In this document: positions 1 through 64,000 of the stretch, piece by piece | How the letters are laid out: every line of letters begins with the position of its first letter | Numbering within the stretch: the first letter of the stretch is position 1 | Source of the DNA: Clostridium saccharobutylicum DSM 13864 | Lineage (GTDB): Bacteria > Bacillota > Clostridia > Clostridiales > Clostridiaceae | NCBI RefSeq assembly: GCF_000473995.1 | Contig: NC_022571.1 | Location: 2,821,416 to 2,885,415 of the forward strand | Length of the DNA stretch: 64,000 nt | Reading direction: 5' to 3' | The notes under the pieces: generated by a model | Told to the model about the DNA's origin: nothing | The model's input: the letters and a program-made list of their open reading frames with translations, nothing else | The model's database searches: none | Program-made: the position numbers and the translations under genes

Positions 1-323
1 CCACTTACTATAGCCTTAGCAATTGTCATTCTTGAATTATTATGTTTCTCTACTTGCTTTACTAATAATCTTCCACTATTATATTGCGCTTTTGGATAAA
101 AAGTACCACTATATCCTTCATAATAATTAAAGAAATGCACTACTACATTGTTTTGCGATAAAAAATCTAATAGTTTTGTATTTATACTCACTTCATTTAG
201 ACAATAAATCTCTTTTGTATTTTCAATTGGAATATAAACATTTTTCCCTTCTTTTCTAAAGCATAAAGAATCATCCTTTCTTGTAAGTTCACCCATGGAT
301 GATATATATCTTGTACTTCCCAT
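1..323 (-). CDS. cas1: Cas1 integrase, N-terminal part (cut by window edge)
   Basis: The reading frame opens at ATG 323 behind GGAGG and stays open to base 1, giving about 107 residues that begin MGSTRYISSMGELTRKDDSL. This matches the N-terminal beta domain of type I-B Cas1, which with Cas2 inserts new spacers into the CRISPR array. The stretch NVVVHFFNYYEGYSGTFYP is typical of the family. The catalytic C-terminal domain lies beyond the window. The gene starts 9 bases after the cas4 stop and is the last visible gene of the cas operon, so adaptation genes follow interference genes. Cas2 and the array are expected to the left but cannot be seen. Confidence 0.93.
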   Translation of the reverse strand, partial: MGSTRYISSMGELTRKDDSLCFRKEGKNVYIPIENTKEIYCLNEVSINTKLLDFLSQNNVVVHFFNYYEGYSGTFYPKAQYNSGRLLVKQVEKHNNSRMTIAKAIVS

Positions 324-332
324 ATAATCCTC

Positions 333-827
333 CTATATATAACAATACTCATAATATGCACATTTCTTGCATTTAGATTTATTTAATACTTTAGGTATTT
401 CTTCACTTAAAATTAAATTTTCTATTTCTTTAACGTACTTTTCCAGTTCCTTCTCAAGTTCATCACTTAGTTCAAAATACATAATTTTCTTATCAGTTTT
501 ATTTTTTTCAACACACTCCAATTTTCCTTTTCTTATAATTCCTTTACTTTTAAGAACTTTCAAATAATAAATCAGCTGCCACTTGCCTGCTTCAATATCT
601 GCATCTGATTTCTTTATTTCTGTTAAATATTCAGATGTAAGTCTATCCAATTTAATATTATCGATTGAAATTTCAGCATTTTTCGATCCAGAAGCTTTCT
701 CTTCATGAATAGCTTTCCCGATCTTTACCGTCTCGCTATTATCTTCTAAGTTAAGTCTATTACCATGAAGATAACATTGCCTTCTACAATGAAAGTAATA
801 GTTAATTAAAGTACCGTTTATCCTCAA
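333..827 (-). CDS. cas4: Cas4 exonuclease of the type I-B adaptation module
   Basis: 164 residues of the DUF83/Cas4 family, an Fe-S cluster PD-(D/E)XK nuclease that trims prespacers and helps choose the PAM for Cas1-Cas2. N-terminal cysteines are in YFHCRRQCYLHG (C14, C18) and three more end the protein in CKKCAYYEYC (C153, C156, C162), the usual [4Fe-4S] ligands. Length is normal for the short type I Cas4. The start is unusual: after AAGGAGG there is an ATG at 832 that hits a stop after one more codon (ATG TAT TGA), and the real frame starts at TTG 827, which overlaps that TGA. A gap of 182 bases separates it from cas3, and I see no gene in that gap. Confidence 0.93.
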   Translation of the reverse strand: MRINGTLINYYFHCRRQCYLHGNRLNLEDNSETVKIGKAIHEEKASGSKNAEISIDNIKLDRLTSEYLTEIKKSDADIEAGKWQLIYYLKVLKSKGIIRKGKLECVEKNKTDKKIMYFELSDELEKELEKYVKEIENLILSEEIPKVLNKSKCKKCAYYEYCYI

Positions 828-1009
828 TACATAAAACCTCCTTATACCATATTTATTCGTTGCAATAACCCGCTTTGTTTAATTTATAATTCAACTTAAT
901 TAAGTATAAATTCCGTGTCCAAAATTTATATAAATTTTCATTAAAATCTTAAAATCAGCACGCATTTTCTGCAATTATAATCCTAAAATTTATATATTTT
1001 TTATTGAAA

Positions 1010-3601
1010 TTATACAAAAATCCCAACTTCTCTCTTAAATTTATCTTTATTAAGCTTCTCCCCATCAAAATATTTTTCTCCATTTTTTATATAGTACAAT
1101 TCTCCAATTTTGTCGTTATAAAGCAAATCACTATTTTTATTAATTTGATAAATAAAATAATTCATTTTGCTTTTTACTTCTGATAATTTAACTTGTTTTT
1201 CAGCATATTGCATAGAATTATTTGCTAATAGATCCTTGTAACTTTCCCAAACCTCTTTTCCATCAATATTTACTGTAGTGTTTTCTTCTTCCTTATTTAT
1301 AATCCTAGCTAAATAAATAGACATGTTCCAATTATCTTCTTCTATAAGTTTCATTCTCTCCTCAACTTTCCTAGTGTTTAATTGTCCAACATCTTCTATT
1401 AAAAACTTTTCTAGATTACTGTCATTAAAAGTATTATTAAATCTCTCTTGTATTAGGTTAAGTACTGGTAGATAGTAGTCTTCAAAGTTTTTTTCTACTA
1501 ATATTCTCTTCATATCATCATCTAGTAGACTTAATTCTGTATTTACTCTTACATCATTTTTATATATTCCATCTGTTCTATCTAAATTAAAGAAATAAAC
1601 TACGCCTCTTCTTTTACATGATCTATTTATCCTGCCCAAGAATTGTTCATCACTATCTAATTTAGAGATATCTTTATACCCTATATCCATATCAATATCT
1701 ACTCCTGCTTCTATGACTTGAGTAGCAACTAATATTATGCCTTCTTTTTCTGCATTTGAACTTTTTATACTCTTAAGAATTCTTTGTCTCTCTATAGAAT
1801 TATCATCGCCTGTCATAAGTTCAACACTACAATTTATCCTATCATTCATATCTATAGACTCTTTTACTTTTCTATAAAAATTATAGGCACTTTCTTTTTT
1901 TATGAACTCAATCAATATCTTTTTCTTCTTATAACTATTATCAATAACATGATTTAATAAAGCATTTATAGTATCATCTTCATCCATTAATTCATAACTT
2001 ACCTTTACCCTATCTTTAAAAAGCGAATTAGAGAAATACTTGTTTCTATCTTCAATTAATGTTGCTGTACTTTCCTTGCTACTAGTTAAAATATTGAGAT
2101 TGGGTAAAGTTGCTGACATTATAATAACCTTCATATTTAATATCTTGGCAAATCCCTTTAAAAATAAAATAATTTCTGCCCAAATAATATTTTTATAACT
2201 TTGAATTTCATCTAATACTATTACACTATTCACAAGTTGATGAAATGCAAATGCCGATTCTTTTAATGAATTAAACATACTATTAAATAAGCTTACATGA
2301 GTAGTTAATATGATTGGATAATTCAAGAATTGCCTATTTAATAAAGCCTTAGCATAATATTCATAATTATCCTCATTATCTACTCCCTTTTTACTATTCT
2401 CATCCATCTTTATAGGCGAAATAGAATTAATAACTGCAATCCTATTAAATACATCTTCATTTTCACCAAAAGTCTCATTTAATGTATTTAAATTCTGCTC
2501 TACCAATGTGTTAAATGGATATACATAAAATATCTTTTTCAAAGTAGGATTATCTTCAAAAAGCTTGAAGCTCAAATTTATAGAAACATTACTCTTTCCA
2601 CTTCCAGTAGGTGCTTCTAAATAAAATATATCTTCATTTATCTTTTTAGATAACTCTTTTTCTGCATCTAAAAACATTTCATTCCTTAAAATATTTATGT
2701 TTTTTTCATTCTTAAGATCTTTTCTATCTTTGTAATAGTCTTCATTTTCATATTTTCTTATATTTCTATACACACTAGTACTTTTATAAATATCATAGAA
2801 TTCGCTAATTTCTGCAATTTCACCGAACTCATTTAATTCAACGCCATTCATAAATTCGGTTGTTGCATAAAAGTCGCAAGCTACAAGTAGTGAATATAGT
2901 AATCTTTCATAAGTATACAGATATACTGCTTTCTCTTTATCTATCTTTTTTAAATAATTATTTGTATTATTGCATGCTTTTTTCATTTTAACTTCAGATA
3001 AAGAAAAATCTTTTAAATATATATCCTTGTAAGTATTATTAAAAATACTCATAACCTTAAATCCAACTTCGTCATCATCAAAGCTAGATAGGAATTTCTT
3101 AAATTCTTCTAAATTTCCATGATGTTTAGATATTATATAAGCATTTAAAAACATAAATAATCTAATGCACTTCTTATCATCTTTTTCTAATTTTAATACT
3201 TTATCCATAAAATAGTCTAAATATAAGACAGCGGATATAATAGAATGTTGTGAATCAATTATGCAAAATTTCTCCGAATATTCTATTGAATTATTTCCCA
3301 TCTTCCTGCTTTGAAAAAATGGATTTATCTTACCTATATCATGAAGCACAATTGTATTCATCAATAATTCTCTAAATAATAATTTTCCTTTTTCACTTGT
3401 ATTTTTTAAATATATTTCTTCAAAGTTTAAAAATATTCTATCTAATCCCTTTGAGTCTACTAACTTATTAAAATAATTTTTGCATAATTCTGTATGTTCT
3501 TTTAACGTCTCTTTCCTATCATTTTTTAAATGAGCATAAAAAGAATATTTTTTACTCAACAAATTATCTATATTAATAAAGTAATTTTCATTAAAATACA
3601 T
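1010..3601 (-). CDS. cas3: Cas3 HD nuclease-helicase
   Basis: 863 residues. This is the effector nuclease-helicase that the I-B Cascade recruits to unwind and degrade target DNA. The N-terminal HD nuclease domain has LHDIGK near residue 87 and the later SKHHGN. The helicase has Walker A APTGSGKS near 330, Walker B LDEIQ near 465, SATLP near 497 and QVIEAGVDID followed by GRINR in the second RecA domain. HD and helicase are fused, the usual type I-B form. I choose ATG 3601, 7 bases after GGAGG, rather than TTG one codon upstream, which would leave only 4 bases. The gene follows cas5 by about 78 bases that hold a small GC-rich hairpin. Confidence 0.95.
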   Translation of the reverse strand: MYFNENYFINIDNLLSKKYSFYAHLKNDRKETLKEHTELCKNYFNKLVDSKGLDRIFLNFEEIYLKNTSEKGKLLFRELLMNTIVLHDIGKINPFFQSRKMGNNSIEYSEKFCIIDSQHSIISAVLYLDYFMDKVLKLEKDDKKCIRLFMFLNAYIISKHHGNLEEFKKFLSSFDDDEVGFKVMSIFNNTYKDIYLKDFSLSEVKMKKACNNTNNYLKKIDKEKAVYLYTYERLLYSLLVACDFYATTEFMNGVELNEFGEIAEISEFYDIYKSTSVYRNIRKYENEDYYKDRKDLKNEKNINILRNEMFLDAEKELSKKINEDIFYLEAPTGSGKSNVSINLSFKLFEDNPTLKKIFYVYPFNTLVEQNLNTLNETFGENEDVFNRIAVINSISPIKMDENSKKGVDNEDNYEYYAKALLNRQFLNYPIILTTHVSLFNSMFNSLKESAFAFHQLVNSVIVLDEIQSYKNIIWAEIILFLKGFAKILNMKVIIMSATLPNLNILTSSKESTATLIEDRNKYFSNSLFKDRVKVSYELMDEDDTINALLNHVIDNSYKKKKILIEFIKKESAYNFYRKVKESIDMNDRINCSVELMTGDDNSIERQRILKSIKSSNAEKEGIILVATQVIEAGVDIDMDIGYKDISKLDSDEQFLGRINRSCKRRGVVYFFNLDRTDGIYKNDVRVNTELSLLDDDMKRILVEKNFEDYYLPVLNLIQERFNNTFNDSNLEKFLIEDVGQLNTRKVEERMKLIEEDNWNMSIYLARIINKEEENTTVNIDGKEVWESYKDLLANNSMQYAEKQVKLSEVKSKMNYFIYQINKNSDLLYNDKIGELYYIKNGEKYFDGEKLNKDKFKREVGIFV

Positions 3602-3657
3602 CAATTATCCTCCCATTAATTAATTTAACGTATAATTAATCTGTTATCTAAACTTAA

Positions 3658-3675
3658 AGGAGGGTTTCCCCTCCT
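3658..3675. other. Intercistronic hairpin between cas5 and cas3
   Basis: Perfect 7-bp inverted repeat AGGAGGG/CCCTCCT with a 4-base loop, very GC-rich for this region, in the only sizeable gap among the effector genes. No T-run follows on the minus strand, so it is not a standard terminator. It could be a partial pause, an mRNA processing site, or protection for the upstream cas6-cas8b-cas7-cas5 message. Confidence 0.5.
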
Positions 3676-3679
3676 AGTA

Positions 3680-4480
3680 CTAATAAAAAACTATATTTCT
3701 TTCCCCAACCTTATATACATTAACATTATTATGACTACTTACTTTCATATTTGTATATAAAAACCCTTCTGATATATACATATTAGTTTTTTTGTCTAAG
3801 GCTATTGGTAATTGTTCTTCATATTTAAATGCTTCTATATAAACATCGTCTGCTAATTCATCCTCTTCTTCGTCTTCATCTTCAAGGTCTACTTCAAAAA
3901 GTTTCTTAGGAAAAAGAGAATTTATTATATTTAATTTATTAATTTCTACAATTTCACTATTTTCTATTACTACTATATTGGTAATATTAGCATAGTGATC
4001 ATTTTTACCTAAGTATGGCTGATATATAGCCTTGTGATTTAATATATATTCTGAGACTTTTTCGCTTTCTTCACTATCTATTAAAACATATATATCCCAA
4101 GAAGGATTTTCAAGCCATTGTTCCTTAACTATTAAATTACCACCTTGCTCTTTTGATGCATATCCTACAGAGTTATTAAATGTTTGTACTTTTTTAGGAA
4201 TAAATCCTTTTTTGTTGTTAGGAGCTATTGATATCTTTATATCTCTCAACTTTTCATAAAACTCTGGAAAAATAGAATTTTCGTCGTCTTTTTTCTTGGC
4301 TTTTTTTGATATATCAGTTTTTTTCATCTGATTATATCCACCATATCCAAGTATAGCCCCAAACATTCCAAGTAAAGACACTCTATGAATATTTCCATAA
4401 GTAAAATACAAATATGTATTTACATCTGGCTTTTTAAAAAATGCAGTCTTTCCACTTAGTGTAAATTTTAAAATTTTCAT
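3680..4480 (-). CDS. cas5: Cas5b Cascade subunit
   Basis: 266 residues of the RAMP superfamily Cas5 type found in I-B systems. The N-terminus MKILKFTLSGKTAFFKKPDV and the helix GNIHRVSLLGMFGAILG are family hallmarks. Cas5 caps the 5' handle of the crRNA and joins Cas7 to the large subunit. A very acidic loop (DLEDEDEEEDELADD, around residues 200-214) is a lineage feature of unknown role. It begins 3 bases after the cas7 stop, so it is almost certainly translated from the same message. Length is normal. Confidence 0.93.
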   Translation of the reverse strand: MKILKFTLSGKTAFFKKPDVNTYLYFTYGNIHRVSLLGMFGAILGYGGYNQMKKTDISKKAKKKDDENSIFPEFYEKLRDIKISIAPNNKKGFIPKKVQTFNNSVGYASKEQGGNLIVKEQWLENPSWDIYVLIDSEESEKVSEYILNHKAIYQPYLGKNDHYANITNIVVIENSEIVEINKLNIINSLFPKKLFEVDLEDEDEEEDELADDVYIEAFKYEEQLPIALDKKTNMYISEGFLYTNMKVSSHNNVNVYKVGERNIVFY

Positions 4481-4483
4481 TGT

Positions 4484-5461
4484 TTACACCTCTTCTTGTG
4501 TAAATATATTATAAATTTTTGCTCCTTTTATATCAGATTTAATTTCAGTTGTATAAGGATTATAATAAATTTCTATTGCTTTAACTTTATCTACAACTGA
4601 ATTTATTAAATCTGAACAATTTAGTTCTATTGTATTTTTACTTTCTCCTTTATTAAAACTTATATATTCAGATAAATTAGGCAGGTATAAATCCTCATCT
4701 GTTTCTACAAATAAACCAAATTCATTTTCACATCCAATCTTTGAATTTGTAGCAAAAGATGTAGCTGACACTAGAGATGTCTTCTTAAATTTTTTATAAT
4801 CCTCTTCTGTGTAACCATCAGTCACCCCAAGTTCTACAAATTCTTTATAAGCTAATGGATTTATAGTAAATGGATAAAAATAATGAGCTTCATTACTTAC
4901 AATTTTGTTTCCAAGGGTTGAATTCTTAGCATCCTCCTCTTCTTCCCAATTCTCATTTTTTTTCTTTTTCGCTTCTTTTTGAGCTTTTGAATCATCTCTA
5001 AACGGAGATAATATTTGTTGTGTTTCAGAATATGTGCCTATATATTTGTTAAAGCCTTGCCCTATCTGTACTGCACCTGTAATTGATATATTTTTTCCTT
5101 CTTCTGCAAATGTGGCACCAAAATTTTTAACATCAATTGTTTTAAATAAATTTGTTAGTATTTCCTTTGTATCTTTACAGTATTTTAAATTTTCAGTATT
5201 AAAGATGTATTCGTATCGCTCTTTCAAATTTCTTGGTACAACTTGAATTTCACCTTTTTTTTCATTAGATATTCGCATAGATTTTATATATAATACTTTT
5301 TCTCCGTTATTTTCCCACATTTTTTTCATTGGATATTTTAATGCTTTATCACTTCCAAATACTATTCCATCAGAAGTCGTTTTGGGGTATCCAGTAAAAT
5401 CTGCATTCCAATTACCCATTATAGATGAAATTCCTAATACCCCATATATTCTCTTATCCAT
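4484..5461 (-). CDS. cas7: Cas7b Cascade backbone subunit (Csh2-like)
   Basis: 325 residues. The start DKRIYGVLGISSIMGNWNAD and the following GYPKTTSDG are typical of Csh2/Cas7 of type I-B. Cas7 polymerises along the crRNA spacer to form the backbone of Cascade. A lysine/glutamate-rich patch lies near residues 160-180. Its ATG shares one base with the TAA of cas8b (TAATG), which implies translational coupling and may help produce the several Cas7 copies per complex along with Cas8b. Nothing in the sequence looks damaged. Confidence 0.93.
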   Translation of the reverse strand: MDKRIYGVLGISSIMGNWNADFTGYPKTTSDGIVFGSDKALKYPMKKMWENNGEKVLYIKSMRISNEKKGEIQVVPRNLKERYEYIFNTENLKYCKDTKEILTNLFKTIDVKNFGATFAEEGKNISITGAVQIGQGFNKYIGTYSETQQILSPFRDDSKAQKEAKKKKNENWEEEEDAKNSTLGNKIVSNEAHYFYPFTINPLAYKEFVELGVTDGYTEEDYKKFKKTSLVSATSFATNSKIGCENEFGLFVETDEDLYLPNLSEYISFNKGESKNTIELNCSDLINSVVDKVKAIEIYYNPYTTEIKSDIKGAKIYNIFTQEEV

Positions 5462-5850
5462 TATTTATTTTCCTCCTTATCTTTTTCATACACCAAACTA
5501 TTACTTAAAAATCCAGCTATAATCATATCCTGATTAACCTTACCTTCTGGAATATATCCGCTAATCATTACATAAAAATTTTTAAATCTTTTTATGTTTA
5601 TACTCGGATCATAACTATATTTGTTATACATTTTCCTTAAATTTTCTTTTATAATTTCGTTGTTCTTAGAATTAACAATAGGTTTTGCCAAGGAAAATGG
5701 CTTGTTTTTTCCTCTATATTTTGATAACAAAAATGCTACAACTTGCCCAACCGAAAAATAATATTGTTCATCATTTTCTATTGGATCATATTCTTTTGAA
5801 TTAATTTTCTTTCTTAACACTTCATTAACTTCATTTAATATTTCAGCCAT
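5461..5850 (-). CDS. cas11b: Predicted Cas11b small subunit from an internal start in cas8b
   Basis: Within cas8b, and in the same frame, AAGGAGGG (5858-5865) stands 7 bases before an ATG at 5850 that begins MAEILNEVNEVLRKKINSK. The product would be the last 129 residues of Cas8b. Independent translation of the small subunit Cas11 from the 3' end of cas8 is known for type I-B, I-C and I-D systems, where Cas11 lines the belly of Cascade and stabilises the R-loop. The ribosome site is as good as that of any cas gene here and the predicted length fits Cas11. This is inferred from sequence, not shown. Confidence 0.8.
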   Translation of the reverse strand: MAEILNEVNEVLRKKINSKEYDPIENDEQYYFSVGQVVAFLLSKYRGKNKPFSLAKPIVNSKNNEIIKENLRKMYNKYSYDPSINIKRFKNFYVMISGYIPEGKVNQDMIIAGFLSNSLVYEKDKEENK

Positions 5851-7239
5851 TCTTTTTCCCTCCTTAAAATAATAAATTAGTGACCATCGTAAATTAAATT
5901 GATGCTTTGCCTTTGAAATATATCCATTTTTAATTGAACCTTTTAAAAGGCTTAAGGAAATTTTATTTAATACAGGAAATATATCATTATCTATTCCCTT
6001 ATAAATCCAATTAAATATAGTCTCTCTAGATAATAAAAGATTGCTTTTTAATGAACTATCATCAATTAACAAATCTTTGGATTCTTTAAAATAATTTTTT
6101 ATTAATTTGTTTTGAAAAAATATATCATTTAATAATTGCTGCATTTCTTTTATTTTTCCATAATCTCCATATTCTTTTATGGATACACTTTTAGAATTTT
6201 GCTCTATATTTAAAATATTTTTAAATTTAAATTTTCTAGTTAAATTAGGTTTGTATCCAGTTATGATATCATAATCTTGTATTTCTACTTCTTTGCCAGT
6301 TTTATTTGATATTAATTTTATTCTTAGAAATATACCTTTAAAATTTCTATCTGGTAATTCTTCATTTTCATATACATAAATTTTATTATTGCAGTTATCA
6401 ATATAAACATTAGTCCTACCTATAACTACAAAATTCATCAAATAATCGAAAAATTTTTTTTGTAGTAATATATTTGTATTATCTATCAAATATGGCACTA
6501 TGATTTTTCTTGTTTTATTTTCTAAGTAAGGTTTTTTAGAATTAAGTCCCATATTGTCATTAGGAAGTCCATATATCTTATCTTTAACTATAATATTAAA
6601 CTCATTACTGTTGTAAATATTGGGAACTAAATACCGCTTACCTTCTCTTTTATAATCTTTAATAGGATATTCAAAAAATATCTTTAAATAGTCTTTTCCT
6701 TTAATATCAATGTCTAAATTAAATATATTTTCTTTTATCCAATTCCTTATTCTTTCTACTATTTCTTTATCTACTTTCCCTAGCTCTTTCTCTACAGATT
6801 CATATATCTTCATAGCATTTTGAGATTTCGAATATTTTATAAATGGATCAGATAGTGTTTCATAATAATTATCAATGATTTCATTTGTTAATTTTCCATT
6901 TATTAGACTTTCTTTTTTCACAATAAATGAAAAATAATTATTACTATGAATTATCCTTTTATTCACAAAAGTTCCACTAGCCATTGGTTTATTAGTGTTT
7001 ATAATTCTACTATTATAATCATAGTTGCATATATTTTCAAAATTAGAATTACTTTTCCCATTTATTTCTTTAGTTTTTTTATCAAATATTATGTCAATTT
7101 TTTCTCTAATTTGATATGAATCACCTTTTGGTTCAATCAAAAGATATGTTCCTTGTTCTAGTACATATGAGTCTATTATAAATTTATCACCATTCTCATC
7201 CAACTTCTTTTTAAATACTTCAAGACACTCTTTTAGCAA
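5461..7239 (-). CDS. cas8b: Cas8b large subunit of Cascade
   Basis: 592 residues. Position between cas6 and cas7, size and the C-terminal helical part identify it as the Cas8b/Csh1 large subunit, which recognises the PAM and recruits Cas3. Sequence similarity within Cas8 is low, so context carries much of the call. The frame opens at TTG 7239 behind AAGGAGGTGA, with 10 bases spacing. An ATG at 7244 sits between them in another frame and stops after three codons (ATG ATT TGC TAA). The Shine-Dalgarno overlaps the cas6 stop. A second strong ribosome site inside the gene would give a separate C-terminal protein (next entry). Confidence 0.88.
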   Translation of the reverse strand: MLKECLEVFKKKLDENGDKFIIDSYVLEQGTYLLIEPKGDSYQIREKIDIIFDKKTKEINGKSNSNFENICNYDYNSRIINTNKPMASGTFVNKRIIHSNNYFSFIVKKESLINGKLTNEIIDNYYETLSDPFIKYSKSQNAMKIYESVEKELGKVDKEIVERIRNWIKENIFNLDIDIKGKDYLKIFFEYPIKDYKREGKRYLVPNIYNSNEFNIIVKDKIYGLPNDNMGLNSKKPYLENKTRKIIVPYLIDNTNILLQKKFFDYLMNFVVIGRTNVYIDNCNNKIYVYENEELPDRNFKGIFLRIKLISNKTGKEVEIQDYDIITGYKPNLTRKFKFKNILNIEQNSKSVSIKEYGDYGKIKEMQQLLNDIFFQNKLIKNYFKESKDLLIDDSSLKSNLLLSRETIFNWIYKGIDNDIFPVLNKISLSLLKGSIKNGYISKAKHQFNLRWSLIYYFKEGKRMAEILNEVNEVLRKKINSKEYDPIENDEQYYFSVGQVVAFLLSKYRGKNKPFSLAKPIVNSKNNEIIKENLRKMYNKYSYDPSINIKRFKNFYVMISGYIPEGKVNQDMIIAGFLSNSLVYEKDKEENK

Positions 7240-7254
7240 ATCATATTCACCTCC

Positions 7255-7947
7255 TTAAAGCCATCTATAATTTACATAGCCATATCCCCTAGCATTCATT
7301 TCAAAAATCCCTGTTCCAAGGCTCATATAAGCTAACTTTTGAGCATTTTCATTTTCCGCTATATTTAAAGATATCTTATCCCCTAATAACTTTATATTTT
7401 TATATTTAGTTGATATTGGCTTTTTATTTTTAAATTCAATCGATGTATATAATTGAAAATCTTCATCAATCTTAAGATTCATTGTACTATTATACTTCTT
7501 AATAAGATTTTCTTTTAATCTTCTTTCAAAATCATCCAACTTAATTTTATTCTTCCAATATCCATCTTCATTTTTCATAACTGCTGGAGTTATTGAATAG
7601 AGCTTTTCAATATGTTTCTTAGGTAATATTCTTATTTCTGATGTTAGACCTTTAACATTTTCATTAAATTCATTTACTAACTTATTTGCAAAAAATTCTG
7701 CTAAATTTTTATCTATAGTTCTAATAGTTATTGTATAAATCTTATCTTTTTTATAAATCTTATCATCTTCTAATGGATATGGAGCATCAAAGCAATATCC
7801 TTTAAATTTATTACTTTCATGAAATTCTAATAGTTTCTCATCTTTAATCAATCCACTATCAATAAACGCGCTCACTGTTCCTTGTGAATCTTCTATAGGT
7901 ATATCTTTTAGCACAAATATTTTTAGCTTTATTTGAAAAACATTCAT
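7255..7947 (-). CDS. cas6: Cas6 pre-crRNA endoribonuclease
   Basis: 230 residues, first gene of the operon, with ATG 7947 behind GGGAGGTG. Cas6 cuts the CRISPR transcript within each repeat to make crRNAs with an 8-nt handle. The C-terminal glycine-rich loop GTGIFEMNARGYGYVNYRWL corresponds to the G-rich RNA-binding loop of Cas6 RAMP proteins. A conserved N-terminal histidine is hard to assign by eye, so the catalytic residues are not named. The cas8b ribosome site begins in its stop codon, indicating tight coupling. Confidence 0.9.
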   Translation of the reverse strand: MNVFQIKLKIFVLKDIPIEDSQGTVSAFIDSGLIKDEKLLEFHESNKFKGYCFDAPYPLEDDKIYKKDKIYTITIRTIDKNLAEFFANKLVNEFNENVKGLTSEIRILPKKHIEKLYSITPAVMKNEDGYWKNKIKLDDFERRLKENLIKKYNSTMNLKIDEDFQLYTSIEFKNKKPISTKYKNIKLLGDKISLNIAENENAQKLAYMSLGTGIFEMNARGYGYVNYRWL

Positions 7948-7966
7948 TTTTACACCTCCCGTTATA

Positions 7967-7995
7967 ATTTTACTATCAATGTATTTATTTGTAAA
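7967..7995 (-). promoter_or_regulatory. Candidate promoter of the cas operon
   Basis: On the minus strand TTTACA (7990-7995) and TAAAAT (7967-7972) are separated by 17 bases. Transcription would begin near 7960, leaving a short leader that is just the ribosome site of cas6. In DNA this AT-rich such matches arise by chance, so confidence is moderate. Confidence 0.4.
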
Positions 7996-8360
7996 TAAAG
8001 GTACTAATATACATCCAAATGTTGTTGTTAATCAAAAATATTAGTTAAAACTAAATTTAAATACATTAATAAATGTTGATATTAATTAAAATAATGTCTT
8101 AAAATATCTATTTTTTCTTTATCATAACTTTACTAATCTTTTTTTCTTTATGCATTTCTATAGTAACATCTTCCTCCTGTATTCTTTATTACTTTAATCA
8201 TATTTTTTCTCACATCTTTATAACTTCATTAGTATTAACTAATATAGCAACTTAACGCATTAGTCAGTATTACCTTTCTAAAATTTTTTATTCACTATTT
8301 TAAAAAAATATTAATCGTTGGATGAAACTATATTTTACTTTCAAATATATTTGAAAATAA

Positions 8361-8397
8361 AAGAAGTAGTAATTTTTTATTTTAATTACTACTTCTT
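8361..8397 (-). terminator. Intrinsic terminator without an intact gene
   Basis: Perfect 14-bp inverted repeat AAGAAGTAGTAATT/AATTACTACTTCTT. On the minus strand it is followed by TTTATTTTC. It lies just after the decayed short frame at 8440-8547, so it probably served that lost gene. Confidence 0.7.
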
Positions 8398-8439
8398 AAA
8401 TATAAAATTGCTATTAACACTATATAATTTTTCCTACAA

Positions 8440-8547
8440 CTAAAGCTTCAATGTCGCGATTAGCATTGTTTCATCAAACTGATCAATAATTCCATATCCA
8501 ACATTTCAACTTGCAGTATAACTAACTCCTATTATAAAATTGTTCAT
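8440..8547 (-). pseudogene. Short decayed ORF with an in-frame TGA
   Basis: ATG 8547 follows AGGGG. The frame reads MNNFIIGVSYTAS, then TGA, then NVGYGIIDQFDETMLIATLKL and TAG. A terminator follows, so this was a transcribed small gene or the end of one. I do not recognise the product. The stop could be a point mutation of a tryptophan codon. A free 13-residue peptide is an alternative reading. Confidence 0.3.
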
Positions 8548-8940
8548 TTTGATAAACCCCTAAAAAATTTTTCACCTCATAATAAAATTTCATATTTTAC
8601 AGCTAATATATATGATTCTAAACTATATATACTAGCTGTAGATATTATTTTCTTATAAATAAACAAAATGTTAACTAGATTTATGCTATGAAATATATTG
8701 TACACTTGAAATAATGAGGAATTCTTTTGAATTGTGTTGATAATTTGACTGTATAATTTATTCAGTAGAAGTTATTTCATTCTTCCATGTCATTAACTTT
8801 CTTAAAAAGTATACTGAAAATGATACAACTTCTATTGTTAAAAATCTATAGTCCTTTTTCTAGTAAGCAAACCAAAAGAGCATCATTTTTTAGTTAGTCA
8901 CCACTTAATTCCAAATTATAAGTTATTTATTTGTATTTAG

Positions 8941-10934
<1,994 letters not shown>

Positions 10935-11111
10935 ATGTATAAGCTTTTCTATGGCACTTGTGAAAAAACTTTATATATACCAATCAAATATTATGACAAA
11001 CTAGCATTAAAAAATTACGCTTATTTAAAAAACATGTGTTATTCTGATGCTAATCTTAGAAAGAAAGTTACTTTTAAAAAACTTCATGATTATATAAGTA
11101 CTTATGCTTAA
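10935..11111 (+). CDS. Unrecognised 58-residue ORF
   Basis: ATG 10935 to TAA 11111, MYKLFYGTCEKTLYIPIKYY and onward, ending LHDYISTYA. Composition is protein-like (charged residues, Tyr, two Cys) unlike the surrounding DNA, and a good terminator follows 24 bases later. There is no ribosome site, and the frame stays open for 47 codons upstream of the ATG, so this may be the C-terminal end of a decayed gene. No family recognised. Confidence 0.35.
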   Translation: MYKLFYGTCEKTLYIPIKYYDKLALKNYAYLKNMCYSDANLRKKVTFKKLHDYISTYA

Positions 11112-11134
11112 AGAATTTAATATTCTTAAAATTA

Positions 11135-11171
11135 AGACAGCCTTGAAATGGAATACATTTCAAGGCTGTCT
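11135..11171. terminator. Bidirectional intrinsic terminator
   Basis: Perfect 16-bp inverted repeat AGACAGCCTTGAAATG/CATTTCAAGGCTGTCT with a 5-base loop, between the convergent 58-residue ORF and the PNPOx-like gene. Confidence 0.85.
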
Positions 11172-11226
11172 GTTATATTTACACCTAAAAACTATATGTT
11201 ATTTATTTTCATTTGCCTTAATTTTC

Positions 11227-11628
11227 TTATAGATTATATTCCTTTGGTGGGTTTCCAGAGAAATCTGCTATTATTGCTTTTGCATTTTCCAAGTAAAATA
11301 CTTCAAAAATTGGGTTTGAAGCTTCATTATATTGTCCCTTTACTATAGGGTTTGCCATACATGCTTCTTTAACAGCCATGTTGTTTTCAAATACAGCTTT
11401 TCCATTTAATCTAATCCAAGCATATTTAGGACTTGAAACACATATTTCTATTTCAGGATTTGCTTGCATGTCTTTATAAACATCCTTAGTATTGTTTGTA
11501 CAGAACCATAACTTTCCTTCCATTTCTAAACAAAACATAAATGGACGACATTTTGCTTTTCCATCACGACCTACTGTTGCTAAATATTGAACTGAATTTG
11601 CTTGTAAAAATTCAACTACTTCTTTCAT
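11227..11628 (-). CDS. Pyridoxamine 5'-phosphate oxidase-like flavoprotein
   Basis: 133 residues of the small PNPOx-like split-barrel family that binds FMN or F420-type cofactors and usually reduces small electrophiles. The start ATG 11628 (MKEVVEFLQ) is placed by AAAGGAGATAAC just upstream; the longer frame adds 18 residues without support. Motifs include LATVGRDGKAKCRPF and LWFCTNNTKDVYKDM. It is divergent from an HxlR regulator, and the shared 360-base region holds two related operator-like repeats, so control by that regulator is likely. Exact substrate unknown. Confidence 0.85.
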   Translation of the reverse strand: MKEVVEFLQANSVQYLATVGRDGKAKCRPFMFCLEMEGKLWFCTNNTKDVYKDMQANPEIEICVSSPKYAWIRLNGKAVFENNMAVKEACMANPIVKGQYNEASNPIFEVFYLENAKAIIADFSGNPPKEYNL

Positions 11629-11755
11629 TTTGTTATCTCCTTTATTTATAAAAACATTTTTAATTATTTGTTTAAAACTCATTTTCTAAGCTCCTTATAA
11701 TGCGAAGTGGCCACTTCCTATGGTTTTATTATAATTAGTTACATTACTACTGTGA

Positions 11756-11800
11756 AGTAAGCACTTTAAAGTGGTATAGTTTCCAATAGGATACTATTGA
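11756..11800. promoter_or_regulatory. HxlR-type operator, site 1
   Basis: Contains the perfect palindrome CACTTTAAAGTG (11762-11773) in the context AGTAAGCACTTTAAAGTGG, followed by TATAGTTTCCAATAGG and ATACTATTGA. The same core occurs upstream of three other flavoprotein genes (26982, 55465, 63781). It lies between the PNPOx-like gene and the divergent HxlR gene. Confidence 0.7.
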
Positions 11801-11940
11801 AAATGCATCTATACTTAAGACACATAAAAAACTCCTTATACAAATTATTTAAGTATTAGATCAATTCCAATTTATATTGATTTTCTTTAGCTTTAATTTT
11901 ATAATAATTTCTATAATATCAAGCGTAATGTAAGCATCTA

Positions 11941-11974
11941 AAAGTGCTATAGTATTCAAATGGATACTATTAAG
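11941..11974. promoter_or_regulatory. HxlR-type operator, site 2
   Basis: AAAGTGCTATAGTATTCAAA continuing TGGATACTATTAA repeats site 1 over about 33 bases with few changes and contains the perfect inverted repeat ATAGTAT-N8-ATACTAT. It sits about 20 bases before the HxlR start, a typical autoregulatory position. Confidence 0.7.
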
Positions 11975-11991
11975 AAAGGACGTGTGTTTGT

Positions 11992-12312
11992 ATGGCTAAA
12001 GAATTACCTGCCTGCCCTGTTGAAATAACTTTGCAGCTCATAGGAAATAGGTGGAAAGTATTAATAATGAGAGATTTGCTTGAAGGAACAAAACGTTTTG
12101 GAGAACTAAAGAAATCTGTTGGTTCAATAACACAGAAGGTTCTTACTCAAAATTTAAGAGACATGGAAGAAAATGGACTAGTTATTCGTAAAGTTTATGC
12201 TGAAGTTCCTCCAAGAGTTGACTACACATTAACTGAAGTTGGATATAGTTTAAAATCTGTTCTTGACTCAATGATTGAATGGGGAACTTCTTATAAAAAT
12301 AAAGCTGAGTAA
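11992..12312 (+). CDS. HxlR-family transcriptional regulator
   Basis: 106 residues, a winged-helix HxlR protein. The family signature runs LQLIGNRWKVLIMRDLLEG, then RFGELKKSVGSITQKVLTQN and the wing YAEVPPRVDYTLTEVG. HxlR proteins respond to reactive carbonyls, quinones, disulfide or redox stress and often control a divergent flavoprotein gene, as the layout suggests here. A Cys near the N-terminus (ELPACPVE) matches the redox-sensing Cys of several HxlR/YodB members; a sensing role is inference. ATG 11992 is preceded by AAGGACG at a suitable distance. A related HxlR gene lies at 55627. Confidence 0.92.
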   Translation: MAKELPACPVEITLQLIGNRWKVLIMRDLLEGTKRFGELKKSVGSITQKVLTQNLRDMEENGLVIRKVYAEVPPRVDYTLTEVGYSLKSVLDSMIEWGTSYKNKAE

Positions 12313-12388
12313 TGTTTTTAATATAATAGACAAGCTGAAATTAAAGAAAGAAGTTATGTGGTTTAACACCAAATAAAAAACCACTAAA

Positions 12389-12532
12389 ATGACACAAATC
12401 TTTGTTAAACAATATGAGCAGCAAAATGACATTTCAACCAAATGAGGTGAACCTTTAGCAACCTTTGCACCAAAGGAAGATATTATTGTTGCATATAAAA
12501 GGAATAGATATATTTCCTATATGACTCAATAA
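12389..12532 (+). pseudogene. Fragment with an in-frame TGA, family unknown
   Basis: ATG 12389 reads MTQIFVKQYEQQNDISTK, TGA (12443-12445), then GEPLATFAPKEDIIVAYKRN and ends ISYMTQ-TAA. The second part is clearly protein-like. No ribosome site precedes it. It looks like the broken end of a lost gene between the HxlR and flavodoxin genes. The rest of 12313-12568 holds only a weak hairpin. Confidence 0.4.
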
Positions 12533-12568
12533 TTTATTCGCATTAAAAAAAGAATTTAAGATAAAAAC

Positions 12569-12599
12569 TTGACTTATAGTGAACTTAAAGTAGTACAAT
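12569..12599 (+). promoter_or_regulatory. MerR-type promoter of the flavodoxin gene
   Basis: TTGACT (12569-12574) and TACAAT (12594-12599) are 19 bases apart, and the spacer carries a dyad around TATAGTGAACTTAAAGTAG. The 19-bp spacer with a central dyad is the hallmark of promoters activated by MerR-family regulators through DNA untwisting. No merR gene is nearby, so the regulator would act from elsewhere. Confidence 0.6.
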
Positions 12600-12661
12600 A
12601 AACTATATTTGGTTTTATTTGCTATATTAATTAAAATTATTTGAAAGAAAGGTGATTTATC

Positions 12662-13141
12662 ATGAAAAAGAATATTCTTATTGTTTACTACTCTCTTCAG
12701 GGACATACCAAAGAAGTATCTAATATAATTAAAGATATTACAGGCGCAGATATTTTTGAAATAGAACTTGAAAAACCTTATAATTTATTTACCTCTTATA
12801 CTATTGGTGTTGTGCACACACGAACTGGTCATACACCATCTTTTAAAAATCATTTATCCAATCTAAAAGATTATGATACTATATTTATAGGATCACCTAT
12901 ATGGTGTTTTACACTTACACCTCCTATTGCATCTTTTCTTAAAGAATATAATTTAGAAAATAAAACCGTAGTTCCATTCTGTACTCATGGAGGAAATCCA
13001 GGGAACTTCTTCGAAAAATTCAAAAGCATGTGCCCTAATTCCACAGTTCTTAAAGGCATAGATTTTCCTAACAGTAAATCGAAAAATCCTAATGAGCTAA
13101 AACATTTAATTGAAAACTGGTTAAATGAAATTAATATATAG
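12662..13141 (+). CDS. Flavodoxin
   Basis: 159 residues, single FMN-binding flavodoxin domain of the flavodoxin_4 type. The phosphate-binding loop is YYSLQGHTKEVS near residues 9-20, and the isoalloxazine-binding loops are GSPIWCFTLTPP and CTHGGNPGNFF. It acts in the cytoplasm as an electron carrier or NAD(P)H-dependent quinone/flavin reductase. ATG 12662 follows AAAGGTGAT. A MerR-type promoter lies about 60 bases upstream and a terminator 150 bases downstream, so it is transcribed alone. Context of other small flavoproteins suggests a role in redox or electrophile stress. Confidence 0.9.
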   Translation: MKKNILIVYYSLQGHTKEVSNIIKDITGADIFEIELEKPYNLFTSYTIGVVHTRTGHTPSFKNHLSNLKDYDTIFIGSPIWCFTLTPPIASFLKEYNLENKTVVPFCTHGGNPGNFFEKFKSMCPNSTVLKGIDFPNSKSKNPNELKHLIENWLNEINI

Positions 13142-13290
13142 CTTTTTAGTTCATCACTTCTAAGCTGAAAAACAAAGACGCATTTAGAAAAATTAACTAT
13201 GCAAAATATGATTAAAATAGTTAAGTTAATCACATAAAAGAAAATAACAAGTACAAAATATGATGTGTCTTATATAATATCAAAAAAAAT

Positions 13291-13322
13291 ACATGGTAAT
13301 AGCAGATTTTGCTAATACCATG
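13291..13322 (+). terminator. Terminator after flavodoxin
   Basis: ACATGGTAATAGCA pairs with TGCTAATACCATGT with one mismatch, followed by ATTTTTTATTT on the plus strand. The rest of 13142-13345 shows nothing. Confidence 0.8.
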
Positions 13323-13345
13323 TATTTTTTATTTCCATGATTTTT

Positions 13346-13571
13346 TTATTTCCATGATATTAATGAATCTTTCCTTAGAACGGTTCTAAAATATTTCAGA
13401 TCAGGATATCAAATAACCATGCATATAACAATTTCTTTCTTTTCCTCAAGATGAAGAAAATTTCTAATCTCATCATTTCCTTGGGCTGCAATAGCAAAAA
13501 ATCCACTAAAGAATGTTCCAAGACCTAAAGTATTAGTTATGAGTTCCATATTTGATGAGACCAGAGAAACA
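13346..13571 (-). pseudogene. Nitroreductase C-terminal relic
   Basis: Minus-strand reading gives ELITNTLGLGTFFSGFFAIA, QGNDEIRNFLHLEEKKEIVI, then CMVI-stop-YPDLKYFRTV and RKDSLISWK-TAA. This matches the C-terminal third of the nitroreductase family, where the stop position is normally the glycine of IGYPD (GGA to TGA). The N-terminal two thirds are missing and the fragment abuts the DTW gene, so it is a deletion remnant with a further nonsense mutation. Confidence 0.85.
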
Positions 13572-13572
13572 A

Positions 13573-14208
13573 TTACTCTTTTAACTTTAGTCCATTAGCT
13601 CCTGCTTTAAAACTTTTTATAAACAAATCAAAGACGCCTTTAATTAACTTTGCATTTTCAAGCTCATAATTTAACTGAAGTACTTCAATTGCTGCTTCTA
13701 TAGTACACAATTCTCCTTCTGATGCACCTCTTCTCAAGGTGTATTCTGACTTATGAATTGTATTTAACGAAACTCTTGGTAAATTCTTTAAATAATCACT
13801 CTTTCTCAATATCCTCCTAGCTTCTTTCCATGTACCATCCAAGATAATAAATGCAGGAATCTTTTCCGAACTTTTATATTCAAACTTGCTTTCTGATAAC
13901 TCATCATTCTCCATTGGAAATAGTATATATATTTCATACTCTTCACTATTAATGTATTCAATCAATTTTTCAGGAGCATTTGTTCTCTCCCATAGAATTA
14001 GCTCAGTTGATTCTGGATTAACAAGTTTCAGTAATCTAGCTGTATTTGAAGGCCTACTGAATTCTCTTTCCGTTGATAATATCCATATTTTTGTTTTAGT
14101 TTGTATCTTAGGCACAATATTGCAAATACAGTTTATTGTTGGTAGCCCACATTTATTGCAACTTTCGTACAATTTTGTAACTTGCTTAACTTTAAATTTA
14201 GAATCCAT
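13573..14208 (-). CDS. DTW-domain tRNA-uridine aminocarboxypropyltransferase
   Basis: 211 residues. The DTW domain is named for its D-x-T-W motif, seen here as LDGTWKEARR. Members of this family (TapT/YfiP) transfer the 3-amino-3-carboxypropyl group of SAM to uridine in tRNA, making acp3U. An N-terminal zinc-ribbon-like CNKCGLPTINCIC (cysteines near 17-29) is also typical. ATG 14208 lies within about 20 bases of the right end of the IS607 element, with AGCAGG as the only ribosome site, so its original promoter may have been displaced and expression may now depend on the element. Confidence 0.85.
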   Translation of the reverse strand: MDSKFKVKQVTKLYESCNKCGLPTINCICNIVPKIQTKTKIWILSTEREFSRPSNTARLLKLVNPESTELILWERTNAPEKLIEYINSEEYEIYILFPMENDELSESKFEYKSSEKIPAFIILDGTWKEARRILRKSDYLKNLPRVSLNTIHKSEYTLRRGASEGELCTIEAAIEVLQLNYELENAKLIKGVFDLFIKSFKAGANGLKLKE

Positions 14209-14367
14209 CTTACCTGCTACTCAAAATACGGACAAACATACCCATATCGAGATTATTACTATTTCAACGTGTTCTGTCTTGCCTATAGCTACTACAGCTT
14301 TATATAACACTCCATAGTCGTAAATTCCCCAAATAGCCTTGGGTACATATATAAGAACTTGTTTAAT
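14209..14367 (-). ncRNA. Putative omega RNA scaffold at the IS607 right end
   Basis: TnpB nucleases use an RNA made from the 3' end of tnpB and the element's right end. The 159 bases after the tnpB stop are richer in GC and hairpins than their surroundings (for example CCCAAGGCTATTTGGGG and a segment GCTGTAGTAGCTATAGGC), as such scaffolds are. The guide would be the flanking sequence at the start of the DTW gene. Boundaries are not determined. Confidence 0.5.
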
Positions 14368-15528
14368 TTAAGCTATCTTATATTTTTTAGTATTAGCTAA
14401 ATTTATTGAAGCATTTAAATCTCTATCTATAACATTTCCACATTCACATTTATAGATTCTATCTGAAAGTTTTAAATCTTTCTTATATGCTTTACAACAC
14501 GAACATAGTTTAGATGATGGATACCATCTATCAACTATTCTCACTTCAATATTATTTTGATTCGCCTTTGAAATAAGCTTAGTTCTAAAATCATAAAATT
14601 TTTGCTGTGCTACTGCTTTAGCTAAATACCTATTCTTCATCATTCCCTTAACATTTAAATCCTCTATTGCAATAAAGCTTGGTTTTTGCTTTACTAACTC
14701 ACTTACTGTTTTATTAATATAATCAGTTCTAATGTTTGTAAGTCTTTGATGAATTTTTTGTACATTGACTATTTGTTTTTGGATATTTTGACGAGTAGCT
14801 TCTCCTTTCTCTTTTTTATTCCTTAACTTTAAACTCTCATATTTCCTTGAAAGTTTTCTTTGTTCTCTCTTTAATTTCTTTTCTGCTTTTTTTACTATTT
14901 TAGTTTTATTAATATTCTTTTTAGATATTCCATTATTACAGATTGCAAAATCCTTCAAACCTAAGTCAACACCTATTCCTTCTGAATATGGTTTAGATTT
15001 AGATATAATATTTTCTTCTACTAAAATTGATACATAATATCTATCAGCTTTTTGATTTACTGTACCACTTTTAACTACAGAATCAACTGGAATATATCCA
15101 AATTCTTCAAGCCTTATCCATCCTAATGTTGGGATTTTTACTCTATGTCTTTCAATAGTCCAGTCTGTTTTATTATTCTTTGGGAAATAGACTTTGACAT
15201 CTTGATTTTTCTTTTTCTTGAACTTAGGGAAACCACTTTCACCAGTAAAGAACTTCTTAAATGCTTTTTCACCATTCATAATGGCTTGTTTAGTAGCTTT
15301 GGAAGATACCGCCTTAATCCATTCTTTATCTTGATTATTAGGAATATATTCATTATTAAGCCATTTAGAAAAATCCATTCCACTAACAAATTTCTTTTCA
15401 TTCTTATAAACTTCTTTATTATGTGCAATATAAAAATTATATATAAATCTACTCACACCAATAGTTTGATGAATTTTGGTTATTTGTTCTCCTGTCGGCT
15501 TAATTTCAATTTTGTATGCTTTCTTCAA
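14368..15528 (-). CDS. tnpB: TnpB RNA-guided nuclease (IS607-associated)
   Basis: 386 residues, the ancestor-type relative of Cas12. Parts in order: N-terminal MKKAYKIEIKPTGEQ, WED/REC region, RuvC I with D188 in GVDLGLKDF, RuvC II with E289 in FIAIEDLNV, zinc ribbon CSCCKAYKK...YKCECGN, and RuvC III D368/D370 in DRDLNASIN. All expected catalytic residues are present and length is normal, so the protein should be active as a guided nuclease that cuts the empty donor site. The start is TTG 15528 behind AAGGAG. The original tnpA frame would have overlapped this start by about 20 bases. Confidence 0.93.
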   Translation of the reverse strand: MKKAYKIEIKPTGEQITKIHQTIGVSRFIYNFYIAHNKEVYKNEKKFVSGMDFSKWLNNEYIPNNQDKEWIKAVSSKATKQAIMNGEKAFKKFFTGESGFPKFKKKKNQDVKVYFPKNNKTDWTIERHRVKIPTLGWIRLEEFGYIPVDSVVKSGTVNQKADRYYVSILVEENIISKSKPYSEGIGVDLGLKDFAICNNGISKKNINKTKIVKKAEKKLKREQRKLSRKYESLKLRNKKEKGEATRQNIQKQIVNVQKIHQRLTNIRTDYINKTVSELVKQKPSFIAIEDLNVKGMMKNRYLAKAVAQQKFYDFRTKLISKANQNNIEVRIVDRWYPSSKLCSCCKAYKKDLKLSDRIYKCECGNVIDRDLNASINLANTKKYKIA

Positions 15529-16130
15529 TCTCCTTATCCTCCTTAATCTTTTTCTTATACTTTCTCAGACCATATATTCTACAACTAAATACATGAAGTA
15601 TTGATATTATATCTTAAACTAATTCTTCTTGTGGGGAAAAACTTTCATTGATTTACAACTATAATTTTTGTATTAAATTTTCCTATAAATCTTTCAAACC
15701 ACTCAAATCCAAAACGTATAAACCTATCTTTATGAGTTACCAATATAGAATCAATTTTATTTTCCATACATTCCTCCAATAGTTTATTCCATTTTTTACG
15801 ATTATAATTAAGTCCACTTCCTATATCTTTTATAACTTCATCTACTATAATATCTTTAGCATTTGCAAAATTCTTCAAAAATTCAATTTGATTAGCTAAA
15901 TCATCTTTTTGATTATTAGTAGAAACTCTACTATATATAACTATCTTCCTATCAACATGATTGTCTAACCCTTTAAATTTTAAATATTGGTCATAAGTAT
16001 AATACCTTCGATTAGTTGGAGTTCGTTTTGCATGAAGTATTCCTTCTCTATCCCAGCGTTGCAATGTTTTTACTGATACATTTAATAATTCAGCAAAATC
16101 ACTTGGTTTATAATTTGTGATATGTTTCAA
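15506..16130 (-). pseudogene. tnpA: IS607 TnpA serine recombinase, frameshifted
   Basis: From TTG 16130 (behind AGGAG) the frame gives a MerR-like HTH (NYKPSDFAELLNVSVKTLQR) and a serine recombinase domain (IVYSRVSTNNQKDDL-like, with catalytic Ser in YSRVST), ending prematurely with KIIVVNQ at 15645. The missing C-terminus continues in the next frame as INESFSPQEELV, a TAA stop, DIISILHVFSCRIYGLRKYK and KKIKEDKEIEES up to a TGA at 15506 inside tnpB. So one frameshift and one nonsense change have removed the conserved terminal helix. An upstream in-frame ATG at 16163 is a less likely start. Confidence 0.88.
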
Positions 16131-16372
16131 TATACCCACTCTCCTATGAGCGCATATTAACACATTTACACACTTTTTTCTATATTTTTATTAACTAAAC
16201 ACTTTCCCCTGTGTTAATATCTTTACATAACTATATATAAATATTATATAAAAGTTAGTATAACATCTAAATATCTACATTTCCACATTCTAAGGGATAA
16301 GTAAAAAAATAAAAAGCACTCAATTTATAATATTGAATGCTATTTATCATATATTTCATTATAATTTAAACT

Positions 16373-16707
16373 TTAACCTTCAGTAAATATACTAATTATT
16401 TTATCAATTACCTCTTGAATTTTTTCTTCACTTAAATGTGCAACCTTATATAGTATTATTCCTTCATCTGCTGTAAATATTTATTTGGTCTAATATTGCT
16501 TATTTTATTAAGACTTCCCTTTTCAAAATCATTTTCTGATATCTCAATAGCATATGAGTCATAAATATTTTGACTTGTTATCTGAGACAATATTAAATCT
16601 TCCCCATCTAAATCTGATAAAACTAGTGCTGGTCTTTTTTTAGATTGTGATAAATCTGAGAATGAAAATGGAACAACAACTATATCTCCTTTTATAAATC
16701 TGCCCAA
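16373..16707 (-). pseudogene. MazF/PemK-like toxin with a frameshift
   Basis: The frame from ATG 16707 gives MGRFIKGDIVVVPFSFSDLS, a PemK/MazF-type start, and runs to SNIRPNKYLQQMKE-stop at 16456. The true C-terminus follows in another frame: IFTADEGIILYKVAHLSEEK, IQEVIDKIISIFTEG, stop at 16373. A one-base loss at the A/T-rich stretch near 16490 explains this. These toxins are sequence-specific mRNA endonucleases. The truncated 83-residue form lacks the last strand and helix and is probably inactive. It overlaps the antitoxin gene by 16 bases. Confidence 0.85.
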
Positions 16708-16898
16708 GCTTCATCCTCCTCTGGCTTAAGCCAGTCTTTACTTAAGCTGTCTTGACTCGCTAAAGTTATATTATCAATTTTCACATTATTATTTTTCACT
16801 TTTTTAAATTGTATAAAATGTATATAGTCATCTACTTCTTCCAAAAGATAAGGTGGTAAGTTTTCTATCTTTTTTAATAATGTTTCCCTATTAATCAT
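16692..16898 (-). CDS. Antitoxin-like small protein (DUF2281 type)
   Basis: 68 residues from ATG 16898, which follows AAGGAAGG at 8 bases. The pattern LLKKIENLPPYLLEEVDDYI followed by HFIQFKK and a loose C-terminus ending DEAWADL is that of DUF2281-type antitoxins that pair with PemK-like toxins. The overlap with the downstream toxin is the usual arrangement. With the toxin frameshifted, this may be an orphan kept as a DNA-binding autoregulator or in the process of being lost. Confidence 0.75.
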   Translation of the reverse strand: MINRETLLKKIENLPPYLLEEVDDYIHFIQFKKVKNNNVKIDNITLASQDSLSKDWLKPEEDEAWADL

Positions 16899-17151
16899 TC
16901 TAATCACCTTCCTTTAACTTTATATTAATACTATAACATATACAATTAAAAACTTTCTAAAAAATCTATAAATCTATAAATTGCCTACCAAGGCTTATCC
17001 CAAAAAACATTGAAATTATTAATGGCTTTGCATTGTATTAAAATTCTAGTTCTTATTTGATAAAGTCTAAGCATGATACAGATAAACAAACTACTAACTA
17101 AATTTAAACCTTGAAATATATTCAAAACTAGAAAGTAAGTTAAATCATACA

Positions 17152-17754
17152 TTAAATTTCAAATACTAACTCAGGACTTTTGCAAGTCATGAGCCCTGAC
17201 ATAATGCAAACACCTTCTGCACCTGCATCAATAGCTTTTTGGGCATTTACAGGTGAAATACCCCCAATAGCATAAACAGGAATATTTACAAAACTGCAGA
17301 CTGATGATAAGAAGTCTAAACCTCTTGGCGGAACTCCTTTTTTACAATCAGTAGCAAATATATGTCCTGCTGTAATATAAGTTGCGCCTAAATTCATAGC
17401 TTCTATTGCTTCATTTACTGAATGAATTGAAACTCCAACTTCATCAAATTCTTTATAAATAGTGAGATTAGATTTTAAAACATGTAATGGAAGATGAATC
17501 TTTCTACAATTAAGTTCTTTGGCTGCTTTATAATAAGTATGTAATATACACTCTGTACTATTTTTTCTACATACTTTTAATACCTCAGCGGCTAATTTTT
17601 TATAATCATTTTCAGATAAATCTTTTTCTCTAAGAACTATACTTACAGACTTAATCATTGTGTTTTTTTCATTCAATATACATATGTTTTGTATCTGTGT
17701 TAAAAAGTCATTCCTGCAAAGATGGCGATTAGTAATTGATAGTAATTTATACAT
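17152..17754 (-). CDS. thiE: Thiamine phosphate synthase / TenI-like
   Basis: About 200 residues of the ThiE/TenI TIM-barrel family. ThiE joins HMP-PP to the thiazole phosphate; TenI aromatises the thiazole made by ThiG. Motifs: SIHSVNEAIEAMNLGATYIT, GHIFATDCKKGVPPRGLDFL and AIGGISPVNAQKAIDAGAEG. The HLPLHVLKS region suggests TenI-type rather than a full ThiE, so the exact reaction is open. Start ATG 17754 overlaps the end of thiH by 8 bases (an earlier GTG at 17766 lacks support). Last gene of the thi operon. Confidence 0.82.
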   Translation of the reverse strand: MYKLLSITNRHLCRNDFLTQIQNICILNEKNTMIKSVSIVLREKDLSENDYKKLAAEVLKVCRKNSTECILHTYYKAAKELNCRKIHLPLHVLKSNLTIYKEFDEVGVSIHSVNEAIEAMNLGATYITAGHIFATDCKKGVPPRGLDFLSSVCSFVNIPVYAIGGISPVNAQKAIDAGAEGVCIMSGLMTCKSPELVFEI

Positions 17755-18904
17755 ATATATAATCACTCATAACAAATTGAAGACCCCGATTATCAATTGC
17801 TTGTGCTATTTCTTCTACTGTACGTCCATCTGAAATCTCAAATTGTTCATCACCTTTAGCCTCTTCATCATTACTATGGCCCCCTATTCCAACTGAAACT
17901 CCAGCTGAAATTTTAGTTGCTGCAAGTCCAATTACATTATCACGAAAACGAGCGCATTCACGAGTTGATATAGTAATGCTTGCAAAAGGCAAGAATATTC
18001 TATATGCAGTAATTACCTGTAAAAGCTGTCTCTCATGTACATCTTTTGGATTAATTTTATCATTATTAATTATTGGACGTAACCTTGGACATGACAAAGC
18101 AATTTCAGCATGTGGATACTTACGTTGAAGAAGATATGCATGAAGTCCTGTTGCAAATGCATCCTTACGAAAATCATCTAATCCAAGCAGTGCTGCAAAT
18201 CCAACTCCTCTCATTCCTCCTTTTAATGCTCTTTCCTGTGCATTTAAACGATAAGGAAAAATACGTTTGTGTCCAGCTAAATGTAATGTTTCATATTTAT
18301 CTGAATTATAAGTTTCCTGGAATACAGTAACAAAGTCTGCACCACATTCATGTAAATATGCATATTCATCAGAGTTCATTGGGTATACTTCAAGGCCAAC
18401 CACCTTAAAATATTTTCTAGCTATCTTGCATGCTTCACCAATATAAGAAACATCAGACATACTACGACTTTCACCAGTAAGAAGCAATATTTCCTGTAAT
18501 CCAGTTTTTGCAATGCATTGCATCTCTTTTTCTATTTCTTCTGCATTAAGTTTCGCACGCTTAATTTTATTATGACAGTTAAAACCACAGTAAATACAAT
18601 AGTTTTCACAATAATTAGCAATATAAAGCGGAGTAAACATATAAATTGAATTACCAAAATGCTTGCGTGTTTCAAGTTTCGCACGCTTAGCCATTTCTTC
18701 AAGTAAAGGAAGAGCTGCAGGTGATAATAATGCTGCAAAATCTTCAATATCTAATACATCTTTCTTAAGAGCGGTAAGCACATCATGAGCTGTATATTTT
18801 TCATAATCATATGCTTCCATTTTTGAGATAACCGTATCCATAACATTAGATTCAATCACCTCCATGCCCTCCATATACTTCATATGATCAACACGTTGTT
18901 CCAT
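17747..18904 (-). CDS. thiH: ThiH radical SAM tyrosine lyase
   Basis: 385 residues. ThiH splits tyrosine to dehydroglycine and p-cresol using SAM and a [4Fe-4S] cluster; dehydroglycine feeds ThiG in the anaerobic thiazole pathway. The cluster motif is CENYCIYC (C99, C103, C106), and the C-terminal part with ISAGVSVGIGG is family-typical. ATG 18904 follows AAGGAGGGG and lies 13 bases after thiG. An oxygen-sensitive ThiH rather than ThiO fits an anaerobe. Confidence 0.95.
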   Translation of the reverse strand: MEQRVDHMKYMEGMEVIESNVMDTVISKMEAYDYEKYTAHDVLTALKKDVLDIEDFAALLSPAALPLLEEMAKRAKLETRKHFGNSIYMFTPLYIANYCENYCIYCGFNCHNKIKRAKLNAEEIEKEMQCIAKTGLQEILLLTGESRSMSDVSYIGEACKIARKYFKVVGLEVYPMNSDEYAYLHECGADFVTVFQETYNSDKYETLHLAGHKRIFPYRLNAQERALKGGMRGVGFAALLGLDDFRKDAFATGLHAYLLQRKYPHAEIALSCPRLRPIINNDKINPKDVHERQLLQVITAYRIFLPFASITISTRECARFRDNVIGLAATKISAGVSVGIGGHSNDEEAKGDEQFEISDGRTVEEIAQAIDNRGLQFVMSDYIYV

Positions 18905-18917
18905 TTAAATCCCCTCC

Positions 18918-19694
18918 TTAATCTTCAAGAAATCCAGTTAATGGTGATGAAGCTGAAGCACCTTTATCAAGTACACGACCAAGCCCTGAAAGATATGCAG
19001 ATCTTCCAGCAATTATTGCATTCTTAAAAGCTGATGCCATAGCTGGAATATTTCCTGCTGTGGCAATTGCAGTGTTAGCCATAACTGCTGCCACTCCCAT
19101 TTCCATAGCTTCACAAGCTTGAGAAGGTCGTCCAATTCCCGCATCAACAATAATTGGAAGTTCAATTTCATCAATCAAAATTTTAATAAAATCACGTGTA
19201 CTTAAACCTTTATTGGATCCAATAGGTGAAGCAAGTGGCATAATAGCTGATGCTCCTGCATTTACCATATCTCTTGCAACATTTAAATCTGGATACATAT
19301 AAGGCATTACTACAAATCCCTCTTTTGCAAGAATTTCAGTAGCTTTTAATGTTTCATGATTGTCTGGTAAAAGATATTTTGAATCACGAATAACTTCAAT
19401 TTTAACAAAATCTCCACATCCAATTTCTCTAGCTAAACGTGCAATACGAACTGCTTCCTCAGCATTACGAGCCCCTGATGTATTTGGAAGTAATGTAACA
19501 CTTTTAGGTATATAATCTAAAATATTAGCACTGCCACCTAAATTAGCACGACGTAATGCTAAAGTAATTATCTCAGCTCCAGCATTTTCAACAGCTGCAT
19601 TAATTAGATCAAGTGAATATTTTCCTGATCCTAATATAAATCTTGAATTAAACTCATGTCCACCTATAATAAGTTTGTCAGTATTATTTTCCAT
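18918..19694 (-). CDS. thiG: Thiazole synthase ThiG
   Basis: 258 residues, TIM barrel. ThiG condenses deoxyxylulose phosphate, dehydroglycine and ThiS thiocarboxylate into thiazole phosphate. The Schiff-base lysine is K98 in [29 protein letters not shown] and the phosphate loop [18 protein letters not shown] are conserved. ATG 19694 follows GAAGGAGAAT. It is separated from thiF by 230 bases that contain a structured segment and a dispersed hairpin, so its expression may differ from thiS-thiF. Confidence 0.95.
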
Positions 19695-19738
19695 GTTCTA
19701 TTCTCCTTCACTTTCCAAATTTTAAATTTATTTCATAG

Positions 19739-19815
19739 CTAGCATCCGTAACACTCCAACTTCTACAATGTTGAGATAACGGCTGCACGCTCCTGGACGA
19801 GGTACCATTGAGTGT
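19739..19815 (-). other. GC-rich structured leader before thiG, unidentified
   Basis: On the minus strand ACACTC (left) pairs with GAGTGT (right), enclosing CTCGTCCAGGAG and the hairpin CAACATTGTAGAAGTTG, a possible three-way junction. The segment is far richer in GC than the rest of the window, which suggests selection on RNA structure. It lacks the CUGAGA and ACCUGA cores of a TPP riboswitch. It could be an undescribed leader or processing element. Confidence 0.45.
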
Positions 19816-19878
19816 ATAAGTTCAACTAAAATTCAGATGGGGATCAACCCTAACCTTAATCAGGTTTTACTTGATAAG
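19816..19878. repeat. Dispersed hairpin, family 2 (copy 1)
   Basis: Begins ATAAGTTCAACTAAAATTCA and ends GGTTTTACTTGATA; the ends resemble those of elements at 32752 and 53970. Stem is partly eroded here. It sits next to the structured segment before thiG. Confidence 0.55.
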
Positions 19879-19924
19879 ATATCTAGTCACTGTAACACTT
19901 TCATGTTCTATTAAATTGTTAGAT

Positions 19925-20734
19925 TTATACTTCTTCTATCCCCAGTATTAATCTTAAAACCATATTTGATTGATGACCTGCGCAAATAGATACACGTGGA
20001 GCCATTAGGCCTCGTCCTACCATTGCTCCAGTTGTCCTATCCCCACATAAATAAAAATTATCTGTTATTTTTTTCGTGATTATTGTATTACTGCTTTCAT
20101 ACCCAGCCATTCCTGATGCTGATACAATTTTTTTTAGCGGATAATATTCAATAAGAGTATTTACAAGCAGAGCCTTAGCTTTTGGATTATCAAATGCTTC
20201 ACAAATAATTTCATCATTTTTAAATAATGCTTGGACATTTTTTTCCGTAACTTGTACAGTATCAATAGTTACTTCAATAAATGGATTTATTTCTTCAATT
20301 TCATTTTTTAATGCTTCTGTTTTATATAATCCAAGATGCTTAATTTTATATTGCTGACGATTTAAATTACTTGGTTCTACTATATCAAAATCAATTAAAT
20401 GTAAATGTCCCACTCCTGTTCTTGCTAAACTTACTGCTATATTAGAGCCAAGACCGCCAAGTCCCGCAATCGCTACTTTAGCAGCTTTAACTTTTTCAAA
20501 TACATGTGGAGTATGTCTTGCACACATCAAGCTTTCAAATTCATCTTGTGGTGGCATTTTACCTTTTTCAATAAAGCTTACTTCATCATTTTCATTAAGA
20601 TTATAATCATTAAAAGTTTGAAATCCATTTAAAATAGTTATTATATTTTTTTCATCATCATAATGCTCTTTACGCAAATCATGAAGACTTAAACAATTAG
20701 TTGTTACTTTCTTACCATTAATCTTTATATTCAA
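19925..20734 (-). CDS. thiF: ThiF-family adenylyltransferase with N-terminal ThiS-like domain
   Basis: 269 residues. Residues about 1-65 form a ubiquitin-like fold (LNIKINGKKVTTNCLSLHDL) that lacks the terminal GG of ThiS and instead runs into KGKMPPQDEF. Residues 80-269 are the E1-like adenylyltransferase with the nucleotide loop AGLGGLGSN and the Asp-Asn-Arg segment (DFDIVEPSNLNRQQYK). It activates the C-terminal glycine of ThiS with ATP for sulfur transfer. The fused form is known among clostridial ThiF (ThiF family 2). I choose TTG 20734, which overlaps the thiS TGA and is 8 bases from AGGAGG; GTG 20743 would overlap that site. Confidence 0.9.
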   Translation of the reverse strand: MNIKINGKKVTTNCLSLHDLRKEHYDDEKNIITILNGFQTFNDYNLNENDEVSFIEKGKMPPQDEFESLMCARHTPHVFEKVKAAKVAIAGLGGLGSNIAVSLARTGVGHLHLIDFDIVEPSNLNRQQYKIKHLGLYKTEALKNEIEEINPFIEVTIDTVQVTEKNVQALFKNDEIICEAFDNPKAKALLVNTLIEYYPLKKIVSASGMAGYESSNTIITKKITDNFYLCGDRTTGAMVGRGLMAPRVSICAGHQSNMVLRLILGIEEV

Positions 20735-20735
20735 A

Positions 20736-20933
20736 TCAGCCACCTCCTACAAAACTTACAACTTCAATAGTATCACCATCTGTTAATATTTTTTCTTCAT
20801 ATTGAGTTTTAGGCACAATTGAGCCGTTACATTCAACTGCAACAAAAGCAATTTTATAACCTTCTCGCACTAAATAATGCGCTAAACTTAGATTATCTGC
20901 ATTGCTTATTTTATTGCCATTTACGTATATCAT
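20736..20933 (-). CDS. thiS: Sulfur carrier protein ThiS
   Basis: 65 residues, beta-grasp fold, with the required terminal Gly-Gly (VSFVGGG; three glycines here). ThiF adenylates this end and it becomes the thiocarboxylate that gives sulfur to ThiG. First gene of the thi operon, behind AGGAGGTGAATT and the riboswitch described at 20962. Confidence 0.93.
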   Translation of the reverse strand: MIYVNGNKISNADNLSLAHYLVREGYKIAFVAVECNGSIVPKTQYEEKILTDGDTIEVVSFVGGG

Positions 20934-20961
20934 AATTCACCTCCTAAAAATTGGAAATAGC

Positions 20962-21017
20962 AAAAAAGGCCACACGAAGACTTACACCCGTGGTGGTGTA
21001 CCCCTTCGTGTGACCTT
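20962..21017 (-). promoter_or_regulatory. HMP-PP riboswitch (thiS motif), terminator-embedded
   Basis: Minus-strand RNA: AAGGUCACACGAAG pairs with CUUCGUGUGGCCUU, enclosing GGGGUACACCACCACGGGUG and UAAGU, and is followed directly by a run of U. It is 28 bases upstream of thiS. A regulatory aptamer built into the terminator stem in front of thiS is the definition of the HMP-PP riboswitch, which senses the pyrimidine precursor of thiamine. Ligand binding would stabilise the terminator and lower thiazole-gene expression. Identification rests on architecture, position and conserved inner loop. Confidence 0.82.
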
Positions 21018-21036
21018 AATCATCACTCTGTAACAT

Positions 21037-21065
21037 ATAATACCAATATGTTATCATAATGTCAA
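21037..21065 (-). promoter_or_regulatory. Promoter of the thi operon
   Basis: TTGACA (21060-21065) and TATTAT (21037-21042) on the minus strand with a 17-base spacer, an excellent housekeeping promoter. Transcription would start near 21030, right before the riboswitch. Confidence 0.8.
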
Positions 21066-21159
21066 TATAATTTTATAATTCATATCAAATTAATAATTTC
21101 ATTTTATTTTTCTTCCTTCAAATTCCAAGGGAGGAATTTATTCTAAAAGATCTAATATA

Positions 21160-21243
21160 TTAATTAACATCTACATAATTTTCAAGATATTCAGTTTTGC
21201 TCAAGGGGCTGTACGCATCATGGTCTCCAATATGATAATACAT
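21160..21243 (-). pseudogene. 27-residue gene relic
   Basis: ATG 21243 reads MYYHIGDHDAYSPLSKTEYL and ends NYVDVN-TAA. The sequence is protein-like, with no ribosome site, and looks like the C-terminal tail of a lost gene. Family not recognised. The rest of 21066-21457 holds a 9-bp hairpin AGATAATAT/ATATTATCT near 21256-21279 and nothing else I can name. Confidence 0.35.
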
Positions 21244-21526
21244 TAACAACTAGATAATATGGTTTTATATTATCTGTTCCTAGTGTACGAATATTACAAC
21301 TTAATGCAATAAGATAAGTCAACCCGAAATGTTTTTTACCAAATAAAACTTTGATCACCAATATTTCCTATAGATATTAAAACTACATATGGAAAAAAAA
21401 GTATTGCTATGATACAATTAATTAAAGTGAATTGATCAAATAAAAAAATATATAAATTTGGTCTTATTTTGTAATCGTTTATCAAAGTGTTTTTTATTAA
21501 ATTTTATATGTAAAGGAGAAGATAAA

Positions 21527-22804
21527 ATGGCAAAGATAAAAATTCCATACAACAAAAAAATGTTAGAGGTAGATATTCCAGATAAAAATCTTGCAGCTGT
21601 CCTTCAATCAGGATCAGAGAGTTACACAACAAAACTTACACAAGAAGAAATTGTCGAACAAGCATTAGATAATCCTATTGGAAGTAAGAGTTTAGAAGAA
21701 TTGGTAAAGGGAAAAAATAATATGGTTATTATAACAAGTGATCATACAAGACCTGTTCCAAGCAAAATTACTTTGCCAATATTATTAAGAAGAATTAGAA
21801 AAGTAAATCCTGAAATAGATATAAAAATTTTAATTGCAACAGGATTCCATAGACCAACAACCCGAGAAGAAATGATTGATAAATTTGGTGAAAATATTGT
21901 AAATAATGAACAAATAATAAATCATCTTTCCCAAAATAAAGATGACCTAGCACTTATAGGAACCCTTCCATCAGGTGGAGAACTATGGATAAACAAATTA
22001 GCGGTTGAAGCTGAACTTGTAATCTCTGAAGGATTTATAGAACCACACTTTTTTGCTGGTTTTTCTGGAGGCAGGAAAAGTATTTTACCAGGAATAGCCG
22101 CTGCTGGAACAATTATGTGGAATCATAATTCAGAATTTATAAATAGTAATAATGCAAGAACAGGAAAACTTTTAAAAAATCCTATACATGAAGATATGCT
22201 TTTTGCAGCTCAAAAAGCAGGTTTAGCATTTATAATGAACGTAGTTATAGACAAGGATAAAAAAATTATACATGCTGTTAGTGGAGATAGTAAACTTGCA
22301 CATGAAGAGGGATGTAAATTTGTTTCAAATCTTTCAAGTATTAAAAGTGTAAAGGGAGATATAGTAATTAGTTCTAATGGTGGATATCCACTTGATCAAA
22401 ATATATATCAGTCTGTTAAAGGAATGACAGCAGCTGAAGCATGTTGTAAAGATGGTTCTGTAATAATAATGGTATCTGCTTGTAATGATGGTCATGGTGG
22501 AGAATCATTTTATAAGAATATGGCAGAAGCAAAAAGCCCTCAAGAAGTATTAGATAAAGTACTTAAAGTTTCAAAGAACGAAACAAAACCAGATCAATGG
22601 GAATTTCAAATTTTAGCAAGAATATTAAGTAAAAATAAAGTTATTATGGTGACAGATATGTGTGATACTAAAATAATAAAGGACATGCATATGGATCATG
22701 CGTCTACAATTGAAGAAGCATTGAATAAAGCCTATAAATTAAAAGGAAATGATGCAAAGGTTGTTGTTATACCAGATGGTGTTTCTGTTGTAGTAACTGA
22801 CTAA
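21527..22804 (+). CDS. LarA-family nickel-pincer enzyme (lactate racemase-like)
   Basis: 425 residues from ATG 21527 (MAKIKIPYNK), placed by AAAGGAGAAG; an in-frame TTG 23 codons earlier has no ribosome site. The LarA domain has TSDHTRPVPSK, the first histidine region ATGFHRPTTREEM, and FFAGFSGGRKSILPG with the pincer lysine. LarA racemases use a Ni-bound, lysine-linked thiocarboxylated pyridine cofactor. Characterised relatives act on lactate or other 2-hydroxyacids. No larB/larC/larE cofactor genes are in the window, and no lactate gene is adjacent, so the substrate is open. Confidence 0.88.
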   Translation: MAKIKIPYNKKMLEVDIPDKNLAAVLQSGSESYTTKLTQEEIVEQALDNPIGSKSLEELVKGKNNMVIITSDHTRPVPSKITLPILLRRIRKVNPEIDIKILIATGFHRPTTREEMIDKFGENIVNNEQIINHLSQNKDDLALIGTLPSGGELWINKLAVEAELVISEGFIEPHFFAGFSGGRKSILPGIAAAGTIMWNHNSEFINSNNARTGKLLKNPIHEDMLFAAQKAGLAFIMNVVIDKDKKIIHAVSGDSKLAHEEGCKFVSNLSSIKSVKGDIVISSNGGYPLDQNIYQSVKGMTAAEACCKDGSVIIMVSACNDGHGGESFYKNMAEAKSPQEVLDKVLKVSKNETKPDQWEFQILARILSKNKVIMVTDMCDTKIIKDMHMDHASTIEEALNKAYKLKGNDAKVVVIPDGVSVVVTD

Positions 22805-22807
22805 CCT

Positions 22808-22843
22808 AAAAAAGAGGATTAGAATTTATTAATCCTCTTTTTT
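22808..22843 (+). terminator. Terminator after the LarA-like gene
   Basis: AAAAAAGAGGATTA pairs with TAATCCTCTTTTTT; ends in six T. Confidence 0.88.
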
Positions 22844-22850
22844 AGTTAAT

Positions 22851-22945
22851 ATATATGTTAAAAATTGAATTCTACATTGAAATTATGTATAGTATCACTA
22901 CGGAATGAATAAATCATATTGCAACATATATCTCTGATTTATTTA
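22851..22945. repeat. Dispersed 92-base repeat, copy A
   Basis: Begins ATATATGTTAAAAATTGAAT and contains TATCACTA and CATATTGCAACATATAT. A second copy is at 54530-54620; the first 28 bases are identical and the whole is about 80 percent identical. Both copies sit just downstream of a terminator. The rest of 22946-23139 shows no gene. Confidence 0.65.
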
Positions 22946-23154
22946 CGATGATAATTTATAATTACACTCTAAATTAATAACATTCTACTCAGTTATAATC
23001 ATTCCAAATCTTATGATAGATTTTCACATGCTTTTGCTTACTTTTCTTTTACCCTTATATAAAATCCACTCATTTTTTGATAATTATGTATGAATATTAA
23101 TAATAGAAAGACAAATACTATGAGAGTAAAATTTATTGCTTGGAGGTATTATAT

Positions 23155-23826
23155 ATGTTTGAACATAAAAAACAATTATTACATGAAGTAAAAGTTGAGA
23201 AACCCAATCCACAATACGCAGTATTAATGCAGGAACAATTAGGTGGAGGTAACGGAGAACTTAAAGCAGCACTGCAATATCTTTCTCAAAGTTTTAGAAT
23301 AAAAGATCAAGAAATAAAGGATTTATTTTTGGATATTGGTGCAGAAGAACTTAGCCATATGGAAATGGTAGCACAAACAATAAACTTGCTAAATGGCCAT
23401 GATGTAAATAATACAGCAATTAATAGTGGAGAAATCCAAACTCATGTTCAATGCGGATTATCACCTGTATTAATTAATTCATCTGGAGCACCATGGACAG
23501 CAGATTATGTAACTGTTACTGGTGATTTAGTTGCAGATTTATTATCTAATATAGCATCTGAACAAAGAGCTAAAGTTGTATATGAATACTTGTATCGCCA
23601 AATTGAAGACAAAGAAGTTAGAGCAACAATTGATTTCTTACTTAACAGAGAGGAAGCTCATAATGCATTATTTAGAGAAGCCTTAAACAAAGTTCAAAAT
23701 ACAGGGTCAAATAAAGATTTTGGTGTTACACAAGATTCTAAACTTTACTTTGATCTATCTAAACCAGGACCTTCACATGAAGCTCCAAACCCAACTCCAC
23801 CTTCATTTGAAAATCCTAGAAAATAA
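23155..23826 (+). CDS. Manganese catalase / spore coat CotJC-like
   Basis: 223 residues from ATG 23155, set by GGAGG at 8 bases. Ferritin-like four-helix Mn-catalase domain; the dimanganese ligands fall in GELKAALQYLSQSF, AEELSHMEMVA and NREEAHNALF. The proline-rich tail PGPSHEAPNPTPPSFENPRK is typical of spore-associated members related to CotJC. It would remove hydrogen peroxide, probably at the spore coat. A CotF-like coat gene follows 47 bases later, and the two probably form an operon expressed during sporulation. Confidence 0.9.
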   Translation: MFEHKKQLLHEVKVEKPNPQYAVLMQEQLGGGNGELKAALQYLSQSFRIKDQEIKDLFLDIGAEELSHMEMVAQTINLLNGHDVNNTAINSGEIQTHVQCGLSPVLINSSGAPWTADYVTVTGDLVADLLSNIASEQRAKVVYEYLYRQIEDKEVRATIDFLLNREEAHNALFREALNKVQNTGSNKDFGVTQDSKLYFDLSKPGPSHEAPNPTPPSFENPRK

Positions 23827-23873
23827 AGTCTAATATTAATATATAAAATATCTAATTAACAGGAGGAATATAT

Positions 23874-24422
23874 ATGCAATTATCATGTGGTGAATTACAT
23901 AATTTAAGTGAATTAATTTTAAGCTGCGTAAATTCCATAACTAATATGGCATTGTATAAAAATGCAGTTACAGATCCAGAATTAAAGGCTATGATAGAAG
24001 CCCATTTTCCAGTTCATGTTCAAGATTACAATATGAAAGTTAAATTTGTTAAAGAAGCAACTGCACCTACAGAAAAGTTAAATGTTCCAGTGTTATCAAA
24101 AGTTCTACAAGACTTTACTAAAGCACCAGTTGCAACAATTCCAGTTACACCTAGAACAGATATACAACAATTAAATGATAGGGAAATAGCTACAGGATAT
24201 CTTTTAACTTTAAAAAGAGCTGGAAGAGAATATGCATGGAGTGCTATGGAAGCAAGTAATCCAGAACTTCGAGAATTTTTAAAGGATGCCTTTACAATGA
24301 GTTGTAATCATGCTTATGAAGTATGGCAATGGATGGTCAAAAATGGTTTTTATGCTTTATCTCCAGCACCACAAACTGAAATAGATACAATAGGATCTAT
24401 CTTCAATCTAGTGCAACAATAA
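23874..24422 (+). CDS. CotF-family spore coat protein
   Basis: 182 residues, all-helical. Two ferritin-like helical halves: LSELILSCVNSITNMALYK and, near the C-terminus, SAMEASNPELREFLKDAFTM followed by SCNHAYEVWQWMVKNGFY. The NPELR...FTMSCNHAYEVW pattern is characteristic of CotF. It is a structural protein of the spore coat. ATG 23874 follows AGGAGGAATAT. It follows the Mn-catalase gene in the same direction. Confidence 0.87.
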   Translation: MQLSCGELHNLSELILSCVNSITNMALYKNAVTDPELKAMIEAHFPVHVQDYNMKVKFVKEATAPTEKLNVPVLSKVLQDFTKAPVATIPVTPRTDIQQLNDREIATGYLLTLKRAGREYAWSAMEASNPELREFLKDAFTMSCNHAYEVWQWMVKNGFYALSPAPQTEIDTIGSIFNLVQQ

Positions 24423-24545
24423 AATACATTTTCTATAAATAATTATAGATTTTATTTCTAAAGAGCATTTGTATTTTTATAGATGCTCTTTATTTTACAA
24501 ATGACTAAGTTAATGTCGTCATTATAATTAATGGAGGTAAATAAT

Positions 24546-25586
24546 GTGAAAAAAAAAGGTACGATTATATTAATTTTTATATTAACACTTATGATAGCAG
24601 GCTTTTTTATTATAAAAAACTTGACTGAAACACTTGATGGTAAAATTAATACATATATTGCATTAAACTTACAATTAGATAAAATTCTTAATCCACAATC
24701 AATCGACGATAAATCTATAGAACAAATTAGAGAAAATTTAAATAAACAATCTACTAAGTCTTCTAAGCAACCTATACCATTTTCAAACATAAAAAACATT
24801 ACCATAGAAGAAAACTCTGAGAAAATACCAATAAGAATATATACACCTGAATACGAAGGGATACTTCCCGTGATTATTTATTCACATGGTGGCACCTGGA
24901 TTGCAGGAAACCTTGATACCCATGACAATGTTTGTAGAAAGCTTTCACAAAATACAAAAGCAATAGTTGTATCCGTAGATTACCGCCTTGCTCCAGAAAA
25001 TCCTTTTCCTGCTGCACTAAATGATGTATATAATGTATTACAATGGACTAGCAAAAATGCAAAAAGCATAAATGGCGACGAAAAACATATTGCTCTTGCT
25101 GGCGATAGTGCTGGGGGAAATCTTTCTGCAGCAGTTTCATTAATGTCGCGAGATAAAAACGGTCCTCACATTACTTGTCAGGTATTAATATATCCATCTA
25201 CAAACTTATATGAATTAAATTCTCAATCTTGGCTTTACTTTTCTAATCGTTTCAATATTTCAAAAGAAGAAATGGAAAAATATATTTCATTATATGTACC
25301 ACAAAAAGAAGATCTAAAAAATCCATATGTCTCTCCTCTTTTAGCTAATAAATTTGATCAATTACCAGATACACTTGTTATAACAGCAGAAATTGATCCT
25401 CTTAGAGACGAAGGAGAAGATTATAGTAAAAAACTAAAAGATGCAGGAATACAATCTGAAGTTATAAGATTTAATGGTGTTACTCATGGATTTATCACAA
25501 TGGATAAGATCACAAATAAAGCAGACGAAGCATTGAATCAAATTTCTTCATATTTGCAAGATGAATTTCAAACTGAAAAACAATAA
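24546..25586 (+). CDS. Membrane-anchored alpha/beta hydrolase (HSL family esterase)
   Basis: 346 residues. GTG 24546 is 8 bases after GGAGG; an ATG at 24531 lies upstream of that site and is unlikely. Residues 1-25 (VKKKGTIILIFILTLMIAGF) form a signal anchor, so the catalytic domain is probably outside the membrane. Hormone-sensitive lipase motifs are complete: oxyanion HGGTW, nucleophile GDSAGG, Asp in EIDPLRDEG and His in GVTHGF. It would hydrolyse short-chain or aryl esters. It starts 123 bases after the CotF gene and is probably transcribed alone. Confidence 0.88.
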   Translation: MKKKGTIILIFILTLMIAGFFIIKNLTETLDGKINTYIALNLQLDKILNPQSIDDKSIEQIRENLNKQSTKSSKQPIPFSNIKNITIEENSEKIPIRIYTPEYEGILPVIIYSHGGTWIAGNLDTHDNVCRKLSQNTKAIVVSVDYRLAPENPFPAALNDVYNVLQWTSKNAKSINGDEKHIALAGDSAGGNLSAAVSLMSRDKNGPHITCQVLIYPSTNLYELNSQSWLYFSNRFNISKEEMEKYISLYVPQKEDLKNPYVSPLLANKFDQLPDTLVITAEIDPLRDEGEDYSKKLKDAGIQSEVIRFNGVTHGFITMDKITNKADEALNQISSYLQDEFQTEKQ

Positions 25587-25720
25587 CAAACACAATTACA
25601 TTATCTGCATTGTTTGAAGCTAGAAATCACATAGCTGTTTATTTTTTTACATTTAATGATTTTTTTGATTTTTTCTTATGTTAAAGCTATTTGTTAATAT
25701 TTTAATAATTTAGAACAAAA

Positions 25721-25756
25721 TTTTAGACTATCTATATATTTTTAGATAGTCTAAAA
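25721..25756. terminator. Bidirectional terminator
   Basis: TTTTAGACTATCTA pairs with TAGATAGTCTAAAA, serving the esterase and, in the other direction, the old yellow enzyme gene. The remainder of 25587-25906 has no feature I can support. Confidence 0.8.
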
Positions 25757-25906
25757 CTTTAACTTTAAGCAATAATGCTTTCTTTAGAAGTTATTTATAC
25801 ACTTTCCAGTTTATTGATAATACATTAACTTAATATTAAAACACAAAGAAACAATTATGTATTGAATTTTTTAATAACTGTTTATCTGCATCACTTACAT
25901 TATTTA

Positions 25907-26908
25907 TTATCCCAAGCTTTCAATCGCTTTTTTTGCCCACATTGAATCTCTAAACATAGCCCTTCCTACTCCAACAAGATCAGCTTTACCTGAAGTTAAT
26001 AACTTTTCAGCAGCATTAGCTTCAGTTATCCCACCTGTTAATATAACTGGAATTGACACTACTTCTTTAATAGACTGTGTAAGCTCAGAAAAATATCCTT
26101 GTTGTCCAACAAGACCTGGAACTGTGTACCCACATAATCCACCTGAAATATCTAGTATATCTATTCCTGCTTTTTGAAATTCTAACGCTGCTATTTTACT
26201 ATCTTCTATTGTTGTTCCACCCTCCATATAATCGCAAGCTCCAAGTCTAAGAAGAATTGGAAAATCTCCACCTACTGCCTCTTTTACAGCTTCTATGACT
26301 TCTAAATGAATTTTAATTCTACCTAATACATCACCGCCATATTCATCATTTCTTTTATTTGTAAGTGGAGAATAAAATTGATTTAAAAGATATCCATGAG
26401 CAGAATGAATCTCTATACCATCAAAACCAGCATCCTTTACACGTTTTGCTGCATCTTTGAAATTTTGAATTATTTCTTTTATTTCTTGTTTTCTGAGTTC
26501 CTTTGGCACTTCCGATTTTGAACGTGGATTAACTATAGATGAAGGACCTACATTCGCGTATCCGCCTGTAACATCTGTATTAGTTGCACTTCCTGCATGG
26601 TTAATTTGCATTATTGCTTTGGAACCATTTTTGTGAATAATATCAGCTAATTTTTTCAAACCTTCAACAGTACTATCATCTGCTACAGATAACTGCCCTT
26701 TACTAGCTCTACCTTGAGGTGTAATAAAACTGTGCTCAATAATAATCAATGATATATAACCACCTCGAGATTTTTCATCATAATATTGTAATAATTCCTT
26801 ACTTACCTCTCCATTACCTTCTGATTTAGAAGTAGCCATAGGTGGAAAGACTAATCTATTTTTCAAAGATAACTTACAGTTATCTAATGTTTTAATTAAA
26901 TATGACAT
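25907..26908 (-). CDS. Old yellow enzyme family NADH:flavin oxidoreductase
   Basis: 333 residues, FMN-binding TIM barrel of the YqjM/enoate reductase type. Motifs: RLVFPPMATSKS, FDGIEIHSAHGYLLNQFYSP with the substrate-binding His pair, GGDVLGRIKIHLE and the FMN phosphate loop GVGRAMFRDS. It is the short form, without the C-terminal Fe-S/FAD half of 2,4-dienoyl-CoA reductase. Such enzymes reduce activated C=C bonds in electrophiles. Upstream lies a CACTTTAAAGTA operator shared with other flavoprotein genes, and a decayed marR gene. Confidence 0.92.
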   Translation of the reverse strand: MSYLIKTLDNCKLSLKNRLVFPPMATSKSEGNGEVSKELLQYYDEKSRGGYISLIIIEHSFITPQGRASKGQLSVADDSTVEGLKKLADIIHKNGSKAIMQINHAGSATNTDVTGGYANVGPSSIVNPRSKSEVPKELRKQEIKEIIQNFKDAAKRVKDAGFDGIEIHSAHGYLLNQFYSPLTNKRNDEYGGDVLGRIKIHLEVIEAVKEAVGGDFPILLRLGACDYMEGGTTIEDSKIAALEFQKAGIDILDISGGLCGYTVPGLVGQQGYFSELTQSIKEVVSIPVILTGGITEANAAEKLLTSGKADLVGVGRAMFRDSMWAKKAIESLG

Positions 26909-26975
26909 TTTTATCGCTTCCCCTTTTGTTATTTTATTCCTATGCTCATTATATGACGAGATAGTTAATAATTAA

Positions 26976-27003
26976 AGTATGCACTTTAAAGTAAGATACT
27001 ATC
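26976..27003. promoter_or_regulatory. HxlR-type operator before old yellow enzyme
   Basis: AGTATGCACTTTAAAGTAAG followed by ATACTATC, the same core and flank as in the site at 11756. It is about 70 bases upstream of the gene. Confidence 0.65.
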
Positions 27004-27009
27004 TAAAAA

Positions 27010-27162
27010 GAGAGCTAAACTTCATAAATCAAAGAAATAAATAACATACCTTTTTCATATATTAAATCTTTAATTGGCACCAAATGGAATTTAATGTTCG
27101 TCTTACATTTAAAATTGTCTGTTTAATATGCCAATAAATTTTTCAACATTTATTCCTCCCAT
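27010..27162 (-). pseudogene. marR relic (N-terminal part)
   Basis: From ATG 27162 the minus strand reads MGGINVEKFIGILNRQF-stop, a typical MarR-family start, then in shifting frames an IPFGAN-like piece and MLFISLIYE, which correspond to the next helices of MarR regulators. The DNA-binding domain is missing. The gene lies between its own operator-like dyads and the old yellow enzyme gene, suggesting a lost MarR regulator of that gene. Confidence 0.6.
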
Positions 27163-27177
27163 ACATATATCCTCCAT

Positions 27178-27211
27178 TTAGTTAACTAATTAAACTAAAT
27201 TAGTCAACTAA
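27178..27211. promoter_or_regulatory. Tandem MarR-type operators
   Basis: TTAGTTAACTAA (27178-27189, perfect palindrome) and TTAGTCAACTAA (27200-27211), 22 bases centre to centre, about two helical turns. They sit directly upstream of the marR relic. This is the classical MarR-family site shape. Confidence 0.65.
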
Positions 27212-27229
27212 TATTATTAAATAAAAACT

Positions 27230-28219
27230 TTATATAAATCTTCTCTCTTCAAAAATACTTCTTGGATCAACCTGTTCTTTGCAGAATCTTTTTACTCTAT
27301 GACCTGAAAATCTTGCTGTACATGCTCCACAAATTCCTTCACCACAACACATTTTAAAATTATTACAACACGAAATAGAAACATCATTTCTGTTAATCTT
27401 GTTTAAATAATTAATTACATCATAAGTTAGAATATCAGCTCCTGCTATATGAATATAATTTGTACCATATTCAAGAGCATCTTTAATTATTCTTTTTGCC
27501 TGATCTGAAAGTTTACCCTTATCTAATAAAAAATTTTCAGATATTTTTATGTTGTATTCATTTAAAAATTCTTTAGCAAAGTTTTCTTTAAATGGGCTTT
27601 TATCTATTACTACCTGCAATTCATTGTTTTGTGAAATTAATTTTCTTGCTACAGGAATCATAGGAGCTAGTCCAATTCCTCTTGCAAGTATTAGTGCTTT
27701 ATTATTTTTTTCATCGAATATATTCTTAACACCAAAAACACCATTCCAATAAGGACCACGTATGATTATACTTCCACCAGTTTTTATATCTAATAATTTA
27801 ACTGCTTTTATTCCTTTAATTTCAACAGCAATTGTAATAATATCATTTTCTACATCTGAATTCATAATAGAGATTGGAATATCAAAATAAGTATTTTCAG
27901 TTGTTCTTATAAATATATAACTTCCTGGTCTAACCAAATCTATAATTAGTTTATGAGGTGCTTTAAACTTAATTACTAATAATTTGTTATCATAATTTAA
28001 TGCTTCCTTTACATGACATTTAAAAGTTTTACGTCCCTCTTTTGCTTTATTACCATTATTATAGAGTTCTTGATATATGCACACCCCCTTCCAATTCAAA
28101 CAATCGCACAAAATTTCTCCTTGGCATTGAGAACATATCAAACATTGCCCATATTCTGCAAGCTTACATGGACAGTATTCAGTTCCTGCATCAATACAAT
28201 CCACTTTTTCATACTTCAT
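27230..28219 (-). CDS. Ferredoxin-NADP reductase-like electron-transfer flavoprotein (PyrK-like) with extra Cys-rich head
   Basis: 329 residues. Residues 1-60 are rich in cysteine (CPCKLAEYGQCLICSQCQGE, then CDCLNWKGVC), probably one or two Fe-S or zinc sites. Residues 70-270 are an FAD/NAD(P)-binding ferredoxin reductase module (PGSYIFIRT, RGIGLAPMIPV). The end has the [2Fe-2S] pattern CCGEGICGACTARFSGHRVK followed by a further Cys, as in PyrK. It should move electrons between NAD(P)H and an Fe-S partner. The partner is not adjacent. A LysR gene is divergent from it and is the likely regulator. Confidence 0.85.
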   Translation of the reverse strand: MKYEKVDCIDAGTEYCPCKLAEYGQCLICSQCQGEILCDCLNWKGVCIYQELYNNGNKAKEGRKTFKCHVKEALNYDNKLLVIKFKAPHKLIIDLVRPGSYIFIRTTENTYFDIPISIMNSDVENDIITIAVEIKGIKAVKLLDIKTGGSIIIRGPYWNGVFGVKNIFDEKNNKALILARGIGLAPMIPVARKLISQNNELQVVIDKSPFKENFAKEFLNEYNIKISENFLLDKGKLSDQAKRIIKDALEYGTNYIHIAGADILTYDVINYLNKINRNDVSISCCNNFKMCCGEGICGACTARFSGHRVKRFCKEQVDPRSIFEERRFI

Positions 28220-28342
28220 TTAAAATTTTACAACTCCTTAAATCATACTTTATTCTTCAATAATTAAAATATGATTTAATTCAAATTACAGTAATACTTA
28301 ATAAGTATCTTACTTATAATAAAATGTATATAAATAAAAATA

Positions 28343-29248
28343 TTGGAAGTGATTATTATTGATAATAAGCAATTAAATTATTTTTTGGCTATTGCTGAAG
28401 AAGAAAATATAACAAAGGCTGCTGAAAAATTGCATATAGCCCAACCTTATCTTAGTAATCAATTGAAAAAACTTGAGAATGAATTAGGAGTTAAATTAAT
28501 AATAAGAAATACGAGAAAATTTCAAATAACAGATGCAGGTAAAAATCTTCAGCTTCGTGCCAAACAAATGTTGGATTTGATGGATTTAACCATTGATGAA
28601 TTAACAAACTTTGAAGAAGGTATTTATGGCACTATAACAATTGGAGCTATACCGACATCAGTAAATGTAGTTTTACCTGAAATAATTAATGATTTTCATA
28701 AGACCTATCCCAAAGTAAAATTTGAAATAAGAAATATGACTACTAATTTAATATTAGAATCTTTAAAAATTGGAATTATAGAGATTGGAATAATCAGAAC
28801 TCCTTTAAATTCAGATATGTATAACTTTCTATACTTACAGAATCAGCCTATGATAGTCGCAGCCTCGGACAATTTATATTGGAGTAAACATAAAAGAAAC
28901 ATAATGCTGACTGAGGTTTCAAATAAACCATTAATAGTTCACTTCAGACTTGAACACATTATAACAGAGGCTTGCAAAAATGCAGGATTTGAACCTAATA
29001 TACTTTGTAAAATTGATGATACTAGATCAATACTCTTATTAGCAAGCTTTGGCATGGGTGTTGCCGTTATGCCAATGGATTGGATTGATCTCATTCCAAA
29101 TTTGAATTTGAACTACAGAAAAATTAATGAAAAATCTCTAAGCACCAGTACTGCCTTAATATGGATAAAGAATAGATATCTCTCCCCAGCTGCCCGACAC
29201 TTTTTAAATATTTTTAAGAATAACTATCTTAGATATTTTAAACCGTAA
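28343..29248 (+). CDS. LysR-family regulator
   Basis: About 300 residues: winged HTH (QLNYFLAIAEEENITKAAEK, then HIAQPYLSNQLKKLE) and a periplasmic-binding-type effector domain. The start is unclear: the frame has no ATG before residue 60. Candidates are TTG 28343 without a ribosome site, GTG 28349, and an ATT codon after GGAAGTGA just before DNKQLNY, where homologues begin. It is divergent from the PyrK-like gene with a 120-base shared promoter region, the usual LysR-target layout. A terminator follows. Confidence 0.9.
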   Translation: MEVIIIDNKQLNYFLAIAEEENITKAAEKLHIAQPYLSNQLKKLENELGVKLIIRNTRKFQITDAGKNLQLRAKQMLDLMDLTIDELTNFEEGIYGTITIGAIPTSVNVVLPEIINDFHKTYPKVKFEIRNMTTNLILESLKIGIIEIGIIRTPLNSDMYNFLYLQNQPMIVAASDNLYWSKHKRNIMLTEVSNKPLIVHFRLEHIITEACKNAGFEPNILCKIDDTRSILLLASFGMGVAVMPMDWIDLIPNLNLNYRKINEKSLSTSTALIWIKNRYLSPAARHFLNIFKNNYLRYFKP

Positions 29249-29308
29249 TAATTTACACAAACTTTTACTCTAAATCAACAGATACTTAATTATATTCTAT
29301 ATACAATG

Positions 29309-29344
29309 ATATCCCCGACTCAAAAATTTCTGAATCGAGGATAC
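29309..29344 (+). terminator. Terminator after LysR
   Basis: ATCCCCGACTCA pairs with TGAATCGAGGAT with few mismatches, loop AAAATTTC. Confidence 0.65.
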
Positions 29345-29391
29345 TATACTTTCTTTGCTTAAAGAATCTCACTTATAAGCTTTATCTTATA

Positions 29392-29566
29392 TCATTATCA
29401 GCTGTAAATACTATTCACCTTTATACCTTGCAATTGTTTGTATTTTACTAACCACTAAGCTATGGTCTAACATTTTGTAGCATCTTTCCAAATCATTATT
29501 TTTAATCATCTTTGTAAACTCAATAAATTGATTAACCATTCTATGTTCATAATTATTTTCATTTAT
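29392..29566 (-). pseudogene. Gfo/Idh/MocA oxidoreductase C-terminal relic
   Basis: Reads NENNYEHRMVNQFIEFTKMI, KNNDLERCYKMLDHSLVVSK, IQTIARYKGE then TAG; the family's last residues continue in another frame as VFTADNDI. This matches the C-terminal end of Gfo/Idh/MocA dehydrogenases (HSLLV...ARxxAGI-type). No N-terminal part is present. Confidence 0.65.
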
Positions 29567-29633
29567 TAAAATCTATTTGTTTACAATATTATTTTTTATA
29601 AAAACATACTTTTTAGAAATGTCCTAATAAATC

Positions 29634-30854
29634 TTAATTCTTACTTTTGCTCAGTATATCTCCATCTTTAAGTTCATTATCACATTTTACAGTAAAAATC
29701 ATTTTAGCAGAAGGCGCACTTTCTATAGATTCACCATTTTCTTTCTTCATATCTTCAAGCTTTATAATCTTGTTATCTCCCTTTATCGCCAAAACTTCAA
29801 CAAAATCTCCATTGTAAACTTTATTTCTTTGTTCTATATTTGCAATATGAGATTCCTTATCATAATTCTTTACAACACCTACAATATCATAATTTCGTAT
29901 ATATGATGAGCTTTCGTAATTTTGTCTTATTTCTTTATCAAAATAAAAACCAGTTGTATATGGTCTATGACTAGGTTTTATAAGATTGTCCATCCATTTA
30001 GGATCAAACTTATAATTTTTAGGATCTTCTATGTATTTATCAATAGCTGCTCTGTACACCTTTACTACAGATGCAACATAATAAGAACTTTTCATTCTTC
30101 CTTCAATCTTAAGAGAATTTATACCAGATTCAATAAGCTCTGGAATATGTTCTATCATACATAAATCCTTTGAATTCATTAAATATACTCCATCAGAGCC
30201 TTCATTAATTTTATTGTAATCTCCTGTTTCCCCTTCTTCAAATAAATTATATTTATATCTACAAGGCTGTGAGCAAACTCCCCTATTAGAATCTCTTCCA
30301 TTCAAATAATTTGATAATAAACATTTCCCAGAATAGGCCATACACATAGATCCATGTACAAAAGCTTCTACATCGCAAGTTTCTGGTAATACATTTCTAA
30401 GTTCTCTTAAATCTTCCAAGCTCATTTCTCTTGCTGCTACAACTCTTTTCACTCCAACCTTATGCCAAAATAAAGCAGATTGATAATTTAAATTGCTAGC
30501 TTGAGTACTTAAATGTATTTCAAGGTTTGGCACAACTTCTCTTGCTATGCTTATAACTCCAGGATCAGCAATAAGTGCAGCATCAACACCAATATCATAT
30601 AATTCTCTAAGATATTCTTCTATTCCAAATAAATCCTCATTATGTGGAATTACATTTAATGTCACATGAATTTTTTTCCCTCTTGAATGTGCAAATTCAA
30701 CCCCTTCTTTTAAATCTTCTATTGTAAAATTATCCGCTCCTGCTCTTAGATTTAATTTGTCGCCTCCAAGATATACTGCGTCAGCACCAAAATTTATAGC
30801 TGTTTTAAGTTTTTCTAAATTTCCCGCTGGTGCTAGTAATTCAATTTTCTTCAT
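29634..30854 (-). CDS. U32-family protein (tRNA hydroxylation / RlhA-TrhP type)
   Basis: 406 residues. The U32 signature is complete: EAFVHGSMCMAYSGKCLLS, followed by CSQPCRYKYNLFEEGE, whose cysteines are thought to hold an Fe-S cluster. Once listed as collagenase-like peptidases, these proteins (TrhP/YrrO, RlhA) are now known to act with prephenate in ho5U formation on tRNA or hydroxylation of rRNA. The Clostridium copy most resembles the TrhP/YrrO type; the exact RNA target is inference. ATG 30854 follows AAGGAGTAAT. Confidence 0.88.
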   Translation of the reverse strand: MKKIELLAPAGNLEKLKTAINFGADAVYLGGDKLNLRAGADNFTIEDLKEGVEFAHSRGKKIHVTLNVIPHNEDLFGIEEYLRELYDIGVDAALIADPGVISIAREVVPNLEIHLSTQASNLNYQSALFWHKVGVKRVVAAREMSLEDLRELRNVLPETCDVEAFVHGSMCMAYSGKCLLSNYLNGRDSNRGVCSQPCRYKYNLFEEGETGDYNKINEGSDGVYLMNSKDLCMIEHIPELIESGINSLKIEGRMKSSYYVASVVKVYRAAIDKYIEDPKNYKFDPKWMDNLIKPSHRPYTTGFYFDKEIRQNYESSSYIRNYDIVGVVKNYDKESHIANIEQRNKVYNGDFVEVLAIKGDNKIIKLEDMKKENGESIESAPSAKMIFTVKCDNELKDGDILSKSKN

Positions 30855-30870
30855 ACTTTATTACTCCTTA

Positions 30871-31032
30871 TTATTTAAATAAATAATACTGCAATACATT
30901 TATAGCATTACAAGCATTAACGCAAACTGAAGCAAAACCAAATTCCTTTGCTTCTTTACAAAATTTTTTAACTTCCTCAGTCATTGCCTCTGGTTTTAAT
31001 ATTGTGTGATCTATATATTTAGCTATATTCAT
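30871..31032 (-). pseudogene. deoC: deoC 5' fragment (deoxyribose-phosphate aldolase N-terminus)
   Basis: ATG 31032 behind AAGGAGAAGG reads [40 protein letters not shown] and [17 protein letters not shown], 53 residues. The first 41 match the start of DeoC closely; the last dozen are unrelated, so the gene was cut by a deletion. The catalytic lysines are absent. The intact ribosome site means a short peptide may still be made, between the siroheme reductase and U32 genes. Confidence 0.85.
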
Positions 31033-31061
31033 AATTTTCCTTCTCCTTATTTTTAATTATT

Positions 31062-32627
31062 TTATTCAAAATCAGAATATAAATCTGAATTTTCACTAAT
31101 GCTTTCTAATGTAGAATATTTATCTACTAATTCTCTTATTTCAATTTCTTTATTTCCTACAAATTGAACGAAATCCTCATATCCAGAATTAACTTTAAGC
31201 TGTGCTAATTCTTCAAGAAAGTTAGGTATTTTTTTAGCAGGAATTTCACCATATACTTGCCCAACCCTTGCTATATTAGGTCCCACTTTGCCATTAAACA
31301 TAATAGCGTATGTTGGTATCATTCCATCTTCTGTACGCTTTCTCTTTCCAATAAGACCAATAATGCCTTTTTGAGGTTGAGCACATGAATTTGGACATCC
31401 TGATATAAATAATTGTGGAAGAACATTTTTTATTTCAAAAGATTTATCCTTGAAAGTTTCAATAATTTTATTTAATAATCCTTGAGATTTATTAATTCCA
31501 AATTTACAAGTCTTAGCCCCAGCACAAACTACTGAACTATCTATGTTAAATATAGAAGAAAAACCGCATGTTATATCAATTAATCTTTGAGCATCATTTT
31601 CTTTTAAGTCTCTTACAAAAAATCCTTGTGTCATAGTTAACCTTAAGGATACTTTGTAATTTAAATTAGTTAAGAAATCTAATATAATATCTAAATTATC
31701 AGTAGTCACATTACCACTAATTGGATGAATATATACTGAATAGTGACCTTCTTGCTTTTGATTAATAATTCTATTTTGATATTTTTCATCCCATTGCTTT
31801 TGATTAATTTGTTTTATATCTTCTAAATCTTCATCTTTATAATCTATGTTAAGTTTTAAATCTTTTTCAGTTCTAACTTTATCAAGTTCAATTTTAAGCA
31901 CTTCTCTAAATTTTTCTTCACCTAATCTTTGGAGAACAAATCTTAATCTAGCTTTATGTCTATTTGTTCTATCTCCTTCTCTTTCAAAGATTTGTTTCAT
32001 AGCTTGTACATAATATAATGCATCATTATGATCAATAAAATCTTCAAGTTTTATTCCTACACTTGGATTTCTGCCAAGTCCACCAGCACCATAAACTTCA
32101 AATCCTCTTTTTCCATCAACTATTTTTGCTATAAATCCTATATCTGTTATAGTTGCATTAACAGTATCTTCTAAACTATTTGAAAAAGCTATTTTATACT
32201 TTCTAGGTAATTTAAGATTTTTAGGGTCATCCATCATATAATTTGCAACAGCTTTCATATATGGTGTAACATCAAAAATTTCATCTGTAGCCACACCTGA
32301 AAGAGGTGAACACGCAATATTTCTTACTCCATCTCCACCTGCTGCTTTAGTTGTTAATTCAGCTTTCATAAGTTCTTCTAATAAATTATTCAAGTCATCT
32401 GCTTTTACGGAATGAAATTGAATATCCTGTCTTGTTGTAAAACGTATTTGATTGCCTCCATATTTTTTTGCTATTTCACTTATTGCTTTCAGTTGCTTCA
32501 ATGTTATACATCCACCTGGAATTCTTGGTCTTATCATATAAGTTTCTATCAGCCTTTCTTTATAAATTCCCATAATTGCACTAAAAGATTTAAATTCCCA
32601 CAATTGCATTAAAAGACTTAAATTCAT
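31062..32627 (-). CDS. Siroheme-dependent sulfite/nitrite reductase
   Basis: 521 residues with the two ferredoxin-like/siroheme half-repeats. The siroheme-[4Fe-4S] ligands are in CAGAKTCKFG and SGCPNSCAQ, as in assimilatory ferredoxin-type sulfite and nitrite reductases, and the N-terminal half has MIRPRIPGGCITLKQLK and AAGGDGVRNIACSPLSG. It reduces sulfite to sulfide or nitrite to ammonia by six electrons; which one cannot be told. The N-terminus is altered by a 28-bp tandem duplication (32569-32624), and ATG 32627 lies in the shifted frame of the first unit. A MocR-type promoter module lies about 270 bases upstream. Confidence 0.9.
   Translation of the reverse strand: MNLSLLMQLWEFKSFSAIMGIYKERLIETYMIRPRIPGGCITLKQLKAISEIAKKYGGNQIRFTTRQDIQFHSVKADDLNNLLEELMKAELTTKAAGGDGVRNIACSPLSGVATDEIFDVTPYMKAVANYMMDDPKNLKLPRKYKIAFSNSLEDTVNATITDIGFIAKIVDGKRGFEVYGAGGLGRNPSVGIKLEDFIDHNDALYYVQAMKQIFEREGDRTNRHKARLRFVLQRLGEEKFREVLKIELDKVRTEKDLKLNIDYKDEDLEDIKQINQKQWDEKYQNRIINQKQEGHYSVYIHPISGNVTTDNLDIILDFLTNLNYKVSLRLTMTQGFFVRDLKENDAQRLIDITCGFSSIFNIDSSVVCAGAKTCKFGINKSQGLLNKIIETFKDKSFEIKNVLPQLFISGCPNSCAQPQKGIIGLIGKRKRTEDGMIPTYAIMFNGKVGPNIARVGQVYGEIPAKKIPNFLEELAQLKVNSGYEDFVQFVGNKEIEIRELVDKYSTLESISENSDLYSDFE
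32569..32624. repeat. 28-bp tandem duplication in the siroheme reductase start
   Basis: Two adjacent 28-base units (32597-32624 and 32569-32596) agree at 25 positions. Since 28 is not a multiple of three, the first unit is read in a different frame from the second. The second unit encodes EFKSFSAIMG in the native frame; the first would encode EFKSFNAIVG in the upstream frame. Confidence 0.85.
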
Positions 32628-32751
32628 CTATTTGTCTTTCCCTTCTATTTACTTTATGAATAACATAAATAAAAATATTTTTATCTCATGTGTAACCACT
32701 ATAATACTCTCTCTTCCTTAAGTTAAAGATAACAAAATGGTGCTATCATAG

Positions 32752-32807
32752 ATAAGTTCAACTAAGATTTAAACGTGAATTCCACCTGAATCAAGTTTCA
32801 CTTAATA
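32752..32807. repeat. Dispersed hairpin, family 2 (copy 2)
   Basis: ATAAGTTCAACTAAGATTTA then ACGTGAATTCCACCT and GAATCAAGTTTCACTTAATA; AACT..AGATT pairs with AATC.AAGTT around a GTGAATTCCAC loop. Ends are shared with copies at 19816 and 53970. It lies in the leader of the siroheme reductase. Confidence 0.6.
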
Positions 32808-32854
32808 GCCCTTTATATTGGTAAAAGATGAGAAGTATTCTTATCCTCATATTC

Positions 32855-32915
32855 ATAGTAATATAGTATGAATTATATATCAACAAATAAAATTCCTATC
32901 TGTGCTAGTACAGAT
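32855..32915 (-). promoter_or_regulatory. MocR-type promoter module upstream of siroheme reductase
   Basis: Operator ATCTGTGCTAGTACAGAT (32898-32915, near-perfect palindrome), 14 bases, TTGATA -35 (32878-32883), 17 bases, TACTAT -10 (32855-32860), all on the minus strand. The same operator and spacing recur at 35047 and 41746. Confidence 0.65.
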
Positions 32916-32926
32916 GACATTTATAT

Positions 32927-33820
32927 TTATTTTGTTATCTGCATTCCTATTTTTTCTCCCATAAACACACTAGTTTCAAATCCATTCTGAGTTTGATATA
33001 TTATATCACTATCTATTTTTATCTTATTTTTTTGAAACATCATTATAATTGTAGAGCCTCCAAATTTAAAATATCCTTTTTCATCTCCCTTGTTGACATG
33101 TTCACTAACCCTATACGTTTGTACTATTGACCCAACACAGGTTGCACCAACTTCAATATATAATACACGTCCAAAGTTATCAGTATCAAAAATACTCCAT
33201 TGTCTTTCATTTCTGCAAAAAATCTCTGGCACTTTGCTTAAAGCTATTGGATTTACCGAATAATAATCTCCACTTATTTTAAAGCTTGTACTACATGCTC
33301 CACTATCTATAAAATGATATCTATGATAATCTGTAGGACAAAGTCTCAAAATCAAACAAGTTCCACCTAAAAATTCTTTGGAAGTATCTTTATTATTGAT
33401 GAGTTCATGAAACTTATATATACCACCTTTAATATGAACTATTTTATTTAAATCAATATTTTCATAAGCCATTAACTTCCCATCTCCAGGCGAAATTACT
33501 ACTTGCCTGTTTGTATCTATTGGTCTAAATTTATTTTTTAACTTTCTTGTAAAAAAATCATTAAAAGATTTAAACTCATCTATCTTCTTTTCAAACTCTG
33601 AAGCATCTATATTAAAATCATTAATAAATGAATCAATTTTTTTACAACTTACTTTACTATCACAAAAAAGCCCATAAGCTTTTGAAAAGAACTTTTTTTT
33701 AATTATTATTTCTAAGAAACTCATCCCAATAGGGGAGGAATAAATCCAATTAAGATACTTATCACCTGCAATTTTTTCAACTTCATATTTATTAACTTTT
33801 CTATTATAGTATTTAATCAT
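32927..33820 (-). CDS. psd: Phosphatidylserine decarboxylase proenzyme
   Basis: 297 residues. It converts phosphatidylserine to phosphatidylethanolamine at the membrane and matures by self-cleavage at a Gly-Ser bond, with the serine becoming a pyruvoyl group. The cleavage motif is [10 protein letters not shown] near residue 265 (GGST variant common in clostridia instead of LGST). [11 protein letters not shown] supplies the conserved histidines, and VISPGDGKL the aspartate. ATG 33820 begins 52 bases after hydE, so the two are probably co-transcribed. No phosphatidylserine synthase gene is in the window. Confidence 0.93.
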
Positions 33821-33872
33821 AATTAACCTCTCTTAGTTATATTAAACTTCTCTCACAATTAAAAACAATAAA

Positions 33873-34916
33873 TTATGCCATATTCCTTTTTTCTCTGCAT
33901 CCAAGTTCTTTTGAAACAGTTCTTCCTATAGAACTTATTTTTCCTGTAATACAATTCCAACATTGGTTTGGTGTCTCATTTACACATATTTTACCTGGAT
34001 AAATAGCATATAGTTTTCTATACTCACCTTCTGTAATATTAGGCATAACAACATTTGCTCCACTTGAAAGTGCAATTACTCTACCATTTCTATTTAAGCT
34101 TTCCATTGCTGTTGTAGCAGGTATATTTGCATCTGGTAATAAAAGCCTCACCAAAGCCATTACCTTTATGCTTATTTCAAAATTATCTACTTTATAATCT
34201 TTTAGCGGAGTATCTTCATTTGGAATAAACGGACCTAAGCCAATCATATCTGCATCTATTTCTTTAAAAAAGAGTATGTCATTAGCTAGTGATTCTATGC
34301 TTTGATTAGGTAGCCCTACTAAATTGCCAGTTCCTACTTCATAACCTAAATGTTTTAAATCTCTAAGACATCTTTTTCTTTCCTCATGCGTCATTCTTGG
34401 ATCTAATTCTTCATACAGTTTTTTATCAGTAGTTTCTATTCGCATTAAATATCTATCTGCTCCTGATTCCTTATAAGCTTTATATTCCTCAAAAGTCTTT
34501 TCGCCTAAACTTAAAGTTACTGCTACACCTAATTTCTTTATATTTGATATTATGTGCTTCATGATATCCACTGTATAATATAAATCTTCTCCCGACTGCA
34601 AGACGATGCTCTTATATCCATATCCAGCTGCTTTATGTGCCAAATCTATTATTTCGTAAGGCATTAACCTATATCGCTTAATGTTTGTATTAGACTTCCT
34701 CAGCCCACAATATAAACAATCGCGTCTGCATATATTAGAGAATTCAATAATTCCTCTTAAATGAACCTCATCCCCAACATATTTTTTTCTTATTCTGTCA
34801 GCTGCTTCAAAAAGTATATTATTTATACTATCATCTTTAAGTATAGATATTAATTCTTCCTCACTTAAACAATGATTTTTCTCAGCTTTTTCAATTAATT
34901 TTATATTCAAATTCAT
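33873..34916 (-). CDS. hydE: [FeFe]-hydrogenase maturase HydE (radical SAM)
   Basis: 347 residues. The radical SAM cluster motif is CRRDCLYCG, within FSNICRRDCLYCGLRKSN, and the C-terminal CWNCITGKISSIGRTVS is typical of HydE. HydE works with HydF and HydG to build the H-cluster diiron site. Biotin-synthase-like relatives are the main alternative, but the overall pattern favours HydE. ATG 34916 is 8 bases after GAGGG; two upstream in-frame starts overlap that site. No hydF or hydG in the window. A MocR-type module lies 90-150 bases upstream. Confidence 0.87.
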   Translation of the reverse strand: MNLNIKLIEKAEKNHCLSEEELISILKDDSINNILFEAADRIRKKYVGDEVHLRGIIEFSNICRRDCLYCGLRKSNTNIKRYRLMPYEIIDLAHKAAGYGYKSIVLQSGEDLYYTVDIMKHIISNIKKLGVAVTLSLGEKTFEEYKAYKESGADRYLMRIETTDKKLYEELDPRMTHEERKRCLRDLKHLGYEVGTGNLVGLPNQSIESLANDILFFKEIDADMIGLGPFIPNEDTPLKDYKVDNFEISIKVMALVRLLLPDANIPATTAMESLNRNGRVIALSSGANVVMPNITEGEYRKLYAIYPGKICVNETPNQCWNCITGKISSIGRTVSKELGCREKRNMA

Positions 34917-35003
34917 AAACATCACCCTCTTAAGTAAAACTAAGCCTACTGGCTATTTGAGCAAAGATAGTTTTTCACATAATATTCTCCATTTGCAATT
35001 TAT

Positions 35004-35064
35004 AATTTATATTATGACCATGTAAATATCAAGAAATAAAAACATCATCTGTGCTAGTATAAAA
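35004..35064 (-). promoter_or_regulatory. MocR-type promoter module upstream of hydE-psd
   Basis: Operator half-palindrome ATCTGTGCTAGTATAAAA (35047-35064), 14 bases, TTGATA -35 (35027-35032), 17 bases, TAAATT -10 (35004-35009). Spacing is identical to the other two copies; the second operator arm is degraded here. Confidence 0.6.
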
Positions 35065-35105
35065 ATTACCTATATATTATAAAAGGGTGTAAAATTAGTT
35101 AATCA

Positions 35106-35987
35106 CTAAGCATTTATAACTGAAATGAATTTCTTAACTAAATTTGTTTTTTCTTCATCTTTTCTTATACAAATAACAATCTCATTTTTAAGATTTATAT
35201 TATCTATATAGATTCTAGATAATCTTCCCATATCAATAAATTCTTTCGCTGCTATTGATGAGCAAAAATTCACACCATAACCAGACATAGATGCCCTAAG
35301 TGTTTCATGTAATCCATTAAATTCAAGTGCTATTTTAGGTAGTTCAATACCATAAGTATAACAAAGTGATTCCAAAATACTTCTTGCATAACTTCCTTTT
35401 TCTCTCATTATAAACGGTTCTAACATAATATCAGTTAAACTAACTTTTTTATTTGCATATTTATGCTTTGAAGATGCTACAAACCATAAATCATCATCCA
35501 TTATTTTAGTAATGTTAATTTCATCTATATATTTCTTTGCTCCACTACCTAAAATTGCAACATCCACCTCATATGACACAAGCTGATTAATAGCACTTTC
35601 TGTATTCAATGTATTAATTTCAATATTAATGTCTTTATTATTTTGTTTTAATTTAGTAACCCACATAGGTATTAAAAAATTAGTTGAGAGATAATTACCC
35701 GCTATTTTCAAAGTTCCATTTTTACCTTGTTTATAATTATCTATTATTGTTTCTATTCTATCTTCTATTTTAAAAATTGCATCTGCTTCTTTTACTAATT
35801 GCTCACCTATTTCACTTAAGTAAATCCCCCTACCTTTGGGTAAAAATAATATAACACCATTTTCTTTTTCAAATTTTTTAATTTGTGCTGTAATTGCTGG
35901 CTGACTAATTTTTAGTTGCTGTGCTGCAACTGTTACACTTCCTACTTTAGCTACCATATAAAATAATCTTAATGCATGTAAATTCAT
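35106..35987 (-). CDS. LysR-family regulator (CysL/CbbR-like)
   Basis: 293 residues. HTH: LHALRLFYMVAKVGSVTVAA then QQLKISQPAITAQIKKFE; effector domain follows with GNYLSTNFLIPMWVTKLK. It starts with ATG 35987 and is divergent from the phosphatase gene at 36121. Its targets are unknown; the neighbouring siroheme reductase and hydE might be considered, but they carry the MocR-type module instead. Confidence 0.9.
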   Translation of the reverse strand: MNLHALRLFYMVAKVGSVTVAAQQLKISQPAITAQIKKFEKENGVILFLPKGRGIYLSEIGEQLVKEADAIFKIEDRIETIIDNYKQGKNGTLKIAGNYLSTNFLIPMWVTKLKQNNKDINIEINTLNTESAINQLVSYEVDVAILGSGAKKYIDEINITKIMDDDLWFVASSKHKYANKKVSLTDIMLEPFIMREKGSYARSILESLCYTYGIELPKIALEFNGLHETLRASMSGYGVNFCSSIAAKEFIDMGRLSRIYIDNINLKNEIVICIRKDEEKTNLVKKFISVINA

Positions 35988-36120
35988 ATTTGCTCCTATT
36001 TATATATTTTATTTATGAATAGTATAATAACATATATTATACATATATATTCACTTTTGCTATACTCTTTATATAAATCATTGTCGGCATTATTTATAAT
36101 AAATTATTTAGGAGAAAAAT

Positions 36121-36738
36121 ATGATACAAACTACTATATATTTGATTAGACATGGACAAACAGAGTGGAATTTAGAAACACGAATGCAAGGACATAAGGA
36201 CTCACCTCTAACAAAGCTTGGCATAATTCAAGCCCAAAAATTACATGACAGACTTATAAATGAAAAATTTCATTTAATATACTCTAGTAAAAGCAAACGT
36301 GCTTATGATACAGCTAAAATTATACAAGGGAATCAAAACATTCCTTTTCATATATGCAAAGAATTAAAAGAAATTAACATGGGTGAATGGGAAGGCATGA
36401 AACAAATTGACATTATTAATAAATATTCTAAAGCTTGGAATAATTTTTGGAATAATCCTATAAAATATTCTCCAACTGGCGAAGGTGAATCTTATCCAAA
36501 CTTAAAAAACAGAGTTATACCTGCACTTGAAAATATTATTAATTCAAATCAAGGTAAAAATATAATAATTGTAACACATAGAATTACTTTAAAAGTTATA
36601 ATGTCATATTTTAAAAATCAAGACATGCATGAAATTTGTAATAACCCAGATATAGATCCAGCGAGTCTTTCTAAAATATGTATCTGCAATGGAACATATA
36701 AAATTCTATTACATGGAGATACATCTCATTACAAATAA
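36121..36738 (+). CDS. Histidine phosphatase family protein (phosphoglycerate mutase-like)
   Basis: 205 residues. The catalytic phospho-histidine motif is LIRHGQTEWN near the N-terminus, with the second His in IIVTHRITLK and the acid in ELKEINMGEWEG. Size and pattern fit the PhoE/CobC branch that dephosphorylates small metabolites (for example alpha-ribazole phosphate) rather than glycolytic mutase. ATG 36121 follows AGGAGAAAAAT. A terminator follows, so it is single. Confidence 0.88.
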   Translation: MIQTTIYLIRHGQTEWNLETRMQGHKDSPLTKLGIIQAQKLHDRLINEKFHLIYSSKSKRAYDTAKIIQGNQNIPFHICKELKEINMGEWEGMKQIDIINKYSKAWNNFWNNPIKYSPTGEGESYPNLKNRVIPALENIINSNQGKNIIIVTHRITLKVIMSYFKNQDMHEICNNPDIDPASLSKICICNGTYKILLHGDTSHYK

Positions 36739-36789
36739 AAAATATGATACTAAATATATAATTACTATCTTGTTGTGCTTAAGTTTTAC

Positions 36790-36830
36790 CAAAAATTCTT
36801 GTCTGTATTAGTACAGATAAGAATTTTTTT
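36790..36830 (+). terminator. Terminator after the phosphatase, holding a MocR-like palindrome
   Basis: AAAAATTCTTGTCTGTA pairs with TACAGATAAGAATTTTT. The apex TCTGTATTAGTACAGA resembles the MocR operator, perhaps by chance. Confidence 0.8.
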
Positions 36831-36871
36831 TATAGAAATAAATCAAATTGTAATTTAAAATATATATACGC

Positions 36872-36892
36872 CACCCCCAGGGGGTGTTTTTT
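36872..36892 (+). terminator. GC-rich palindrome with T-run: terminator or CsoR-like operator
   Basis: CACCCCC-A-GGGGGTG followed by seven T. By form it is a strong terminator, but it lies only 80 bases before the MFS gene and partly overlaps the place of a -35 box for a TATAAT at 36900-36905. Palindromes of C5-G5 type are also sites for CsoR-family repressors. Confidence 0.5.
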
Positions 36893-36975
36893 TAAACATT
36901 ATAATCTTTTAAAATTTCAAAAACAAATAAAAAGAATGATTAAATCTACTTAACAATATTTAACAGGAGGATAAA

Positions 36976-38184
36976 ATGAATTCAAATAATTTAGAACAAA
37001 AACAAAGAGAAAATTTAATAATGATATTAGCTGGAGCAACTTTCTTAATCTTTTACCAAGCTTTTATGGTAGCACCTATTATACCTAAGTTAGCAAATAT
37101 ATTTGGGGTATCAGCTGAGAATATTGGTTTGATTGTTCCAGCATACTTAATTCCTTATGGAATGACTACACTTATCTGGGGACCATTATCAGACCGCTTC
37201 GGAAGAAAAGCCATTATACTTTCTTCCTTTATATGCTTCATATTACTTACAGCTTTAACTGTCACTGCTTCTTCTGCAACATCAATGCTATATATTCGTA
37301 TATTAACAGGCATGGGAGCAAGTGGCGTAGTACCTATTTCTCTTGCTTTAATCGGTGATTTATTTCCATATACTGAACGAGGCAGGGCGCTTGGCTGGAT
37401 TTTTGGAGCTATGGCAGGAGGAATGGCCTTTGGTTCTACTGCTGGAGTAATCCTTGAACCGTTCATTACATGGCGTGGTCTTTTCCTTAGTGTTACTATT
37501 TTAGCTTCTATAGTTTTAATTATATTATTACCATACAGGAATTTCTTAAATACAAAAGTACAAACTGGTGAACACGCTAGTATCAAAAATGTAATATCAT
37601 CTTATTTTAGTATTCTTAATTCAGGAAGAAGTAAACAAACTTATGCTTATGTATTGATTAATGCAATATTCCATTCTGGTGTATATACTTGGCTTGGTTT
37701 ATATTTTGCAAAAAACTATGCTTTAAGTGAATTTGGTATTGGACTTGCTTTGATAGGTTATGGATTACCTGGTTTTTTACTTGGGCCAGTAATTGGTAGA
37801 CTAGCTGATCGCTTTGGAAGAAATCACTTAATTCCTGCTGGTCTTGCAATAGCTGGTTTATCAACTGTTGCACTTACAATTAATCTACCAGTTTATGTTG
37901 CTACATTCTTTGTAACTACTCTTTCTTTAGGATACGACATGACACAACCTCTTTTAGCTGGAATTGTAACAACTCTTAGTCCAAAACGTGGTGCAGCAAT
38001 GGGATTAAATGTATTTACATTATTCACAGGTATGGGACTTGGAAGTTTGGTATTTAGTTATTTTCTTAAGTTCGGTATTAATACAGCATTTATAGTATTT
38101 GGAACGATTGCCCTGATTTCTGCAATACTAGCTATTTATTTATTCCGCTTAGAAGTCCGACCTAAATCAGAAACTAATAGTTAA
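36976..38184 (+). CDS. MFS transporter, 12 helices
   Basis: 402 residues, inner membrane. Motif A is LIWGPLSDRFGRKAIILSSF, and repeats in the second half as LADRFGRNHLIPAGL, so both halves are complete. The N-terminal part IYQAFMVAPIIPKLAN-like region fits the Bcr/CflA-type drug exporters. ATG 36976 is behind AGGAGGATAAA. It is transcribed alone, ending at a palindromic terminator. Substrate unknown. Confidence 0.9.
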   Translation: MNSNNLEQKQRENLIMILAGATFLIFYQAFMVAPIIPKLANIFGVSAENIGLIVPAYLIPYGMTTLIWGPLSDRFGRKAIILSSFICFILLTALTVTASSATSMLYIRILTGMGASGVVPISLALIGDLFPYTERGRALGWIFGAMAGGMAFGSTAGVILEPFITWRGLFLSVTILASIVLIILLPYRNFLNTKVQTGEHASIKNVISSYFSILNSGRSKQTYAYVLINAIFHSGVYTWLGLYFAKNYALSEFGIGLALIGYGLPGFLLGPVIGRLADRFGRNHLIPAGLAIAGLSTVALTINLPVYVATFFVTTLSLGYDMTQPLLAGIVTTLSPKRGAAMGLNVFTLFTGMGLGSLVFSYFLKFGINTAFIVFGTIALISAILAIYLFRLEVRPKSETNS

Positions 38185-38202
38185 AAACTTCCTTATATAA
38201 TA

Positions 38203-38230
38203 TAAAAGACGCAGAATTCTGCGTCTTTTA
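38203..38230. terminator. Bidirectional terminator between MFS and nitrilase
   Basis: AAAAGACGCAGAATTCTGCGTCTTTT, a perfect palindrome between convergent genes. Confidence 0.9.
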
Positions 38231-38253
38231 CTTTTTATATGCAGTACTGAATT

Positions 38254-39237
38254 TTATTCTTCACTACCTACTGATAAATTAATTTCTTCATATGATATAA
38301 CTTTATTTTTACTCTCTCCAAACTTTCTAACAACTGGTGTAGGATTTTGATTAAAATTCATGCTTAAACTTTGATTAGAATAGTGACCTGCTGGATCAAT
38401 ATAATATTTAAAATCAATTATCTTCTCTACATCTATTTCTGCATAAGCTATTCCTTCTGTTTCTGCTGGAATCATTTCACTAATTGGTTCTCCATCTGGT
38501 CCATAGATACAAGTATGTCCACTTTTAAATGTATCAAAATATTCTCTTTGCTCTGGTGTTAAGCAAATCATATCCTTCATTTCTTCTGAGTAAATTGATG
38601 AAGTCATTAATACAAAAGTTTGAGTAGAAATTGCATAGTATCTGCTTGAAATTTCATCATCAAAATATCCTGGCCATGAAGCTACATGAACTTGTTCATT
38701 TTGTGAATTCATAGCTAAAAGATCTAATGGTACTTGATGTTCCCAACACATACATCCACCTAAATTACCGATTTCTGTTTCAAACACAGGCATTAGACTT
38801 CCACTTCCATCACCCCATATTAATCTTTCAGCAACAGATGCTCTCATCTTTCTATGTTTTCCAATCAAATCTCCATCTGGGTTAAACCATAATTGTGCTA
38901 AATATAATGAACCACCATCTTTTTCACTACAAGAAATACATACATAGGTCTTGTTCCTTTTTGCTGCTTCACTTATTTTTTGAATTGCTAAGCTTGGAAT
39001 TTCAACTGCATTTTTATATAATTCATGATAAAATTTTCTTGTATATTCTGGATGTCCAATAAATGCAAACCAAGGATAACCTGGAATGAATGCTTCTGGA
39101 AATGCTACTAACTTTGCTCCATTTGATGCTGCTTCATCAATTAATTTGCAAGACTTTTCAACTGTTGCATCTAAATCTAAATATACTGGTGCAGCTTGAA
39201 CTGCTGCTGCTTTGAATTTTGGGTATTGTTTTGACAT
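38254..39237 (-). CDS. Nitrilase family C-N hydrolase
   Basis: 327 residues. The catalytic triad is visible: Glu in VAFPEAFIPGYPWFAF, Lys in KHRKMRASVAE and Cys in GNLGGCMCWEHQVPL. The CWEH sequence and PGYPWF are features of true nitrilases and cyanide-type hydratases rather than amidases. It would turn an organic nitrile into acid and ammonia in the cytoplasm. ATG 39237 follows AAGGAGG. A terminator-like hairpin lies 27 bases upstream, between it and the LysR gene, so it either has its own promoter or is under attenuation. Confidence 0.92.
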   Translation of the reverse strand: MSKQYPKFKAAAVQAAPVYLDLDATVEKSCKLIDEAASNGAKLVAFPEAFIPGYPWFAFIGHPEYTRKFYHELYKNAVEIPSLAIQKISEAAKRNKTYVCISCSEKDGGSLYLAQLWFNPDGDLIGKHRKMRASVAERLIWGDGSGSLMPVFETEIGNLGGCMCWEHQVPLDLLAMNSQNEQVHVASWPGYFDDEISSRYYAISTQTFVLMTSSIYSEEMKDMICLTPEQREYFDTFKSGHTCIYGPDGEPISEMIPAETEGIAYAEIDVEKIIDFKYYIDPAGHYSNQSLSMNFNQNPTPVVRKFGESKNKVISYEEINLSVGSEE

Positions 39238-39263
39238 AATTGTATCCTCCTTAATTTAACCAA

Positions 39264-39306
39264 AAAAGACGTGTCAAGTATATTTCATTAATACTTAAGA
39301 CGCCTT
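39264..39306 (-). terminator. Terminator or attenuator just before nitrilase
   Basis: AAGGCGTCTTAAGTAT pairs imperfectly with ATACTTGACACGTCTT, followed by TTTTTGG on the minus strand. It ends 27 bases before the nitrilase ATG. No T-box GGAACCGCG-type element is visible upstream. Confidence 0.6.
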
Positions 39307-39445
39307 TGTCATTTATTTATTACTTATCACTTTTTATAAATTCTTACGTAAGTCATTTATTGATGTTAGTATATCATCTTAAATTTTACTTGGGTAGCAC
39401 CAGTAATTTTATATGCATAAACTATTGGTTAATAGCTTATACATA

Positions 39446-40330
39446 TTAAATATGATTTATCCAACTTAATATATAATCTTCAAATGTTTTGATTGTGCTT
39501 GATATATGCCCTTTTTTAGTTATCATACAAATTGTCCATTTTAAACTTTTATCTTCAAAAGGAATAGCCACAATGTCATTATTTTTAATATCTCTGCTTA
39601 TAAAATCCATAGTAATAGATATGCATTTATTTTCAGCACATAACTTATGACAAAGACTAAAACCACTTGTCACAAAAATAATATTAGGTTCTACTCCTGC
39701 TTGTTTAAAATGTTCATCTAAAATATGATATACTTTAAATACTTTACTTTCAATAACCATATCTACATTATCAACATCTTTATAAGTAATGACCTTTTTT
39801 TTACTTAGAGGATGATCCTTATGTACTAAAAGCTTAATATCAAATGTCTTAATAACTGTTTTATTAAACGCTGCATCATCTATAGGCTCAATGGCAAATC
39901 CTATATCTGCTTTATTTTCTTTAACATATTCATCAATATACATATCAGGATGTTCCTCATATTCTAATGATATATTAGTATTGTTTTTACTAAATTCTAA
40001 AATGCATTCAGGCTCTAATAATCTTATTACACCATAAGATGAAACTAATTTTATTTTTTCCTTATTAAATTTTGTTGCATTATACATTTCATATTTAAGT
40101 TTTTCTAAATCTTGAATAATTCTTATAGCATTTTTCTTCAATACTTCTCCCTGTTTCGTAAGAGACATTCCAATTGAAGAGCGTATAAATAGTATTACGC
40201 CTAGCTCTTTTTCTAATTTTTTTATTGATTTACTCAAACCTTGTGGTGAAATAAAAAGTTCTCTTGATGCTTTAGAAATACTCTTCATTTTACACACCTT
40301 TAAGAAATTAATTAATTCTTTAATATTCAT
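39446..40330 (-). CDS. LysR-family regulator
   Basis: 294 residues from ATG 40330, behind GGGGGAATT; a longer frame of five residues includes the ribosome site. HTH: LINFLKVCKMKSISKASREL and FISPQGLSKSIKKLEKELG. The effector domain has several cysteines (SLCHKLCAENKC) that could sense redox. It is upstream of and in line with the nitrilase gene and downstream of dapA, each separated by terminator hairpins. It may regulate nitrilase. Confidence 0.9.
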   Translation of the reverse strand: MNIKELINFLKVCKMKSISKASRELFISPQGLSKSIKKLEKELGVILFIRSSIGMSLTKQGEVLKKNAIRIIQDLEKLKYEMYNATKFNKEKIKLVSSYGVIRLLEPECILEFSKNNTNISLEYEEHPDMYIDEYVKENKADIGFAIEPIDDAAFNKTVIKTFDIKLLVHKDHPLSKKKVITYKDVDNVDMVIESKVFKVYHILDEHFKQAGVEPNIIFVTSGFSLCHKLCAENKCISITMDFISRDIKNNDIVAIPFEDKSLKWTICMITKKGHISSTIKTFEDYILSWINHI

Positions 40331-40410
40331 AATAATTCCCCCCATACTCTAAAAATAAACAAATAGAATAAATATTCACATTTACCAAACTTAAATTTTT
40401 ACATATAGAA

Positions 40411-40447
40411 AATGGCTGCCAAACATATTTCAGAATAGACAGCCATT
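40411..40447 (-). terminator. Terminator after dapA
   Basis: AATGGCTG pairs with CAGCCATT around a long AT-rich loop, between dapA and LysR. Confidence 0.65.
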
Positions 40448-40488
40448 GTCAAATATCGAATTATTTTATATAGGTTTTAATACTTTTT

Positions 40489-41373
40489 CTAAATTAATTT
40501 ATATTCTTTTAAACACTCTTTCAATGTTTCTAAATTTTCACCTTCCATCGCAAATAGAGGCATTCTTAAATCTCCAATATTGTATCCCATAAGTCCTAAA
40601 GCAGTCTTTACTGGTATAGGATTAACTTCAATAAATAAATTATTTATAAGTTTTAAATAATCCGTCTGCATTTTTGTACTCTCTTCTATCATTCCTTCAA
40701 AGTAAAGGCTACAAATTTCGTGTGCTTCCTTAGGCATAACATTTGATAATACAGAAATAACTCCTTTACCCCCTAATGATAATACGGGAACTATTTGATC
40801 ATCATTTCCAGAATAAATATCAAGATTATCTCCGCATAAAGCTTTGATTTTAGCTACTTGAGATAAATCGCCGCTAGATTCTTTTGTTGCAACTATTCTT
40901 GGATGCTTAGCTAATTCTACATATGTTTCTGGAAGAATATTAACCCCAGTTCTTGATGGAACATTATATAAAATCATTGGTACATTAACTCTGTCTGCTA
41001 TATATGTAAAATGTTTAACTAAACCACCTTGAGTTGCTTTATTATAGTAAGGTGTCACAACCAATATTCCATCTACTCCAACATTTTCAGCATATTTTGA
41101 AAGTTCAACAGCATACGCTGTATCATTTGAACCTGTGCCTGCTATTACAGGAATTCTCTTATTCACATATTTTACTGTAAATCTAATTGCTTCTTTGTGC
41201 TCTTCATTTGACATAGTTGATGATTCACCTGTAGTTCCAGCAATTACAATTGCATCTGTATCATTATCTATATTGAAATCTATCAGTCTTTTTAATTCTT
41301 CAAAATTAATTCCATTCTCATTAAAAGGTGTAACTATAGCAACTGCTGCACCAGTAAATATTGTTTTCTTCAT
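40489..41373 (-). CDS. dapA: 4-hydroxy-tetrahydrodipicolinate synthase
   Basis: 294 residues, aldolase-type TIM barrel. It condenses pyruvate with aspartate semialdehyde, the first step to lysine, cell-wall diaminopimelate and spore dipicolinate. Schiff-base Lys is in RIVATKESSGD, the Tyr of the proton relay in VVTPYYNKATQGG, and YNVPSRTGVN is family-typical. It is alone here, not with other dap genes, and preceded by a 38-codon ORF with a MocR-type module. DapA paralogues of unknown sugar-acid specificity exist, so the assignment is good but not certain. Confidence 0.88.
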   Translation of the reverse strand: MKKTIFTGAAVAIVTPFNENGINFEELKRLIDFNIDNDTDAIVIAGTTGESSTMSNEEHKEAIRFTVKYVNKRIPVIAGTGSNDTAYAVELSKYAENVGVDGILVVTPYYNKATQGGLVKHFTYIADRVNVPMILYNVPSRTGVNILPETYVELAKHPRIVATKESSGDLSQVAKIKALCGDNLDIYSGNDDQIVPVLSLGGKGVISVLSNVMPKEAHEICSLYFEGMIEESTKMQTDYLKLINNLFIEVNPIPVKTALGLMGYNIGDLRMPLFAMEGENLETLKECLKEYKLI

Positions 41374-41547
41374 AAAAACATGCCTCCAAATCGTTAATAC
41401 TTATATAATTGATTCATTTTATAAAGAAAAATTATAAATACAGAAAATTTTTCTCATTTTTTAAATAATTCAATCATTTTCATATATTTTATGCATATTT
41501 ATTCTAGTATTTTATATTTGAAAAATTCATATATAAAATGCCCCCTT

Positions 41548-41664
41548 TTATTTAATAACTTCACATACCTTATCTATAACCTCTTCTTCATACCCCAGTT
41601 TTTTCAACAAAATCCTTAATAAAACTTTATCTGAATTCAAATCATGAGCCTTCTTCTTTTCCAT
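41548..41664 (-). CDS. 38-residue ORF between MocR and dapA
   Basis: ATG 41664 follows AAGGGGGGGATG and reads MEKKKAHDLNSDKVLLRILL then KKLGYEEEVIDKVCEVIK-TAA. Composition is clearly protein-like: two predicted amphipathic helices with an excess of Lys and Glu. A MocR-type promoter module begins 39 bases upstream. It could be a regulatory or partner peptide, or the reduced remains of a gene. No family recognised. dapA starts 174 bases further on. Confidence 0.55.
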   Translation of the reverse strand: MEKKKAHDLNSDKVLLRILLKKLGYEEEVIDKVCEVIK

Positions 41665-41702
41665 AACACATCCCCCCCTTAACTAAAATTTACTATACAA
41701 TT

Positions 41703-41763
41703 ATGTTATTATAGTGTAATCTATATATCAACGAATAAAATAGTCATCTGTACTAGCACAATT
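41703..41763 (-). promoter_or_regulatory. MocR-type promoter module at the mocR/38-codon ORF divergence
   Basis: Operator ATCTGTACTAGCACAATT (41746-41763), 14 bases, TTGATA -35 (41726-41731), 17 bases, TAACAT -10 (41703-41708) on the minus strand. The operator ends about 20 bases before the MocR start, so it could also autoregulate that gene. Confidence 0.6.
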
Positions 41764-41781
41764 TTAGAGGAGGTGCTTAAT

Positions 41782-43119
41782 TTGTTAAAATATGAAGAAA
41801 TTATAGAATACATAAAAAATAATATAAAGTCTGAAAAACTCAATACTCCAAAAAAACTACCTTCTATTAGATCAATTAAAGAACTGTTTCAGTGTAGTAC
41901 AGGTACAGTTCTAAAAGCTTATGAAAAACTTGAGCAGGATCATATTATCTATTCAGTACCTAAAAGTGGATATTATATAGTTGATGATTTTCATAACCCA
42001 AATTCCTCTAAGCAGCCAATGGTAGATTTTTCAGCTGTAAATTTAAACTCTGAAACTTTTCCATATAAGAATTTTCAACATTGTTTAAATAAATCAATAG
42101 ATTTATACAAGGAAAAACTTTTTACATATTCTGATCCTAGAGGATTAAAATCTTTAATTAAGGTATTAACAAAACATATTCAAAATTATCAAATATTCAC
42201 AAAACCTGATAACATACTTATTACATCAAGCTCTCAACAAGCATTGAATATTTTATCAATCATGCCATTTCCAAATTGTAAATCTAATATTCTTGTTGAA
42301 CAGCCTACATATTATGGAATGATAAAATTCCTTGAACTTAATAACATCCCTACTCTAGGAATAAATAGAGACTTCAATGGAATAAATTTAGATGAATTAG
42401 AGAAGTTGTTTAAATACGGCAATATTAAATTTTTCTATAGTATACCTAGATTTCACAATCCAACTGGAACTTCATACAGTAAATTTGAAAAACAAGAGAT
42501 TATTAAATTAGCAGAAAAATATGATGTGTACATTGTCGAAGACGATATTTCAGCAGATTTAGATATAAATAAAAAGAATGACCCTCTATATTCCTATGAT
42601 ACTTCATCAAGGGTAATATACTTAAAAAGTTATTCAAAGATAATTATGCCAGGTTTAAGGGTTGCGGCTCTTATATTACCTGATTTACTTATTAATAATT
42701 TTTTAGAATATAAAAAATGGACTGATATGAACAGTCCAATACTATCTCAAGGAGCCTTAGAAATATACTTAAAGAACGGAATGTTTGATTCCCATATGAA
42801 ACAATTAGTTAGTCTATACAGTAGTCGTATCAATTGCTTAAAAAATATCTTATTAGAATGCGAATATCCAAATATACAATATAACATCCCTGAGTCTGGA
42901 TACTTTAGCTGTATTCATGTAAATGGTTCAGTAAATTATGATAAAATAATTACTTCACTATATCATAAGAATATAAGAATATTTGACACACGTGAATGTT
43001 TCCTTAAAGAATACAAATGTGATAATTATTTCAGAATTACTATAAGTGAAGTGAATGAGAAACAAATAAAGAAAAACATACCTATAATACTTCATTCTAT
43101 TCAAAAAAATTTGAATTAA
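41782..43119 (+). CDS. MocR-type GntR/aminotransferase regulator
   Basis: 445 residues. Residues 1-70 are a GntR winged helix (LPSIRSIKELFQCSTGTVLK), linked to a fold-type I aminotransferase domain with NPTG in FHNPTGTSYS, the Asp in IVEDDISADL and the PLP lysine in YSKIIMPGLR. MocR proteins sense PLP or an amino compound through this domain and usually act as activators. The start is TTG 41782, 8 bases after GGAGG; GTG 41773 overlaps that site. The operator described at 41746 lies directly upstream. Likely targets are the genes carrying the same module. Confidence 0.9.
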   Translation: MLKYEEIIEYIKNNIKSEKLNTPKKLPSIRSIKELFQCSTGTVLKAYEKLEQDHIIYSVPKSGYYIVDDFHNPNSSKQPMVDFSAVNLNSETFPYKNFQHCLNKSIDLYKEKLFTYSDPRGLKSLIKVLTKHIQNYQIFTKPDNILITSSSQQALNILSIMPFPNCKSNILVEQPTYYGMIKFLELNNIPTLGINRDFNGINLDELEKLFKYGNIKFFYSIPRFHNPTGTSYSKFEKQEIIKLAEKYDVYIVEDDISADLDINKKNDPLYSYDTSSRVIYLKSYSKIIMPGLRVAALILPDLLINNFLEYKKWTDMNSPILSQGALEIYLKNGMFDSHMKQLVSLYSSRINCLKNILLECEYPNIQYNIPESGYFSCIHVNGSVNYDKIITSLYHKNIRIFDTRECFLKEYKCDNYFRITISEVNEKQIKKNIPIILHSIQKNLN

Positions 43120-43140
43120 CATTATATCTGTATGCAAGCT

Positions 43141-43184
43141 ATAAAATCCTTAATACTACTTAAATTAGTAATATCAAGGATTTT
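43141..43184 (+). terminator. Terminator after MocR
   Basis: TAAAATCCTTAATACTA pairs with TAGTAATATCAAGGATTTTA, followed by TTAATT. Confidence 0.75.
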
Positions 43185-43249
43185 ATTAATTACTCATGTA
43201 TTTTATTTAAATAATCACGCTGCTATTGATAATACAATATATATTAATG

Positions 43250-43297
43250 TTGACAAAAATAATATATGATATATAATTTAATTGATAACAATTATCA
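43250..43297 (+). promoter_or_regulatory. Strong promoter with Fur-family box at the start point
   Basis: TTGACA (43250-43255), 16 bases, TATAAT (43272-43277), then TGATAACAATTATCA (43283-43297), an almost perfect 7-1-7 inverted repeat of Fur/PerR/Zur type lying on the transcription start. Metal-bound repressor would block the promoter. Confidence 0.78.
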
Positions 43298-43362
43298 TTT
43301 TTGTTTAATTATTATCGATTATGCAATTTCAAATAAACATTAGATTCAAAGGAGATAACATT

Positions 43363-43734
43363 ATGTCAACATTTATGATTACATATTTTTTAAGCGATAC
43401 TTTAGGTCATGATCATGATCATGATGATTGTGGATGCAATGATGATCACTCAAATTCTCATGAGCATGAAAACTGCGGATGTGGTAAAGATGACACACAT
43501 TCACATAAAAACACCAATGTAGATATTAATATAATAGGAAAAATCAAATCTCTTGGTGCTTGGGCTCAATTTATGCCTGAAGGATTTTTGGTTAAAACAA
43601 ATTTATCTGCTCAAGATATTTTTAATGAAGTTAATTCTGTAACCAATAAAGGTGATATTGTGTTCGTAACAAAAGTAGATGCAAAATCTTCAGCATGTGC
43701 AAATTCAGCTGTCTTAGATTGGCTTTCAAACTAA
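43363..43734 (+). CDS. His/Cys-rich small protein under a Fur-type box
   Basis: 123 residues from ATG 43363, set by AAAGGAGAT; the upstream in-frame ATG at 43321 has no ribosome site. After a short N-terminus (MSTFMITYFLSDTLG) comes a metal-binding stretch HDHDHDDCGCNDDHSNSHEH and ENCGCGKDDTHSHK, with nine His and four Cys. The rest, NIIGKIKSLGAWAQFMPEGF and a beta-alpha pattern ending SAVLDWLSN, resembles no family I can name. It could store or deliver iron, zinc or nickel, or be a small carrier. It is transcribed alone from a very strong promoter. Confidence 0.8.
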   Translation: MSTFMITYFLSDTLGHDHDHDDCGCNDDHSNSHEHENCGCGKDDTHSHKNTNVDINIIGKIKSLGAWAQFMPEGFLVKTNLSAQDIFNEVNSVTNKGDIVFVTKVDAKSSACANSAVLDWLSN

Positions 43735-43738
43735 ACAT

Positions 43739-43790
43739 AAGCTCTAATAGCATTATATTTTTATATATACTATTAGAGCTTAATATTTTA
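43739..43790 (+). terminator. Terminator after the His-rich gene
   Basis: AAGCTCTAATAG pairs with CTATTAGAGCTT, followed by AATATTTTATTTTTTT. Confidence 0.85.
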
Positions 43791-43972
43791 TTTTTTTCTT
43801 TTAAGTGATTATGCTATATTAAATTAATATGCAATTCAATTAAATTATAAAATAATAAAAAGTTAAAATCCAAATTTTACATTTAGACTATCTAACTTTG
43901 TAATCAACATTTAATTAAATAATTATACATTGCAATTTAATGTGACTTTTATACTTAGCAAATTAGACTTCG

Positions 43973-44881
43973 TCATAAATTCAATTCACTATCCCCTTCT
44001 TGCCTCACCCATGTTTTAAAATTAGCTGGATCTAATTCATTAATAAGAAATACTCTTGCTCCACGTGGTATATAATCTTCACCATAAGTTCTATATCCAG
44101 CATATCCACCATAACCTAGTTTAATTTCTTTAAACACCGAACAATAATTATTTAGATGATCGTGTCCAACAAATACGCCTTTTACATCCCCAACATTATA
44201 AATAAATTCAAAAAGACCAGAATTTATTTTAGGACAACTTTCTTCTTCAAATCTCTTACCGTTAATCACACCATTTTTATATGCTTTTTTAAATTCTTGT
44301 AATGGTATATGAAAAAACATAAGAGCTGGTATATTTTTATTATATTTAATTTTTAAATTTAGTGCTTTTTTCTTATACCAACAAATCTGTGTGAATTTGA
44401 TCCAGTTATATCCACCAATAAATCTAGGTGCATATTTTCCTGAATCCATGAAATAAAGATTAAATTTAGGTATAGAATTATCCTTTGAACTTTTTAAAAG
44501 GATATTATAATTGCCAACTCTATCAAAAGTCTTATAACCTATTTGACTAACATTATATTTAAAATTCATATAAAACTTCATCATTTCTTCTTTACTCATC
44601 ATATTGTGCTCATCATCATGATTGCCAAAAACAATAGCCCACGGTATATTCCTAGTTTCCATTGGTTCTGCAACATGATTAATAGCTAGTTTCACATCAT
44701 CTACGCTTTGACATTTACCATCAATAATATCTCCAGTTAATACTACCATATTAGGTTTCTCATACTCTAAAATTTTGTTCATAATGTCTATTGCCTTATC
44801 TTTATTTGGTCCTTCATGTAAATCTGTAAACTGAACAATCTTAAAATTACCATAAGAATCAAATCTAAGAGGAATTCTCAT
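43973..44881 (-). CDS. Metallophosphoesterase
   Basis: 302 residues of the calcineurin-like fold. Metal ligands: IVQFTDLHEGP (D-x-H), VVLTGDIIDGK (GD), IVFGNHDDEH (GNHD), and later VFVGHDHLNN (GHDH). This is the phosphatase group that includes Dcr2-like and SIA1-like proteins; substrate unknown. No signal peptide. ATG 44881 has no strong ribosome site. It is separated from the large regulator upstream by about 100 bases that hold part of a dispersed repeat. Confidence 0.88.
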   Translation of the reverse strand: MRIPLRFDSYGNFKIVQFTDLHEGPNKDKAIDIMNKILEYEKPNMVVLTGDIIDGKCQSVDDVKLAINHVAEPMETRNIPWAIVFGNHDDEHNMMSKEEMMKFYMNFKYNVSQIGYKTFDRVGNYNILLKSSKDNSIPKFNLYFMDSGKYAPRFIGGYNWIKFTQICWYKKKALNLKIKYNKNIPALMFFHIPLQEFKKAYKNGVINGKRFEEESCPKINSGLFEFIYNVGDVKGVFVGHDHLNNYCSVFKEIKLGYGGYAGYRTYGEDYIPRGARVFLINELDPANFKTWVRQEGDSELNL

Positions 44882-44981
44882 GAATTAGCCTACCTTCATA
44901 AATTAATAAAAACAATATATTATACGAAATAGTTGTATGTTTTGATATTAGATACATAAAAAAATAACAAGTCCATCTGCC

Positions 44982-47540
44982 TTAATAAATTATTTTTCTC
45001 CCCTTGTTTACTGCCTCCACCCTATTTTTAACACCAAGTTTGGAATATATATTTATAATATGCGTTTTTACTGTTGAGATAGATATAAATAGCTTTTCAC
45101 CAATTTCCTTATTACTCAGTCCAGCTATTAAAGATTCAAGAACTTCTATCTCCCTCGGACTTAAAATTTCACTTTCATCTTTTATATCCATTAAATTAAT
45201 CAGCTTTTTAATAAATTCTTTATTGTTATCATCATTTAATAATTGTAATTTAAACTTTGTTATAATATCCTTTAAATATTTTCTATTGTTATAATAAGGA
45301 AATAATATATCTTCATCTCTCGAATAAAACATAGCTTCTTTTAATATATTTATACACTCTTTTATATTATCAGAATTTAACTTATTTAATAGTATTACTT
45401 TCCATAACAAGCAACATACAAGTGAATATCCTATTCCGTTCTTTCTACATATTAATATAACTTTATTGAATACTTCTAAACTTTCTTCATATCTTTTTAA
45501 ATTATAAAGAACAATTCCATATGTTATCTCTATCCTGGAATAATAATTTGATTTCATATAATTTTTTTCATAAAGATTAATAAACTCATTATACTCCTCT
45601 TCCTTTATTTTGTTTTCAGAATACAACAGTATAATTTTCAAAGACAATGCTTCTATATATGAACTATTGTCTTCACAATTTTGAATTATTTTATTCACTA
45701 ATCGCTCACATTCAACTATATTTCCTTGAATATATTTTACCTCTGCTAAATTATATTCAATGTTTTTTTCTATTAAAGCAAAAGCAGTTCTTCCATTAAA
45801 TTCATTGAGTATCCTTATTGCTTCAATCAATAAATTTTCCGCTTTTTGATCCTCAAGCTTTTTTATATAAATACCAGGTAACCCTACATTTCTAAAAATG
45901 TCAAAACAATATCTATAATTTTTATTGCTTATTAGTTTACATAGCTCTCCATAACCTGCTTCACTTTGATTTAGTTTTCCGATTTCCTCTAATAAACTAA
46001 GTTTATTATATTGACATATTATATCAACATAGCTATTATTTAATTCTTTATTATATCTTTTTATTATATTCATCATATCTAAGGCTTTTATATATTCTCC
46101 TCTAATCCCTAATGCACATGAATATAAAAGATAATATATTATTTTAGTAAATATATTTAAATCGCTATCAATTTCACTTATGAATTCAGTATCTAAGTCA
46201 CTCCTTGATCCATTGCCTGCTAAAATATCAAATATTTTAACTGCTTTTAAGCATTCATTATTTATCTCATTTCCTAATGAATTAATTATTGTATAACATC
46301 TTTCATAATCCAAATTTAAATAGTTAAAAAAGATTGATATAAAAGTTAAATCAATGCTTTTCCTGTAATATTGCAGTGGAAACTCATTTACAACTTTAAT
46401 TGATACAATCTTATCTGCATTGCTTTCAATTATTTTTAATGCCTTATCATATACATTCCAATTTATGAAAATACTTATAGCTTCATCATAATTCTTTTCA
46501 TTTATTAAAAAACGTGTAAGATTTTCTATAATTTCGTTTTTGATTTTCACTGGATATTTATTAAAAAGTTCTATTAGATATTGTCTTAATATATTATGAT
46601 ATCTAAATATCTTTTTATCCTCGTCTATTGTGATAATCAACATATTCCTTTCTATTAACTTTCTTATAATTTCAAACCCATTTTTACTAGCTATATACTC
46701 ATAGATACTTGGATCTATATAATTTAAAGGTGATGTTTTAACCAAAAAATCTATTTCATCTTTTGATAAACTATTTATGATTTCCTTATTCATATAATCA
46801 ATAAATAATTTGTTGTTTTTAGGTAAGTTTTTTATAGTCTTATTTGTATCTAATATAGTTAATAATAGCTTAATTGCTCCTATCCATCCTTCCGTATTCA
46901 AATAAATTTCCTTGATTAATTCATCACTTATAATCTTTTTACTACTATTTTTTATAAATTCTTCTGCTTCATCTAAGGAAAGATAAAAATCTTCTCCACC
47001 AATATCAACAATTCCACCTTTCATAAGAATATCACCCAAATAAATATTAATTTCTCTTCTTGATATTAATATAAAATGTATGTTATCAGATGAATTGCAT
47101 ATAAAATATTCAATAGTTTCTAAAAGAAATTTATTTTCTATATAATGAAAATCATCCAATACTATAAACAATTCTTCTTTATAAATAAGTTCATTAATTA
47201 AAGATGATACTAATTCAAAAATATCTTCTCTCTTAACCAATGGATTTATAATATCAATATAAAAATTTAAATCCTCAATATTCTCTTTTAATCCATTAAG
47301 CAAATAAGTCCAAAAATAAGATAAATCATCACTATTTTCATCAAGCGATAACCACATGTAATTATTTTGTTCACCTATATAACTAGAAATAAGAGTACTC
47401 TTACCAACAGCTGGGCCACCTTTTACTATTGTTAATTTATTTTCTGATATACTCATAAGTTTATCTTTTATATTTTTATTTCTATGAACTATATCTTTAC
47501 TTTTCGGTCTTATTAACTTTGTATACAGAATATTCTTCAT
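44982..47540 (-). CDS. MalT/LAL-type LuxR transcriptional activator
   Basis: About 852 residues from ATG 47540, behind AAGGGTGATTG; the longer frame adds 18 residues without a ribosome site. STAND ATPase N-terminus with Walker A GGPAVGKSTLI, a Walker B-like LFIVLDDFHYIEN, a long alpha-helical repeat (TPR-like) region, and a C-terminal LuxR HTH: LSPREIEVLESLIAGLSNKE and KLFISISTVKTHIINIYSKL. Such proteins bind an inducer and ATP and activate sugar or secondary-metabolism genes. The adjacent ABC exporter, on the same strand but upstream of it, is a possible relation only. Confidence 0.9.
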   Translation of the reverse strand: MKNILYTKLIRPKSKDIVHRNKNIKDKLMSISENKLTIVKGGPAVGKSTLISSYIGEQNNYMWLSLDENSDDLSYFWTYLLNGLKENIEDLNFYIDIINPLVKREDIFELVSSLINELIYKEELFIVLDDFHYIENKFLLETIEYFICNSSDNIHFILISRREINIYLGDILMKGGIVDIGGEDFYLSLDEAEEFIKNSSKKIISDELIKEIYLNTEGWIGAIKLLLTILDTNKTIKNLPKNNKLFIDYMNKEIINSLSKDEIDFLVKTSPLNYIDPSIYEYIASKNGFEIIRKLIERNMLIITIDEDKKIFRYHNILRQYLIELFNKYPVKIKNEIIENLTRFLINEKNYDEAISIFINWNVYDKALKIIESNADKIVSIKVVNEFPLQYYRKSIDLTFISIFFNYLNLDYERCYTIINSLGNEINNECLKAVKIFDILAGNGSRSDLDTEFISEIDSDLNIFTKIIYYLLYSCALGIRGEYIKALDMMNIIKRYNKELNNSYVDIICQYNKLSLLEEIGKLNQSEAGYGELCKLISNKNYRYCFDIFRNVGLPGIYIKKLEDQKAENLLIEAIRILNEFNGRTAFALIEKNIEYNLAEVKYIQGNIVECERLVNKIIQNCEDNSSYIEALSLKIILLYSENKIKEEEYNEFINLYEKNYMKSNYYSRIEITYGIVLYNLKRYEESLEVFNKVILICRKNGIGYSLVCCLLWKVILLNKLNSDNIKECINILKEAMFYSRDEDILFPYYNNRKYLKDIITKFKLQLLNDDNNKEFIKKLINLMDIKDESEILSPREIEVLESLIAGLSNKEIGEKLFISISTVKTHIINIYSKLGVKNRVEAVNKGRKIIY

Positions 47541-47623
47541 TTCAATCACCCTTAATAATTTATTCCACATACTACATTTTATCATATTATCCAATCACAA
47601 TTACATTTCATTCTTATAAGGCA

Positions 47624-47850
47624 CATTCAAAAAGTCAGGACCACACGCTTAGCAGGTGGTTTTCTGAACGCTAAAGCATAAAATAACATAAAAAAATATC
47701 TAAACATCCTCACTAATATAGATATCCAATTTAAGAACTCAACTTATTTGTGGTTAATATCTCCACTAGAAATCGGAAATATTTCTGATTTCGGTTATTC
47801 ACCACATAAGTATGATTTATAGTTTGGATATCTATATCTATTTTTACGAA
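47624..47850. repeat. MITE-like palindromic element, copy 1
   Basis: Starts AAGGCACATTCAAAAAGTCA. From 47716 to 47837 it is one long palindrome with perfect 14-bp ends ATATAGATATCCAA/TTGGATATCTATAT, inner CTTATTTGTGGT/ACCACATAAG and a core AGAAATCGGAAATATTTCTG. No ORF. It lies between the MalT-like regulator and the ABC permease. A larger copy is at 57476. No other gene in this gap. Confidence 0.75.
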
Positions 47851-48791
47851 TAGGATTTATACTTGTTTATTAAAAATGAACAAAATATCATTATAATGGT
47901 GATTGCAATAACACTAGCTACATTACCATACGTTATTACATCGTTATTCTCTAACGCAATTGTAAAATCTAAGATATGTTTTTGAGGTAACAAACTACCT
48001 ATCTTAGTTATTAGATTATTATTGGATACAGTGAAAAAACTTCCCGCAAACAAAGTAGTTATAATATTAATCATAACGCTTAACATACTTGCACTTTGCA
48101 TTTCTTTCACAGACGAAGATATAAGAAGTCCAAAAGCTGATGATAATAATGATAAAATTAATATTATGAAAATTAGTTGAAATATAGTTACAGTTGTATC
48201 TAAATGAAACAATTCTTTACATAGTACTGTTACTATTGATGTTGGAATAAATATTATAATAAATACTGAAATTAGATGACTTAATATATACTGTCCATAA
48301 GATATATTTGCACTTATTATTCTCTTTGCTATGCCTCTTTTATCATCTAAAAAGAATCTATACAGCATTACTCCTAATAAGATTACAAACATAGTTATGT
48401 ATCCAATTATATTGGCTGCTACACCTCTTTTTTCACCATCCTTAAATGTAACACTTTCACCATTTATAGTTTTTTCTACTTTGTTTTTAAAGTCATTTCC
48501 TTTTATCGTATCTACCACTGCTTTTCCATCTTCAAATGATATAACAGCATCATATTTATTCTTAGCTAAATCTGAAAGCATCACTTTATTTTGAAGCTTT
48601 ATTATATTAATTTCCTCACTATTAAAATTTATATTGTAATCTCCCACAATTCCAATATTAGCTTTTGTTACAAAGCTGCTTGAAAAATAAATAGAACAGG
48701 CTATTACAATTGGAATTATAAAAATAGGCATCACCAGGTATGATTTGCTTTTTATCATTCTATATAGTATTACTTTAATAACATTTATCAT
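47844..48791 (-). CDS. ABC-2 type exporter permease
   Basis: 315 residues. One helix near residues 15-35 (YLVMPIFIIPIVIACSIYFS), an extracytoplasmic region to about 125, then five helices (for example MFVILLGVMLYRFF and SVFIIIFIPTSIVTVL), the ABC-2 permease arrangement. It is third in a row with another permease and an ATPase, all closely spaced, forming one ABC exporter. The start ATG 48791 has a moderate ribosome site, 14 bases after the previous gene. Confidence 0.87.
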   Translation of the reverse strand: MINVIKVILYRMIKSKSYLVMPIFIIPIVIACSIYFSSSFVTKANIGIVGDYNINFNSEEINIIKLQNKVMLSDLAKNKYDAVISFEDGKAVVDTIKGNDFKNKVEKTINGESVTFKDGEKRGVAANIIGYITMFVILLGVMLYRFFLDDKRGIAKRIISANISYGQYILSHLISVFIIIFIPTSIVTVLCKELFHLDTTVTIFQLIFIILILSLLSSAFGLLISSSVKEMQSASMLSVMINIITTLFAGSFFTVSNNNLITKIGSLLPQKHILDFTIALENNDVITYGNVASVIAITIIMIFCSFLINKYKSYS

Positions 48792-48804
48792 ATTTTTTCT
48801 CCTT

Positions 48805-49548
48805 TTATATATAATCTTCTGGTTTATAGTTAAAATGCATAACTATTATAAAAATAATTGAAAGACAAATTAACCCTAAAATTATGCAACTATAATTTTG
48901 AAAATCATTATCATATATTACACTGAAAGTTACATTTAATATCCATTTTAAAGGTGATAAATTTGATAGTTTACTTACCATATCACCTAAACTATCAACA
49001 GGAAAGAACATACCTGAAAGCAATGCAAAAACACTTCCTACATTTGAAAGAATCATATTAGTCAACTCCTCTGTCTTTAAAATCACACAAACTGCTCCTC
49101 CAAGTGTCACTGAAAATAATAAAAATACTAAAAATAAGGCTATTACATATTCAAAATTGCTTCCACCAAAATTAACAAATTTAAAATAGTTCATCAATGT
49201 CATATTTATAGAAAAACTAATGCCCATAAATAAAAATGATGATATTATTTTTGAAATATAAATCGAAACTCTTGAAACAGGTGCATACGCTATTCTAATG
49301 TTGCCCTGTCGCAGCTTTTTCTCCATAAAAGTATTTGGTGTTATAGTAAGTGAAGCCACTATTAAATATATCATCATAGTCACACCATAATAATCATATG
49401 AGCTCACCCCTTCTCCACCATAAAGACTAGAAAATATAAAACCAAATAAGGTAATTAACAGCCATGGATATATAACACAACATGTTACAATGACTGGTGT
49501 TTTTATTAAATTTCTAAAATCTTGTTTAACAAGCTTCCATAAAGTCAT
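48805..49548 (-). CDS. ABC-2 type exporter permease
   Basis: 247 residues from ATG 49548, 8 bases after GAGG (the longer frame starts with GTG inside that site). Six helices in the DrrB/ABC-2 pattern, with the family region MEKKLRQGNIRIAYAPVSR near the middle. With the neighbouring permease it would make a heterodimeric membrane channel. It lies 11 bases after the ATPase gene. Confidence 0.87.
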   Translation of the reverse strand: MTLWKLVKQDFRNLIKTPVIVTCCVIYPWLLITLFGFIFSSLYGGEGVSSYDYYGVTMMIYLIVASLTITPNTFMEKKLRQGNIRIAYAPVSRVSIYISKIISSFLFMGISFSINMTLMNYFKFVNFGGSNFEYVIALFLVFLLFSVTLGGAVCVILKTEELTNMILSNVGSVFALLSGMFFPVDSLGDMVSKLSNLSPLKWILNVTFSVIYDNDFQNYSCIILGLICLSIIFIIVMHFNYKPEDYI

Positions 49549-49559
49549 TTTCCTCACCT

Positions 49560-50504
49560 CTAATCTCTTAATTTTCTTCCTGTTAATTTCAAAAATACCA
49601 TTTCCAAATTTCCTTCTTCGCTTGTTATATGACTTATTTTCATATTTCTATCAATTAAACTTACAATTATCTTATCCAAATTTTCTATTTCCTTAATTGT
49701 TGTTATATTAAAACAATTGTGAGTAAACTCTACTTTCTGGACACCTTCTATTTCATATAAAAAGTCATATTTAAAATTTTCTTTATAAAAAGTATTTATA
49801 CATATTTTATATATCCTTGTATTCTTATAATTCTCCATTAATTCAGGTATAGTTCCTTGTGCTATCTTAGTACCTTTATCCATTATTATTACTCTGTCTG
49901 CTATTTCTTCAACCTCTTCCATGTAATGAGTAGTGTATATAATAGTTGTTCCATAATCTCTTAATTTTTTAATTGACTCTAATATATGGTTTCTAGACTG
50001 CGGATCTATACCAACAGTAGGTTCATCTAATATAAGTATTTTGGGTTTATGCGCTATTGCACAAGCTATATTAAGTCTTCGTTTCATTCCACCAGAAAAA
50101 GTTATTGGTTTACTATTCTTTTTATCCTCAAGTCCAACCATTTTTAATGCTTCTAATACAGCACTTTTTAACTTTTTTCCACTTAATCCATATAAAGATG
50201 TAAAAAATTCAACATTTCTATATGCTGATATTTCTTCAAAAATTGCTAATTCCTGAGGCACTATACCAAGCTGAGACTTAATGCATTTTTTATTATCATT
50301 TATGTCAATCCCCAAAAACGTTATTTTTCCTTCATCATGCTTTAATATAGTTGAAAGAATGTTTATTGTAGTGCTTTTTCCTGCACCATTTGGTCCTAAA
50401 AGCCCTAATATTTCTCCCTCATATAAATTGAAACTTAGTCCATCTACAGCCTTACTTTCTTTATAATATTTTTTTAAATCTTTTACTTCTAATATTGATT
50501 CCAT
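49560..50504 (-). CDS. ABC exporter ATPase (DrrA/NatA type)
   Basis: 314 residues from ATG 50504, set by GAGG at 8 bases. Walker A GLLGPNGAGKSTT, signature ITFSGGMKRRLNIA (SGGM), Walker B PKILILDEPTVGIDP and the switch His in YTTHYMEEVEE. A C-terminal extension of about 90 residues, as in DrrA-type exporters. First gene of a three-gene operon for drug, lipid or peptide export. Confidence 0.93.
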   Translation of the reverse strand: MESILEVKDLKKYYKESKAVDGLSFNLYEGEILGLLGPNGAGKSTTINILSTILKHDEGKITFLGIDINDNKKCIKSQLGIVPQELAIFEEISAYRNVEFFTSLYGLSGKKLKSAVLEALKMVGLEDKKNSKPITFSGGMKRRLNIACAIAHKPKILILDEPTVGIDPQSRNHILESIKKLRDYGTTIIYTTHYMEEVEEIADRVIIMDKGTKIAQGTIPELMENYKNTRIYKICINTFYKENFKYDFLYEIEGVQKVEFTHNCFNITTIKEIENLDKIIVSLIDRNMKISHITSEEGNLEMVFLKLTGRKLRD

Positions 50505-50607
50505 AATCATCACCTCTAGAACTTATACTACGCCTTAACCATACAACTTGTAATCAACCAAAAGGTTGATTTGATTGACTATTAGTAATTAATTAAATTT
50601 ATAAGAA

Positions 50608-50665
50608 AAATTAAAACTCTAACAATTTCTATTTCCATAGATAATACTGCTAGAGTTTTTAATTT
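50608..50665. terminator. Terminator upstream of the ABC operon
   Basis: AAATTAAAACTCTA pairs with TAGAGTTTTTAATTT around a 29-base loop. It ends transcription from the membrane-protein gene at 50748. Confidence 0.7.
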
Positions 50666-50747
50666 ATTTATTTAATTATTAAAATTTAAAAATAATATAA
50701 ATGCCTATGTAATATTTATTCCGTTTAAAACCTCAACACAGTTTGTA

Positions 50748-51131
50748 CTAAACGTTTTGAGATTTAAAATACTCATTAAAACTTGGCGATAAAGCTAGTA
50801 CATATACTATCCAACTATATAATACCAACATACAACCCATAATCAAATTTATTAATAAATTTTTTTCCTTAACCGGTCCATCTACACATATTACTAATAT
50901 TGAAATTAATCCAAAAAAGGCTAACATGCTAAGTATATTCCTAGCCCACTTTTTGCCATTATGAATTTTATATAAAAGAATTCCCTGAATACTTATACTT
51001 ATAATTCCTGAACCTAATCTTTCAACTTGTCCATTTAAAATAATATTTAATAAAGTTACAACGCTACTTAATATCATAGATACTGTTGCCATTGCTAAAA
51101 ATAATCTTCTTCCTCGTTCTGCTTTTTGCAT
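50748..51131 (-). CDS. Four-helix membrane protein, unknown
   Basis: 127 residues from ATG 51131, behind GGAGGAAAT. Four hydrophobic helices: LFLAMATVSMILSSVVTLLN, IISISIQGILLYKI, MLAFFGLISILVICV and LINLIMGCMLVLYSWIVYVL. A short basic head (MQKAERGRR) faces the cytoplasm. This layout occurs in many small uncharacterised clostridial proteins. A role cannot be given. It is transcribed towards the ABC operon but separated by a terminator. Confidence 0.75.
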   Translation of the reverse strand: MQKAERGRRLFLAMATVSMILSSVVTLLNIILNGQVERLGSGIISISIQGILLYKIHNGKKWARNILSMLAFFGLISILVICVDGPVKEKNLLINLIMGCMLVLYSWIVYVLALSPSFNEYFKSQNV

Positions 51132-51535
51132 GATTTCCTCCATGTTCTACAGTTTAATTATTTGTTAATCTTTTATTCAAAATAAAAATGTCATTTATAA
51201 ATGGTATCTTCATTTCTGAATCAATATAGGGTTTCATTAAGATTCAAATTTGTGAAATTAAAAAATCACTCACATTTCTGAAATTGCAACAATTTATATG
51301 CTTTGATATCAATATGAAACTCTATAACTTACTCCACATTATATTTGGGCATTTATTAATAATTTTACATACTTAACCAGTATATAGTATTTTGATACAT
51401 AATTCAAATTGCAATCATTTTTATACAAATACATGTTTTATTAAAACACAATTTCAATAGCTTCTAAACACAAGTTTTCTTTTTAGTTATATATGATATA
51501 ATACCTGTATTAACATTTTTCACAGGGAGATATAC
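51132..51535. other. Intergenic region before the kinase gene
   Basis: About 400 bases between divergent genes. A TATAAT at 51497-51502 is a reasonable -10 for the kinase, with no good -35. No gene or clear operator seen. Confidence 0.5.
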
Positions 51536-53077
51536 ATGATAGGAACATTACTTTCAAATAGATATAAAATACTAGAAAAAATTGCAGAAGGCGGTATGGG
51601 AATTGTTTATAAAGCAAAGTGTACATTGCTCAATAGATTTGTGGCCGTTAAAATATTAAAACCTGAATTTAATAATAATGCAGATTTTGTCACTAGATTT
51701 AAAAGGGAAGCAAATTCAATTGCAAGTTTATCTTATCCAACCATAGTAAGTATTTATGATGTTGGTTCAGAAAATAATATTAATTTCCTAGTTATGGAGT
51801 ATATTAATGGAAAAACTCTAAAACAAGTAATAAAAGAAAATGTTAAACTTGATCTTTTAACTGCATTGAACATCACTTTAAAAATTGCAGACGCACTTGA
51901 ATATGCCCATAAAAATAACATAATTCATAGAGATGTTAAACCTGATAATATTTTAATTACAACTGATAACATCATTAAGTTAACTGATTTTGGAATTGCT
52001 AAAATTTCAGATTCATTAACTATAACTAATTCTAATAAAACTATGGGTTCTGTACATTATTTTTCTCCAGAACAAGCCAAAGGAAATCTTGTAGATTGTA
52101 GAACAGATTTATATGCCTTAGGAATTGTAATGTATGAAATGATAACTGGTCAAGTACCTTATGATGGTGAATCATCAATTGCAATAGCCATGGCGCATAT
52201 TCAAAAAGCTATTGTTCCGCCTAAAGAAATAATTACTAATATACCTGAAAATATAAATAAAATAATTTTAAAAGCTTTAGAGAAAGATCCAATAGACAGA
52301 TTTCAAACAGCTAAAGAACTTATTGAAATATTAAAAAAAATTAGAATTAATCCTAATTTAGAAATAGATTTTAAAAATAAATCGACAAATACTACAAAAG
52401 TTATGATAACAGATGAAACTGTATTATTACGTGATGAAATTGATGATTCTACAATTTCTATCAATGACCCAACACTATCAGAAACGTTAGTACTTAAAGA
52501 TCATAAAGCAAAATTATCTAAACATAATTTTCTAAACCAAAACTGGAAAACCTTATTAACTATTGGATCATTTATTTTAATAATTATTATTAGCATTTTA
52601 GTTAAATATACTTATGATTATACTGCTGATTCTTCTAAAAATTCAAAAGACATTTCATCTGAAGACATTACAAAACAAAAGGAAAGTATAAAACCAACAA
52701 CGGATGAAAAAAAGATTGTACCTTTACTTATAGGAAAAAATCAAGATACTGTTGAAGACATTATAACCAATAGTGGATTTTTATTGGGTAATATAACTAG
52801 TGAATATAATGATACTATTCCCTCTGGTCAAGTTATCAATCAGTCACCTTCAGCAGATAAATCCTGTGATAAAGATACAAAAATTGATTTAGTTATCAGC
52901 TTAGGGCAAAAGACTACCCATATTGAACCTCAAACCAAATCTAACGAGAATGTAACTGAAAATAGCTACGCGACTCCCTCTAATAACAACAGTAACAACA
53001 GTAATAATAATAATAATAATAATGGAAAAGGTAATGGTAAAGATAAACAACAGAAAGATAAAAAGTTAAAGAAATAG
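51536..53077 (+). CDS. Ser/Thr protein kinase with one PASTA domain (PrkC-like)
   Basis: 513 residues. Kinase domain 10-265: glycine loop IAEGGMGIVYKA, Lys in VAVKILKPEF, HRDVKPDNILI, DFGIAKIS. A transmembrane helix lies near 337-357 (WKTLLTIGSFILIIIISILV), followed by a single PASTA repeat (VPLLIGKNQDTVEDIITNSG to about 450) and a low-complexity Asn tail NNNNNNNGKGNGKDKQQKDK. Classical PrkC has three or more PASTA repeats and binds muropeptides. It is not next to prpC, rsgA or cell-wall genes, so this is likely an accessory kinase, not the main PrkC. ATG 51536 follows AGGGAGATATAC. Confidence 0.9.
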   Translation: MIGTLLSNRYKILEKIAEGGMGIVYKAKCTLLNRFVAVKILKPEFNNNADFVTRFKREANSIASLSYPTIVSIYDVGSENNINFLVMEYINGKTLKQVIKENVKLDLLTALNITLKIADALEYAHKNNIIHRDVKPDNILITTDNIIKLTDFGIAKISDSLTITNSNKTMGSVHYFSPEQAKGNLVDCRTDLYALGIVMYEMITGQVPYDGESSIAIAMAHIQKAIVPPKEIITNIPENINKIILKALEKDPIDRFQTAKELIEILKKIRINPNLEIDFKNKSTNTTKVMITDETVLLRDEIDDSTISINDPTLSETLVLKDHKAKLSKHNFLNQNWKTLLTIGSFILIIIISILVKYTYDYTADSSKNSKDISSEDITKQKESIKPTTDEKKIVPLLIGKNQDTVEDIITNSGFLLGNITSEYNDTIPSGQVINQSPSADKSCDKDTKIDLVISLGQKTTHIEPQTKSNENVTENSYATPSNNNSNNSNNNNNNNGKGNGKDKQQKDKKLKK

Positions 53078-53112
53078 CAATTTATGTATTATATTAATTA
53101 AAATTATTCAAA

Positions 53113-53144
53113 AGGCAGAAAGTTATTATGTGACTTTACTGCCT
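53113..53144. terminator. Terminator between kinase and SIMPL gene
   Basis: AGGCAG-AAAGT pairs with ACTTTA-CTGCCT between convergent genes. Confidence 0.65.
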
Positions 53145-53198
53145 ATAACTAATTAAAGTATTTTAATAATTTAATTTCGAATATATAATAATCTACTA

Positions 53199-53876
53199 CT
53201 AATCATAAACAAATACAGCTTCAATTTCTGCCGTTATTTTGTTTTCTCCAGCTTCAATCGGCGTTGTTCCATTTGTGGATTTAAATGCCATTGCTGTTAA
53301 TGGTATTATATTTTCTCTTCCTTGCTCGCTTATTTTAATTGGTATAAAGTCCATATTTACATTAAGTTTATTAGCTATAACTCTAACCTTATTTTGAGCA
53401 TCTTCTAAAGCCAATCTTAGTGCTTCATTATAATATCTTTTTGCATCTGAAACAATGAAATTGACTCCACTTACAAGATTTGCACCATTTTTTACTGCTG
53501 TATCAATCACTTCTCCTACAGAATTAATATTCCTGATAAGTATATTTAAGCTGTTAGTTACTTCATAATCTCTAAAAACTTGTTTTCCATTTACATAATC
53601 ATAGTTAGGTCTTATATTATAATTTTGCGTTTGTATATATTGTGGTAATATACCTAACCCCCAGATACTGTTTATAACCTGAGAGGTTATTCTAGCATTG
53701 TCACCTTGTGCAGCTTCTAATTCCAAATTTTCTGTTACAACACCAATTACAACTTGTGCTGCATCAGGCTTTACATTTACTATGCCTTGTCCAAAAACTC
53801 TAACTCTATTATTTTCACATTTTTCACTGTTATAATCATTCAATTTACAGATATCATTATATTCTAGTCGATACAT
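53199..53876 (-). CDS. SIMPL-domain protein (DUF541)
   Basis: 225 residues. DUF541 features: VRVFGQGIVNVKPDAAQVVI at the start of the domain, GILPQYIQTQNYNIRPNYDY, and LRLALEDAQNKVRVIANKLN. Members are often exported oligomeric proteins of unclear function. No signal peptide here: 25 hydrophilic residues precede the domain, so it is probably cytoplasmic. No partner gene is evident. Start ATG 53876. Confidence 0.85.
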   Translation of the reverse strand: MYRLEYNDICKLNDYNSEKCENNRVRVFGQGIVNVKPDAAQVVIGVVTENLELEAAQGDNARITSQVINSIWGLGILPQYIQTQNYNIRPNYDYVNGKQVFRDYEVTNSLNILIRNINSVGEVIDTAVKNGANLVSGVNFIVSDAKRYYNEALRLALEDAQNKVRVIANKLNVNMDFIPIKISEQGRENIIPLTAMAFKSTNGTTPIEAGENKITAEIEAVFVYD

Positions 53877-53969
53877 TATTCAATTCCCTTCAAAATAATT
53901 AAGCACATAAAAAAATAATAAGAAGAGCCTTTGTATATTTTGCTATAAAACGAGATGCACTTTGAAGGT

Positions 53970-54030
53970 TAAGTTTAATCAGAATTAGATGAAATAATAA
54001 GTTAGTTTCATCTTAAAATTCAACTTCTAT
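53970..54030. repeat. Dispersed hairpin, family 2 (copy 3)
   Basis: AAGTTTAATCAGAATTAGAT then GAAA pairs with TTTCATCTTAAAATTCAACTT around ATAATAAGTTAG. Ends match copies at 19816 and 32752. Confidence 0.6.
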
Positions 54031-54229
54031 ATTTATATAATAGGAGGAATTATGTTTACCCTATAGACTATCTATTAGGTCAACATTATTGTAAAGCGAT
54101 CGCAAAATATTACTATCATTACTTATTATTTTTTTTAATATGCCTTAACTACTTCATAATATGATTTTCTATGATAAATGACACTATTAAATTTATATAT
54201 ATTTCCAATAAATTTAATTTGCATTTTCC

Positions 54230-54258
54230 TTGTACAAGAAACTTAAATATGTTATTAT
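54230..54258 (+). promoter_or_regulatory. Promoter of the ncRNA gene
   Basis: TTGTAC (54230-54235) and TATTAT (54253-54258), 17 bases apart; start near 54265. Confidence 0.7.
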
Positions 54259-54264
54259 ATACTC

Positions 54265-54514
54265 ATAACAAATGAATAATTTCTGAAATACTCGTTAAGC
54301 TCTTATTTTGAACCTACATATTAATTTAGGGAATTCAATATCTAGATGTAAAAATGTACTTTCTTGTGAGTCCTTTTACGGCATTGAGATTGATTTAAGC
54401 ATCTGTGAGGATACCCACCTATCGGGAGATAGGCGTCAAAATTGGAGTACCGACTTTTCGGATATATTTTTAGTAATTTTTAATCCAATGCTAATAATTA
54501 GCATTGGATTTTTA
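54265..54514 (+). ncRNA. Structured noncoding RNA gene (6S-like or raiA-type, class not settled)
   Basis: A strong promoter, then about 250 bases with unusually GC-rich hairpins, for example CCTATCGGGAGATAGG, then ACCGACTTTTCGG, and a terminator at 54482-54514. The only open frame (54308-54547) has no ribosome site and runs into the terminator. A single, monocistronic, promoter-to-terminator RNA of this size fits 6S RNA or the raiA-motif RNA of Firmicutes; I cannot decide by eye. No riboswitch core that I know is present, and no gene follows on this strand for 1.1 kb, so it acts in trans. Confidence 0.7.
54482..54514 (+). terminator. Terminator of the ncRNA
   Basis: AATCCAATGCTAAT pairs with ATTAGCATTGGATT, followed by TTTAATTTT. 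Confidence 0.9.
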
Positions 54515-54529
54515 ATTTTATCTAAAAAT

Positions 54530-54620
54530 ATATATGTTAAAAATTGAATTCTACATTAAAACTAGGTACCGTATCACTAAAGAATAAATCAATCATATTG
54601 CAACATATATATTTGTTTTA
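54530..54620. repeat. Dispersed 92-base repeat, copy B
   Basis: Begins ATATATGTTAAAAATTGAAT like copy A (22851); also shares GTATCACTA and ATCATATTGCAACATATAT. It again lies immediately after a terminator. 54621-54741 shows nothing. Confidence 0.65.
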
Positions 54621-54741
54621 TCTTTTAAAATATTGTATGATTTTTTAAGATTTAAAATTGCTTAATAATAATTTGCATAGATGACGTTTTGATATTTCAT
54701 TATTCACTCTATTTGTTCTTATGTTTAATAGATAAATTTCT

Positions 54742-55374
54742 TTATCGGATAAAATTTGTAAATAATTTCTGTTCCTTTTCAGGTTCTTTAATCTGATCTT
54801 TTCCTAATTCAACTAGCTTCATAAGCCAAGCCATATTTTTACCAAGAACTCTCATTATTTGTTTTCCTTCTTCATCGCCTTTAACTTCACCAGGTGCTGT
54901 TCCATGTATTACATTCCAATAATTTGAAGTTGGCATAAGCATTTCAGAATAATTAATATATTGATTTAATTGTTCAAAAGTAGGAACTCCCCCTGAACGT
55001 CTTACAGCAACAACTGATGCTCCAACCTTATGTCTTAACATAGAATTGTTTGCACTTGCAACATAAAAAGCTCTGTCTAAAAACGCCTTCATTGTAGCTC
55101 CTATTGATGCATAATGTACCGGAGAGCCTAATATTATACCATCTGCTTCTTTCATCTTTTGAATCCATTCATTCACTTCATCTTTAATAACACATTTTTC
55201 ATTTTGATTTCTTGCACAGCCGTTACAAGCGAGGCAGCCTCTAATATTTTTGTTACCCACATGAATAATTTCAACATCTATTCCTTCCTTTTCCAATTCT
55301 TGTGCAACCATTTTTATAGCATGGAATGTATTTCCTTCTTGTTTAGGACTTCCATTAAATGCAACTACTTTCAT
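54742..55374 (-). CDS. NADPH-dependent FMN reductase / iron-sulfur flavoprotein-like
   Basis: 210 residues of the flavodoxin-like NAD(P)H:FMN reductase family. FMN phosphate loop AFNGSPKQEGNTFHAIK, and GSPVHYASIGATMKAFLDRA. The cysteine cluster CLACNGCARNQNEKC near residues 48-62 is like that of archaeal-type iron-sulfur flavoproteins, so an Fe-S centre is possible. Divergent from an HxlR gene, with two operator palindromes between them. Likely reduces quinones, azo compounds or other electrophiles. Confidence 0.88.
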   Translation of the reverse strand: MKVVAFNGSPKQEGNTFHAIKMVAQELEKEGIDVEIIHVGNKNIRGCLACNGCARNQNEKCVIKDEVNEWIQKMKEADGIILGSPVHYASIGATMKAFLDRAFYVASANNSMLRHKVGASVVAVRRSGGVPTFEQLNQYINYSEMLMPTSNYWNVIHGTAPGEVKGDEEGKQIMRVLGKNMAWLMKLVELGKDQIKEPEKEQKLFTNFIR

Positions 55375-55457
55375 ATCTTTTCACCTATCCTTTAAGTTTT
55401 TTAATAATAAATGCTTTTAGCACTAGGTATAGTATATTGTGCACAATCTTTAATAAC

Positions 55458-55498
55458 AAGTACGCACTTTAAAGTTAGACAAGTTACTTTAAAGTAGG
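55458..55498. promoter_or_regulatory. Two tandem HxlR-type operators
   Basis: AGTACGCACTTTAAAGTTAG (core 55465-55476) and GTTACTTTAAAGTAGG (core 55485-55496), centres 20 bases apart, about two turns of the helix. They are between the FMN reductase and HxlR genes and share the core with sites at 11762, 26982 and 63781. Confidence 0.72.
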
Positions 55499-55626
55499 AA
55501 TTGTTGAATTTTCAATACTTTAATACAGAAATATTTTTTACAATAGCCACAACTTTTATTTTAAATTTTTCTATTTTATAATATAATTGTGATTAAAATA
55601 CTTGTTAAGTATAGGAGATGATATTT

Positions 55627-55962
55627 TTGATAGAATATAAGGGTAAATCATACATATGTGCTTTGGATCTTGGATTTGAAATGATAAGAGGTAAATGGAA
55701 AGCCGTGATCCTATGTCATTTACATGATGGACCAAAAAGATTTTTAGAATTACAAAGAATTACTTGTGGAGTAAGTCAAAAAGTATTAAGTGAATCTTTA
55801 AAACAACTTGAAAGCGATAAAATAATAACTAAACATATATATGCAGAAGTACCGCCAAAAGTAGAATATTTACTAACCGAAAAAGGACAAGAACTAGTTC
55901 CTGCCTTAAAAATAATTGAACAATGGTCTAAAAAACAATTTTCGGATTTATTAGATAAATAA
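55627..55962 (+). CDS. HxlR-family transcriptional regulator
   Basis: 111 residues from TTG 55627, nine bases after AGGAG; ATG 55618 lies too close to that site. Winged helix: LGFEMIRGKWKAVILCHLHD, RFLELQRITCGVSQKVLSES and the wing IYAEVPPKVEYLLTEKGQEL. A Cys near the N-terminus (SYICALDLG) and two others might sense electrophiles. Related to the HxlR at 11992 and divergent from an FMN reductase gene in the same way, so both probably read the same operator type. Confidence 0.92.
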   Translation: MIEYKGKSYICALDLGFEMIRGKWKAVILCHLHDGPKRFLELQRITCGVSQKVLSESLKQLESDKIITKHIYAEVPPKVEYLLTEKGQELVPALKIIEQWSKKQFSDLLDK

Positions 55963-56237
55963 GTTAAAACTTAAAGTTATGTTGTAGCAACTAACATAAA
56001 TAAGTGCATGACCTCTATTTCATTTAGCTATCACATAACTCTAAGGCCTCTGTAGTAATTTACCAAAATAGAAACTATAGATATGCTTTTTTGAAGCGTT
56101 TCATTTGAATTTTTATCCTCTTAGAATCACCCATGAAAATTCCTTAGAAAACTAAATAAAAACATATCCCTAATTTGAGCTAATTACGATATAAGTTTAA
56201 AAATCAAGTTATTTATCTATAAGATATTAATTTTTCT

Positions 56238-56828
56238 TTAAATAATTTTACATTCTTCAAATAATTGTCTATTATATTCTTTAATATGAGGGCATATATT
56301 TTCATCGTAAATTTTCACTTTCTTATTATCTTTAATTGATGTGGCTTCTAGAATTTTCAATTCTCCATTAACCCATTTTTTATATTGACTAAACGGTAAC
56401 TTTACCATATTTTCAACTTCTTCTCCCAAATTAAAAATAGTACTTTTATCTACTTCTAAAATATACATTTCACATATTTCATCATCAGAAAAATTTTTCA
56501 TTTCATAGGTTTCAAATTTTCTTCCTATATATTTTAAATCATTTTTATTTACATGTAGTCCCAATTCCTCTTCCAATTCACGTATCATAGAATTTTCTAC
56601 TTCTTCACCTGCATCAATATGACCCGCACATGAAATATCATATAATCCTGCAAAATCAGATTTTCTATAAGATCTTTGTTGAAGATATATTAATAACTCT
56701 TCTTTAAGTCTTTCTATAATCCAACAGTGAACAACCTTATGTCTTAGTCCTTTTTTATGAACTTCATCTCGTGTCTTAATTCCTATTTCTTCTAGATTCT
56801 TGTTATATATTGTTAAAAGTTCCTTCAT
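56238..56828 (-). CDS. NUDIX hydrolase
   Basis: 196 residues. The Nudix box is complete: GHIDAGEEVENSMIRELEEE followed by LG. The preceding KVVHCWIIERLKEELLIYLQ and the C-terminal parts resemble the isopentenyl-diphosphate isomerase-like YfcD group of Nudix proteins. It would cleave a nucleoside diphosphate linked to another group. It lies 39 bases after the GNAT gene in the same direction and may be co-transcribed. A 275-base gap upstream of its 3' neighbour holds nothing else. Confidence 0.9.
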   Translation of the reverse strand: MKELLTIYNKNLEEIGIKTRDEVHKKGLRHKVVHCWIIERLKEELLIYLQQRSYRKSDFAGLYDISCAGHIDAGEEVENSMIRELEEELGLHVNKNDLKYIGRKFETYEMKNFSDDEICEMYILEVDKSTIFNLGEEVENMVKLPFSQYKKWVNGELKILEATSIKDNKKVKIYDENICPHIKEYNRQLFEECKII

Positions 56829-56867
56829 ATTAATTCTCCATATACTTTAAATTGTAGAAATTTACAA

Positions 56868-57443
56868 TTATTCTTCGTCATAAGTAATCTTTACATATTT
56901 TGAATAAAGGCTACTTGGAACCATTTGTTTGTAAATTGTTTTTAATGATTCACATATAATAAAATCATCTTTTCTAATACTGCATATTAATAAACACATA
57001 ATAGAAAAATTTACATTGAACAATTCACTACTAATTTTAGTCATTAACGCTCCATTTCTCTTATAAAAATCAATTCTTCTTTTACGCTCAGCTTCTTGAC
57101 TTTCATTAACTGCATACTCAATTTTTTCAACTTCTATTATTATACCTTCATAATCCTTACATTTTTCTTTCAACATATTTAAAAATTTACTTCCTATACC
57201 TTTACATCTACATTCACTACATACTGCATAGTAATCAAGTAGCAAATATAAATCTGAAGTAATTAGAAATGCATAAGCTAACAATTTATCATTATCATAC
57301 AAACCATAGCATATATAAATTTTTCTCTTAATAAGTTTTTGTATTACATCAAGTGGCTTTAATTCCTGAGCAGGAAAATCTATTTTCATATGGTTATTAT
57401 ATACGCTTACAATTTCCTCATTATCTAATTTTTTTAAATTCAT
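56868..57443 (-). CDS. GNAT N-acetyltransferase
   Basis: 191 residues from ATG 57443 (MNLKKLDNEE); an in-frame ATG at 57479 is nearly inside the dispersed repeat edge. The acetyl-CoA loop is ECRCKGIGSKFLNMLKEKC, with LLLDYYAVC before it on strand 4. The long C-terminal part (about 60 residues after the fold) is unusual for GNAT. Substrate unknown. Confidence 0.82.
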   Translation of the reverse strand: MNLKKLDNEEIVSVYNNHMKIDFPAQELKPLDVIQKLIKRKIYICYGLYDNDKLLAYAFLITSDLYLLLDYYAVCSECRCKGIGSKFLNMLKEKCKDYEGIIIEVEKIEYAVNESQEAERKRRIDFYKRNGALMTKISSELFNVNFSIMCLLICSIRKDDFIICESLKTIYKQMVPSSLYSKYVKITYDEE

Positions 57444-57475
57444 TTTTCTCATCCTATCTTTCAGTAAATTAAGGC

Positions 57476-57884
57476 ACATTCAAAAAAATAGCAAGTCCAA
57501 AATGTCATGATTATTTTCTTTCATGTGCCTAAAAATCATTTATTAGATTTTTAGATACATCTACAATATATATAATTTATTACATTTTAATAATAAACAT
57601 AGTATACATAAACAACTTATAACCTAAACTTATGTGGTGAATATCTCAACTAGAAATCGGAAATATTTTTGTGTAGTAGGCCTTTGAAAATGAGCTGCTT
57701 AAAGTTATTAATAGATGGTTGTTCCACTTTAGCCTGTCACGCTGAACAGTGGGAACATGCTAAAGTGGATGCAACCATCTATTTAAACCCTTTCAGCGAT
57801 ATTTTCATAGTCCTACGTAACAAAAATATTTCTGATTTCGGTTATTCACCACATAAGTGTAAGTCTTGATTTGGATATCTATAT
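57476..57884. repeat. MITE-like palindromic element, copy 2, with nested palindrome
   Basis: Shares with copy 1 the start AAGGCACATTCAAAAA, stem CTTATGTGGTGAATAT / ATTCACCACATAAG, core AGAAATCGGAAATATTT and right end TTGGATATCTATAT (57871-57884). Between 57668 and 57833 an extra long inverted repeat is inserted at the core: AATAGATGGTTG / CAACCATCTATT and CCACTTTAGC / GCTAAAGTGG around a short loop. The open frame 57669-57869 is a product of this structure, not a gene. Confidence 0.75.
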
Positions 57885-57918
57885 GCTCTAATCTATTCTT
57901 ATGAAAATCAAAGACTAA

Positions 57919-58236
57919 TTATAATTCAGTATATTTTTTACTATTTCCCTTTGCTTTTTCAACTGGATATTTCCTTTCATTTTTATCCATCTTACTATTT
58001 ATAATTTCTTCTAAATCAACACCCAAACAATCCGCCATATGTATACAATATACCATGACATCAGCAAGTTCCTCTAAAACATGTTATTTATTATAATTTT
58101 TTTCATCCCATAGAAATTCTTCTAAAAGTTCAGCTGCCTCGATTGAAATTGCTTTAGACAAATTAGCTGGTGTATGAAATTGACTCCAATCTCTGTCATT
58201 CCTAAACTTTCTAATTCTATTTATTGTATCTTTCAT
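57919..58236 (-). pseudogene. MazG-like nucleotide pyrophosphohydrolase with nonsense mutation
   Basis: ATG 58236 reads MKDTINRIRKFRNDRDWSQF, HTPANLSKAISIEAAELLEE, FLWDEKNYNK, then TAA (58084-58086), then HVLEELADVMVYCIHMADCL and onward to a stop at 57919. This is the all-alpha dNTP pyrophosphatase family (EAAELLEEFLW, EELADV). The premature TAA replaces a Glu codon. Length is otherwise complete at 105 codons, so the loss is recent. Confidence 0.9.
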
Positions 58237-58328
58237 TAATATCACTCTTTCTATATTTTACCGATTTGTGTACTATTATATCATATTCTGAATATCATTA
58301 TCGTAAAATATAAATAAGCATTTGCTTT

Positions 58329-58628
58329 CTATAGATCATCCCAGTGAATTTTATCTGCATTTTCATCTGCTTTTGAAGACTTATCAAATAACTTTATGGC
58401 TATTGCCGATACTACAAAACCTACTATTCCTCCAACCACTTCAGAAATTTTAATATTACATCCAATATATTTCCCAATATAACCTCCTATAAATGCACCA
58501 AGAAATACAGAAATTATTGGAAGAATAAACATCATAAAAGCAGCAACTAACATGTTAGTATTCTTTTTCTCACCTTCTAACTTATTATCATCGTTACTAT
58601 TAGTTTGTTTTTGTTCTTTAATACTCAT
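58329..58628 (-). CDS. Small membrane protein, RseC-like transmembrane half
   Basis: 99 residues. Hydrophilic head (MSIKEQKQTNSNDDNKLEGE), then two helices, AAFMMFILPIISVFLGAFIG and EVVGGIVGFVVSAIAIKLFD, with a GGYIGKYIG link. This resembles the membrane half of RseC/MucC proteins associated with Rnf-type redox systems, but the N-terminal Cys domain is missing. Function unclear. ATG 58628 follows AAGGAAATTTG. Transcribed alone. Confidence 0.65.
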   Translation of the reverse strand: MSIKEQKQTNSNDDNKLEGEKKNTNMLVAAFMMFILPIISVFLGAFIGGYIGKYIGCNIKISEVVGGIVGFVVSAIAIKLFDKSSKADENADKIHWDDL

Positions 58629-58960
58629 ACAAATTTCCTTTCTATATTAATAAATTTGAAGATTAAATAAATAATTATTAATAAGTTATTTTTTTAAATT
58701 TTATTGACTTAATGATATAATCTAGCTATACTTCATTCCATATTTTTCCTAAAATAATTATAGCATATATTCTAAATAAACAACTCTTTCTTTGCCATAA
58801 TTAAGACCAATTTCTGACTTTCAAAATTAAAAAATCATCTTGCCAGACTATGCATTTCTGAATTCTCTAAAAGTTATCTACAGATTTCAATTTAGTATAA
58901 CTTCCTAAAAAGCAACAAAAAACACGACATTTTGTCGTGCTCTAATAGTAAAATTCCAAA
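58629..58960. other. Intergenic region
   Basis: Contains only the terminator of the thioredoxin-like gene near 58919-58941; no gene seen. Confidence 0.5.
58919..58941 (-). terminator. Terminator after the thioredoxin-like gene
   Basis: CACGACAAAATGTCGTG followed by TTTTTTG on the minus strand. Confidence 0.9.
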
Positions 58961-59284
58961 TTAAAATATCATATCATAATATCTTTTTATATTTAATTCT
59001 AGTTCTAATAAATTTATATTTCTTCCCACTCTTATGCTTTCTTTTCCTTCTATAAAAAGTATAAATACTGGAACAGAAAATATATTATATTTTGCTGCTA
59101 GATCTAAATGCTTTTGTGTATTTATCTCTCCACTTTTTATCTTAGGAAACCTTTTCAAAATATCTTCAATCTTGATTTTAATAACTTCACAAGCGCCACA
59201 ATCACTTCCAGTAAAGTATATTACTGACATGCTATTGCTTTTTATTAACTCTTCTATTTCACTATCTTTATGTAATTTATTCAA
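58961..59284 (-). CDS. Thioredoxin-like protein
   Basis: 107 residues, thioredoxin fold with active site SDCGAC (CGAC in place of CGPC) and the cis-Pro in IFSVPVFILFI. The CGAC form changes the redox potential, and occurs in clostridial variants. It reduces disulfides in the cytoplasm. It stands alone; no reductase gene beside it. ATG 59284 is behind GGGAGATGAGATT. Confidence 0.87.
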   Translation of the reverse strand: MNKLHKDSEIEELIKSNSMSVIYFTGSDCGACEVIKIKIEDILKRFPKIKSGEINTQKHLDLAAKYNIFSVPVFILFIEGKESIRVGRNINLLELELNIKRYYDMIF

Positions 59285-59530
59285 TTAATCTCATCTCCCA
59301 ATATTATTTTAAACGCTAATAATAGTTAACTTAATATACTCCTAAAAAATATTTAAACACTCCTATCTTATCATAATAAATCAATGTTTATTTAAAACAT
59401 TATAATAAATTTTTATAAAATCATTTACCGTCCTAGATATGATTGATATGCATGCAAGAATCCTCACCAATCCATTAGGATACAGCGCCAAATCACAATA
59501 TCTATATTTTTAATATTATAATACAAATAT

Positions 59531-59567
59531 AAAGCCAATACTTAAGCAATATAAGTATTGGCTTTAT
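59531..59567 (-). terminator. Terminator after the SASP gene
   Basis: AAAGCCAATACTT pairs with AAGTATTGGCTTT, T-rich tail on the minus strand. The rest of 59285-59530 is empty. Confidence 0.88.
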
Positions 59568-59589
59568 TATTTGTATTAATATTTAATTT

Positions 59590-59790
59590 TTATAGTCCTT
59601 GTTCGTAATTTTGTACCATTCTTTTTACCATTTCTCCACCAACGCTTCCGTTTTGTCTTGAAGAAAGATTTCCTTTATCTGCACCTTCATAGTTTTGTAA
59701 ACCAATTTCAGATGCCACTTCAGTTTTTAATCTGTTTAATCCTTCTTTTGCTTCTGGTACTAAAGTTCTATTTCTTCCACTGTTATTCAT
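59590..59790 (-). CDS. Alpha/beta-type small acid-soluble spore protein
   Basis: 66 residues from ATG 59790 behind GAGG; an in-frame start six codons upstream overlaps the ribosome site. The two SASP signatures are present: LNRLKTEVASEIGL with the GPR protease site Glu-Ile/Val, and NGSVGGEMVKRMVQNYEQ. SASPs coat spore DNA and protect it from UV. It would be transcribed in the forespore under sigma G. Sits alone. Confidence 0.95.
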   Translation of the reverse strand: MNNSGRNRTLVPEAKEGLNRLKTEVASEIGLQNYEGADKGNLSSRQNGSVGGEMVKRMVQNYEQGL

Positions 59791-60130
59791 ATATATCTTC
59801 CTCCTCATATGTTAATTTGTTGAACATTATTATATTAACCACTATAATAAAGAATACTCTATTAAAATATTATCAGAAGTAGCATTTAAAAGTGTTATTA
59901 GTTAACTTTAGATATTATTCCTTGTTTATAACTTTTATGTATAATTCGATTATACTTATTTATATATATCTCTATACATACTTATGATAAGAACTAAATT
60001 CATTAAATTTTAGCATATTTAAAATTACTTAATAATAGAATTTAAACTTTTTTAATAATTAAATATATTACCAAATTTTATATCAATTAAATTTAAGAAT
60101 TAAGCATTTTCTAATAAAAAATAATGTTTA
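59791..60130. other. Intergenic region
   Basis: Very AT-rich; I see no gene. A forespore promoter for the SASP gene is expected near 59820-59880 but cannot be placed with certainty. Confidence 0.5.
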
Positions 60131-60586
60131 TTATCCCATGTTCATCTCATTTATCATATTAGTAAGTAAATCATCTAAGCTTTTATCTTCAAATCCCTTA
60201 GGCATTTTAAAATTAGGATCTCTTAAATCTCCTCCCATCTTAGCAATAATTTGCTTTACTCTTTCTGCATTATTATCATCTATATTTACAATAACTTTAT
60301 AATTTACATCTGCAATTTCTTCAAATCCGCCCATACCACTTACCATAGGGCTTGCGGCTGCAGCTGGCCTTACCGACGGATCCCCTACTGGATCATCATT
60401 TCTAAGTACAAGATTAGCTAAGCTATTTGTACTACTAGAAGTTCCTGGACTATTTGTTCCTGGGTTATCATTTCCCGTAAAATGGTCATTTATATCTGCT
60501 ACAGCATCAGTTATACCTACTTTTTTTAATGCTTCTACAGCTTCATTTGCAGCTTTAATCCCACTAAAATAACTTTCTATCTTCAT
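60131..60586 (-). CDS. Uncharacterised clostridial protein
   Basis: 151 residues. N-terminal MKIESYFSGIKAANEAVEAL resembles the first helix of stress proteins in which a short ferredoxin-like fold is repeated (YflT/GsiB-type general stress proteins). The middle (GNDNPGTNSPGTSSSTNS) is a flexible linker, then a second beta-alpha unit (VNYKVIVNIDDNNAERVKQI). No motif for a reaction. Start ATG 60586 behind GGAGGTATTTTC. Possibly spore or stress related; not shown. Confidence 0.65.
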   Translation of the reverse strand: MKIESYFSGIKAANEAVEALKKVGITDAVADINDHFTGNDNPGTNSPGTSSSTNSLANLVLRNDDPVGDPSVRPAAAASPMVSGMGGFEEIADVNYKVIVNIDDNNAERVKQIIAKMGGDLRDPNFKMPKGFEDKSLDDLLTNMINEMNMG

Positions 60587-60798
60587 GAAAATACCTCCAA
60601 TTTTAATTGCTTACTTTAAAGGTATCTTTTCACCATAGTAAAATTATTATTCTTAAATCTTAGTAATTTATTATTTGATATAATTGAAAAATTTTTTCTA
60701 GATTATTAAAATTCCCATTTTGAATATATTTTTTCTATTTTCACATAATAATTAATAAGATAATTAAACCAAAAATCTTGAAGGGCTGGTTACATTTA

Positions 60799-61116
60799 AT
60801 GAAAAAATTTATTGCAATATTTTCCTTATTTTTGTTTTTATCATTTAACTTAAATACAATTTGTACATTTGCTCAGCCAAAAACTTTTACTCAAGGAATT
60901 TATAATGTAAGAGATGCAAACTTATTAATTGGAACCTCATATAATATCCGAAATACTTCTACTAGCTCTAGTCTCCTTGTTCTTATAGTTGCCTCTGATC
61001 AAGTTGTACAAGAGTTTATAAGATTAGAGCCTAGTTCTGCTAAATACACTGTAAAACCTCTTCAATATGATTATCTAATTGTAGTTCTTGGTAATGGTAC
61101 TGCAGAGTTATCTTAA
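60799..61116 (+). CDS. Small secreted protein, unknown
   Basis: 105 residues from ATG 60799. Signal peptide: MKKFIAIFSLFLFLSFNLNT with a likely cleavage near CTFAQ. The mature part (about 85 residues) has a beta-rich pattern, NVRDANLLIGTSYNIRNTST then LLVLIVASDQVVQEFIRLEP. It probably folds as a small beta-sandwich outside the cell. Ribosome site is weak (GGGCTGG); an in-frame TTG at 60778 is an alternative start. No family recognised. Confidence 0.65.
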   Translation: MKKFIAIFSLFLFLSFNLNTICTFAQPKTFTQGIYNVRDANLLIGTSYNIRNTSTSSSLLVLIVASDQVVQEFIRLEPSSAKYTVKPLQYDYLIVVLGNGTAELS

Positions 61117-61237
61117 AAGTTACTGATACTGTATCTTTTATATGAGCTCTGCAATTTTTATTTATAATATATTTTTATGATTATTTAATATTTGTATTCA
61201 TGTTTATAAATAATAGAGATTTTAATATTAAATAATT

Positions 61238-61843
61238 TTAATCTTCATTTTCAAATTTTAACTTTTTAAAGTAATAATTTTTATCTTCATCAGTAATTTC
61301 ACGAATTACTCTACAAGGATTCCCAACTGCAATGCAATTAGCTGGAATATCTTTTGTGATTACACTTCCAGACCCTATAACACAGTTATCTCCAACATTA
61401 ACTCCTGGATTTATAACTGTATTTCCTCCTATCCATACATTATTTCCTATTGAAATTGAAAATGCATATTCATATTCTTCATTCCGAGGTTCGTAATGGA
61501 TTGGATGGCCCGCGGTATAAATACCTACATTAGGAGCCAAAAATACATTATTTCCAATGGTTACTTTTGCGCAATCTAAAATTATACAATTATAATTAGA
61601 ATAAAAATTTTCACCTATTTCAATATTATATCCATAATCACAACGAAATGGCGGTTCTATAAAAAAACTCTCTCCTGTTTTGCCAAATAAATTTTTAATA
61701 ATATCATTTCTCTTCTTTATTTCACTTGGTCTCAAAGCATTAAAATCAAAGAGTAATTCTTTTGCATGCTGACGCTCATTTAACAATGTTTCTTCAAAAG
61801 ATTTATAAGGTTTCCCTCTTAACATTTTTTCTTTTTCAGTCAT
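61238..61843 (-). CDS. maa: Maltose/galactoside O-acetyltransferase
   Basis: 201 residues. Left-handed beta-helix hexapeptide acetyltransferase: N-terminal MLRGKPYKSFEETLLNERQH (Mac domain), catalytic His in YTAGHPIHYEPRN, and the loop NVWIGGNTVINPGVNVGDNC. Uses acetyl-CoA to acetylate sugars such as maltose or glucose. Full length. ATG 61843 is behind AGGAG. Sits alone. Confidence 0.92.
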   Translation of the reverse strand: MTEKEKMLRGKPYKSFEETLLNERQHAKELLFDFNALRPSEIKKRNDIIKNLFGKTGESFFIEPPFRCDYGYNIEIGENFYSNYNCIILDCAKVTIGNNVFLAPNVGIYTAGHPIHYEPRNEEYEYAFSISIGNNVWIGGNTVINPGVNVGDNCVIGSGSVITKDIPANCIAVGNPCRVIREITDEDKNYYFKKLKFENED

Positions 61844-61974
61844 AATTAACTCCTCCTAATTTTACTTTTAATTCTTAAACTTAAACTAATAATCATATTT
61901 ATATTATGAGATGATAAATTTCAAATTTATGTTATAATAAGTTTTGATTGCTAAGTATCAATACTTATGCATGA

Positions 61975-62056
61975 AGCACAATCAAAAAATAATAGATTAG
62001 CATGCTTGTCTAACTTCATATATATGTCGCATATTTAATCTACTATTCTTTCACGT
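61975..62056. repeat. Dispersed palindromic element (short)
   Basis: Starts GCACAATCAAAAAATAATAG; AATAGATTA pairs with TAATCTACTATT. Left edge is similar to the elements at 8941, 47624 and 57476. It is about 50 bases upstream of the EamA gene. Confidence 0.55.
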
Positions 62057-62106
62057 GATTAAAAAATCCTAAAATTAAATATTAACGTCCAAAGGGGGAC
62101 AAAACT

Positions 62107-62985
62107 TTGAATAATTACAAGGGAATAGCTTATGCACTTCTATCATCAGCAGCATTTGGAGTTATGCCTATTTTAGCAAGAGTTGCATATGCCAATGGAT
62201 CAAATCCAACTACTGTCTTAGTATTTAGATTTTTAATTTCAACACTAATATTATTTTTATATTTAAGATACAATCATATTAGTGTCAATCTTAAAAGAAA
62301 ACAGATATTATTATTGTTATGCATCGGTATCGTTGGATATACTATAACAACTCAAACTTTATTTGTATCTTATAATTATTTAGGAGCTGGACTTGCTACT
62401 ACTTTGCATTTTATTTATCCAGTGGTGGTTTGTATAACAGGATTTATTTTTTTTAAAAATAAAATTAGCAATAGAAAGATTATTTCTTTAATGCTTTCTG
62501 CACTTGGGGTATATTCTTTAATCGCTTTTAAAAATAACTCTATAAACATTCTAGGAATTTCTTTAGCTTTGCTTTCTGGTGTAACTTATGGATTTACTAT
62601 GATTGCTCTTAATCTACGCTCAATTAAAGTCTTAGATAATAGAGTTATTACAATGTATTTATGCTTAGGTTCAACAATTGGGATGATTTTATTCGGAACC
62701 TTTAACAACTCTATAATTTTCAATTTTAACTATAAAACTTTTGGTTGTTATTTAGGCATATCTGTAATTTCAACTATAGCATCAATAATTTTGCTTTTAA
62801 AAGCTACTAAACTAATAGGTGTTTCATCTTCATCAATACTTGGAACCTTTGAACCTATAGTAAGCATATTTTTAGGAATCTTGTTTCTTGGCGAACAATT
62901 ATCATTTGCATTATTGATAGGAAGTATTCTTATATTAGTTTCTACAATTATATTGGCAAATGATAAACATGCAAATGCCGCTTAA
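62107..62985 (+). CDS. EamA-family DMT transporter
   Basis: 292 residues, ten helices in two EamA repeats (residues 5-135 and 145-285). The conserved patterns are AYALLSSAAFGVMPILARVA and, in the second repeat, GTFEPIVSIFLGILFLGEQL. These are permeases for amino acids, sugars or nucleotide metabolites, often exporters. Start TTG 62107 is 8 bases after GGGGGA. Transcribed alone with a terminator at 63031-63069. Confidence 0.9.
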   Translation: MNNYKGIAYALLSSAAFGVMPILARVAYANGSNPTTVLVFRFLISTLILFLYLRYNHISVNLKRKQILLLLCIGIVGYTITTQTLFVSYNYLGAGLATTLHFIYPVVVCITGFIFFKNKISNRKIISLMLSALGVYSLIAFKNNSINILGISLALLSGVTYGFTMIALNLRSIKVLDNRVITMYLCLGSTIGMILFGTFNNSIIFNFNYKTFGCYLGISVISTIASIILLLKATKLIGVSSSSILGTFEPIVSIFLGILFLGEQLSFALLIGSILILVSTIILANDKHANAA

Positions 62986-63030
62986 TATTTTTTAATTGAT
63001 GATAATTTATCTTAAATTAAACATATAACA

Positions 63031-63069
63031 AAAATACCATCTGTTCGTTATGAGCACTATGGTATTTTT
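63031..63069. terminator. Terminator after the EamA gene (bidirectional)
   Basis: AAAATACCAT pairs with ATGGTATTTT, T-run after it. Confidence 0.8.
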
Positions 63070-63106
63070 CTATTTTATGCAATACAATATTCTTATATTG
63101 TAAAAA

Positions 63107-63616
63107 CTATTCTTTTATAAAAATTTTATCTATCTCCGCTATATATAATGTATGATAATCCTTATCTGGATACCATTTTTTATCTATTTCACTTTCTATA
63201 AAACATTCAGGTTGAAAATTTTGTGCATATAATTTTTTGCATATTATTACAGTCTTTCCTTCTTCAAAATATGGTGTGCCATTTGAATGTTCAATTGTTA
63301 AATCTACTTTTGAAAGTTTATCTTCATCTTTTCCAGATACAGTTCCAAGATAGCTTAATTGTTTTTTAAAAGTTTCATCAAAAAATGTTAGTGAAAATGT
63401 ATCCGAATAATCTACAAATTCCTTAGTATAACGTTGAGGTCTCAACACTATATAAACTACATTCTTATTAAACATGACACCAAGGCCACCCCAAGAAGCA
63501 GTCATAGTATTCACTTTATTTTCCTTTTCAGCTGTAATCAACATCCAATCCTTACCTATAAGTTTAAATGTGTTTTCATTCAATTCTTCTGGTTTAATTT
63601 CTTTAAATTTATTCAT
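63107..63616 (-). CDS. Flavin reductase-like protein (DIM6/NTAB family)
   Basis: 169 residues, FMN-binding split barrel. ITAEKENKVNTMTASWGGLG is the cofactor pocket motif, and VLRPQRYTKEFVDYSDTFSL is conserved. Such proteins reduce flavin or act as small oxidoreductases. An HxlR-type palindrome lies about 165 bases upstream, which links it to other flavoprotein genes in the window. ATG 63616 follows AGAGGGATATTTAT. Confidence 0.88.
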   Translation of the reverse strand: MNKFKEIKPEELNENTFKLIGKDWMLITAEKENKVNTMTASWGGLGVMFNKNVVYIVLRPQRYTKEFVDYSDTFSLTFFDETFKKQLSYLGTVSGKDEDKLSKVDLTIEHSNGTPYFEEGKTVIICKKLYAQNFQPECFIESEIDKKWYPDKDYHTLYIAEIDKIFIKE

Positions 63617-63770
63617 AATATAAATATCCCTCTTTCATATTCTTAATACAATTTGCTTTAGTCACGTGAATGTAACAACTTACACTCTAAGAATCATAGC
63701 TATTAAAATTTTCTGAGGCAACATGCATCAAAGCATAAATGTGATTTATAAATTGTTTATCTATACATAA

Positions 63771-63796
63771 TAATAGTATACACTTTAATGTAATCT
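63771..63796. promoter_or_regulatory. HxlR-type operator before flavin reductase gene
   Basis: AGTATACACTTTAATGTAAT with core CACTTTAATGT, one change from the palindrome at 11762. The rest of 63617-63922 holds no gene. Confidence 0.5.
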
Positions 63797-63922
63797 AATA
63801 ACCTTAATCATGTTTTTCTATATATTGATTATATTATATCAAATCAATGGTTAGGTAATCCATAACTATCCAAATAAATTTCTTAGTTTATTTTTTCTTT
63901 TCCTTGAATTTATAAATTCAAA

Positions 63923-64000
63923 TTATAAATTGAATGTTTTTAAAACTAATGTTGCATTATGACCACCAAATCCAAAAGAATTCGTTAAAGCATAAGTAAA
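63923..64000 (-). CDS. fabF: Beta-ketoacyl-ACP synthase II, C-terminal end (cut by window edge)
   Basis: The last 25 residues, FTYALTNSFGFGGHNATLVL then KTFNL, and TAA at 63923. NSFGFGGHNATLVF-type endings are the hallmark of FabF, with the active-site-side histidine/glycine loop. FabF condenses malonyl-ACP with acyl-ACP in fatty acid synthesis. The rest lies right of the window. Confidence 0.88.
   Translation of the reverse strand, partial: FTYALTNSFGFGGHNATLVLKTFNL

Follow-up and report, generated by a model that had tools for sequence, protein, structure and literature searches.

Three promoters of Clostridium saccharobutylicum DSM 13864 share a composite operator-promoter module, and the most probable reading, which we hold with reasonable confidence, is that a MocR-type regulator activates them to switch on cyanide detoxification together with spare isoenzymes, cyanide probably being sensed via pyridoxal phosphate (PLP). 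The promoters lie in an 8.9-kb stretch of the window, which is the whole 64,000-nucleotide stretch of DNA that was analysed. In the proposed mechanism, MocR (41782-43119) would bind a CTAG-centred palindrome ~53-59 bp ahead of the transcription start and activate the promoter, and it would probably limit its own expression from the same site, which adjoins its own start codon. The signal would most likely be cyanide, or a cyanide adduct of PLP in the aminotransferase-like domain of MocR. The nitrilases so switched on would have cyanide or cyanoalanine as substrate, and spare, presumably cyanide-tolerant copies would replace cyanide-disabled PLP, Schiff-base and pyruvoyl enzymes, siroheme reductase and hydrogenase genes.

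The three operators and their promoters are as follows.

32898..32915, no strand: MocR operator 1 (predicted), ATCTGTGCTAGTACAGAT, a perfect palindrome
32855..32883, minus strand: promoter 1, TTGATA 32883-32878, N17, TACTAT 32860-32855; alternative TATATT 32865-32860
35047..35064, no strand: MocR operator 2 (predicted), ATCTGTGCTAGTATAAAA, from motif and palindrome scans
35004..35032, minus strand: promoter 2, TTGATA 35032-35027, N17, TAAATT 35009-35004
41746..41763, no strand: MocR operator 3 (predicted), ATCTGTACTAGCACAATT, between mocR and a 38-codon ORF, 26 bp from CTAG to the mocR start
41703..41731, minus strand: promoter 3, TTGATA 41731-41726, N17, TAACAT 41708-41703; alternative TATAAT 41713-41708

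The first-pass annotation had described three ATCTGTNCTAGNA sites, each followed after 14 bases by TTGATA and, 17 bases on, by a -10-like hexamer, and all of this is seen in the sequence. The motif has zero mismatches at 32898, 35047 and 41746 in the window scan, and, since 32898-32915 forms a perfect palindrome of 18 bp, it is also read on the opposite strand at 32903. On the minus strand of all three sites ACAGAT is followed after exactly 14 bases by TTGATA, and the hexamers 17 bases further are TACTAT, TAAATT and TAACAT. A genome scan for the composite had been proposed as a check; in the 5.1-Mb genome CTAGNACAGAT-N14-TTGATA has 3 exact matches, which are the same three sites, none at 1 mismatch and five at 2. 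When up to 3 mismatches are allowed on both strands, 131 matches are obtained vs 70 with the reversed control. The short motif by itself is not special in the window, where allowing up to 2 mismatches gives 30 matches vs 23.0 expected, a count that 11 of 100 shuffles reach. The palindrome alone is found, at up to 3 mismatches, at 9 places in the genome (4 with the reversed control), four of which (0, 2, 2 and 3 mismatches) are held by the 8.9-kb stretch; none at up to 2 mismatches was found in the genome outside it.

A second TATAAT-like hexamer, 12 bases past TTGATA, is conserved nearly as well over 32 distinct module copies (35 sites, less the site at 36808 of this genome, the site at 8665 of G023 and one duplicate row), so that, as judged from the letters, the -10 element may be the hexamer at either 17 or 12 bases. 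The computed centre of the palindrome accordingly lies near -58.5 with the former as -10, or near -53 with the latter.

41782..43119, plus strand: MocR-type regulator, GntR winged helix and class I/II aminotransferase domain, likely with a TTG start

The regulator has the architecture of the MocR subfamily, an N-terminal GntR winged helix (PF00392, 37.6 bits, cut-off 27) fused to a fold-type I aminotransferase domain (PF00155, 87.3 bits, cut-off 19.7). Lys286, by its motif the putative PLP-binding lysine, is conserved in 20 of 20 aligned relatives. The top NCBIfam model is PdxR, with 272.9 bits under a cut-off of 320, and GabR scores 162 vs a cut-off of 600, so that the protein qualifies as neither. 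The architecture and the repeated or palindromic operators are shared with PdxR, GabR and other MocR regulons (PMC5320631), from the first two of which the clostridial protein differs by falling under both cut-offs. The third site had been said to touch the MocR gene; it adjoins it, but with the TTG start at 41782 the two do not overlap and are 18 bases apart.

The module and one clade of MocR proteins occur together across the family, which upholds the earlier picture of an operator upstream of the -35 element, in a fixed layout at several promoters and linked to MocR. Scanning 206 family genomes for the longer module gave 29 sites, spread over 17 of them, vs 1 for the reversed control; 19 further genomes of the order gave none. 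With up to 2 mismatches allowed, 15 of the 18 clade genomes found contain it vs 2 of 188 others (Fisher test); the clade genomes number at least 18, since the best 8 candidates per genome were scored in the profile search. Setting aside the five genomes used to draw the pattern leaves 10 of 13, and the remaining clade genomes, G116, G117 and G183, carry the module beside mocR at 3-4 mismatches. Of 19 mocR-flanking copies that allow measurement, the one of this genome included, 17 place the C of CTAG 26 bp from the start of mocR, and these 17 come from 16 genomes. In a tree from which the broken copies of G120 (L126), G122 (L127) and G099 were left out, two MocR groups match two operator types with two exceptions. 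Two modules, in G103 and at 13593 in G118, have no same-strand gene start within 450 bp, which weighs against the preferred explanation.

Beside mocR in the distant loci L081-L089 (44-53% identical), L097 (42-43%) and L160-L161 (52-53%) no composite module was found within 3 mismatches to the short composite and 4 to the long one. The operator by itself may predate the module, because the palindrome stands without the composite in G027 and G080 (2 mismatches, directly upstream of a MocR gene that is 53% identical) and in L097 (4 mismatches, by mocR). We also note that plasmid-borne MocR relatives reach at most 46% identity.

Downstream of promoter 1 lie the following genes.

31062..32627, minus strand: NirA-like siroheme nitrite/sulfite reductase (PF01077, PF03460)
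30871..31032, minus strand: 5' fragment of deoC, named by eye from the sequence
29634..30854, minus strand: U32 family protein (PF01136, PF16325), with several other copies in the genome

The NirA-like protein scores under the cut-offs of all NCBIfam models, and its N terminus appears rearranged relative to relatives. A NirA-type reductase is found behind the module in 7 of the 18 clade genomes found and is damaged in at least 2 of the 7, and deoC is intact in G025, G030, G032 and G106. In the window both NirA and deoC look damaged, which counts against the preferred explanation. The U32 protein, for which the top NCBIfam model is TrhP, under its cut-off, is the most frequent module target (14 of 18 clade genomes found); we know of no link of U32 to cyanide, and this is counted on the same side.

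Promoter 2 precedes two second copies.

33873..34916, minus strand: hydE, radical SAM maturase of [FeFe] hydrogenase, second copy (TIGR03956 above cut-off)
32927..33820, minus strand: psd, phosphatidylserine decarboxylase, a pyruvoyl enzyme, second copy (NF001941 above cut-off, PF02666)

The other copies in the genome are 66% identical for hydE and 60% for psd, and the layout of promoter 2 is repeated in G023 ahead of SerC-HydE-Psd. Promoter 3 is followed by a small gene and by dapA.

41548..41664, minus strand: 38-codon ORF, small protein with no assigned function, the first gene past module 3
40489..41373, minus strand: dapA, 4-hydroxy-tetrahydrodipicolinate synthase (TIGR00674 above cut-off)

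The earlier choice of the 38-codon ORF as a served gene gains support from relatives in three other genomes, G023, G030 and G032; pS is 0.63 and 0.48 vs pN of 0.21 and 0.22 (G023 and G032), and in G030 the reading frame is interrupted by a stop. Its product matched no Pfam family. The genome has four DapA-family genes in all, and the three besides this dapA are 81, 59 and 33% identical to it. No terminator-like site was found between the ORF and dapA, which may be transcribed from module 3 or from a separate promoter of its own.

A candidate for cyanide removal is located inside the cluster.

38254..39237, minus strand: cyanide dihydratase-like nitrilase (phmmer to PDB 8c5i)
39446-40345: LysR gene, upstream of the nitrilase gene

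The nitrilase aligns over its residues 2-324 with CynD (PDB 8c5i, 9odt, 8p4i and 9er3; 676 bits and E 6.7e-203 against 8c5i) and keeps the FPEAF, KHRKMR and MCWEH stretches of CynD; its NCBIfam nitrilase score is under the model cut-off. Unlike the CynD entries, the gene sits within a MocR cluster and has a LysR gene ahead of it. No module with up to 4 mismatches was found at this gene, the window matches being the three sites and 36808 only, and we rejected it as a direct module target, which counts against the preferred explanation. NIT4-type nitrilases, for which the G183 protein alone was compared with solved structures, adjoin MocR in G116, G117, G118, G120, G122 and G183 and lie under the module in G023, a total of 7 of the 18 clade genomes found. 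Nitrilases of the CynD or NIT4 type are present in 8 of those 18 vs 13 of 188 others. Two further counts speak against the preferred explanation: of the 21 genomes bearing such nitrilases, 13 are without a MocR of this clade, and no match at E 1e-30 was found in 10 of the 18.

Clade-wide, the module-led genes include those for nitrilases, siroheme reductase, PLP enzymes, the Schiff-base enzymes DapA, Eda, DeoC and HemB, Psd, hydrogenase proteins including HydA, and the U32 protein. Further genomic copies exist for all four targets tested, DapA, HydE, Psd and U32. Twenty target families were counted, genes further downstream or unsurely linked being left out: MATE-/MFS-type transporters (G096, G099, G100), a RarD-like gene (G032), CsoR-/CopA-like genes (G025), a DUF1275-like gene (G030), a radical SAM fragment (G122) and the exporters that follow two weak sites, 36808 of this genome and 8665 of G023. 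Eight of the 20 families work through PLP, a lysine Schiff base or a pyruvoyl group. A cupin with an ABC exporter (G094) and an alcohol dehydrogenase (G106) are module-led without an evident cyanide link, and they count against the preferred explanation. Among the nameable module-led genes no gene of B6 synthesis or transport or of GABA metabolism was noticed.

The closest known parallels are found in Pseudomonas. MpaR of P. aeruginosa is a cyanide-responsive MocR protein with nirA as a probable target (PMC10790758), and its motif lies 61-62 bp before the mapped starts of three promoters, nirA among them; the NirA of this system is cyanide-tolerant (PMC10790758, PMC12688703). As here, the cyanide-inducible MpaR/PA4129-PA4134 system has several promoters around the regulator gene, and its targets include the ccoN4-ccoQ4 oxidase genes of aerobic respiration (PMC10790758, PMC12688703). 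MpaR is a MocR-type activator, as the clostridial protein is proposed to be. A NirA-type siroheme reductase is among the targets here and among the probable targets of MpaR, whereas HydE, HydA, U32, DeoC, Psd, the nitrilases and the 38-residue protein set the clostridial one apart. The MpaR motif ATCTGAT is a short palindrome, in contrast to the longer, CTAG-centred clostridial operator.

The cio cluster of P. pseudoalcaligenes CECT5344 is MocR-linked and cyanide-induced (PMC8567248, PMC5333837), and its mocR (BN5_1899) is divergent from the cluster (PMC8567248, PMC5333837, PMC6989483). SerC, ArgD, DapA, a class I aminotransferase (HisC in cio) and Nit4 are common to both sides; the siroheme reductases, CysI3 in cio and NirA-like here, belong to different subfamilies; and in CECT5344 the locus number just before mocR belongs to a KDPG/KHG aldolase, with Eda among the clostridial targets. 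Thus 6 of 10 families in or beside cio (SerC, ArgD, DapA, Nit4, siroheme reductase, Eda) are also targets here, with the oxidase, CioC, the transporter and unnamed proteins left out of the ten and 20 families counted on the clostridial side. The cio cluster additionally contains CioA, CioC, CysM, MetF and MaeB, and it is one cluster, whereas the clostridial targets form several short operons with one module each. Without MocR the cio proteins are constitutive (unpublished data cited in PMC8567248, PMC5333837, PMC6989483). This suggests that the cio MocR is a repressor, which counts against the activator reading here, although the clostridial promoter layout would favour activation. The target set had been called unexpected for a PLP-binding regulator; that holds from a vitamin B6 viewpoint only, as the targets resemble the MocR-linked cyanide genes of the two Pseudomonas species. 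What had been suggested to be a new MocR regulon has new target genes but is probably not a wholly new kind; by analogy, it is probably a clostridial version of the known cyanide regulon.

Among other explanations, a general sensor of carbonyl and imine poisons (hydroxylamine, hydrazines, sulfite, reactive amines or aldehydes), for which cyanide is one of many, appears unlikely. It would fit the imine or pyruvoyl chemistry of eight target families, and NirA-type enzymes are able to reduce sulfite or hydroxylamine. The nitrilases, however, NIT4-type in 7 of 18 genomes and cyanide dihydratase-like in the window, indicate a C-N triple bond, and the known parallels, MpaR and cio, respond to cyanide. 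We regard as quite unlikely a PdxR-like regulator that would tune PLP-dependent metabolism to the PLP level it senses. MocR regulons do mostly concern PLP metabolism, with DapA-family genes in some, including PdxQ regulons (PMC5320631), and PdxR is the top model for this protein, but the score stays under the cut-off, B6 genes were not noticed among the nameable targets, and nitrilases, NirA, HydE, HydA, Psd and DeoC do not belong to the B6 genes.

That the system serves to draw nitrogen from nitriles or cyanoalanine, rather than cyanide defence, is highly improbable. The module runs from MocR directly to a NIT4-type gene in five genomes (G116, G117, G183, G120 and G122), yet no part in nitrile use is apparent for the spare DapA, SerC, Eda, HydE, Psd and NirA, and the cio proteins of P. 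pseudoalcaligenes other than HisC are not induced by 3-cyanoalanine, most being induced by cyanide residue (PMC8567248, PMC5333837, PMC6989483). It is scarcely credible that the module is the conserved promoter of another regulator, adjacent to mocR through common descent alone. G085 and G103 have the module with no clade MocR found among the best 8 candidates per genome, and LysR genes are near in the window; nevertheless, operator type largely tracks the MocR group, and the distance to mocR is kept while the module also precedes unrelated genes in those genomes.

Within the cyanide reading we offer a speculative extension, rather doubtful as it stands, in which the PLP imine of MocR would, in anaerobes, serve as a decoy whose cyanide-trapped form induces spares of imine and carbonyl enzymes; HydE and HydA would be included as assembly of the [FeFe]-hydrogenase cofactor makes cyanide in the cell, so that the regulon would guard against home-made cyanide too. 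Among open-licence papers no cyanide-sensing regulator of a strict anaerobe was found, and the two parallels found are both from Pseudomonas. If the cyanide reading is correct, the regulon shows which enzymes anaerobes exchange when cyanide is present, namely Psd, HydE, HydA, DeoC, HemB and U32, along with DapA, SerC, ArgD and NirA, already known from Pseudomonas. It would further open to testing the idea that the harm of cyanide to anaerobes comes from trapped imines and trapped iron cofactors and not from a halt of respiration, and some MocR proteins classed as B6 regulators may sense PLP-reactive compounds.

A fourth palindrome of the 8.9-kb stretch, at 36801-36818, was absent from the first-pass list. 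It is rejected for now as a fourth module, having TATAGA where TTGATA is expected. It forms a hairpin with a 17-bp stem running into an eight-T stretch (-18.1 kcal/mol), a second terminator-like hairpin follows at 36872-36886, and the site appears to be the 3' terminus of the 36121-36738 gene. A similar palindrome is nevertheless kept in G023 at the position matching 36801-36818, a conservation for which this rejection does not account. No Rfam family reached its cut-off for RNA leaders in 26000-46000.

The mocR gene (window 41782-43119, forward strand) probably encodes a cyanide-responsive activator of genes for detoxification and for spare isoenzymes, the latter being extra copies proposed to replace enzymes poisoned by cyanide. 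The evidence centers on a promoter module, in which a CTAG-centred palindromic putative operator is followed after 14 bases by TTGATA and, at fixed spacing, by a -10-like hexamer. The three copies that the first-pass annotation had claimed are present in the window sequence with exact geometry and lead the following units:

32898, minus strand: NirA (siroheme reductase), a deoC fragment and U32
35047, minus strand: HydE and Psd
41746, minus strand: 38-codon ORF

The dapA gene starts 174 bp beyond the 38-codon ORF, and no terminator-like site was found between the two in the window. The NirA-like gene seems rearranged at its N-terminal end (32561-32640), with FKSF(N/S)AI occurring twice in different frames; its relatives start farther upstream.

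The short motif with mismatches revealed nothing remarkable in the window. Only three perfect matches to the composite CTAGNACAGAT-N14-TTGATA exist in the 5,107,814-base genome, and all of them fall in this stretch; the next-best matches carry two mismatches. With up to three mismatches allowed, the palindrome ATCTGTRCTAGYACAGAT is found nine times in the genome; four of these sites are located here, the three best among them. A palindrome two mismatches off the operator also lies inside a terminator-like hairpin, both in the window (36801-36818) and in the relative G023 (locus L078, 8655-8672). It is situated 3' of a phosphoglycerate-mutase-family gene, upstream of an MFS exporter gene in the window and, in G023, on the side of the ABC exporter, and may be a terminator doubling as an operator.

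Of an initial set of 59 genomes that included the window's own, 19 had palindrome matches (up to two mismatches), and the palindrome adjoins relatives of the window's genes in three others, G023, G030 and G032. The consensus CTAGYACAGATNNNNNWTTTAYTYNTTGATA, built from 12 sites of five genomes and searched at up to two mismatches, identified 29 sites in 17 of 206 family genomes, as against one for the reversed pattern; none was found in 19 additional genomes of the order. Profile scoring of the best eight or fewer MocR candidates per genome separates a top group of at least 19 proteins in at least 18 genomes (687 bits or more) from the rest (567 bits or less). The module is present in 15 of these 18 clade genomes versus 2 of the 188 others (Fisher p 4.7e-18), and in 10 of 13 once the five pattern-source genomes are left out; the three remaining clade genomes carry it beside mocR at 3-4 mismatches. 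The modules outside the clade lie in G085 (L117 8873), before a U32 gene, and in G103 (L122 8229), near an ABC-transporter remnant. No same-strand gene start was found within 450 bp of the modules of G103 and G118 (13593).

Comparison of 32 distinct module copies reveals a conserved stretch longer than the first-pass annotation had recognized. The TTTTATTT tract between operator and TTGATA is kept, including in copies without an adjoining mocR, as is an ACTATA block ahead of the distal hexamer. TANNNT follows TTGATA after 17 bases in 31 of the 32 copies, and the block after 12 bases is nearly equally kept (T 31, A 31, T 30, A 29, A 21, T 31), so that either may be the -10 element. The whole of the putative operator is upstream of TTGATA, and its centre falls near -58.5 with the distal hexamer as -10 or near -53 with the other; this position favours activation of the target promoters by MocR. 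In the window the same putative operator also stands 18 bases ahead of the mocR start codon, an arrangement that speaks for negative autoregulation. Between the C of CTAG and the mocR start codon lie 26 bp in 17 of the 19 flanking copies that could be measured (16 genomes), the exceptions being 28 bp in G122 and 136 bp in G146.

A tree of 18 clade proteins and two outgroup proteins resolves a group of 12 (support 95/93) with mostly CTAG-type operators (10/12 at mocR; ATAG in G118, CTAT in G185) and a group of six linked to NIT4-type nitrilases (93/92, just below the tool's mark), which carries CTATAACA in five, and in the sixth (G118) when read by eye. K286, Y219, N226, D254 and R293 are invariant in all 20 aligned proteins. 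Broken MocR copies occur in G120 (L126 8596-9926) and G122 (L127 10112-10402) despite an adjoining module, and each genome retains a second, NIT4-linked MocR. In G099 the copy (L120 10023-11347) also seems interrupted close to its start.

Putative targets were counted on a map of the fetched regions, with operon membership judged by strand and spacing alone. Out of 18 clade genomes, U32 is a target in 14; NirA (two damaged), a class I aminotransferase and a NIT4-type nitrilase (in G118 next to the second MocR copy) in seven each; Eda in five; DeoC (plus the window's fragment), HydE, a second carbon-nitrogen hydrolase (a fragment in G122) and the 38-codon ORF (one copy with a stop) in four each; SerC (one truncated) and Psd in two each; and DapA, ArgD, HemB and HydA in one each. 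HydE, Psd, DapA, Eda, ArgD and HemB score above NCBIfam cut-offs. The nitrilases, aminotransferase, NirA and U32 fall under specific-model cut-offs and were named by Pfam or weaker similarity, while SerC, DeoC, the ABC exporter and an isomerase were named by eye. Some modules stand before genes that have no apparent connection with cyanide, which slightly lowers confidence in the cyanide reading.

The genome holds other DapA genes (81, 59 and 33% identical to the window's), another HydE (66%), another Psd (60%) and other U32 genes, so all four targets tested are extra copies; the genome search placed the exact composite module at none of these others. Cyanide attacks Schiff-base, pyruvoyl and iron-sulfur groups. 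Among the 20 target families counted, eight depend on PLP, a lysine Schiff base or a pyruvoyl group, namely the class I aminotransferase, SerC, ArgD, DapA, Eda, DeoC, HemB and Psd, and others have siroheme or iron-sulfur cofactors. Attack on PLP and on siroheme is described in PMC10790758 and PMC12688703, respectively.

Nitrilases point in the same direction. A window protein 2.5 kb from mocR, whose gene is without the module, aligns over residues 2-324 with solved cyanide dihydratases (676 bits), and NIT4 is the closest solved structure to the nitrilase adjoining MocR in G183. Nitrilases of the CynD/NIT4 type are encoded by 8 of the 18 clade genomes and by 13 of the other 188 (p 7e-5). G152, which lacks this MocR clade, also encodes a cyanide dihydratase-like protein (L176 1501-2481), 92% identical to that of the window.

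In Pseudomonas pseudoalcaligenes CECT5344, mocR is divergent to a cyanide-resistance cluster, for which PMC8567248 gives CysI3, CioC, CioA, SerC, HisC, ArgD, DapA, MetF, CysM, MaeB and Nit4, the majority being detected exclusively, or much more abundantly, in cells grown with a cyanide residue; the locus number preceding mocR is a KDPG/KHG aldolase (PMC5333837). This cluster and its neighbour share six families with the clade targets (siroheme reductase, SerC, ArgD, DapA, Nit4 and Eda), and a class I aminotransferase is present in both, whereas MetF, CysM, MaeB and the oxidase are absent from the clade list. The hypergeometric estimate for this overlap (10 families there, 20 here) runs from 6e-9 to 8e-12 when 1000 to 3000 families are taken as background, the background being guessed, the families hand-picked and the comparison chosen after the list was seen. 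For the cio MocR a repressor role has been suggested (PMC8567248), which speaks against activation here; MocR might both activate and repress. In P. aeruginosa, cyanide-dependent ccoN4 expression requires the MocR protein MpaR, whose motif ATCTGAT lies 61-62 bp upstream of three mapped starts, including that of nirA, and Smiley and co-workers proposed cyanide-modified PLP as its active ligand (PMC10790758); the NirA of that species is a siroheme nitrite reductase that tolerates cyanide (PMC12688703). By analogy with MpaR, cyanide-modified PLP would be the active ligand of the window's MocR. That this protein is a vitamin B6 regulator appears improbable to us beside a cyanide-responsive activator. 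The open-licence literature yielded nothing relevant joining cyanide, Clostridium and MocR, nor on cyanide sensing in anaerobes; the papers found there on MocR and nitrilase concern mainly Pseudomonas, otherwise a gold-mine treatment plant.

In G080 and G027 a bare palindrome with two mismatches lies just 5' of a MocR gene (53% identity) without the TTGATA module (L081 12602-12619; L082 11539-11556). The operator-like palindrome ATCTGTACCGATACAGAC just before the start of a 42-43% identical MocR relative in Sporosarcina globispora (L097 9966-9983) suggests that the operator type may extend beyond clostridia. In the window (43250-43734), a perfect TTGACA-N16-TATAAT match and a Fur-box-like stretch lie ahead of a small protein whose N-terminal part is rich in His, Asp and Cys.
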